The position numbers and the translations under genes are program-made. A model generated the notes under the pieces. The model worked only from the letters and a program-made list of their open reading frames with translations. It did not search any database and was not told the DNA's origin. From Caldisericum sp. (GTDB taxonomy: Bacteria; Caldisericota; Caldisericia; Caldisericales; Caldisericaceae), in assembly GCA_022759145.1 (NCBI GenBank), contig JAEMPV010000028.1, positions 1-32,059 on the forward strand: 32,059 nucleotides of DNA, read 5' to 3'. Positions 1 to 32,059 of the stretch are shown piece by piece (position 1 is the stretch's first letter; each line of letters starts with the position of its first letter).

Positions 1-25
1 CTTTTAATTATAACTTAAAAGTGTA

Positions 26-31
26 TATAAT
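26..31 (+). promoter_or_regulatory. -10 box of a probably leaderless polA promoter
   Basis: A perfect TATAAT lies 8 bases before the polA ATG. Transcription would normally start about 6-8 bases after the box, at or next to the ATG at 40. There is no Shine-Dalgarno sequence in the 13 bases between the box and the ATG, which fits a leaderless message. Any -35 element is weak (AT-rich bases near 3-8), and the window edge hides anything further upstream. The box is seen directly; leaderless translation is inferred. Confidence 0.6.
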
Positions 32-39
32 AATATCGA

Positions 40-2619
40 ATGGAGAAAATAATTCTTGTCGATGGAAGTAGCATAATTTTCAGAGCATACTATGCATTGC
101 CTAAGTTTTCAACATCAACCGGCATTCCTACATCTGCTGTTTATGGATTCATAAGAATGCTTTTGCGAATATTAAAAGATGAAAAGCCGAATTACCTTGC
201 AGTTGCATTTGATAAAAAAGCGCCTACCTTTAGACACATAGAATACAAAGAATATAAATCTCAAAGACCAAAAATGCCAGATGATCTTTCCATCCAGTTT
301 GATATAGTAAAAGAAGTACTCGGTGCCTTTAACATAAAATACTTTGAACTTGATGGTTTCGAGGCGGATGACATTATTGCGACATTTGTTGAAAAATTAA
401 AAGACAAAAACCTTGAAATTTCTATACTATCCTCCGATTTTGATTTAGCGCAACTAATTGATGAGAATGTTCGTCTACTTGTTACAAGAAAAGGCGTTAC
501 TAAAATTGAAACATATGATAGAAAAAAGTTTATAGAGGAATTTGGTTTCGATCCACAATATCTTGTTGACTACAAAGCGTTGTTAGGTGATGTATCGGAT
601 AATATAGAAGGTATAAAAGGAATCGGTGAGAAAACTGCATCCAAACTTATAGCAAATTACAAAACAGTGGAAAACATACTTAATGATCCAAATTTAGTTG
701 AGAAATATAGTCTGAGTGGTTTTGAAGAGAAAGTCCTTAGGAACAAGTCTCTTTGCATGCTTGTAAGAAATGTTCCGATAGAATTTAATCTTGAAGAGTT
801 GAGGGTCTCTAATTTCAACAATAGAAGTGTTTTAGAAATCCTGAAGAAATATGAGTTTAACTCAATAATAAAAGAATTAGGGCTTAGAGAGGAAGATTAT
901 AAGGAGAATGAAACACTTTTTGGGAAAAGCGAGGACAACAAAGACCCAGATCCTTATAAATTGGACAAGATAGAGATAAACAAAACTAATAATAATCTTG
1001 TGCAAAAGAAAGCCATAGTGTATATTCTTTCGGATGATAGAAAAGTTAACAAAGTTTATTTGCTTAAAGATAACGAAGTTTACGAATTTGATTTCTTAAA
1101 TAATCTTTTCCTCGACCACAAGAATTTGCCTATTCTGAAGAGTGTCCTTTCAAGTGAGGATATAGAGAAATATACAAATAACTTAAAAATGCTTTACAAG
1201 GTTGCGGATTTTATTGATTGCGATGTAAAGAATGTTACTCTTGATTCAACTCTTGCATTCTATCTTATCGATCCTGACCTTGAATCTTTTTCTTTGAAGG
1301 ATCTTTCAAAATACCTCAATATAGATTACGAATTTAAAAACATTCAAGATGAGTCTATGTTCCTAAAAGATTATGGCGGGAAAATAATTGAATACCTGAA
1401 GAAAGAAAATCTATTTTTTGTTTTTAACGATATTGAATTGCCTCTTTCAAGGGTCCTTTTTGAAATGGAGAAAACTGGTATATCTGTCGATATTGAATAC
1501 TTTAAGAAGCTTGAAGAGGAAATTAACAAGAGGATACAAGAACTTGAATTGGAAATTTTTAGACTTGCAGGTATTTCCTTTAATATACTTTCTTCTAAAC
1601 AACTTGCATCAGTCCTGTATGATGTATTAGGGCTTGAGCGACCAAAAGGAGCAAAAGATAGCACCGGCAGTGGCATCCTTTTAGAGATTGAGGGCTTGCA
1701 CCCCATAATTCCGTTAATAATCGAGTACAGGCACTTAGTCAAATTGAACAACACTTATATAAGTGCTCTTCCGCATCTTGTATCTAAAGAGACTGGAAGA
1801 TTGCATACGATTTACCACCAAATTGGGACTGCAACTGGTAGGCTAAGAAGCACAAACCCAAATTTGCAAAATCTCCCGGTGAAGGATGAGTGGGGGTTTA
1901 AAATTCAAGAGGGATTTACTGCATCAGATGAAAACAATTTACTTTTAAGTGCTGATTACTCCCAAATTGAACTTCGTATTCTTGCACACCTATCTCAGGA
2001 TAAAAACCTTATTGACGCATTCTTAAATAATGAGGACATCCATAAAAGGACTGCTATGGAAGTGTTTAATCTAAGTGATGTTGAAGTTTCCAAGGAAAAG
2101 AGGAATTTAGCAAAAGCGATTAACTTTGGTATTATCTACGGAATTTCTCCATACGGTTTATCAAAACAACTTGGTATATCAAAAGAAGAAGCAGGAGAAT
2201 ACATTGAAAGATATTTTAAAAGATATCCTGGCGTAAAGGAGTATATCGATAAGCAAATAACTGAAGCTAAGGAAAAAGGAGAAACAAGAACAATTTTTGG
2301 ACGCAGGCGTTTTATAAGGGGACTTGATGATAAAAACTCAAATGTTAGAGAAAACGCTAAAAGGGTTGCAATTAATAGCCCAATCCAGGGAAGTGCAGCA
2401 GACATAATAAAGCTTGCAATGGTTGAAATATTCAATAGCGTTCCTGATGCAAAGATTCTGCTTCAGATTCACGATGAACTTGTTTTTGAAATCCATAAAG
2501 ATGTGATTAACGAGCGAATGAACGAGATAAGAAAGATTATGGAAGGAGTTTGTAAATTGAGTGTGCCTCTTAAAGTTGATGTTGCTTACGGAAAGAATCT
2601 GAAGGAAGCACGTCTATGA
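40..2619 (+). CDS. polA: DNA polymerase I, proofreading domain degenerate
   Basis: Family A DNA polymerase of 859 residues that fills gaps during repair and Okazaki-fragment processing. The N-terminal 290 residues or so are a PIN/FEN-type 5'-3' exonuclease, with a DGFEADDIIAT motif and a helix-hairpin-helix region around GIKGIGEKTA. The polymerase domain has motif A (ADYSQIELR, Asp639), motif B (RNLAKAINFGIIYG, Lys692 and Phe696) and motif C (QIHDELVFE, Asp812). The middle part (about 320-480) is fold-like but I find none of the DxE, NxxxD or YxxxD carboxylate motifs of an active 3'-5' exonuclease, so proofreading is probably lost as in Taq polymerase. Its last four bases overlap coaE (ATGA), implying translational coupling. 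The ATG at 40 gives the complete family N terminus. Confidence 0.97.
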   Translation: MEKIILVDGSSIIFRAYYALPKFSTSTGIPTSAVYGFIRMLLRILKDEKPNYLAVAFDKKAPTFRHIEYKEYKSQRPKMPDDLSIQFDIVKEVLGAFNIKYFELDGFEADDIIATFVEKLKDKNLEISILSSDFDLAQLIDENVRLLVTRKGVTKIETYDRKKFIEEFGFDPQYLVDYKALLGDVSDNIEGIKGIGEKTASKLIANYKTVENILNDPNLVEKYSLSGFEEKVLRNKSLCMLVRNVPIEFNLEELRVSNFNNRSVLEILKKYEFNSIIKELGLREEDYKENETLFGKSEDNKDPDPYKLDKIEINKTNNNLVQKKAIVYILSDDRKVNKVYLLKDNEVYEFDFLNNLFLDHKNLPILKSVLSSEDIEKYTNNLKMLYKVADFIDCDVKNVTLDSTLAFYLIDPDLESFSLKDLSKYLNIDYEFKNIQDESMFLKDYGGKIIEYLKKENLFFVFNDIELPLSRVLFEMEKTGISVDIEYFKKLEEEINKRIQELELEIFRLAGISFNILSSKQLASVLYDVLGLERPKGAKDSTGSGILLEIEGLHPIIPLIIEYRHLVKLNNTYISALPHLVSKETGRLHTIYHQIGTATGRLRSTNPNLQNLPVKDEWGFKIQEGFTASDENNLLLSADYSQIELRILAHLSQDKNLIDAFLNNEDIHKRTAMEVFNLSDVEVSKEKRNLAKAINFGIIYGISPYGLSKQLGISKEEAGEYIERYFKRYPGVKEYIDKQITEAKEKGETRTIFGRRRFIRGLDDKNSNVRENAKRVAINSPIQGSAADIIKLAMVEIFNSVPDAKILLQIHDELVFEIHKDVINERMNEIRKIMEGVCKLSVPLKVDVAYGKNLKEARL

Positions 2620-3221
2620 AAGTGATTGGGTTAACGGGGAATATTGCTTCTGGTAAAAGTTCTGTTTCTAAGATACTTAAGAGCCTCGGTGCGAAGGTAA
2701 TCGATATGGACTCACTTGCAAAGGACATTCAAAAAGAGAATTATAAAGGAGTACTCGATAAAATAAGAGAGACTTTTGGAGATAATGTTTTTCTTGAAGG
2801 AAACATCTTAAACAGGCGTGCTCTGGGTGAATTGGTATTCAGGGACAAAAATTTACTTCAAAAATTGAATGATATTATGATTCCCGTTATGACTGAAAAG
2901 CTTTTAGAGGAGTTGGAAAAAGCAAAAAAAGACAACCCCAAGGTTATTGTTGTGGATGCTGCTATACTGATTGAGGCAAACTGGGATAGATTTGTTGATG
3001 AAGTGTGGGTGGTTTATATACCGTTGGAGTTGCAATTAGAAAGATTAATGGAACGTGAAAATATAGAAAGAGACTTAGCTTTAGAGCGTATTAACTCTCA
3101 GATGCCTATCGAAGAGAAGATAAAAAAGGCTGATGTTGTTATTGATAATAGTGGTAATTTAGAGGAGTTGGAGAAAAAAGTATTGGAACTATGGAAAGAA
3201 AGAATACTTCCTTTTATTTAA
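2616..3221 (+). CDS. coaE: Dephospho-CoA kinase
   Basis: Catalyses the last step of coenzyme A synthesis, ATP-dependent phosphorylation of the ribose 3'-hydroxyl of dephospho-CoA in the cytoplasm. At 201 residues it has the usual family length. The N terminus carries the P-loop (GLTGNIASGKSS, residues 5-16), followed by a DMDSLAKD segment and a central DAAILIEANW stretch that replaces the common DxPLLFE motif. The LID-like region with ERENIERDLALERI follows. The start overlaps the polA stop by four bases. A polA-coaE pairing is common in bacteria and probably reflects shared housekeeping expression rather than a functional link. The next gene starts inside its 3' end. Confidence 0.95.
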   Translation: MKVIGLTGNIASGKSSVSKILKSLGAKVIDMDSLAKDIQKENYKGVLDKIRETFGDNVFLEGNILNRRALGELVFRDKNLLQKLNDIMIPVMTEKLLEELEKAKKDNPKVIVVDAAILIEANWDRFVDEVWVVYIPLELQLERLMERENIERDLALERINSQMPIEEKIKKADVVIDNSGNLEELEKKVLELWKERILPFI

Positions 3222-3964
3222 GTTACTCAAAAATTTCAACTTACATTAAGTGTCCCTTGCGTTACAAGTTTCTCTATATCGACAATCTACCTACTGCCCC
3301 AAAATCATATTTTAGCCTTGGAAATTCTATTCATAAGGTACTTGAGAAATTTTATAGCCCAAACGAAAACTTTAAGGTGCTTAAGAAAGACCCTTATAAA
3401 TATCTTTTAGAATTGCTCGACACACATTGGATAAGTGAAGGATATAGAACAAAGGAAGAAGAGTTAAAGGCAAAACAGGAAGCAAAAGAGATGTTAACCA
3501 CATACTACAGGAAGAATATTTTTGGTTTTACCCCTGCATATGAAGTTGAATCTGAATTTTCTGTCCCATTTTTAGGACTTGAACTCAAAGGGAGGTTTGA
3601 CAGGATCGACAAAGTCAACAATGGCTTTATTATTATCGACTACAAGACAAACTCTTTTGTGGGAGAATCTTTTAGAGAAGAAGAGATTTTACAGCCTGTT
3701 CTGTATAAGATTGCAGGTGATTATAAATATGGGTCTCAAAGCATAAAGGAAGTAAGTTTTCATTACCTTAGAAAAGGTAAGAATATTACTTTTGAAGTAA
3801 CAACATACCTTATAGAAAGAAGCAAAAAAAGAATTGAGGAAGTAACGGAAAACATTTTTAAAGGTCACTTTCCTGCAAATGTTAACGGCACCTGTAACTC
3901 TTGTGAATTTAAAGACCGGTGTGAAGCTTACGCTCTCTCAAAATTATCTCGTAGATCTCTTTAA
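3191..3964 (+). CDS. RecB/Cas4-like PD-(D/E)XK nuclease with Fe-S cysteines
   Basis: A 257-residue standalone nuclease of the PD-(D/E)XK superfamily, related to the AddB/RecB C-terminal nuclease and Cas4. Visible parts in order: a YIKCPLRYKF segment with Cys21, the GxxxH motif with His48, Asp137 in RFDRID, the core IIIDYKTN (Asp150, Lys152), a QPVLY motif (Gln169) and a C-terminal Cys235-x2-Cys238-x5-Cys244 cluster. Cys21 with the three C-terminal cysteines is the four-ligand [4Fe-4S] arrangement of this family. It has no helicase domain and no CRISPR genes nearby, so a repair or end-processing role beside PolA is inferred. The ATG lies 31 bases inside coaE and is the only ATG, GTG or TTG before the conserved motifs. 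Its 3' end overlaps gmk on the other strand by 56 bases. Confidence 0.88.
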   Translation: MERKNTSFYLSYSKISTYIKCPLRYKFLYIDNLPTAPKSYFSLGNSIHKVLEKFYSPNENFKVLKKDPYKYLLELLDTHWISEGYRTKEEELKAKQEAKEMLTTYYRKNIFGFTPAYEVESEFSVPFLGLELKGRFDRIDKVNNGFIIIDYKTNSFVGESFREEEILQPVLYKIAGDYKYGSQSIKEVSFHYLRKGKNITFEVTTYLIERSKKRIEEVTENIFKGHFPANVNGTCNSCEFKDRCEAYALSKLSRRSL

Positions 3965-4472
3965 CAGTATTTTCAAGGACATCATTTACAACGATGTAGT
4001 CGTATAGATACCTCTCTTCTATTTCTTCCTTTGCCCTTTTTGTTCTTTTCTCGATTTCTGCAATGTTTTCTGTTCCCCTTTTGTTGAGTCTTTCAAGCAG
4101 CACCTCAATGCTCGGTGGCATAAGGAATATTAGAAGGGCTTCATCATATTTGTTCTTAATCTTTTTTGCTCCTTGAACATCAATTTGGAATATGACATCC
4201 TTCTTACTACTCAACCCTAAATCTATATATTTTTGAGGTGTGCCGTATAGATTACCATGGACAATTGAATATTCTGCAAGTTTGCCTTCTTCTATCATTT
4301 TTTTGAAGGTTTCTTCATCTAAAAAGAAATAATCTACACCGTCTACTTCGTTCTCCCTTGGCTTTCGCGTTGTGCAGGTTATAGCAATTTCAAACCGAGG
4401 GTCGAGTTTTACAAGTTCTTTTGAAACAGCTCCTTTGCCAACGCCTGATGGTCCCGAAATAACAATAATCAT
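3909..4472 (-). CDS. gmk: Guanylate kinase
   Basis: Phosphorylates GMP to GDP with ATP, an essential cytoplasmic nucleotide-salvage step. The protein has 187 residues. The P-loop GPSGVGKGA lies at 7-15, followed by the GMP-binding TCTTRKPRENEVDGVDYFF region, DVQGAKKIK and the LID segment around RGTENIAEIEKR. It is slightly shorter than the about 205 residues of the E. coli enzyme because the C-terminal tail is trimmed. It is the last gene of the minus-strand carbohydrate operon, and its ATG overlaps the stop of the protease gene by four bases. The last 56 bases are antisense to the end of the convergent nuclease gene, leaving no room for a conventional terminator. Confidence 0.96.
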   Translation of the reverse strand: MIIVISGPSGVGKGAVSKELVKLDPRFEIAITCTTRKPRENEVDGVDYFFLDEETFKKMIEEGKLAEYSIVHGNLYGTPQKYIDLGLSSKKDVIFQIDVQGAKKIKNKYDEALLIFLMPPSIEVLLERLNKRGTENIAEIEKRTKRAKEEIEERYLYDYIVVNDVLENTVKEIYEIILRERKLHTGL

Positions 4473-5593
4473 GGTTTTTTTAGCAGTTCAATAGCCTTGT
4501 TTAATTGCTCGTCTTCTTTTGTATCTGGGTTATCTTTAATTACAATATCCGGAGTAATTCCAACACCATTAATACTTGTCTTATCTGGTAAAAGATACTC
4601 TTCAACTGTAACCTTAAGAGAATAAGAATCAGGTAAAGAGAAAATTTGCTGAATAACGCCTTTGCCGAATGTTTTCTCGCCAATAACAGTCCCCACTTTG
4701 TAGTACTTTATAGCACCAGTCAAAATTTCTGATGCACTTGCAGTTCCGCCATCTACAAGAACGACCATCGGTATGTTAAGTTTGTTTCCTTTGATTTGAA
4801 TTGGCTCAAGTTTACCATTTCTATCTTTTGTGTAAAGCAATACGCCGCTTGGGAGCATTTCACTTGCTACATTTTCGCATTCACTTAAAAGGCCGCCTGG
4901 ATTTCCTCTTAAATCAAGGATAATACCTTCAACTTTTTTACTCTTGAATTCGTTTAGGGCTTTTTCTACATCTTTGCCTGCACCTTCAGAAAACATGAAT
5001 ATGCTAAGGTAGCCGATTTTGCCATTTTCATAATAACTAACTTGAGTTAAAGGAATATTTATCTTTGCTCTTGTTATTGTAAAACTCAGTTCTTTATTAT
5101 CTCTTCTAACTTTAAGAGTAACCTGAGTTCCAACTTTTCCTTTTACCATTGATGCAACTTCATCCAGCGAGAGATTAAAAGTTGATTTTCCGTCTACCTC
5201 TACAATAATATCTCCTTTTAGAAGTCCACTTTTTTCAGCAGGAGAATCTTTAAAAACAGATACGATTTCTGGATAATTTAATTTTTCGTTTTTGTTTATT
5301 ATTACGCCAATGCCTGCGTATTCTCCTTTTACTTCTTCTTGAAGCGCCTTAGTTTCTTCAGGGTTCATAAAAACTGTATAAGGATCGTTCAAGGAGTTAA
5401 CCATTCCTTTTATGAGTTGTTCTTCGCTAATTGGTTTATAGAAATTATTGAGAAGATAGTCGGCAGTCCTTGTGAGAAGTATGTGAGAATTTGGTTGAGT
5501 TATACCAATTGGGTATCTGAACCCAACAAAATAGCCTCCTATGAAAGAGATTAAAATCAACAAAATGACAACTAAAGCGCTATTTCTTTTCAT
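4469..5593 (-). CDS. S41-family C-terminal processing protease
   Basis: A secreted or membrane-anchored carboxyl-terminal processing protease (Ctp) of 374 residues. An N-terminal hydrophobic segment (about residues 6-24) after MKRNS forms a signal anchor. The PDZ domain spans about 90-165 (YAGIGVII, then SGLLKGDIIVEVDG), and the S41 core follows with LDLRGNPGG, the nucleophile Ser286 in GGTASASEI and the general-base Lys307 in GEKTFGKG. The open frame extends upstream to a TTG at 5611, but an AAGGAG lies 7 bases before the ATG at 5593 and inside that extension, so 5593 is the start. The gene begins 10 bases after the pgi stop and overlaps gmk by four bases. Its substrates cannot be inferred from the context. 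Confidence 0.93.
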   Translation of the reverse strand: MKRNSALVVILLILISFIGGYFVGFRYPIGITQPNSHILLTRTADYLLNNFYKPISEEQLIKGMVNSLNDPYTVFMNPEETKALQEEVKGEYAGIGVIINKNEKLNYPEIVSVFKDSPAEKSGLLKGDIIVEVDGKSTFNLSLDEVASMVKGKVGTQVTLKVRRDNKELSFTITRAKINIPLTQVSYYENGKIGYLSIFMFSEGAGKDVEKALNEFKSKKVEGIILDLRGNPGGLLSECENVASEMLPSGVLLYTKDRNGKLEPIQIKGNKLNIPMVVLVDGGTASASEILTGAIKYYKVGTVIGEKTFGKGVIQQIFSLPDSYSLKVTVEEYLLPDKTSINGVGITPDIVIKDNPDTKEDEQLNKAIELLKKP

Positions 5594-5603
5594 TTTTGTC
5601 TCC

Positions 5604-6971
5604 TTAATCAAGGATAAGTTTATCCATTTTATTTAATTTTTCAAGTGTTTCAAGGTATTCACTATATTTCTTATCTCCCATAAGAGCATGTGTGAATTTC
5701 TTTCCCACCTCAACAGATGGCTGATCTATGGGGTTTATGTTAAGTAGCTCACCAAGAGCCAAAACTTCAAGTTCAAAGAAGTAGATTAACTCACCTATAT
5801 TTTCTTCGTCAATCTTCTCAATCTCTATTGACAAATTTGGTCGTCCATTTTGAGTTAATGCCATCTTTGTTGCAACGTATTCGCTTTGAAGAAGTTCGGA
5901 ATACTTTTTATTGTCGAGAAATTCAAGTTCGGGCATTCCAATGTTATTAAATACGATTGTGTCTTTTCTGAACTTTTTTGGTGCAACAAACATGATCAAT
6001 TTATCAAAAGGTCCTTCCATAAAAAGTTGAAGAGTTGAATGTTGGTGGTATGGTCCTCTTGCAACAACTGGTGTAATACCTGTAAAAATCTTTTTTCCGT
6101 CTCTTGTGAATTGCTTTCCGATACTTTCAGCCAACAATTGCTCATACCATTTTCCTAAATACTCAAGGCCATCGGAATATGAAAATAAAACATTGATATT
6201 AACATTCTTTTCAATAAACAACTTGTATTGAGTTAGCGCTAACATCATACTGCTATCTTTGTCTTCAACTCCTTGGGCGAATTTGTCTTTTCTTCTCCTG
6301 GCTCCTTCGAGGAGTTTTTCTATATCAATTCCTTCGAATGCTGCAGAAAATAGACCGACATGCGAAAGAACTGAATATCTCCCTCCTACATTTGGATGTA
6401 TCGGATATGCTTTAACGCCAAGTTCTTTTGAAAGTTTTCTTAAAAGACCTTTTTCTGGATCAGTTGTAAAGAGAAGGTGCTCCTTAAGGTCAAGTCCTTC
6501 TTTCTTTATGATATCAAATATGAGCAACATACTGAGAAGCGTTTCTGATGTATTACCTGACTTAGTTATGAAGTTAAAAAAAGTTTTCTTAAGATCAAGT
6601 GACTTTAGTAGCGTTAGGTTAGTTTCAGGATCTATATTGTCCAAAAAATAGACTTTTTTAGGTCTTTCGAGGTTTGAGTAGATTCCATTAAGTGAGTAGT
6701 GGAGAAGTTCGTTGCCAAGAATTGAGCCTCCCATTCCGACTACCACCAGGTTATCGAACTTGTCTCTAATATGTGAAGCATAGTCATTTATTTCGTTAAC
6801 TTCTTTAAGCATTTCTTCTGGAAGCATTAGTGGATAATAGTCTTCATTAATCTTACTAAGAATTGCAGTTTTTACTTTTCTTAGCAAACTTGTATCTTTT
6901 AAAATACTTTCTTTTGGTAAGCCATGCTCTCCGATATTTTCACTCAATACGCTTGATAAATCGACTTTCAC
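5604..6971 (-). CDS. pgi: Glucose-6-phosphate isomerase
   Basis: Interconverts glucose 6-phosphate and fructose 6-phosphate. Sugar-isomerase motifs are visible: VVGMGGSILGNELL for the first SIS domain, the phosphate-binding TKSGNTSET, the PGI signature NVGGRYSVLSHVG and the active-site region GITPVVARGPYHQHST. At 455 residues it is of the shorter bacterial/thermophile type. Two in-frame GTG codons compete. The one at 6971 has AGGTGA five bases upstream and starts just after the stop of the mutase gene; the one at 6980 would give three more residues and a weaker ribosome site. It links glycogen-derived glucose phosphate to glycolysis, matching the mutase and glycogen genes upstream in the same operon. 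Confidence 0.95.
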   Translation of the reverse strand: MKVDLSSVLSENIGEHGLPKESILKDTSLLRKVKTAILSKINEDYYPLMLPEEMLKEVNEINDYASHIRDKFDNLVVVGMGGSILGNELLHYSLNGIYSNLERPKKVYFLDNIDPETNLTLLKSLDLKKTFFNFITKSGNTSETLLSMLLIFDIIKKEGLDLKEHLLFTTDPEKGLLRKLSKELGVKAYPIHPNVGGRYSVLSHVGLFSAAFEGIDIEKLLEGARRRKDKFAQGVEDKDSSMMLALTQYKLFIEKNVNINVLFSYSDGLEYLGKWYEQLLAESIGKQFTRDGKKIFTGITPVVARGPYHQHSTLQLFMEGPFDKLIMFVAPKKFRKDTIVFNNIGMPELEFLDNKKYSELLQSEYVATKMALTQNGRPNLSIEIEKIDEENIGELIYFFELEVLALGELLNINPIDQPSVEVGKKFTHALMGDKKYSEYLETLEKLNKMDKLILD

Positions 6972-6972
6972 T

Positions 6973-8391
6973 TTATTCACCTGCCTTGTTGAATATTTCT
7001 ACTGCAAGTTTGGATAATGGCTCTAATTTGTCTTCTTTGAATGTTTCAAGATAAATTCTCAATTTTGGTTCAGTTCCGGAAACCCTGTAAAGTATGGTGC
7101 TTGCATCTCCAAAAGCAATCTGTATGCCGTCGAGTTCGTTTATGTTTGTTATACCGAGTGATTCTTTATTTTTATAGATATAGTCTCGAAGAACGCCCAT
7201 TGCCTTGCTTTGTAACTCTGGTCTAAATGAGAAGTCGATTCTCTTGTTGTATACTTCGCCAAATTTCGCAAATAATTCATTTCTAAGTTCTTTTAAACTT
7301 TTGTTAAAGTGGCTTACTATTTCAAGCACAAGACAGTCTATAAGAATTCCGTCTTTTTCTTGAAGCCATCCCTGGATAGAGGCACCACCACTTTCTTCTC
7401 CACCAAAAATTGCTTTCTTTTCAAAAAGTGCTTCTCCTATGTACTTAAAACCAACTGGAGTTACTATGGCGTCGTATCCATATGCTCTTGCAATACGGTC
7501 GAGAAGTGTTGTTGTCGAGATTGTTCTTACAACATTTCCTTTAAAGGATCTTACCTCAAGAAGATAGTAGTATATTATCGAGAGAATTATGTTTGGCGGG
7601 ATAAAACTTCCATCTGAATCTATAAAGCCAAATCTGTCAGCGTCTCCATCCGTTGAGAGTCCAATGTTTGCGTTTTTATCTAAAACTGCTTTTCTAAGTG
7701 GCTCAAGGTTTTCTTCTGTTGGTTCTGGGTGCAGTTTGTTAAAAAGAGGATCACGAATGCCATGTATCATTTCAAAGTCAGTAATATCCTGAATCAGTGC
7801 CGGGACAAATCGCCTTCCTGTTCCGAAAAATGGGTCGTAAACAACTTTAAAGTGCTTTTCTTTTATTTTCTCAAAATCTATGATTTTTCTAATTCCATCA
7901 AAGTAATTCGTGTTATCAAACGGAATAATTAATCCTTCAGAAACTGCTTTGTCGAAATCGATCCATTCAATCTTTGTATTGCTTTCTTTCAATTGGAAAA
8001 TAAGTTGTTCTATTCTCTTTGTTTCCTCTGGAAGCGCTGGTCCCCCGGTTTTGTTGGAGAATTTCAGTCCATTGTACATATAATCATTGTGGGATGCAGT
8101 TATATTTATTCCACCATCTGCTTTCTTATCCAAGATTTCAAATGCAACAACAGGTGTCGGAATGTCGTAGTTTGAAAAGTAAACTCTTATCCCATTGTAG
8201 GCAAGTATTTCTGCTGAGGACTTTGCGAAGTCTTCGGAAAGAAATCGAGTATCATAACCTACAACAACTGATTTAGCCTGAATTTCTTTTAAATAGTGTG
8301 CAATGCCTAATGTTGCAAGTCTTACATTTTCGAATGTAAAATCGTCTGCTATAATTCCTCTCCAACCCGAAGTACCAAATTTAATTGGCAT
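6973..8391 (-). CDS. Phosphoglucomutase/phosphomannomutase
   Basis: An alpha-D-phosphohexomutase of 472 residues, probably interconverting glucose 1-phosphate and glucose 6-phosphate in this context. The four family motifs are present: the phosphoserine loop TASHNDYMYNG (Ser100), the metal site STDGDADRFG (Asp248, Asp250, Asp252), the sugar-binding loop GGEESGGAS (about 330-338) and the phosphate-binding VSGTEPKLRIY near the C terminus. The ATG at 8391 follows TAAGGAG with a normal spacer and overlaps the end of glgA by 11 bases. The choice between phosphoglucomutase and phosphomannomutase cannot be made from motifs, but position between glgA and pgi favours glucose phosphate. Confidence 0.94.
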   Translation of the reverse strand: MPIKFGTSGWRGIIADDFTFENVRLATLGIAHYLKEIQAKSVVVGYDTRFLSEDFAKSSAEILAYNGIRVYFSNYDIPTPVVAFEILDKKADGGINITASHNDYMYNGLKFSNKTGGPALPEETKRIEQLIFQLKESNTKIEWIDFDKAVSEGLIIPFDNTNYFDGIRKIIDFEKIKEKHFKVVYDPFFGTGRRFVPALIQDITDFEMIHGIRDPLFNKLHPEPTEENLEPLRKAVLDKNANIGLSTDGDADRFGFIDSDGSFIPPNIILSIIYYYLLEVRSFKGNVVRTISTTTLLDRIARAYGYDAIVTPVGFKYIGEALFEKKAIFGGEESGGASIQGWLQEKDGILIDCLVLEIVSHFNKSLKELRNELFAKFGEVYNKRIDFSFRPELQSKAMGVLRDYIYKNKESLGITNINELDGIQIAFGDASTILYRVSGTEPKLRIYLETFKEDKLEPLSKLAVEIFNKAGE

Positions 8392-9808
8392 TCTTTAACT
8401 CCTTATAAAGTTCCAAATATTTTTTTGCCGATTGTTCCCAGGAAAAATTGCAACTCATACCCACCCTTATTAATTGTAGCATTAAGTTACTATTTTTGAA
8501 AATTGAAATTGCTCTTTTGATGGTTTCCGTAAGAGCATCGCTACTATACTCTCCAAAGGAAAAACCATTTCCACAACTTGTTATCTCTGAATAATTATCA
8601 ACGGTATCTTTGAGTCCACCTACTTCATGAACTATTGGAAGCGTGCCGTACCTCAATGCAATCATCTGTCCCAAGCCGCATGGTTCATATTTCGATGGCA
8701 TAAGGAAAAAGTCTGATGAAGCGTATATTTTGTGCGCTAAAGCCTCATCAAATGTGAGGAAAAGTTTGAATTTTTCAGGATAAAGATCGCTTAGAACTTT
8801 CAATTTTTCTTCGAGTGGTTTTTCGCCTGTGCCTAATATAACTACATTAACATCTTCCTTTAAAACTTCTTTTAATGATTCCGAGAGTATATCAAGTCCT
8901 TTTTGTGAGGCAATTCTTGATACCATTCCAAAAAGTGGAGCATTTTCCTGTGCAAGCCCAAACTCTTTTGCGAAGGCATACTTGTTTTCTTTTTTGTTCT
9001 GGATTGTTTCGCTGTCAAACTTTTGATATATGAGCGTATCTTCTTTGGGATTCCAAATTTCGTAATCAATTCCATTTAGAATACCTACAAGGTCCTTTTT
9101 TCTTGTATTTAGTATGCCCTCCATTCTCTCGCCAAATTCAGGCGTGAGTATTTCTTTTGCGTATGTCGGGCTTACGGTGCTAATTTTATCTGCAAAAACA
9201 ATCCCGGCCTTCATAAAACTGACTTTTCCATAGAACTCTATTCCATCCATTGTAAAATATTTTTCGTCAATGTGGAGGGAATTTAATACCTCTTTGTCAA
9301 AATTGCCCTGGTAAGCGAGGTTATGGATAGTATAAAGAGTTTTGTAGGGTAATTTGGCATCTTTTACAAAAAGTGGAATTAAACCAGTTTGCCAGTCGTT
9401 TAGGTGAAGGACATCAATATTAAGATTAAGTGTCTCTAATATCTTAAGAACAGCTTTATCAAAGAATCCAAACCTTTCTGCATTGTCTGGATAATCAATC
9501 CCTTTTTCTCCATAAAGAGCATCTCTTCCGAAATAATCATCTTGCTCTACTAAAATTGCAAATCCATTTTTATAAAATTCGACGATGTTTGCAAAACCTT
9601 CGATATCCTTATTATCGATTTTTACTGTGAAAGAAATCCTTTTATCAAATTTATTAAATTGCTCTTTTGTCTTTTTGTAGTAAGGTGTAAAAAGGTATGT
9701 AGTCTCACCCATATTTGAAAATACTTTAAAGAGAGCACCTGCAACATCGGCAAGACCACCTGTTTTTGAAAAAGGAACTGCTTCGCTTGAAACTATTGCA
9801 ATGTTCAT
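8381..9808 (-). CDS. glgA: Glycogen synthase (GT5)
   Basis: Transfers glucose from a nucleotide sugar to a growing alpha-1,4-glucan. The 475-residue protein begins MNIAIVSSEAVPFSKTGGLADV-like, with the KTGGL nucleotide-sugar loop at Lys15. It contains LHLNDWQTGLIP and ends with the GT-B donor site MPSKYEPCGLGQMIALRYG. The frame extends seven codons upstream to an ATG at 9829, but that extension contains AAAGGAGG nine bases before the ATG at 9808, and 9808 gives the canonical N terminus. ADP-glucose is the usual bacterial donor, yet no glgC is in this window. The start is one base after the galT stop. Confidence 0.95.
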   Translation of the reverse strand: MNIAIVSSEAVPFSKTGGLADVAGALFKVFSNMGETTYLFTPYYKKTKEQFNKFDKRISFTVKIDNKDIEGFANIVEFYKNGFAILVEQDDYFGRDALYGEKGIDYPDNAERFGFFDKAVLKILETLNLNIDVLHLNDWQTGLIPLFVKDAKLPYKTLYTIHNLAYQGNFDKEVLNSLHIDEKYFTMDGIEFYGKVSFMKAGIVFADKISTVSPTYAKEILTPEFGERMEGILNTRKKDLVGILNGIDYEIWNPKEDTLIYQKFDSETIQNKKENKYAFAKEFGLAQENAPLFGMVSRIASQKGLDILSESLKEVLKEDVNVVILGTGEKPLEEKLKVLSDLYPEKFKLFLTFDEALAHKIYASSDFFLMPSKYEPCGLGQMIALRYGTLPIVHEVGGLKDTVDNYSEITSCGNGFSFGEYSSDALTETIKRAISIFKNSNLMLQLIRVGMSCNFSWEQSAKKYLELYKELKNAN

Positions 9809-9809
9809 A

Positions 9810-10817
9810 TTATTTTTCCTCCTTTGCATTTCTTAAAAATTGTGCTGCCTGTTCTGGGATCATTGGATTGATGTAAAATCCAGATCCCCACTCGAAACCT
9901 GCAAGCTGTGTAAGTCTTGGGACAATATGTATGTGGAAGTGGTAATAGGATATATTAAGGTTGTCAAGAGGGGCGGTATGGATATAAAAATTATAAGGGA
10001 CATTAGGGACTGCTTTTTCAAGCATCTTTAAGGAATTTTGGAGAATCTCTGCAAGTTTTGAAATTTCTAAAGCCTTTATCTGTCCAAAATCTGATATGTG
10101 TTCTTTAGGCAGTATCATTATTTCAAAAGGAACTGCTGCTGCAAAGGGAACAAATGAAACGAATTTTTCATTTTCGTCAATAACCCTTTCTTTATCTTCG
10201 AGTTCCTGCTCAACGATATCACAATAAATGCATCTTTCTTTGTATTGATAGTACCTTAGCGACATATCAAGTTCAAGTTTTACTACATCTGGAAGCACAG
10301 GCGTTGCAATAAGCTGGCAGTGCGGGTGTTCAAGTGAAGCACCAGCTCTTTTACCTTTGTTTTTAAATACGAGGATGTATTTTAATCGTACATCTTTTCT
10401 TAAATCAAGCATACGTTCTCTAAACATCCAGATAACTTTTTCCACATTTTCAAGAGGAAGAGATTCAAGTGACTTAAAGTGGTCGGGAGATTCAACGATA
10501 ACTTCATGTGCGCCAACTCCGTTCATAACATCGTAAATACCCCTTCCATGTCGGTTGAGCTCTCCTTCCACTTTTAAAGCAGGGAACTTATTAGGAATAA
10601 CTCTAACAATCCATCCAGGTTCGTTTGGGTTTGTGCCTTCTTTTCTTATGCTGGTAATTTCTGGTGGGGTCATTGACTCATGACCTTCGCAGAAAGGACA
10701 GTTTTCTGGTCCCTTTAAAACATCTTCTTCGCTTTTGAAATCAGTTGGTCTAAGGGCTCTTTCTGTTGCTATTATAACCCATTTTCCTGTCGTAGGATCT
10801 CTTCTTAGTTCTGGCAT
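9810..10817 (-). CDS. galT: Galactose-1-phosphate uridylyltransferase
   Basis: HIT-superfamily nucleotidyl transferase of 335 residues that exchanges UMP between UDP-glucose and galactose 1-phosphate. The nucleophilic His166 lies in EHPHCQ, where the E. coli enzyme has HPHGQ. Zinc ligands are suggested by Cys40/Cys43 (CPFC) and His164, and a second CIYC pair is at 196-199. The C-terminal YYHFHIHIVPR motif is the second HIT-like site. AAGGAGG stands six bases before the ATG. It sits between the GH57 enzyme and glgA with no galK or galE in view, so it may serve glucan-nucleotide sugar turnover or a broader hexose-1-phosphate specificity; that part is inference. Confidence 0.9.
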   Translation of the reverse strand: MPELRRDPTTGKWVIIATERALRPTDFKSEEDVLKGPENCPFCEGHESMTPPEITSIRKEGTNPNEPGWIVRVIPNKFPALKVEGELNRHGRGIYDVMNGVGAHEVIVESPDHFKSLESLPLENVEKVIWMFRERMLDLRKDVRLKYILVFKNKGKRAGASLEHPHCQLIATPVLPDVVKLELDMSLRYYQYKERCIYCDIVEQELEDKERVIDENEKFVSFVPFAAAVPFEIMILPKEHISDFGQIKALEISKLAEILQNSLKMLEKAVPNVPYNFYIHTAPLDNLNISYYHFHIHIVPRLTQLAGFEWGSGFYINPMIPEQAAQFLRNAKEEK

Positions 10818-10828
10818 TTAAAACCTCC

Positions 10829-12271
10829 TTATGGAAATCTTTTAATTGGATAATATAGATAATTTTTTACTTCGAGATTACTTTCTAAAAGCGCCTTAAT
10901 TAGGTGTCCTCTAAAAAGGTAGTCAAAGTCGAAGTTTATTTCTTTTTTGTGAAAATCACTATACCACCAGAAATGGTCGCTTGCTTCTGCCTTAAGTAAA
11001 AATTCGATTGCTTTATTATTGCTCTGGATAATTTTCCTTATTTCTAATAAATATGTCCATGCTGCATTTGTTTCCTCATCACCGATCCATGTATCGAAAT
11101 AGCCATTTATCCAGGATCCGGGAGTAAATGAATCAATTTTCTTCATAGGTATTGCATCACTTCCCAAAAGTGTATTATTCCTATCAAACGAACCAAACAA
11201 TTTTTTCATAAAGTCAATTCCGTAGTTCTCAAAGTACTCCCAGGGATTTTCTCCGTCCAGAATAAGTATAAGGGTACCATTTTTTGCAATTTCATGTTTT
11301 AGGTCTGTTATTGCATCTTCTACTCTCATTTTATTGTAAACAAAACCAATTTTATCAGAAATTACATGATTTCTTAAAAATAAAACAGTTCCGTTGTAAT
11401 CGTAAATGCCTTGTCCAAGACCGAAGTTTTTGACCACGGCTTCATCGCTTCCAACCCATTTGATGCCTGAATCTTTAATAAGGCTAATTGTTTCTTTTGA
11501 AATACTTCCTTCGGCTGGCCACATACCATTGATCTTTTTTCCGAAAACAGTTTCTCCAATTTCGATTGCTCTTTTTATTTGTATTTTTGCATCCTCAATT
11601 AGATTCGAATCTATTTGAGGTATTTTTGCGTTTGGTTTGCTTTCAAGTGCGGAGTGTAAATTTAATAAAAGTGGTAAAATTGGATGGTAATATGGAGTTA
11701 CAGTTATTTCAATTTGATTTCTTTCAAGAAGTTCCCTATACAAATTGAAAAGATTTTCTATAATTCTTTTCTCAAGATTTATAAGTACTTCTTTATCTTC
11801 TTTCGTAAAATTGGAACCCTTTTTTCTTAACTCGACAACTTCTTCGTCTATTGGAGCAAAGGCGGATAGTTTAAACAACACTTGAAAATCGATAATTTCA
11901 TTGTAAGAAAGTCTCTCTTCTTTAGTAAATTTTTCCCTGATGGAGTCTAAGCGAGTGCTTTTAAAAGAGTAAGGCGTATTGAATCTCCTGAATATAAAGT
12001 TTATTTCGCTTTGAGATAAACTTTCAGGGTCAACTTCCTCGTAGATTTGGTAGATATCTTTTGCCCCTTTTTGGTACCTTTGGATTTGCTCAATAAGGAT
12101 ACCTGAAAAATTTATGTTTGCTTTGAATTCAGTTTGAAGTAATATTTTTGGCACTGAGTAGTAACCGTTTAAACTATGCCTTCTTACCCACGGAAGAATG
12201 GTTTTATTTGTTAGGGAATCTAAATAATCTGGCTGGTGCATGTGCAACCATAAAAATAATTTATTCTGCAT
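10829..12271 (-). CDS. GH57 family alpha-glucan hydrolase or transferase
   Basis: First gene of the carbohydrate operon: a 480-residue glycoside hydrolase family 57 protein with no signal peptide, so it acts on cytoplasmic glucan. GH57 regions are visible: LHMHQPDY (His10, His12), TPYYHPILP (about 192-200), the nucleophile Glu254 in GMWPAEGS, the acid Asp339 in LDGENPWEYF and WIGDEETNAAW (about 395-405). This pattern fits the alpha-amylase/amylopullulanase-like branch. Family motifs alone do not separate amylase, 4-alpha-glucanotransferase or branching activity. Next to glgA, mutase and pgi it probably trims or remodels stored glycogen. The ATG at 12271 is preceded by GAGG, and divergent promoters lie just upstream. 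Confidence 0.88.
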   Translation of the reverse strand: MQNKLFLWLHMHQPDYLDSLTNKTILPWVRRHSLNGYYSVPKILLQTEFKANINFSGILIEQIQRYQKGAKDIYQIYEEVDPESLSQSEINFIFRRFNTPYSFKSTRLDSIREKFTKEERLSYNEIIDFQVLFKLSAFAPIDEEVVELRKKGSNFTKEDKEVLINLEKRIIENLFNLYRELLERNQIEITVTPYYHPILPLLLNLHSALESKPNAKIPQIDSNLIEDAKIQIKRAIEIGETVFGKKINGMWPAEGSISKETISLIKDSGIKWVGSDEAVVKNFGLGQGIYDYNGTVLFLRNHVISDKIGFVYNKMRVEDAITDLKHEIAKNGTLILILDGENPWEYFENYGIDFMKKLFGSFDRNNTLLGSDAIPMKKIDSFTPGSWINGYFDTWIGDEETNAAWTYLLEIRKIIQSNNKAIEFLLKAEASDHFWWYSDFHKKEINFDFDYLFRGHLIKALLESNLEVKNYLYYPIKRFP

Positions 12272-12290
12272 TTTTCAACCTCAATTTGTT

Positions 12291-12347
12291 TTGTATTTTT
12301 AAAAAAAATATACTATAATAGTATACATAACATTGCATTTATTACAA
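12291..12347. promoter_or_regulatory. Divergent overlapping promoters
   Basis: On the plus strand, TTGTAT (12291-12296), a 17-base spacer and TATAAT (12314-12319) can drive the sugar ATPase gene with a leader of about 50 bases. On the minus strand, TTGTAA (12347-12342), a 16-base spacer and TATACT (12325-12320) can drive the GH57 operon. The two -10 boxes are directly adjacent and both lie in a perfect palindrome, so one bound regulator could control both directions. The boxes are seen by eye; start sites are not measured. Confidence 0.6.
12309..12325. repeat. 17-bp perfect palindrome, candidate operator
   Basis: TATACTAT, a central A, then ATAGTATA form perfect 8-bp arms. It covers the -10 boxes of both divergent promoters between the GH57 operon and the sugar ATPase gene, the position expected of a repressor operator. 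No regulator gene is adjacent, so the protein, if any, is unknown. A chance AT-rich match to two overlapping -10 sequences is the alternative. Confidence 0.5.
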
Positions 12348-12374
12348 AATGTAAAAAATAGGAGAGGTGAAACA

Positions 12375-13487
12375 ATGGCCGATGTAAAATTAGTAAATGT
12401 GACTAAAAAGTTTGGCAATGTTGTTGCTGTAGACAATGTAAACATCTATGTGAATGACGGTGAGTTCTTTGTCCTACTTGGTCCTTCGGGTTGTGGAAAG
12501 ACAACCACACTTAGAATCGTTGCAGGGCTTGAAGAAGTAACTTCAGGAGAAGTATACATTGGAGGAAGGCTTGTAAATGATGTGCCCCCGAAAGATCGTG
12601 ATATTGCAATGGTTTTCCAGAACTATGCACTTTATCCCCATATGAATGTTTACAAAAATATCTCCTTCGGACTTGAATTAAGAAAAGTACCTCGTGATGT
12701 AATTGATAAAAAGGTAAAAGAAGTTGCAGCAATGTTAGGACTTGAAAATCTCCTCGACAGAAAACCAAGAGAACTTTCCGGTGGTCAGAGACAGAGGGTT
12801 GCTCTTGCAAGAGCGATTGTAAGAGACCCAAAGGTTTATCTTATGGATGAACCTTTATCAAACCTTGATGCTAAATTAAGGGTCCAGACAAGGGGAGAAC
12901 TCATTAAACTACATGAAAGACTTGGCGTAACAACAATCTATGTTACTCATGACCAGGTTGAGGCAATGACTCTTGGAGATAGAGTTGTTGTTATGAACAA
13001 AGGTAAAATTCAGCAAATTGGAACTCCCAAAGAAGTGTTTGATAAGCCAGCAAACAAATTTGTTGCAGGTTTCGTTGGGACTCCTCCAATGAACTTCTTT
13101 GATGTTACCGTAGAGAAAGTTGGAGATGACCTCGTATTGAAGGGGACAGACTTTGAAATTAAACCTCTTAAAGAGCATGCAAAAATCTTAGAGCAGACAA
13201 ATTTGAAAGGCAAAGAAGTTACTTTGGGCATAAGACCAAAGGACATTTTCCCCAAAGAGGAACTCCTTGAAAGTATGAAAAACTTCGTTGCCCAACTTAA
13301 GGCACCAATTGATTTTGTGGAATTGATGGGTTCTGAAACTTTCTTGCACTTTAAACTAAACGGGACTCTTGCTGTTGCTCGAGCCTCTGCTAATGCAAAC
13401 TACTCCATGGGAGATGTTGTTGATCTTTATGTCGATTTAAGAAATATTCATGTATTTGATAAGGAAACAGAAGAAGCATACTTCTAA
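12375..13487 (+). CDS. Sugar ABC transporter ATPase, MalK/UgpC/MsmX type
   Basis: ATP-hydrolysing subunit of carbohydrate importers, 370 residues. Walker A is GPSGCGKTT (36-44), the Q-loop glutamine is 82, the signature LSGGQ is 134-138, Walker B ends in DEP (158-160) and the switch His is 192. A C-terminal OB/TOBE-type regulatory domain (about 235-370) identifies the MalK/UgpC/MsmX group. The open frame reaches a TTG at 12333, but GGAGAGGTGA directly before the ATG at 12375 fixes the start. No permease or binding protein accompanies it, so it is probably a shared ATPase serving several sugar transporters encoded elsewhere, as MsmX does in Bacillus. Divergence from the glucan operon supports sugar control. 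Confidence 0.94.
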   Translation: MADVKLVNVTKKFGNVVAVDNVNIYVNDGEFFVLLGPSGCGKTTTLRIVAGLEEVTSGEVYIGGRLVNDVPPKDRDIAMVFQNYALYPHMNVYKNISFGLELRKVPRDVIDKKVKEVAAMLGLENLLDRKPRELSGGQRQRVALARAIVRDPKVYLMDEPLSNLDAKLRVQTRGELIKLHERLGVTTIYVTHDQVEAMTLGDRVVVMNKGKIQQIGTPKEVFDKPANKFVAGFVGTPPMNFFDVTVEKVGDDLVLKGTDFEIKPLKEHAKILEQTNLKGKEVTLGIRPKDIFPKEELLESMKNFVAQLKAPIDFVELMGSETFLHFKLNGTLAVARASANANYSMGDVVDLYVDLRNIHVFDKETEEAYF

Positions 13488-13766
13488 ATGCAAGTTGGTA
13501 TTTGCAATATAAAGTTTTTGGTGCCTGACTCTTTTTCCCTAAAGGATAAGAGGCAGGTTACTCAAAGTTTGGTAAAGAAATTACGAAATAATTTTAATGT
13601 TTCTATTGCAGAGGAGAATATAGACTCCTGGAAAGATGTGTATATAACTGTTGTAAGTGTGAATACAGAAAAGTCACATCTTTTTAGTACACTTTCAAAA
13701 GTTGTTGAATTTATTAAAAATGAGCCGAGAGTTATTCTTGAGGATTACAACATAGAAATTTTATAA
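13488..13766 (+). CDS. DUF503 (YlxP-like) protein
   Basis: A 92-residue protein of the DUF503 family, recognised by the opening MQVGICNIKFLVPDSFSLKD and the following KRQVTQSLVKKLRNNFNVS. It has the ferredoxin-like alpha/beta pattern of this family and no enzyme motif. YlxP homologues usually sit near infB and rbfA and have been tied to ribosome maturation, but here the gene starts immediately after the stop of the sugar ATPase gene with no spacer and no clear Shine-Dalgarno sequence. Expression by coupling to the upstream gene is therefore likely. The cellular role remains unknown. Confidence 0.85.
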   Translation: MQVGICNIKFLVPDSFSLKDKRQVTQSLVKKLRNNFNVSIAEENIDSWKDVYITVVSVNTEKSHLFSTLSKVVEFIKNEPRVILEDYNIEIL

Positions 13767-13778
13767 GGAGGAGATTCT

Positions 13779-15101
13779 ATGAAGGTTCTTTACAATGGCA
13801 AAATCATTACTTTAGGTAGTGAAGCCTATATCGAAAATGGTGCAATAGCAATAGAGAATGGAATTATTGTCGAAGTTGGATCGACTCAATCAATCCTTTC
13901 AAAGTATAAAGATGCCGAATTATACGATTTAGATGGAAGATTTGTAATTCCTGGTTTCATCAATACTCATATGCATCTTTACAGCACATTTGCAAGAGGG
14001 TTTGGTTTTGGAGGAGCCTCCCCTTATACATTCAAAGAAATCCTTGAGCTAATTTGGTGGAGACTCGACAAATTCCTTGATACGGAAGAAGAAATTTATT
14101 ATAGCGCATTAATGCCTGCGATAGAGGGTTTAAAATCGGGAACAACAACCATTATTGATCACCATGCCTCCTTTGGGCTTATAGATGGCTCCCTTGATAT
14201 CGTAGAAGATGCATTGAAGGAAGTTGGAATAAGGGGTGTTCTTGCTTATGAAACTTCTGACAGGTGGGGAAGAGAATTAAGTGAAAAATCGATAAAGGAA
14301 AATGAAAGGTATTTAAGAAAAGAGAAAAACAAAGATTTCTTTAACGCACTCTTCGGGTTGCACGCATCTTTTACGCTTGAGAACGAAACTCTTGAAAAAG
14401 TCTCAGCAATTGCAAAATCCCTCAATGTCGGTTTTCATATTCATGTTGCAGAGGGTACTGAAGATGTTGAGCACGCATTAAAAACCTCAGGAAAAAGGAC
14501 TGTTGAAAGGTTAAACGACTTCGGCATTCTTGGTAAAGATACACTTGCAATTCATTGTATCAATATTAATGAGAAAGAGATTGAAATTCTGAAAGACACA
14601 GGAACTACCGTTGTCCATAATCCAGAATCGAATATGAATAATGGTGTGGGAGTTGCGCCAATTCTTGAGATGGATAAGGCACATATTTTGTTAGGGCTTG
14701 GGACAGACGGATACACGCCATCTATGATTGAGTCAGTAAAGGTTGCTTACATATTGCCAAAACTCCATTATAGAGATCCCAGGGTTGGAAGTGATCTTGC
14801 AAGAAGGATGCTTTTTGAGAACAATTCGTCTATTGCAAGCCGCTTCTTTAATAGGAAGGTAGGAGTAATTGAAAAAGATGCCTATGCAGACCTTGTTGTG
14901 CTTGACTATAATCCACCGACTCCCGTTGATGGAAACAATTTCTTCTACCATCTCATTTTTGGCACTAGAGATAATGCAGTTAAAGATGTTTTTGTTCATG
15001 GAGAGTTGCTTGTAAAAGACCAGAAGTTAACGAAAATTGACGAAGAAGAAGTTTCAAGAAAATCGATTGAAGTTGCAAAGAAATTCTGGAGGAAGTTTTA
15101 A
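13779..15101 (+). CDS. ssnA: SsnA-like metal-dependent amidohydrolase
   Basis: A 440-residue amidohydrolase resembling SsnA and chlorohydrolase/guanine-deaminase-like enzymes. Metal ligands visible: His64 and His66 in NTHMHLYS, His222 in FHIHVAEG, a His near 259 in AIHC and Asp310 in LGTDGYTP. The segment TTTIIDHHAS and the tail VFVHGELLVKDQ fit SsnA. In E. coli, ssnA lies in a purine-catabolism/selenium cluster; here it precedes adenine deaminase, so a nucleobase or related heterocycle is the likely substrate, but no xanthine dehydrogenase or ygfK is in view. GGAGGAG precedes the ATG. It shares a probable operon with the genes on either side. Confidence 0.82.
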   Translation: MKVLYNGKIITLGSEAYIENGAIAIENGIIVEVGSTQSILSKYKDAELYDLDGRFVIPGFINTHMHLYSTFARGFGFGGASPYTFKEILELIWWRLDKFLDTEEEIYYSALMPAIEGLKSGTTTIIDHHASFGLIDGSLDIVEDALKEVGIRGVLAYETSDRWGRELSEKSIKENERYLRKEKNKDFFNALFGLHASFTLENETLEKVSAIAKSLNVGFHIHVAEGTEDVEHALKTSGKRTVERLNDFGILGKDTLAIHCININEKEIEILKDTGTTVVHNPESNMNNGVGVAPILEMDKAHILLGLGTDGYTPSMIESVKVAYILPKLHYRDPRVGSDLARRMLFENNSSIASRFFNRKVGVIEKDAYADLVVLDYNPPTPVDGNNFFYHLIFGTRDNAVKDVFVHGELLVKDQKLTKIDEEEVSRKSIEVAKKFWRKF

Positions 15102-15104
15102 TCT

Positions 15105-16832
15105 ATGGAACTCGATAGAAGAAAACTTTCTAATGTCATAGATGTAGCGAGAAGAAGAAAAGCCGCTGATGTATTAATAAAGAATGCAAAGATCGTTAAT
15201 GTCTTTAATGAATCAATTGAAGAGGGTAATATTGCAATTGCAGAAGGAATTATTGCGGGAATCGGCAATTACGAAGAAGGAAGCACTATTTATGATGTAA
15301 ATGGAGCATTCGTTGCACCTTCCTTTATAGATTCCCATATGCACATAGAAAGCACAATGCTTATACCAACAGAGTTTGCGAAGGCAGTAGTCCCTCTTGG
15401 AACTACAACTGCTATTGTTGACCCTCATGAAATAGCAAATGTTGCAGGTATTCCTGGAATTCAGTTTATGATAAATGCCTCAAAAGATTTACCTATGGAT
15501 ATTTACTTTATGCTTTCAAGTTGTGTTCCCGCAACTAACCTTGAGACATCTGGTGCAATTCTATACGCAGAAGACCTTGCGATGTTAAAGAATCACGAAA
15601 AGGTTCTTGGTCTTGCCGAGATGATGAATTATCCAGGTGTAATAAATAAAGATCCAGAGATTCTTGATAAAATTCTTCTCTTTAGGGATGGGATAATTGA
15701 CGGTCATTCTCCTACGCTTTCAGGTTATGAACTTAACGCATATTTATCGGCAGGCATTCTTGCTGACCATGAATGTACAACAAAAGAAGAGGCTCTTGAG
15801 AAGTTATCCAAAGGTATGTGGATAATGATGAGAGAAGGTTCTGTTACAAGAGATGTAATGAGCCTATTGCCAGTTTTGAACGATAAAACCAAACACAGAT
15901 TTTTGCTTTGTACTGACGATAAGCATCCAGAAGACCTTATTTCAGAGGGACATTTAAACTATGCAATTAAACTTCTTGTAGAAAATGGTATTCCTTTGCC
16001 TACTGCAGTAAGGCTTGCAACACTTAATCCTTCACTCTTCTTTGGATTCAGAAGAAAGGGCGGTGTTGCACCTGGCTATATTGCAGACCTTGTTGTTTTT
16101 GATAATCTGAATAAAATGAGTCTTGTTTTTAAAGAAGGAGCACTTGTTGCAAAAGATGGAAAGGCTCTTTTTGATGTCGAGGAGCCAAGGCACGATGATG
16201 CAGTTAAGAATACAATAAACCTTAAAGCGGCAACTTTTGAGAAGTTAAGAGTTGCAAATAAAGGCAAAAAGATTAGAGTAATAGGCTTAAGGCACGATTC
16301 AATAGTGACAGATGAATTGATTGTAACTCCAAAAGTTGAAGATGGTTTTGTCGTATCTGATACTGAAAATGATGTTATAAAAATTGCTGTGTTTGAAAGG
16401 CACAAGGCAACAGGCAAAGTCTCCGTCGGTTTTATAAAAGGGCTTGGTTTAAAGAGAGGTGCATTTGCAACCTCAATAGCGCACGATTCTCACAACATAA
16501 TTGTTGCTGGAGAAAATGATAGAGATATGCTTCTTGTTGTAACCCAACTTGAAGCAATAGGAGGAGGAATTGCAATCGCTAAGGACGGTGCTGTCCTTGA
16601 TTATCTTGCTCTTCCATATGGTGGACTAATGACGAATCGTTCAGTTTATGAAGTTGCAGAAGTCCTTGAAAGACTTCATAAGATTGCGCATAATGAACTT
16701 GGTGTAACATATCCAGATCCATTTATGGCGCTTGCCTTTATGCATCTTGCTGTTATTCCAAAACTAAAAATAACTGATTCAGGACTTGTTGATGTTGAAA
16801 AATTCACTTTCGTTGATCTTTTTGTAGATTAG
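15105..16832 (+). CDS. ade: Adenine deaminase
   Basis: Hydrolyses adenine to hypoxanthine and ammonia. The 575-residue length and layout match the bacterial Ade family: amidohydrolase barrel with DSHMHIEST (His78, His80, Glu82), the DPHEIANVAG motif (about 106-115), ILADHECTT and the metal/catalytic CTDDKHP, then the Ade-specific C-terminal domain with GLKRGAFATSIAHDSHNI and GGGIAIAKDG. It starts three bases after the SsnA-like gene; GGAGG lies about 12 bases before the ATG. Together with the convergent BMP nucleoside transporter it supports purine salvage or use of adenine as a nitrogen source. Confidence 0.95.
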   Translation: MELDRRKLSNVIDVARRRKAADVLIKNAKIVNVFNESIEEGNIAIAEGIIAGIGNYEEGSTIYDVNGAFVAPSFIDSHMHIESTMLIPTEFAKAVVPLGTTTAIVDPHEIANVAGIPGIQFMINASKDLPMDIYFMLSSCVPATNLETSGAILYAEDLAMLKNHEKVLGLAEMMNYPGVINKDPEILDKILLFRDGIIDGHSPTLSGYELNAYLSAGILADHECTTKEEALEKLSKGMWIMMREGSVTRDVMSLLPVLNDKTKHRFLLCTDDKHPEDLISEGHLNYAIKLLVENGIPLPTAVRLATLNPSLFFGFRRKGGVAPGYIADLVVFDNLNKMSLVFKEGALVAKDGKALFDVEEPRHDDAVKNTINLKAATFEKLRVANKGKKIRVIGLRHDSIVTDELIVTPKVEDGFVVSDTENDVIKIAVFERHKATGKVSVGFIKGLGLKRGAFATSIAHDSHNIIVAGENDRDMLLVVTQLEAIGGGIAIAKDGAVLDYLALPYGGLMTNRSVYEVAEVLERLHKIAHNELGVTYPDPFMALAFMHLAVIPKLKITDSGLVDVEKFTFVDLFVD

Positions 16833-16843
16833 GAGGTTTTGAA

Positions 16844-18220
16844 GTGCTTTTAAAAAATGCAAACATTGTTACAGATGGAAATAATACAAGAAGAGTCCAT
16901 ATTTTTGTTGAGAACGGTAAAATAGTAAACATTTTTGAAAATAGCATTCCAGAAAATATACCGCAAAATGATGTTATAGATTGCTCAAACTTCATTGTTT
17001 TTCCAGGATTTATTGATGCTCATGTCCACTTTGACGACCCAGGTTACACAGATAGGGAAGATTTTTTAACAGGGACTATGAGTGCAGCTAAAGGTGGAGT
17101 GACAACTGTTGTTGATATGCCGTGTACTTCTATTCCAGAGGTCATTACGAAAGAAAATCTACAATATAAACTTGATATTGTTTCAAAAAAAGCAGTTATT
17201 GATTTTTCTTTTTGGGGAGGCGTTACCCCTGAACAAATCCATTCAGGAGAGTACAAGAAAACTATAAAAGAGTTGAAAGATGAAGGAGTTGTAGGGCTCA
17301 AACTTTACACCATTTCTGGTATGAAATCTTATCCAAGGGTTAATATCGAAGAAATGGCTCTTGTTTTTGACACAATAAGAGAATTGGGATTGGTTGCAGG
17401 AATACACGCTGAAGATTTCGAACTTGTTGATTTTTTTACAAAAAGAGAACTCAGCCTCAACAATTTTGCGGGGAATGCGTGGGCTAAGGGTAGAAATTAT
17501 GAGGCAGAAGCAGTTGCAATTTTAAGAAGCATTGCACTTGCAAAGGAATTTAAGAATAAAGTTCATATTGTTCACCTCTCATCAAAACTTGGTCTCGAGA
17601 TGATTGAAAAAGCAAAGGAAGATGGTATTGACATAACAACAGAGACATGTCCTCATTATCTTGTTTTTAATGAAGATGATCTATCTAAAATAGGTGCAAT
17701 TTTGAAAACTGCTCCTCCTGTACGCAAAAAAGAAGATTCTGAGTATCTCTGGGATGGTCTTAGGAGGGGAACAGTTGACTTTGTAACGACTGACCATGCA
17801 GGCGGAGTCTATCCTGAAGAAAAAAATAAGGAAAGTATTTGGGACAATTATGCTGGAATTCCAGGTGTCCAAACAAGATTTAATGTTATATACACATTTG
17901 GATTTGCAACAGGCATACTAACCTTATCTCAATTAAAGAGAGTTCTATCAGAAAAACCTGCGGAAAGATTTGGGCTAAAAAAGAAAGGCAAAATTGATGT
18001 GGGTTTTGATGCAGATTTTGTGCTTGTTAATCCTTTTGAAAGTTTTATATTTAACGCAAGTGAAGACTTACTTTGTAAAAATAAATACTCGCCTTTTGAT
18101 GGCTTTGTTTTTAAGGGCGTTATTGAGAAAACAATAGTAAGAGGAAATATCGTTTACGAAAAAGATAAGGGTATTGTTGTTCAACAAGGCTACGGTAAAT
18201 TCGTTAAGAGTGAGTTTTAG
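16844..18220 (+). CDS. Cyclic amidohydrolase, allantoinase/hydantoinase-like
   Basis: A 458-residue dihydroorotase-superfamily enzyme opening a cyclic amide ring. Binuclear metal ligands are readable: His60 and His62 in DAHVHFDDPG, carboxylatable Lys153 in GLKLY, His188 in GIHAED, His244 in HIVHLSS and Asp317 in TTDHAGG. The Arg that binds dihydroorotate in PyrC (HxHxRExG) is replaced by Asp, which argues against pyrimidine synthesis. FWGG and DMPCTSIP are allantoinase-like, but the exact ring substrate (allantoin, hydantoin, dihydropyrimidine) is open. It uses a GTG start with AGGAGG at the end of the adenine deaminase gene. It is the last gene before a strong hairpin. Confidence 0.85.
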   Translation: MLLKNANIVTDGNNTRRVHIFVENGKIVNIFENSIPENIPQNDVIDCSNFIVFPGFIDAHVHFDDPGYTDREDFLTGTMSAAKGGVTTVVDMPCTSIPEVITKENLQYKLDIVSKKAVIDFSFWGGVTPEQIHSGEYKKTIKELKDEGVVGLKLYTISGMKSYPRVNIEEMALVFDTIRELGLVAGIHAEDFELVDFFTKRELSLNNFAGNAWAKGRNYEAEAVAILRSIALAKEFKNKVHIVHLSSKLGLEMIEKAKEDGIDITTETCPHYLVFNEDDLSKIGAILKTAPPVRKKEDSEYLWDGLRRGTVDFVTTDHAGGVYPEEKNKESIWDNYAGIPGVQTRFNVIYTFGFATGILTLSQLKRVLSEKPAERFGLKKKGKIDVGFDADFVLVNPFESFIFNASEDLLCKNKYSPFDGFVFKGVIEKTIVRGNIVYEKDKGIVVQQGYGKFVKSEF

Positions 18221-18238
18221 ATTTTGATTGAGTTTTTT

Positions 18239-18271
18239 AAAGGGGGCTTTTTGCCCCCTTTATTTATTTTT
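18239..18271 (+). terminator. Intrinsic terminator of the purine-catabolic operon
   Basis: AAAGGGGGC (18239-18247), a TTTTT loop and GCCCCCTTT (18253-18261) form a 9-bp stem followed by ATTTATTTTT on the plus strand. It lies 18 bases after the cyclic amidohydrolase stop. Transcripts from the opposite strand also cross the stem but meet an A-run after it, so it should terminate mainly plus-strand transcription. Confidence 0.85.
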
Positions 18272-19184
18272 CTCCCTTTATGAAAGGTTCGCCAAGTGCT
18301 TTTGGTGCACCAAGGTGTTTCCTCATTATTTCTCTTGCAGTTATAAGAAGTATTATAAGAGTCACTATATAAGGAGTCATTTTTAGTATTGGCACAGGAA
18401 TTCCTAAAGGTTGTAAAATGTACTGTAGAACATCAACTCCTCCAAATATGTAAGCACCTAATATTGCTCTAAGCGGATCCCACTGTGCAAAAATTGTTAA
18501 AGCGATAACGATCCATCCACGACCACCAGTCATACCTTCAATCCATGATGGCATATATGCTAAAGTTAAGTATGCACCAGCAAAACCAGCAAAGCAACCG
18601 CCTGTGAAAGTTGATAAGTATTTTACAAGTCCAACATTAATTCCAAGAGCATCTGCTGCTTTGGGATTTTCTCCAACTGACCTAATGTTAATTCCCCATC
18701 TTGTTTTGAAGAGTATAAACCACGCAAGGACTGCAAGAATGATGCCTGTGTAAAAAAGAGGGTCCCTATTAAATAATATTGGTCCTATAAATGGAATTTT
18801 TGATAACCATGGGATTGCAACCTCAGAAAATCTTGTAGGAAGAGGTACTCCTATGTAGTTTTTACCAAGCATACCTGCAAGTCCACTTCCAATCATTGCT
18901 ATTGCAAGTCCTGAAAGGGTTTGTATCCCCCTTATGTTGATTGAAACAAAAGCGTGGAGCAGTGCAAGAACTCCTCCTGCAAGTATTCCCGCAAAAAGTC
19001 CTAAAACCAGGTTTTTTGTTGTGTAGGTAACGCTAAATCCTACTATTGCACCTAGTGCCATCATTCCCTCGATACCGAGGTTTAAAATTCCCGAGCGTTC
19101 AGTTATAATCTCGCCAACAGTTCCTAAAAGAAGTGGTGTTCCTGCAACCATTGTCCTTTGAAGGATTGAAATTATAAGATTCAT
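18264..19184 (-). CDS. BMP-type nucleoside ABC transporter permease 2
   Basis: A 306-residue polytopic membrane protein of the BPD_transp_2 family (YufQ/NupQ-like). The opening of the frame, with GTPLLLGTVGEIITERSG then LNLGIEGMMALGA, is characteristic of the second permease of BMP-family importers. About eight hydrophobic segments are visible, including one near 130-160 and the C-terminal IVTLIILLITARE. The conserved cytoplasmic loop reads RSVGENPKAADALGINV. It is last in the transporter operon, four bases after permease 1, with AAGGTGAT before the ATG. It probably pairs with permease 1 to form the channel for purine nucleosides or nucleobases. Confidence 0.92.
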   Translation of the reverse strand: MNLIISILQRTMVAGTPLLLGTVGEIITERSGILNLGIEGMMALGAIVGFSVTYTTKNLVLGLFAGILAGGVLALLHAFVSINIRGIQTLSGLAIAMIGSGLAGMLGKNYIGVPLPTRFSEVAIPWLSKIPFIGPILFNRDPLFYTGIILAVLAWFILFKTRWGINIRSVGENPKAADALGINVGLVKYLSTFTGGCFAGFAGAYLTLAYMPSWIEGMTGGRGWIVIALTIFAQWDPLRAILGAYIFGGVDVLQYILQPLGIPVPILKMTPYIVTLIILLITAREIMRKHLGAPKALGEPFIKGEK

Positions 19185-19188
19185 TTTA

Positions 19189-20256
19189 TCACCTTCTTAT
19201 CTTTATTTTGTATTCTGTAAAGAAGTTGCCAATCATTACAAAGATTAGAATGAATCCGTTAAATGCATTGATCGTTGAGGAAGGAAAGCCAAGCGAAGTT
19301 TGTATTACATCACCGCCAACGAGGATTCCACCAAAGAATAATGCGGAAACTAATGCAAGAATCGGGTTTAGTTGGGCAAGCCACGCAACGATTATAGCAG
19401 TATATCCATAGTCAGAGGAGACCTGTGCAGGGTATGTAAGGTGCCTATGGATACCTGCAACCTCGCCTACTCCAGCAATACCTGCAAGACCGCCTGAAAT
19501 AAGCATCATTATAATTGTCATTTTTACAAAATCGATACCTGAATATTCTGCTGCGTGAGGGTTTTCACCAGCAACCTTTATCTCAAAGCCATATTTTGTT
19601 TTTTCAATGAAGTAATACACTACAACAACCGATATTAAAGCTATAATTAGAGTAATATAACTAATCCTTGTTCCCGGTATCTGTGCTAAGGTTGCGCTTG
19701 GTGGAAAGTTGTCGGTGTAAGGAAAGCCATATTGAGTTTTGCCTTTCCATGGTCCATAGACAAGATATTCTACAAAGTCTTCTGCTATGTAGTTCAACAT
19801 TAAGGTTGCAATTATTTCATTAATTCCAAGTTTAACTTTTAATACAGCAGGAATAAAGCCATATAAAGCACCACCTATGAAGCCAACAATGAACATCAAG
19901 GGTATTGTTGTTATTGCAGAGTGTGTGGGACCATAATTTAACGCAATCCATGTAGACAATGTTGCTCCAATAAGTAGTTGTCCATTTGCACCAATATTCC
20001 AGAACTTTCCTTTAAATGCGACAATAAGCCCTTCCGCAATTAGAAGCAGTGGAATTGCTTTTGTTATTGTTTCTTTTATACCAAATGCAGAGCCAAATGA
20101 ACCCTGAAATATTTTATAGAATGCATAAAATGGGTTTACTCCTCTGAGTAAAAATATAAAACTCGATATAATAACCGCAACAAAAATAGAAAGTAGATAT
20201 ACAGTGGTGGAGTAGCGCTTTGAAACATAACCTCTCTTTTCAATTGAAATATGCAT
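19189..20256 (-). CDS. BMP-type nucleoside ABC transporter permease 1
   Basis: A 355-residue membrane protein of the BPD_transp_2 family (YufP/NupP-like). After a basic N terminus comes a first transmembrane helix (about 18-38), then GVNPFYAFYKIFQGSFGS, KAIPLLLIAEGLIVAFKGKFWNIGANGQ-type permease sequence, GALYGFIPAVLK and the loop KVAGENPHAAEYSGID. AGGAGG stands before the ATG at 20256, ten bases after the ATPase stop. The matching conserved loops in both permeases support a heterodimeric channel. Substrate specificity for nucleosides is inferred from family and from adenine deaminase in the convergent operon. Confidence 0.92.
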   Translation of the reverse strand: MHISIEKRGYVSKRYSTTVYLLSIFVAVIISSFIFLLRGVNPFYAFYKIFQGSFGSAFGIKETITKAIPLLLIAEGLIVAFKGKFWNIGANGQLLIGATLSTWIALNYGPTHSAITTIPLMFIVGFIGGALYGFIPAVLKVKLGINEIIATLMLNYIAEDFVEYLVYGPWKGKTQYGFPYTDNFPPSATLAQIPGTRISYITLIIALISVVVVYYFIEKTKYGFEIKVAGENPHAAEYSGIDFVKMTIIMMLISGGLAGIAGVGEVAGIHRHLTYPAQVSSDYGYTAIIVAWLAQLNPILALVSALFFGGILVGGDVIQTSLGFPSSTINAFNGFILIFVMIGNFFTEYKIKIRR

Positions 20257-20266
20257 CCCTGTCCTC

Positions 20267-21793
20267 CTACATTCTCATAGAACCAGCCATCATCAAGCCA
20301 ATTTCTTCGATGGAAACTTTCTTTGGGTCAACAATTCCCATAAATTCTCCCATAAACATTACCGCAACTCTATCGCTCAGTTGAAGAATTTCCTCAAGAT
20401 CTTCTGATACGAGGAGTATTGCAGATCCTTCTTTTCTCTTCTGCAACAATAATTTTCTTATATACTCTGTTGCAGCAATATCAAGCCCATATGTTGGGTG
20501 TGCTGCTACTATAAAAGTAGATTTTGTTGTCGTCTCTCTTGCAAGAATTAATTTTTGAATATTACCTCCCGATAGAAGCTTTGCTTTCGTTTCTATAGAT
20601 GGTGTTGCAATTGAAAATTCCTTAACAAGTTTAATTGCAAATTCTTTAATTGTTTTATAGTTGAGTATACCTCTATTTGAAAATGGCTCTTTGTAATAGT
20701 CTCTTAACACAGCATTTTCATAGACTGGGAGATTAGGAACAATACCGTATTTAATTCTTTCTTCTGGGATATGTGCAACGCCCATTTCTCCTATCTCACG
20801 GGCTCCTTTATTTTGTATTTCCTTACCATTAATCAAAATCCTTCCTTTTTCAACTCTTCTTAATCCCGTAAGCGCTTCAACTAACTCTCTTTGTCCGTTT
20901 CCTGAGACACCTGCTATTCCAAGAATTTCTCCCTTTCTTACTTCAAAATTCAAATTCTTTATTGCTTTTAATCCTTTATCGTTAAGAACTTCAAGGTTTT
21001 CCACCTTTACAACTACTTCTCCTGGTTTTATATATTCTTTTTCAAGGTTAAAAAGAATTTCTCTACCAACCATCATCTTTGCTAATTCTTCTTTTGTTGC
21101 ATCTTTAGTTGTAGTGGAACCAATTACTTTTCCTTGTCTTAAAACAGTTACTATGCCCCCCAATTCGTAAACTTCTTCAAGTTTGTGTGTAATAAAAATA
21201 ACAGAGTGTCCATTCTTAACAAGATGCTTTATAGTTTTAAAAAGTTCGCTTGCCTCTTGTGGTGTCAAGACTGAAGTTGGTTCATCTAAAATGATAAGTT
21301 TTGCACCTCTCATTAAGGCTTTTAAGATTTCAACTCTTTGCTGCTCTCCTGCAGAAAGTTGCCAGATCTTTGCATCAGGATTCACATGTAATCCAATTTC
21401 GCTACTGTATCTCTCAATCTCTTTTGCAATTTCTTTTGTTGGGTTTAAAAACTTTGTTCCTGAAAGCCCCAGTGCAATATTCTCTGCAACTGTATGGTTT
21501 TCAACTAGCATGAAGTGTTGGTGCACCATACCAATGCCATATTTCATTGCAGTTCTCGGAGAGTCTATGAATACTTTTTTTCCATTTATGTATATTTCTC
21601 CATCATCTGGTTGGTAAATACCATAAATGATGTTCATTAATGTTGTTTTCCCTGCACCATTTTCTCCAAGAAGTGCATGTATTTCACCAGCATTAATCTT
21701 CAGTGAAATTCTGTTGTTTGCAACAACACCAGGGAACTCTTTGTAAATGTCCTTAAGTTCAAGTGATTTGAATTCTGTAACTTTTTCTTCCAA
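20267..21793 (-). CDS. BMP-type nucleoside ABC transporter ATPase (tandem)
   Basis: A 508-residue double ATPase that powers the importer. The first half has Walker A GENGAGKTT (43-51), the Q-loop MVHQHFMLV and signature LSAGEQQRVEILKAL, followed by LIILDEPTSVLT. The second half has the degenerate P-loop GVSGNGQREL typical of this family, AHIPEERIKYGIVP and LLSGGNIQKLILARE. It starts with TTG at 21793; GAGGTGA four bases upstream supports that start, and no ATG lies before the conserved domain. The gene is separated from the binding-protein gene by a hairpin that may lower its expression relative to the lipoprotein. Confidence 0.94.
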   Translation of the reverse strand: MEEKVTEFKSLELKDIYKEFPGVVANNRISLKINAGEIHALLGENGAGKTTLMNIIYGIYQPDDGEIYINGKKVFIDSPRTAMKYGIGMVHQHFMLVENHTVAENIALGLSGTKFLNPTKEIAKEIERYSSEIGLHVNPDAKIWQLSAGEQQRVEILKALMRGAKLIILDEPTSVLTPQEASELFKTIKHLVKNGHSVIFITHKLEEVYELGGIVTVLRQGKVIGSTTTKDATKEELAKMMVGREILFNLEKEYIKPGEVVVKVENLEVLNDKGLKAIKNLNFEVRKGEILGIAGVSGNGQRELVEALTGLRRVEKGRILINGKEIQNKGAREIGEMGVAHIPEERIKYGIVPNLPVYENAVLRDYYKEPFSNRGILNYKTIKEFAIKLVKEFSIATPSIETKAKLLSGGNIQKLILARETTTKSTFIVAAHPTYGLDIAATEYIRKLLLQKRKEGSAILLVSEDLEEILQLSDRVAVMFMGEFMGIVDPKKVSIEEIGLMMAGSMRM

Positions 21794-21818
21794 GTTTTCA
21801 CCTCACTTAATTTAATTG

Positions 21819-21843
21819 AAGGGGGGATTTTTCCTCCCCCCTT
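21819..21843 (-). terminator. Intra-operon hairpin after the lipoprotein gene
   Basis: AAGGGGGGA and TCCCCCCTT form a 9-bp stem around a 7-base loop, 22 bases after the stop of the BMP lipoprotein gene on the minus strand. What follows is CAATTAAATT, not a good U-tract. It is therefore more likely to stabilise the 3' end or cause partial termination, giving more binding protein than ATPase and permease, than to stop transcription fully. Confidence 0.7.
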
Positions 21844-21865
21844 AAAATTCGTTTTTGTTTATCCT

Positions 21866-23065
21866 TTATTTAGGAATTTCGCCTACAACATTATCAACAA
21901 ACCAGTCCATACTCCAGAGCATATCATGAGACGCTCTTTCACCTGGTTTAAGCCTCAAAGTTCCTTTCTGGTCATAGATTGGTCCGGTGAATGGATCAAA
22001 CAGAACAGTTGGTTCACTCATCTGTTCTTTTCTCTTCATAACAAGGTCGTAAACGCTAATCTTTCCAAGGATTGGATCGTTAACAAATTTTGCTTTGAGT
22101 GCGTCTGTGAATTTTGGATTAATTGGTGTATTGAAATCTGCTCCGAGTATGCATGCACCTTCTTTCATTAGCCACCAATAATCCTGGTTGGTCCATGTAT
22201 TGGTGTAGACTCTTCTTAAAATGTCTTCATAAATTGGTTCCCAATCTGCAAGTTGTCCTGATACAACAGTGTCGGGACCATACTGTAACATTGGGCTGTA
22301 GTGGGAGAATGTATAAATTTGCTGTCCTTTCTTTGTGTGTTCCTCACCAACATCGACTACTGCGGTTGAGTCTTCTGTAAATGCTAAGGCGTCCACTCCT
22401 TCGGAAATTAAAGATTCCGCTGCTTCCTTTGCTTTTGCTGGATCATACCATGTGAAAAGCCATCTTACATAAACTTTTGCCTTTGGATTAGTTTCTTTTA
22501 CACCAAGTGCGAATGCGTTGATGTGTCTTACTACTTCAGGTGTTGGCTGTGCTGCAACATAACCGACTTTGTTTGTCTTTGTAAGTGCGCCCGCCATTAG
22601 TCCAGTAAGGTAATAGGCTTGATAAAGTTCCGCGAAGTAGGTTCCGAGGTTTGTATCCCTCTTGTATCCTGAGCAGTGCTCAAAGATAACATTTGGATAC
22701 TTCTTTGCAGCCTCTGCTGTTGCATCCATGTAGCCAAAACTTGTTGTGAATACGATGTCGCACTTTTCTTCGTTTACTAACCTGTCGATGTAACGACCTG
22801 CATCTGTTTCAGGAACTGATTCAATGTAAACTGTTTTAAGCCATGGGAACTTCTGTTCAAGTTGTTTTCTTGCTGCATCATGTGCAGCAGTCCAACCGTA
22901 GTCGCCCGTGGGTCCAACATAGATGAACCCTGCTTTAATTGTCTTTTCCTGTGTTGTTTGGGTTGTGGTTTGTGAGGTTTGCTGTGGCTGACAAGAGACA
23001 GAAGTAAAGATAAGCATCAGTAAAACTAATGCTACTCCTAAAGTCTTTAGTTTGTTTTTTAACAT
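21866..23065 (-). CDS. BMP-family substrate-binding lipoprotein
   Basis: Extracytoplasmic binding component of the nucleoside importer, 399 residues. A basic start (MLKNKLK), a hydrophobic stretch (about 8-20) and a lipobox-like SVSC place lipidated Cys25 at the mature N terminus, followed by a Gln/Thr-rich tether. The BMP domain begins KAGFIYVGPTGDYGW and includes DIVFTTSFGY and a KVGYVAAQPTPEVVRHINAF stretch typical of the family. Ser at lipobox position -3 is less common than Leu. AAAGGAGGTGAAGT before the ATG is an exceptionally strong ribosome site, in keeping with the abundance of such proteins. Its ligand is probably a purine nucleoside, by family and context. Confidence 0.93.
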   Translation of the reverse strand: MLKNKLKTLGVALVLLMLIFTSVSCQPQQTSQTTTQTTQEKTIKAGFIYVGPTGDYGWTAAHDAARKQLEQKFPWLKTVYIESVPETDAGRYIDRLVNEEKCDIVFTTSFGYMDATAEAAKKYPNVIFEHCSGYKRDTNLGTYFAELYQAYYLTGLMAGALTKTNKVGYVAAQPTPEVVRHINAFALGVKETNPKAKVYVRWLFTWYDPAKAKEAAESLISEGVDALAFTEDSTAVVDVGEEHTKKGQQIYTFSHYSPMLQYGPDTVVSGQLADWEPIYEDILRRVYTNTWTNQDYWWLMKEGACILGADFNTPINPKFTDALKAKFVNDPILGKISVYDLVMKRKEQMSEPTVLFDPFTGPIYDQKGTLRLKPGERASHDMLWSMDWFVDNVVGEIPK

Positions 23066-23084
23066 ACTTCACCTCCTTTAATGT

Positions 23085-23113
23085 ATTCTATTAAATTTGG
23101 TTAAAAATTGCAA
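23085..23113 (-). promoter_or_regulatory. Promoter of the BMP transporter operon
   Basis: On the minus strand TTGCAA (23113-23108), a 17-base spacer and TAGAAT (23090-23085) precede the lipoprotein gene. The expected start site is about 13 bases before its ATG, so the leader would hold little more than the Shine-Dalgarno sequence. That leaves no room for a purine riboswitch. Confidence 0.65.
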
Positions 23114-23118
23114 GAGTT

Positions 23119-23148
23119 TTGCAAAGAAATCTTAAAAATGGATATAAT
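23119..23148 (+). promoter_or_regulatory. Promoter of the threonine synthase gene
   Basis: TTGCAA (23119-23124), an 18-base spacer and a perfect TATAAT (23143-23148) lie upstream of the ATG at 23174. The expected leader is about 19 bases and contains AAAGGAG. The -35 sequence is identical to that of the divergent transporter promoter 11 bases away. Confidence 0.65.
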
Positions 23149-23173
23149 ATGAAAAAAGAAAGGAGAAAAGAAA

Positions 23174-24412
23174 ATGGGACATATAAAGAAGTTAAAATGC
23201 TTGGTTTGTGGAAGTGAGTATAACGAAAATGAGGTAATGTATACCTGTCCTAAATGTGGGGATGAGGGCTTGCTTGAAGTTGAATATGATTACGAAGCAA
23301 TTAAAAAGGAATTTACAAAGGAATACCTTCAAAATAACAAGATGTATAACTTATGGAGATACTTACCCCTTCTTCCTATAAATGATCCATCAAAAATTGG
23401 ACCTCTTCAAGTAGGTTTCACGCCGTTGTATCCTGTAGAAAGAATAAGAGCAGACCTTGGTGTTTCAAATCTGTATATAAAAGATGACGGAAGAAATCCA
23501 ACAGCATCCCTTAAAGATAGAGCCTCTGCAATTGTTACTGCAAAAGCAAGGGAACTTGGGTTAAATGAAATTACCTGTGCTTCCACTGGAAATGCAGCTT
23601 CATCTCTTGCAGGAGCAACTGCATCGACGGGACTTAAAAGTTATATATTTGTTCCAAAGACTGCACCTGTTGCAAAATTAACACAACTTTTGGTTTTTGG
23701 TGCAACGGTTTTTGCAGTTAATGGAACATACGATGAAGCATTTGAACTTTCTATAAAGGCGACAAAAGAGTTTGGCTGGTACAATAGAAACACAGGTTTT
23801 AATCCATACACAGTTGAAGGGAAAAAGACAGTTGCGCTGGAAATTGCTGAGCAACTTAATTTTGATGTTCCTGATTATGTTTTTGTTTCTGTTGGAGATG
23901 GAAATATTATCTCTGGTGTTTACAAAGGATTTTTTGATTTGCTAAATCTTGGATTTATTGAAAAAATGCCAACGCTTGTACCAGTCCAGGCTGAGGGTTG
24001 TGCACCTGTGGTTGATGCCGTAAATGGAGACGGCATTATAAGGCCTGTTACACCTAATACGATAGCAGATAGTATTTCAGTTGGAATACCTCGCTCCGGG
24101 ATAATGGCTGTAAAGTATATAAAGGAAACAAAAGGTTTTGGCATAAAGGTAAGCGATGAAGAAATACTTTCTGCTATTAAATATCTTGGCACAATGAGTG
24201 GGATTTTTGCTGAACCTGCTGCTTCAACTTCGTTTGCAGGTTATCTAAAGGCATTAAAAGAAGGATTGGTTAAAAAGGACGATAAGGTTGTTGTAATTAT
24301 AACAGGAAACGGACTTAAAGATATTGCAAGCGCAATGAAATCTGTAAAAGAGCCAATTTATATTGATCCTACAATTGAGGATGTGAAGAAAAAGTTAAAT
24401 GAAATAATTTGA
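23174..24412 (+). CDS. thrC: Threonine synthase
   Basis: PLP enzyme converting O-phosphohomoserine to threonine, 412 residues. An N-terminal zinc-ribbon (Cys9, Cys12, Cys25, Cys28) precedes the fold-type II catalytic domain. Lys114 in NPTASLKDRAS is the PLP Schiff-base residue, CASTGNAASS is the phosphate/substrate loop and GDGNIISG follows. The zinc-ribbon form is typical of archaeal and thermophilic ThrC. It stands alone, without homoserine dehydrogenase or kinase, under its own promoter. Its TGA is followed at once by the stop of the convergent small gene, with no intergenic base. Related PLP lyases are possible, but the N-terminal ribbon favours ThrC. Confidence 0.92.
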   Translation: MGHIKKLKCLVCGSEYNENEVMYTCPKCGDEGLLEVEYDYEAIKKEFTKEYLQNNKMYNLWRYLPLLPINDPSKIGPLQVGFTPLYPVERIRADLGVSNLYIKDDGRNPTASLKDRASAIVTAKARELGLNEITCASTGNAASSLAGATASTGLKSYIFVPKTAPVAKLTQLLVFGATVFAVNGTYDEAFELSIKATKEFGWYNRNTGFNPYTVEGKKTVALEIAEQLNFDVPDYVFVSVGDGNIISGVYKGFFDLLNLGFIEKMPTLVPVQAEGCAPVVDAVNGDGIIRPVTPNTIADSISVGIPRSGIMAVKYIKETKGFGIKVSDEEILSAIKYLGTMSGIFAEPAASTSFAGYLKALKEGLVKKDDKVVVIITGNGLKDIASAMKSVKEPIYIDPTIEDVKKKLNEII

Positions 24413-24667
24413 TTACTCGGAAAGTGGCGATATAATAGTTATTAATTCTTTTTTAACAAGAACAAAATCCCGTTTCTCAATTAATTCTTTGGAGTTTATG
24501 CTTCTTAACTCCGCATCAACAACGGGTAAAAATTGAATATCCTTTAAGAATTTGTTTAATGCGTCGGAAAAACGCATATTTGCAGGGACATAAATGAAGC
24601 CCTTAATTATAAAGGCACCTGCTACAATAACAACTTCAGTCTTTTTTGTGTTTGGATTAATTGCCAT
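24413..24667 (-). CDS. Small conserved-looking protein of unknown function
   Basis: An 84-residue protein that I cannot assign firmly. It has a beta-rich first half (TEVVIVAGAFIIKGFIYVPAN-like), a short helix with RFSDALNKFLKD, then FLPVVDAELR and a C-terminal RDFVLVKKELITII strand. The pattern of a strand followed by RFSDALN and FLPV resembles DUF6812-type small proteins, but this is a weak impression. No signal peptide, cysteine or catalytic motif is visible. GGAGGG before the ATG at 24667 supports translation. It lies downstream of rpsU across a hairpin and its stop abuts thrC on the other strand. Confidence 0.7.
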   Translation of the reverse strand: MAINPNTKKTEVVIVAGAFIIKGFIYVPANMRFSDALNKFLKDIQFLPVVDAELRSINSKELIEKRDFVLVKKELITIISPLSE

Positions 24668-24688
24668 TTGTATCCCTCCAAATAATTA

Positions 24689-24710
24689 AAGGCAGGGTTA
24701 ATCCTGCCTT
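24689..24710 (-). terminator. Hairpin terminator after rpsU
   Basis: AAGGCAGG, a six-base loop and CCTGCCTT make a perfect 8-bp stem nine bases beyond the rpsU stop on the minus strand. The minus-strand tail is TAATTATT, a moderate U-tract. The plus-strand tail GTTGTTTTTT is better, but no plus-strand gene ends here. Readthrough to the small gene downstream is plausible. Confidence 0.7.
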
Positions 24711-24718
24711 GTTGTTTT

Positions 24719-24880
24719 TTACTTCTTTTTTGCTTCTTTTTGCTTTTTCCTTACGCTTGGTGGGACATAATACCTTCTCTTTTTAATTTCAGCATAAATC
24801 CCATCCTTTGCGCATTCTCTTCTAAATCTTTTAAGCATGTCCTCTAAGGACTCGTTCTGTCTTCTACGTACTTCTGCCAC
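24719..24880 (-). CDS. rpsU: 30S ribosomal protein bS21
   Basis: A 53-residue ribosomal protein translated from a GTG start, reading MAEVRRRQNESLEDMLKRF, then RRECAKDGIYAEIKKRRYY, VPPSVRKKQKEAKKK and TAA. The EVRRRQNESLEDMLKRFRRE core and basic C-terminal tail are diagnostic of bS21. It binds 16S rRNA near the anti-Shine-Dalgarno region and helps initiation. AGGAG stands seven bases before the GTG, but it lies inside a leader hairpin (24889-24907), suggesting translational control. A promoter with TTGACA lies about 80 bases upstream of the start codon. The terminator follows the stop. Confidence 0.95.
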   Translation of the reverse strand: MAEVRRRQNESLEDMLKRFRRECAKDGIYAEIKKRRYYVPPSVRKKQKEAKKK

Positions 24881-24888
24881 TGGTTTTC

Positions 24889-24907
24889 TCCTAACTTGTC
24901 GTTAGGA
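24889..24907 (-). promoter_or_regulatory. rpsU leader hairpin sequestering the ribosome binding site
   Basis: In the minus-strand message TCCTAAC, the loop GACAA and GTTAGGA form a 7-bp perfect stem just before the rpsU start. The AGGAG ribosome site is mostly within the 3' arm. A second, stronger AAAGGAGG lies upstream at 24921-24914 with no ATG, GTG or TTG at a useful distance. This could be autoregulation by bS21, a temperature-sensitive switch or a standby site; the sequence cannot say which. Confidence 0.6.
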
Positions 24908-24939
24908 TAATCGCCTCCTTTCACATTTTTCTCAATACA

Positions 24940-24967
24940 AGTTTACAGATTTTTAAAATATTGTCAA
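24940..24967 (-). promoter_or_regulatory. Probable rpsU promoter
   Basis: On the minus strand a consensus TTGACA (24967-24962), a 16-base spacer and TAAACT (24945-24940) lie upstream of rpsU. The predicted transcript starts near 24933, giving a leader of about 53 bases that includes the hairpin. The -10 match is only four of six. Confidence 0.55.
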
Positions 24968-25010
24968 GAAATTTTACTAAATTTTTCTGTGAAATTTTCT
25001 ATTTTTTCTA

Positions 25011-25039
25011 TTGCAAAATATTACTTTTATAGTTATAAT
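25011..25039 (+). promoter_or_regulatory. Promoter of the hemerythrin-PAS / Fe-S operon
   Basis: TTGCAA (25011-25016), exactly 17 bases, then TATAAT (25034-25039). The start site would fall near 25046, at the edge of the GGAGGTG ribosome site, giving a leader of about 13 bases before the ATG at 25059. It reads into the eleven-gene operon ending at 32009. Confidence 0.7.
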
Positions 25040-25058
25040 TTACTGGAGGTGAAAAGAA

Positions 25059-26303
25059 ATGAGCGAATTTATACAGAATAATTTGAGCAGAGACGAAAGA
25101 CTTAATCTTATGAGAAAGTTGTTGATAGATATGGACAAGGGTCTTATTTCTCCCCAAGAAGTAAAAGAACGATTCAAAAAGATCTTGGAGAATGTTCACC
25201 CTGCAGAAATCGCAATAATAGAAAATACATTAATTGTTCAAGACCATTTTCCACAGGAAAAGATACATAGGCTTTGCGATGTCCATATAGATATTTTTAG
25301 AGAATCTCTCGAACAAGAGGAAATTAAAGTTAGTAAGGGGCACCCTCTGTATTTGCTTTTTGATGAACACAAAAAAATTGTTGAGTTGCTTGGCAAATTT
25401 ATGCAAATTGCAAACAAAATAGAGCAAAATAAGGACCCAAATTATATCAGGGGAATATTTCAGGAAAACGCCGAAATTTTTGATATGGTTTTCGATATCG
25501 AAAACCATATGGTAAGAGAAGAAAATGCTTTATTCCCATTTTTGGAGAAGCATGATGTTGTTCAACCTCCACAGATTCTTTGGAACGAGCATGACTCACT
25601 TAGAGCAAGATTTAAAGAACTGAAAGGATACTTAGAGAAAAGTAAGAATAATAATCTTACTCAAGAAGAGGTTAATAACTTACCAAATCTCTTAAAGTAT
25701 ATTGTTGATTTGAAGACCTCTCATATTTATAAAGAAAACAAAATTCTTTTCCCAACTGCTCTTGATAAGCTCGAAGAAAATGAGTGGAATAAAGTTTCTG
25801 AAGGAATGATAGAGATTGGTTTTACAAAATTTACTGATAAGGCACTTATCCCTGAAATAAACAAAGAATCATCTGAAAAACAAGCGACCGAAGATAGGTA
25901 TATTTATCTTGATTCGGGTAAATTTACACTTGATGAATTAAATGCCTTTTTTGAAACACTTCCAATCGAAGTTACCTTTATTAACAAGGACGATATAGTC
26001 CAATTCTTTAATAGAGGTGAAAAGAGAATTTTCGTGAGAACAAAGTCGGTTTTGGGAAGAAGTGTGCAAAATTGCCACCCTCCAAAAAGTGTTCATATAG
26101 TTAATAAAATCCTTGAGGATTTTAAGAGTGGAAAAAGAGATTCAGCAGAGTTTTGGATAAATTCGCAAGGAAGACTAATATATATTAGGTATTTTGCTGT
26201 AAGGGATACTTACGGTAATTACCTTGGGACACTTGAAGTTACCCAAGATGTGACTGATATTAAGAAATTAGAAGGAGAAAAAAGAATTTATTCTGAAGAA
26301 TAG
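25059..26303 (+). CDS. DUF438-hemerythrin-PAS protein, probable redox/O2 sensor
   Basis: A 414-residue cytoplasmic protein with three parts. Residues about 10-80 are a DUF438-like helical domain. Residues about 95-240 are a hemerythrin-like bundle with candidate diiron ligands His104 (DEHKK), His150 and Glu154 (ENHMVREE), His178 (NEHDS), His222 and Glu226 (HIYKENKILFP). Residues about 288-405 are a PAS domain with the conserved NCHPPKSVHIV segment. There is no kinase, cyclase or DNA-binding output, so it may bind O2 or NO or a cofactor and act through a partner. It is first in an Fe-S/peroxide-defence operon, which suits an oxygen-related role. A 28-bp palindrome lies within codons 142-151. 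GGAGGTG precedes the ATG. Confidence 0.87.
   Translation: MSEFIQNNLSRDERLNLMRKLLIDMDKGLISPQEVKERFKKILENVHPAEIAIIENTLIVQDHFPQEKIHRLCDVHIDIFRESLEQEEIKVSKGHPLYLLFDEHKKIVELLGKFMQIANKIEQNKDPNYIRGIFQENAEIFDMVFDIENHMVREENALFPFLEKHDVVQPPQILWNEHDSLRARFKELKGYLEKSKNNNLTQEEVNNLPNLLKYIVDLKTSHIYKENKILFPTALDKLEENEWNKVSEGMIEIGFTKFTDKALIPEINKESSEKQATEDRYIYLDSGKFTLDELNAFFETLPIEVTFINKDDIVQFFNRGEKRIFVRTKSVLGRSVQNCHPPKSVHIVNKILEDFKSGKRDSAEFWINSQGRLIYIRYFAVRDTYGNYLGTLEVTQDVTDIKKLEGEKRIYSEE
25483..25510. repeat. 28-bp perfect palindrome inside the hemerythrin coding region
   Basis: ATATGGTTTTCGAT is followed directly by its exact reverse complement, giving 14-bp arms with no spacer. It encodes the second helix region of the hemerythrin bundle, including diiron ligand His150. 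Because of the symmetry both strands read MVFDIENH in one frame. It is embedded in an otherwise normal gene; no function is known to me. Confidence 0.95.
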
Positions 26304-26312
26304 GAGGAAATT

Positions 26313-26618
26313 ATGGTTACAAAAGAAGAAATCATTAACGCTTTAAAGAATGTTTATGACCCAGAAATTCCTATTAACATTGTTGACCTTGGTCTAATTT
26401 ACAAACTTGATGTTGATGAGGAAAATGGTGTTGTAAAGATTTTAATGACTATGACTGCGCCAGGCTGTCCCATGGGAAACTATATCTTAAATGATGTCGA
26501 AATGGTCGTTAGGTCTCTTGACGGTGTAAAAGATGTGCAAATTGAGTTAACATATGATCCGCCATGGTCACCTGATATGATGAGTGAGGAAGCAAAAAAG
26601 GAGTTAGGTTACTTATGA
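26313..26618 (+). CDS. MIP18/SufT family (DUF59) Fe-S assembly protein
   Basis: A 101-residue DUF59 protein related to SufT, PaaD and the eukaryotic MIP18, which help deliver or mature Fe-S clusters. The motif YDPEIPINIVDLGLIY near residue 15-30 and the conserved Cys in MTAPGCPMG (about residue 52) are intact, and the C-terminal DPPWSPDMMSEEAKKELGY is typical. AGGAGG directly follows the upstream stop. Its last four bases overlap the cysteine desulfurase start (ATGA), and the downstream IscU carries a second, degenerate copy of the same domain. Confidence 0.92.
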   Translation: MVTKEEIINALKNVYDPEIPINIVDLGLIYKLDVDEENGVVKILMTMTAPGCPMGNYILNDVEMVVRSLDGVKDVQIELTYDPPWSPDMMSEEAKKELGYL

Positions 26619-27769
26619 TATACTTTGACAACGCAAGTTCAACCAAACCAGATCCAGAAGTAGTAAAAGAAATGAGTGATTTTGCTTTGGAATTTTATGC
26701 AATACCTTCTTCTATATTTTCTCATTCTTTAGGTCAAGCAGTTCAGGACAGGATTCAAGAGGCAAGAGATTATATTGCAAATAAACTTGGCGTTAGTGGA
26801 AATGAAATAGTTTTTACTTCCTCAGGAACGGAATCGAATAACCTTGCTATAAAAGGGTTTGCTTATGCCAATAAAAATAAAGGGAAACATATAGTAACAT
26901 CTAAGATAGAACATATATCGGTAACGGAATCTGTTAAAAGGCTCGAAAGAGAAGGTTTTGAAGTTACTTATGTAGGTGTAGATAAACAGGGTTTTATTGA
27001 TCTCAACGAATTAAAGGATTCTTTGAGAGATGATACAATTTTAGTTACAGTTCAACTTGCAAATCATGAAGTAGGAACAATCCAAAATTTAAAAGAGATT
27101 TCAAAGCTTGTAAAGGAAAAAGGTATAGCACTTCACGTTGATGGAGCAGTTGCTATTCCATACACAAAATTGAATTTAAAAGAAACCGGTATAGATTTGC
27201 TTACAATTTCTCCACATAAATTTTACGGACCAAAAGGGATTGGCATTCTTTACGTAAAGAGCGGAACCAAAATTGAAAAACTTATAGATGGTGGATTCAA
27301 TGAATTTAATTTAAGAGCAGGTCATGAAAATACACCTGCAATAATTGGTGCAAAGAAGGCTTTTGAATTATGGGACGATTCCTTTGTAACACACCTTAGA
27401 GAGATAAAAATGTATCTTTATGAAAGACTTTTGAAAGAAATTCCTGATGTTGAACTTAACGGGACTCTTGATAACTCTCTTCCGCATATACTTAATGTTA
27501 CTTTCAAATACATAGAAGGAGAATCCATTGCTTTAAGGCTCGATTTTGAAGGTGTAGGAGTAACAACAGGTTCTGCTTGCTATAGCAGGAACCTTCAAGC
27601 AAGCCATGTACTTCTTGCTATGGGTAAATCACACGAGGATTCGCATGGTTCAATAAGATTCTCTTTGTCAAAATACAATACGAAAGAAGAAATAGATTAT
27701 ACAATTGAAAAACTAAAAGAAATCGTTGATGATTTAAGAAGAATAAGCCCATTATTAGGAGGTAAGTAA
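26615..27769 (+). CDS. iscS: Cysteine desulfurase, NifS/IscS type
   Basis: PLP enzyme of 384 residues that removes sulfur from cysteine and passes it as persulfide. It opens with IYFDNASSTKPDPEV and has SSGTESNNLAIKG, the PLP Lys202 in SPHKFYGPKG, RAGHENTPAI and catalytic Cys322 in GSACYSRNLQASHVL. The extended loop around Cys322 is of the class I (IscS/NifS) kind. It is translationally coupled on both sides: a four-base overlap with the DUF59 gene and a one-base overlap (TAATG) with iscU. Besides clusters, it can supply the sulfur carrier and E1-like enzyme encoded downstream. Confidence 0.93.
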   Translation: MIYFDNASSTKPDPEVVKEMSDFALEFYAIPSSIFSHSLGQAVQDRIQEARDYIANKLGVSGNEIVFTSSGTESNNLAIKGFAYANKNKGKHIVTSKIEHISVTESVKRLEREGFEVTYVGVDKQGFIDLNELKDSLRDDTILVTVQLANHEVGTIQNLKEISKLVKEKGIALHVDGAVAIPYTKLNLKETGIDLLTISPHKFYGPKGIGILYVKSGTKIEKLIDGGFNEFNLRAGHENTPAIIGAKKAFELWDDSFVTHLREIKMYLYERLLKEIPDVELNGTLDNSLPHILNVTFKYIEGESIALRLDFEGVGVTTGSACYSRNLQASHVLLAMGKSHEDSHGSIRFSLSKYNTKEEIDYTIEKLKEIVDDLRRISPLLGGK

Positions 27770-28404
27770 TGCCAATACCATATACGAAATTAGTTATTGA
27801 ACACTTTAAAAATCCACACAATGTTGGAGAAATTCCTGATGCGGATGTAAAAGTAACTGAGGGAAGCCCTGCGTGTGGTGATATGATAACTCTCTACCTT
27901 AAAATTGATCCAGAAACCAAAAAAATAGTTGATGTTAAGTTTAAATCTTATGGCTGTGCTTCAAACATTGCAACCGCATCAATAATAACAGATCTTGTTA
28001 AGGGGAAAACGGTTGAGGAAGCAAAAAATATAACCTGGAAAGATGCTGCTGAAGCATTGGGAGGTCTTCCTCCTGTAAAAGTGCATTGTTCTGTGCTTGC
28101 AGCAGATGCATTACATTCAGCAGTTGAACTGTATTTAGAGAAAAATGGTTTGGTTAGGGAGAAAGAGTCAACAACGGTTGACAAGGTTTACGAGAGGCTC
28201 TCACATGTTATGAATCCAGAAACAGGGATCGACATTGTTAAATCAAGGATCGTGAAATCTGTTATAGTCAATTCAGGTGTTGTTGAAATTGTCCTTGGAA
28301 TTGGAGAAAACTCTCAATTTGCAGATAATATAAAAGAAGAAATAATAGAAAGACTTCAGTATCTTTGGGATGTAAAAGAGATAAAAGTCATTTTTAAGGA
28401 GTAG
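27769..28404 (+). CDS. iscU: IscU scaffold fused to a degenerate MIP18-like domain
   Basis: A 211-residue protein. Residues 1-130 are an IscU Fe-S scaffold with Cys36 and Asp38 (SPACGDM), Cys63 (YGCASN) and His106-Cys107 (KVHCSVLAADAL). Residues about 140-211 are not the CxxC-bearing Nfu domain. They align by eye with the DUF59 protein encoded two genes upstream: NPETGIDIV against DPEIPINIV, GVVEIVLGI against GVVKILMTM, and DVKEIKVIF against GVKDVQIEL. The conserved Cys of DUF59 is absent. The fusion may tether scaffold and delivery steps. AGGAGG precedes the ATG, which overlaps the desulfurase stop by one base. Confidence 0.9.
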   Translation: MPIPYTKLVIEHFKNPHNVGEIPDADVKVTEGSPACGDMITLYLKIDPETKKIVDVKFKSYGCASNIATASIITDLVKGKTVEEAKNITWKDAAEALGGLPPVKVHCSVLAADALHSAVELYLEKNGLVREKESTTVDKVYERLSHVMNPETGIDIVKSRIVKSVIVNSGVVEIVLGIGENSQFADNIKEEIIERLQYLWDVKEIKVIFKE

Positions 28405-28407
28405 AAT

Positions 28408-28632
28408 ATGACTGTAAAGGTAAAACTTTACGGCGATTATCTCAAGTATGGACCAGAGGAAACATACATAGTTTTACCCGAAAATTCTACTGTAGAAGAT
28501 GTTTTAAATAGATTTAACATCAAGGAAAGAAAGTACATAATAGTTTTGGTTAATCTTAAGAGGGCATGGTTTGAAGATAAATTGAACGATGGAGACATTG
28601 TAAGTGTATTTTCACCTGTAGGAGGTGGTTAA
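28408..28632 (+). CDS. MoaD/ThiS-like ubiquitin-fold sulfur carrier
   Basis: A 74-residue beta-grasp protein ending in SPVGGG, the exposed Gly-Gly tail that an E1-like enzyme adenylates and converts to a thiocarboxylate. The body VKVKLYGDYLKYGPEE, ENSTVEDVLNRFNIK and LNDGDIVSVFSPV follows the MoaD/ThiS layout. The E1-like partner is encoded one small gene downstream and the sulfur donor two genes upstream. No molybdopterin or thiazole synthesis gene is in the window, so the sulfur acceptor is unknown. The stop is directly followed by the YHS gene start. Confidence 0.9.
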   Translation: MTVKVKLYGDYLKYGPEETYIVLPENSTVEDVLNRFNIKERKYIIVLVNLKRAWFEDKLNDGDIVSVFSPVGGG

Positions 28633-28806
28633 ATGGTCCAGGATCCTGTTTGTAAGATGATTATCGAAAAAGAGAAGGCAATTGCAAGTGTTGAGTATAA
28701 GGGTGAAATTTATTACTTTTGTTCTGAAGAGTGTAAAGAAGCGTTTTTAAAAAACCCGGAAAAGTACACTTTAAAACCAAAAAGGCCTGAAAGTTCGGGG
28801 TGTTAA
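28633..28806 (+). CDS. Small YHS-domain metal-binding protein
   Basis: A 57-residue protein I translated directly: MVQDPVCKMIIEKEKAIASV, EYKGEIYYFCSEECKEAFLK, NPEKYTLKPKRPESSGC. It is a nearly bare YHS domain, with the DPVCKM opening, YYFCSEECKEAF and the NPEKY end; Cys7, Cys30 and Cys34 are the likely metal ligands, and there is an extra C-terminal Cys57. YHS domains bind transition metals and occur in metal ATPases, TRASH-like sensors and monooxygenases. Its start follows the sulfur-carrier stop without a gap, using GGAGGTGG inside that gene as the ribosome site, and its stop is one base before the E1-like gene. A metallochaperone or metal-sensing adaptor for the sulfur-carrier pair is a guess. 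Confidence 0.9.
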   Translation: MVQDPVCKMIIEKEKAIASVEYKGEIYYFCSEECKEAFLKNPEKYTLKPKRPESSGC

Positions 28807-28807
28807 G

Positions 28808-29569
28808 ATGCTTTCTAAAGATGAATTAGAAAGATACGATCGGCAAATAAGAATAGATAAGATTGGAGTTGAGGGTCAACAAAAATTGAAAAGTGCAAAT
28901 GTCCTCGTTGTTGGCGCAGGAGGATTAGGGAGTCCTATTCTTTTGTATCTTGGATCTGCAGGTGTTGGGAGAATCGGTATTGTCGACGGCGATGTAGTTT
29001 CGATAACGAATCTTAATAGGCAGATTTTATACAATATGGATGACCTTGGAAAAGAAAAAGTACTTGTTGCAAAAGAAAAAATTGAAAAACTAAATCCAAA
29101 TATAACCGTTGAAGCATATAACACCTGGTTAACAGATGAGGAAATTACCGAAAGAATTTTTAGCAAGTTTAGTGCAGTAATTGACGCAACAGATAATTAC
29201 GAAACAAGGTATCTTATAAATAGAATTGCAGTAAAGTTAAACAAGATTCTTTTTATTGGTGCAGTGGGTAGATTTGTTGGTCAACTGATGGTTGTTATTC
29301 CACACGAAACTGCATGTTTCAATTGCATTTTTCCCGAGAGAGCTAAAGAAATTCTTTTTGAACTAACCGAGGAAAATAGGAATCAAGGCATAATTGGTAC
29401 AACTGTGGGGGTTACAGGTACTCTTGTTGCAAATGAATTTATTAAGTACGCTTTGGGTATTGGGGAAATTCTTAGGAATAAACTTCTGTTGTTTGATGGT
29501 TTGACTAATGAATTTTCAATTATTAACCTTGAGAAAGACCCAAATTGCAAGGTTTGTAGTATAATATAG
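28808..29569 (+). CDS. E1-like ThiF/MoeB adenylyltransferase
   Basis: A 253-residue E1-superfamily enzyme expected to adenylate the C-terminal glycine of the sulfur carrier. It has RYDRQIRIDKIG, the nucleotide-binding GAGGLG (37-42), IVDGDVVSITNLNRQIL (Asp60, Arg71), DATDN (126-130) and two zinc cysteine pairs, Cys170/Cys173 and Cys247/Cys250. Where ThiF/MoeB proteins usually show a conserved Cys in a CxxxGVLG context, this protein reads ENRNQGIIG, so the thiol is missing. It has no rhodanese domain. The start is one base after the YHS stop. ThiF-like or MoeB-like function cannot be decided from sequence. Confidence 0.92.
   Translation: MLSKDELERYDRQIRIDKIGVEGQQKLKSANVLVVGAGGLGSPILLYLGSAGVGRIGIVDGDVVSITNLNRQILYNMDDLGKEKVLVAKEKIEKLNPNITVEAYNTWLTDEEITERIFSKFSAVIDATDNYETRYLINRIAVKLNKILFIGAVGRFVGQLMVVIPHETACFNCIFPERAKEILFELTEENRNQGIIGTTVGVTGTLVANEFIKYALGIGEILRNKLLLFDGLTNEFSIINLEKDPNCKVCSII
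29560..29565 (+). promoter_or_regulatory. Possible internal -10 box for rubrerythrin
   Basis: A perfect TATAAT overlaps the last codons of the E1-like gene, 44 bases before the rubrerythrin ATG. No convincing -35 element lies 16-18 bases upstream. Separate, stronger expression of the peroxide-defence genes would make sense, but this rests on one hexamer in AT-rich DNA. Confidence 0.35.
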
Positions 29570-29608
29570 ATAGTAGTAAATTTTAATAATTTGAAAGGAG
29601 GAATGAGT

Positions 29609-30112
29609 ATGAGACAAATGACAGAAAAGAGTTTGCGTGAAGCATTTGCAGGTGAATCTCAGGCACACATGAAGTATCTAATCTTTGCAGAGCAAGCTGA
29701 GAAAGAGGGGTTACACGATGTAGCAAGGCTTTTTAGGGCGATTTCTTTTGCTGAGCAGGTTCATGCTACAAATCACTTTAAGGCATTGATGGAATTAAAG
29801 AACACTTCGGAGAATTTGCAATCTGCATGGGGTGGGGAGAATTTTGAAATCGAAGAAATGTATCCTGCCTATAATGCAATTGCAAGTTTACAGGATGAGA
29901 AAGATGCTATTAGGTCGATTCATTTTGCCCTTTCAGCAGAAAAAATCCATAGAGAACTTTATGCAAACACAAAAGAGAAACTTGATAAAGGTGAAGAGGT
30001 TAAATTTGATAAGATTTATATTTGCCCTGTTTGTGGATATACCGTAGTAGGAGAGGCACCCGAACAGTGCCCTATTTGTGGAGCACCTAAAAGTGCTTTT
30101 AAAGAATTTTAA
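29609..30112 (+). CDS. Rubrerythrin
   Basis: A 167-residue non-haem iron peroxidase that reduces hydrogen peroxide in anaerobes. The diiron ferritin-like domain (1-135) includes FAGESQAHMKY (Glu16, His20), SFAEQVHATNHF (Glu49, His52) and SAEKIHRELY. The C-terminal rubredoxin domain has CPVCG and CPICG. The open frame runs back to a TTG at 29591, and there is an ATG at 29603, but AAAGGAGG (29594-29601) lies seven bases before the ATG at 29609, the sensible start. Electrons probably arrive from the rubredoxin and the flavoprotein encoded downstream. Confidence 0.95.
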   Translation: MRQMTEKSLREAFAGESQAHMKYLIFAEQAEKEGLHDVARLFRAISFAEQVHATNHFKALMELKNTSENLQSAWGGENFEIEEMYPAYNAIASLQDEKDAIRSIHFALSAEKIHRELYANTKEKLDKGEEVKFDKIYICPVCGYTVVGEAPEQCPICGAPKSAFKEF

Positions 30113-30130
30113 AATTTAAAGGAGGCTAAA

Positions 30131-30289
30131 ATGAAAAAGTACAAATGCATGGTTTGTGGGTACATTTATGACCCAGAAGTTGGTGATGACACGCAGGATA
30201 TTCCTGCAGGAACACCTTTTGAGGATTTACCAGAAGACTGGACTTGCCCTGTTTGTGGAGCAACAAAAGATCAGTTCGAGGAGATTTAA
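30131..30289 (+). CDS. Rubredoxin
   Basis: A 52-residue electron carrier, translated directly as [52 protein letters not shown]. The four iron-binding cysteines are Cys6, Cys9, Cys39 and Cys42 in the two CxxCG knuckles, and [20 protein letters not shown] is canonical. GGAGG stands before the ATG. It lies between its likely electron acceptor, rubrerythrin, and the FAD/NADH oxidoreductase gene two positions on, giving a complete NADH-to-peroxide chain in one operon. Confidence 0.97.
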
Positions 30290-30291
30290 AT

Positions 30292-30780
30292 ATGAATGAT
30301 GTGTTAGAAGTTCTCAAGGCAGCAATGGAAGTAGAACTTAATGGTATTAATCTCTATAAGACTGCAGCGGAGAAAACAGAAGACAAGCAGGCAAAAGAAG
30401 TATTTCTCTTCCTTGCGCAAGAAGAAGGAAAGCACTATAAATACCTTAAGGACTTACATGATGCAATAAAAAATAAGTCTGATTTTGTTGTGGATATTCC
30501 AAAACCTCAAATGACATTTAAAAGAATATTTTCTGAAGACTTTTTGAATAATCTCAAGGGCAAAAATTTTGAGTTCTCTGCGATTTCAACAGGAATGATT
30601 TTAGAGAAAAATTCTGTTCTTTTCTATAAGGAACAGGCAGAGAGAGCGGAGGATCCAAAGGTCAAGTATCTATTTGAAGAATTGATGAAATGGGAAGAGG
30701 AGCATCTTAATATGCTCACAAACGAATACAATGACCTCAAGGAAAGATTCTGGGAGGTTAATGATTTCTCACCATTTTAA
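30292..30780 (+). CDS. Ferritin-like diiron protein without rubredoxin domain
   Basis: A 162-residue four-helix protein of the ferritin-like/rubrerythrin-related superfamily. Helices carry AAMEVELNGINLYK, AQEEGKHYKYLKD, ISTGMILEKNSVLFYKEQAE and LMKWEEEHLNML, supplying Glu and ExxH ligands of a diiron site. It lacks the C-terminal rubredoxin cysteines of the rubrerythrin encoded two genes upstream. The frame is open back to 30244, inside the rubredoxin gene, but GAGGAG before the ATG at 30292 and the homologous start of helix 1 favour 30292. A peroxidase, oxidase or iron-handling role is inferred from the operon. Confidence 0.9.
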   Translation: MNDVLEVLKAAMEVELNGINLYKTAAEKTEDKQAKEVFLFLAQEEGKHYKYLKDLHDAIKNKSDFVVDIPKPQMTFKRIFSEDFLNNLKGKNFEFSAISTGMILEKNSVLFYKEQAERAEDPKVKYLFEELMKWEEEHLNMLTNEYNDLKERFWEVNDFSPF

Positions 30781-30794
30781 GGAAGGTGAATAAA

Positions 30795-32009
30795 GTGATT
30801 TATGCAATTATAGGATTAGGAGTTGCGGGAGTAACTGCCGCAAAAACAATAAGGCAATTAGATCCAAAGGGTGAAATCCATATATTCTCTGAGGAGCCGA
30901 CACTGTATTACCCGAGGCCAAAACTTTTTGAAGTCATTCGCGAAGAAATTCGTGCACGAGACCTGTACTTTTACGACTCAATGTGGTATGAAGAAAGAGA
31001 TATAAAACTGCATCTCGGCATAAAGGTTCGCAAAGTTGATCCGAAAGAACACCTACTTTTGTTTGATATGGGCGGTAGTTTTGCGTATGATAAACTTCTT
31101 ATTGCTAATGGTGCCTCAAGTTTTGTTCCTCCAATTAAAGGCGTTTATACTGAAGGGGTTTTTACACTAAGGAACCTGAGTGACGCTTTTGCAATCAGAA
31201 GACATTCCTTTATGATCGGAAACGACAAGCCTGTTGCAGTGATTGGTGGTGGTGTTTTGGGATTGGAAGCGGCTTACTCATTTCTTAAAAACAAATTAAA
31301 GCCTGTCGTTTTAGAGGGTGGACCATATCTATTACCAAGACAACTCGATCAGGAAGGAGCGAAGATTCTTAAAGGAATATTGATGAATTGGGGAATTGGT
31401 ATCTTGGAAAATGTAAAGATTGAAGAAATAGTCGGGACTAACAATGTTGAAAAAGTAGTATTAGGCGATGGAACGGTTGTTCCTGCAGAAATGGTTCTTC
31501 TTTCTACGGGTGTCCGACCGAATACAGAACTTCTTGAATTATCAAATCTTCCTTTTAATAGAGGTGCTCTTGTAGATTCTTATATGCAGGTTGCCGAGGA
31601 TATATTTGCAGCAGGTGATATTGCTGAATACAACGGAACTGTATATGGTATTATCCCTCCTGCAATTGAACAAGCAACAATTTCAGGAACAAACATGGTT
31701 AAAGACAGGTCGATGGAATACAAAGGTTCAGTTCCCTCTAACACATTAAAAGTTGTAGGGCTTGATCTTACATCTGTTGGTCTTGTTAATCCAAAAGAAG
31801 AAGGTTATGAGGTAATTAGGGCAAGTGATGAATCATCCGGCAAATACAGGAAGGTAGTTTTAAAGGATAACAAAGTTGTTGGTGTTATTGTCCTTGGTAT
31901 AAAAGAAGCAAATGCAGCAAATAAACTTGTATCAAAACAAGCAGATGTAAGTGAGTACAAGGACAAGTTAAGTGACATAAACTTTTCTTTAAAGGAAATA
32001 AAAGTTTAA
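30795..32009 (+). CDS. FAD/NADH oxidoreductase, rubredoxin-reductase-like
   Basis: A 404-residue pyridine nucleotide-disulfide-type flavoprotein of the NADH:rubredoxin oxidoreductase / nitrite reductase N-domain group. It has the FAD Rossmann motif GLGVAG (7-12), FSEEPTLYYPRPKL, the NAD-binding VIGGGVLGLEAA (about 150), STGVRPNTELL and the FAD ribityl motif FAAGDIAEYNG. No redox CxxC is present, so it is not a disulfide reductase. Electrons from NADH probably pass to the rubredoxin encoded upstream. A GTG at 30786 is in frame, but AGGTGA five bases before the GTG at 30795 makes that the better start, the same arrangement seen at pgi. Confidence 0.9.
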   Translation: MIYAIIGLGVAGVTAAKTIRQLDPKGEIHIFSEEPTLYYPRPKLFEVIREEIRARDLYFYDSMWYEERDIKLHLGIKVRKVDPKEHLLLFDMGGSFAYDKLLIANGASSFVPPIKGVYTEGVFTLRNLSDAFAIRRHSFMIGNDKPVAVIGGGVLGLEAAYSFLKNKLKPVVLEGGPYLLPRQLDQEGAKILKGILMNWGIGILENVKIEEIVGTNNVEKVVLGDGTVVPAEMVLLSTGVRPNTELLELSNLPFNRGALVDSYMQVAEDIFAAGDIAEYNGTVYGIIPPAIEQATISGTNMVKDRSMEYKGSVPSNTLKVVGLDLTSVGLVNPKEEGYEVIRASDESSGKYRKVVLKDNKVVGVIVLGIKEANAANKLVSKQADVSEYKDKLSDINFSLKEIKV

Positions 32010-32031
32010 AGATTTTTTACTGAGATAAGAA

Positions 32032-32059
32032 AGGGGGCATTTTTGCCCCCTCAATTTTT
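32032..32059 (+). terminator. Terminator of the Fe-S / peroxide-defence operon
   Basis: AGGGGGC (32032-32038), a six-base T-rich loop and GCCCCCT (32045-32051) form the stem, followed by CAATTTTT at the window end. It lies 22 bases after the flavoprotein stop and has almost the same stem and loop as the hairpin at 18239. Confidence 0.85.

Follow-up and report, generated by a model that had tools for sequence, protein, structure and literature searches.

The stretch of DNA analysed here (the window; 32,059 nucleotides) belongs to a genome of the heat-loving bacterium Caldisericum, 1.62 Mb in size and 99% complete (G000). Three adjoining genes on its + strand encode a 74-aa beta-grasp sulfur carrier of ThiS/TtuB size (28408..28632; Pfam ThiS, 1.6e-10), a 57-aa YHS protein of an E1-linked subfamily (28633..28806; Pfam YHS, 4.1e-19) and a 253-aa E1 adenylyltransferase of the ThiF/MoeB type (28808..29569; Pfam ThiF, 3.1e-76). 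They are separated by 0 and 1 nt, just as a first-pass annotation of this DNA had described them. Their position straight after genes for a cysteine desulfurase and IscU is likewise confirmed, with two refinements. The 'IscU' gene (27769..28404, +), which ends 3 nt before the carrier gene, is a single ORF encoding a 211-aa fusion of IscU (Pfam NifU_N, 1.7e-44) with a DUF59 domain (FeS_assembly_P, 3.8e-11), and a separate gene for a 101-aa, SufT-like DUF59 protein, an Fe-S assembly accessory protein (26313..26618, +; FeS_assembly_P, 7e-22), lies 5' of the desulfurase gene. The fusion recurs in relatives. The product of the stand-alone DUF59 gene matches NCBIfam SUF_assoc at 1.3e-37, which is under that model's cut-off, and shows 74-95% identity in relatives, where the gene order is kept. 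The desulfurase itself (26615..27769, +; 384 aa) is of the NifS/IscS type (NCBIfam FeS_nifS, 1.4e-127; Aminotran_5, 9e-77), carries its active-site cysteine within the motif TTGSACYS, and is the probable sulfur source of the cluster.

These genes form part of a longer run that starts with a DUF438/hemerythrin/PAS gene (25059-26303) and continues 3' of E1 with genes for rubrerythrin, rubredoxin, a ferritin-like protein and an NAD(P)H-rubredoxin reductase-like enzyme (29609-32009). Gaps over the whole run are between -4 and 39 nt. Plain ribosome-binding sites precede almost all of the genes, and that of the YHS gene falls within the Gly-Gly-Gly codons of the carrier. By this layout the carrier, YHS and E1 genes are co-transcribed. 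Comparison with two congeners gave pS values of 0.6-0.8 against pN values of 0.06-0.14 for these three, which argues that they are real genes under strong purifying selection. The same flanking genes surround the cluster across the genus, giving it an oxidative-stress setting. Elsewhere in the window (13779-23065), amidohydrolase genes (adenine deaminase- and dihydropyrimidinase-like by reading) accompany a BMP-type nucleoside ABC transporter, which suggests nucleobase salvage.

The E1 contains four cysteines, all of them in two CxxC zinc pairs, and its nucleotide-binding glycines are present (cysteine map and alignment); neither a rhodanese domain nor any further cysteine is found in its sequence. 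An enzyme so built would need another protein, one bearing a persulfide, to supply the sulfur. The genome encodes no other true ThiF/MoeB-family protein (one full match, with two more below the cut-off), and three Gly-Gly carriers with different partners. The carrier of the window ends in FSPVGGG; a MoaD on contig C4 is encoded directly 5' of MoaE; and the third, on contig C24, has the tail FFPPDGGG and adjoins a cation ATPase. This third type, 95 aa in length, has a cation P-type ATPase as its constant neighbour in both Caldisericum genomes where it was seen (L009:9468-9755, L159:6290-6577). A fourth ThiS match covers a short segment inside a RelA/SpoT-like protein.

As the only E1 of the genome, the enzyme would also have to serve the MoaD beside MoaE, and it probably serves tRNA thiolation too: contig C93 encodes a TtuA-like protein whose best match, over its full length, is tRNA-5-methyluridine(54) 2-sulfurtransferase, at 258 bits against a model cut-off of 450. 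The first-pass annotation had reported that thiamine, molybdopterin and tRNA-thiolation genes were absent nearby, had concluded that the usual acceptors were not indicated, and had suggested a possible sulfur-transfer module outside the known routes. The absence holds inside the window (by its ORFs, with the upstream part read by eye) and does not extend to the genome, where MoaD-MoaE and TtuA are encoded on other contigs; with them the conclusion about acceptors falls, as does the picture of a separate module, since molybdopterin synthesis would depend on this E1 as well. That annotation had also named a reading that would overturn it, namely that carrier and E1 are the only thiamine or molybdenum cofactor (Moco) pair of the genome, with YHS not conserved beside them. 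Half of this is true, in that there is no second E1; YHS is nevertheless conserved beside E1 (see below), and the carrier is not the MoaD. No MoaE or Moco genes adjoin the window carrier, and the partner of MoaE is the carrier on C4, so we rejected a MoaD-MoeB pair. We likewise rejected a thiamine (ThiS-ThiF) role, as there is no real ThiG in the phylum; the ThiG search of the window genome returned partial matches alone (profile positions 169-224, in a 299-aa frame that is PdxS-like). Most simply, then, several carriers would share this E1 as their hub, as they do TtuC in Thermus or UbaA in archaea.

From gene content and order, conservation and the cysteine map we can propose how such a hub might work, and we consider it reasonably probable that the cluster works as a sulfur-transfer hub like those of TtuC and UbaA, fed by cysteine, with one E1 for all carriers and YHS as a partner of that E1. 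NifS would draw sulfur from cysteine as a persulfide and feed two branches, of which the first would supply Fe-S cluster assembly on the IscU-DUF59 scaffold and the second would yield C-terminal thiocarboxylates on Gly-Gly carriers. In the second branch, the single E1 would adenylate the tails of the window carrier, the MoaD beside MoaE and the third carrier, and a separate persulfide protein would deliver sulfur to the carrier adenylate, its source most obviously being NifS, whose gene lies a short way upstream. The acceptors in this genome would likely include molybdopterin or tungstopterin, reached through MoaD-MoaE, and that of the 74-aa, ThiS-sized carrier would most probably be the tRNA 2-thiolase TtuA. 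The YHS protein, for its part, is a lineage-specific partner of E1 and most likely helps or controls the loading of sulfur by means of its metal site, its terminal cysteine or both.

By its sequence, the window carrier belongs to a subfamily distinct from the MoaD-type carriers of the same genomes. An alignment of nine window-type carriers (A1) spans 74 residues and has 25 columns without variation, and the window carrier shares 18-37% identity with the other carriers compared; its nearest solved relatives are MoaD, SAMP2 and PF1061. A strict pattern, which distant relatives may escape, matched the subfamily in Caldisericota/Caldisericaceae records alone among 84,980 genomes. In nine genomes (G000, G009, G010, G012, G013, G017, G018, G020 and G022) its gene lies directly 3' of the IscU-DUF59 gene. 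TtuA is absent from six near-complete genomes that keep the carrier (G012, G013, G017, G018, G020 and G022), and therefore is not its constant acceptor; the tight tie to NifS-IscU-DUF59 points to another or an additional target. None of the known acceptors searched for fits all carrier-bearing genomes.

One candidate for that target is suggested by four relatives (G013, G018, G020 and G022) in which CysE and CysK genes come after the carrier, in G013 within the order DUF59-NifS-IscUDUF59-carrier-CysE-CysK-YHS-E1: as in the CysO system, the carrier thiocarboxylate could be the sulfur donor of a cysteine synthase. We regard this as very improbable. By its score (404 bits, over the cut-off) the synthase is a CysK and not a CysM, the Prok-JAB protease of the Mec+ type needed for release has no match in the window genome (PF14464), and a desulfurase-fed carrier that makes cysteine would run a futile cycle, whereas CysE-CysK more simply feeds cysteine to NifS. 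Cysteine synthase is, moreover, absent from carrier-bearing G012 and G017, so that, together with the missing JAMM match, a CysO-type function was rejected as the constant role of the carrier. G013 also has the fullest cluster that we saw (L045:3721-8612), made up of DUF59, NifS, IscU-DUF59, carrier, CysE, CysK, YHS and E1 genes; directly 5' of it are another NifS gene and a short gene resembling IscU.

The IscU-DUF59 scaffold is the most constant partner of the carrier seen, being encoded directly 5' of it in all nine genomes listed above, which raises the possibility that the thiocarboxylate gives sulfur straight to the scaffold. G017 fits such direct donation, since it keeps carrier and E1 and yet shows no TtuA, MoaE, ThiG or cysteine synthase, and Prok-JAB matches below the cut-off only. 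We nonetheless hold it to be unlikely, because NifS is able to feed IscU directly and because the carrier of G015 sits outside such a cluster. We know of no described system in which a carrier thiocarboxylate hands sulfur to an Fe-S scaffold.

To return to the favoured reading, a hub in which YHS is a partner of E1, its YHS component can be followed through the phylum. The E1 orthologous group was found in 14 of 18 Caldisericaceae genomes (54 phylum genomes were searched), and the conservation check suggested by the first-pass annotation had a positive outcome: YHS lies directly 5' of E1 at seven of the 14 Caldisericaceae E1 loci, in four genera (G000 and its genus-mate G009, the sister genome G010, and G012, G013, G014 and G007). 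A carrier is upstream of YHS-E1 at six of these seven loci, and the strict triplet occurs at four (G000, G009, G010 and G012). Of the others, G013 has the carrier before CysE-CysK-YHS-E1, and in G014 the carrier 5' of YHS-E1 is an N-terminally broken copy. The G014 copy, on two overlapping contig ends (L186/L187), lacks its N-terminal half and adjoins pst-phoU phosphate-transport genes; it is either a broken gene or an assembly fault. In G007 (L047:5627-8545), genes for DUF59, an ACR3-like transporter (SBF family), YHS, E1 and a tungsten-type MoaD follow one another; this MoaD-type carrier, 3' of E1, is longer than the window carrier and different from it, and the radical-SAM gene behind it resembles a tungsten-enzyme maturase identified in G016. 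Because YHS-E1 stands here beside another carrier, YHS evidently goes with E1 and not with the window-type carrier.

Seven Caldisericaceae genomes (G016, G017 and five of genus g9) have the E1 without an adjoining YHS, so YHS is not essential to the hub. On the E1 tree, in which several forks are weakly supported, the YHS label takes at least three changes, compatible with one gain followed by losses. A pairing beyond the Caldisericaceae was looked for by tblastn and rejected: none of 63 fetched YHS loci, which represent about 49 distinct places, most of them outside the phylum, had an E1 within the DNA retrieved around it. Heavy-metal ATPases were found at many of these roughly 49 places.

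The seven E1-linked YHS proteins form a subfamily of their own. A model built from them gives its members 115-124 bits, whereas no other YHS in the 386 genomes scores above 68 bits, a gap that sets them apart. They have the motif DPVCK, while the paralogues beside P-type ATPases (G009, G013 and G017) start with DPVCGM. All seven end in a cysteine (Cys57, within PESSGC, in the window protein), placed in a PE[NSD]S[GS]C tail behind a variable linker, with IE for PE in one of them. This cysteine is missing from the paralogues of G009 and G017 and from nearly all other YHS proteins of the phylum, the single exception being the CopA-linked copy of G013, which ends in KGCC. The four residues of the metal site, D4, C7, C30 and C34, are also invariant (alignment A3). 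As the canonical YHS/TRASH site consists of an Asp and three Cys (PMC4626032), the site is complete without Cys57. An AlphaFold model of the protein has low confidence (pLDDT 64) and was set aside. Among the papers listed by our literature search, none joined YHS with ThiF or with sulfur carriers.

What this partner contributes can be read in two ways, depending on which of its two cysteine features is put first. If it is the tail, YHS may be a persulfide relay comparable to TusA or a rhodanese, with Cys57 taking the persulfide of NifS and handing it to the carrier adenylate on E1, and the YHS fold serving for docking and as a metal-controlled switch. This is a possible reading, which we hold tentatively. 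An E1 with neither a free cysteine nor a rhodanese domain would have use for it, and Cys57, invariant in all seven proteins, nearly confined to the E1-linked subfamily and dispensable for the metal site, would be well suited; E1s without rhodanese domains have been predicted to use a small cysteine protein, SirA (PMC1779556), and in E. coli TusA relays sulfur to MoaD (PMC5372717). A loose parallel comes from family f3 of the same class, where 12 of 12 intact E1s (L025-L035, L037) themselves bear a C-terminal extension whose last residues are QSSC, QNGC or QTSC and which resembles the cysteine tail of the E1-linked YHS proteins. However, TtuC cooperates directly with the cysteine desulfurase (PMC3980101), and the step is evidently possible without YHS, as the YHS-less Caldisericaceae E1s have no cysteine tail and, contrary to the idea that they compensate, no catalytic-loop cysteine in the alignment. 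Cys57 could equally be an additional metal ligand.

If it is the metal site that matters, YHS might instead act as a sensor or guard. On binding copper or some other soft metal it would, during metal stress, either inhibit the E1/NifS step or protect it, and so tie thiocarboxylate supply to metal status. D4, C7, C30 and C34 match the copper-responsive YHS of the M. phlei adenylyl cyclase (PMC4626032), and other YHS proteins in these genomes adjoin heavy-metal ATPases. Two relatives provide neighbourhoods of the same flavour: the YHS-E1 pair of G007 comes after the ACR3-like arsenite transporter, and G015 (L150:5818-9546) has, on one strand, a CsoR-type repressor, a P-type ATPase, a window-type carrier and an ACR3 arsenite transporter, likely a metal-resistance operon. 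Against this, such a neighbourhood is seen in just these two, G015 has no YHS match, and the window cluster is without a metal transporter or metal regulator; we think a sensor or guard conceivable, though short of probable. The first-pass annotation had proposed a thiocarboxylate step tied to metal handling. Such a tie may exist, and its basis comprises the intact metal-site motif and the two metal-efflux neighbourhoods in relatives, so that we treat it as inferred. A fusion of the two ideas, in which YHS with its terminal cysteine is a metal-responsive persulfide donor dedicated to E1, in place of TusA or a rhodanese domain, and the carrier feeds a new acceptor, possibly IscU-DUF59, strikes us as rather unlikely.

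The sulfur hub is of a known kind; what sets it apart is its lineage-specific YHS partner and a carrier whose final target would be a further one. The sulfur supply of rhodanese-less E1 enzymes is settled only in part, and a YHS protein encoded beside the only E1 of its lineage, with a terminal cysteine that is rare in copper-ATPase YHS proteins, offers a concrete candidate that is cheap to examine. G017, which keeps carrier and E1 and has none of the known acceptors searched for, would be a good genome in which to look for a thiocarboxylate acceptor of a kind not yet described.

Among known systems, the closest is the TtuB-TtuC-TtuA system of Thermus. In T. thermophilus, which has no other E1, TtuC activates the carriers TtuB, MoaD and ThiS, and these are thiocarboxylated by a cysteine desulfurase; it has been suggested in a review of the Thermus system that an unidentified rhodanese-like protein might take part (PMC3980101). 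Caldisericum shares with it one E1 for several carriers, a desulfurase source, a short, ThiS-sized carrier and TtuA in the genome, but its carrier and E1 genes lie with those for NifS and IscU-DUF59 and not with the TtuA gene, YHS is an extra component, there is no ThiG, and several Caldisericaceae keep the carrier without TtuA. The archaeal systems, UblA/UblB with the E1 TK2117 in T. kodakarensis (PMC11323500) and UbaA-SAMP in Haloferax, resemble it in having one E1 for three carriers, and in tungsto- or molybdopterin and tRNA thiolation as acceptors; in contrast, the system described here is bacterial, and its E1 gene adjoins those for desulfurase, IscU-DUF59 and YHS. With the mycobacterial CysO-CysM-Mec+ system and the cysteine-synthase operons of Iyer et al. 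2006 (PMC1779556) it has in common a carrier encoded beside cysteine synthase in four relatives. It differs in that the synthase is CysK in place of CysM, the window genome gives no match to a JAMM protease, the E1 is without rhodanese and the carrier persists where cysteine synthase has been lost. Finally, the YHS protein has the Asp and three Cys motif, the size and the fold family of the YHS/TRASH proteins of copper ATPase loci, and is distinguished from them as a subfamily that adjoins E1, with DPVCK for DPVCG and an invariant C-terminal cysteine in E[NSD]S[GS]C.
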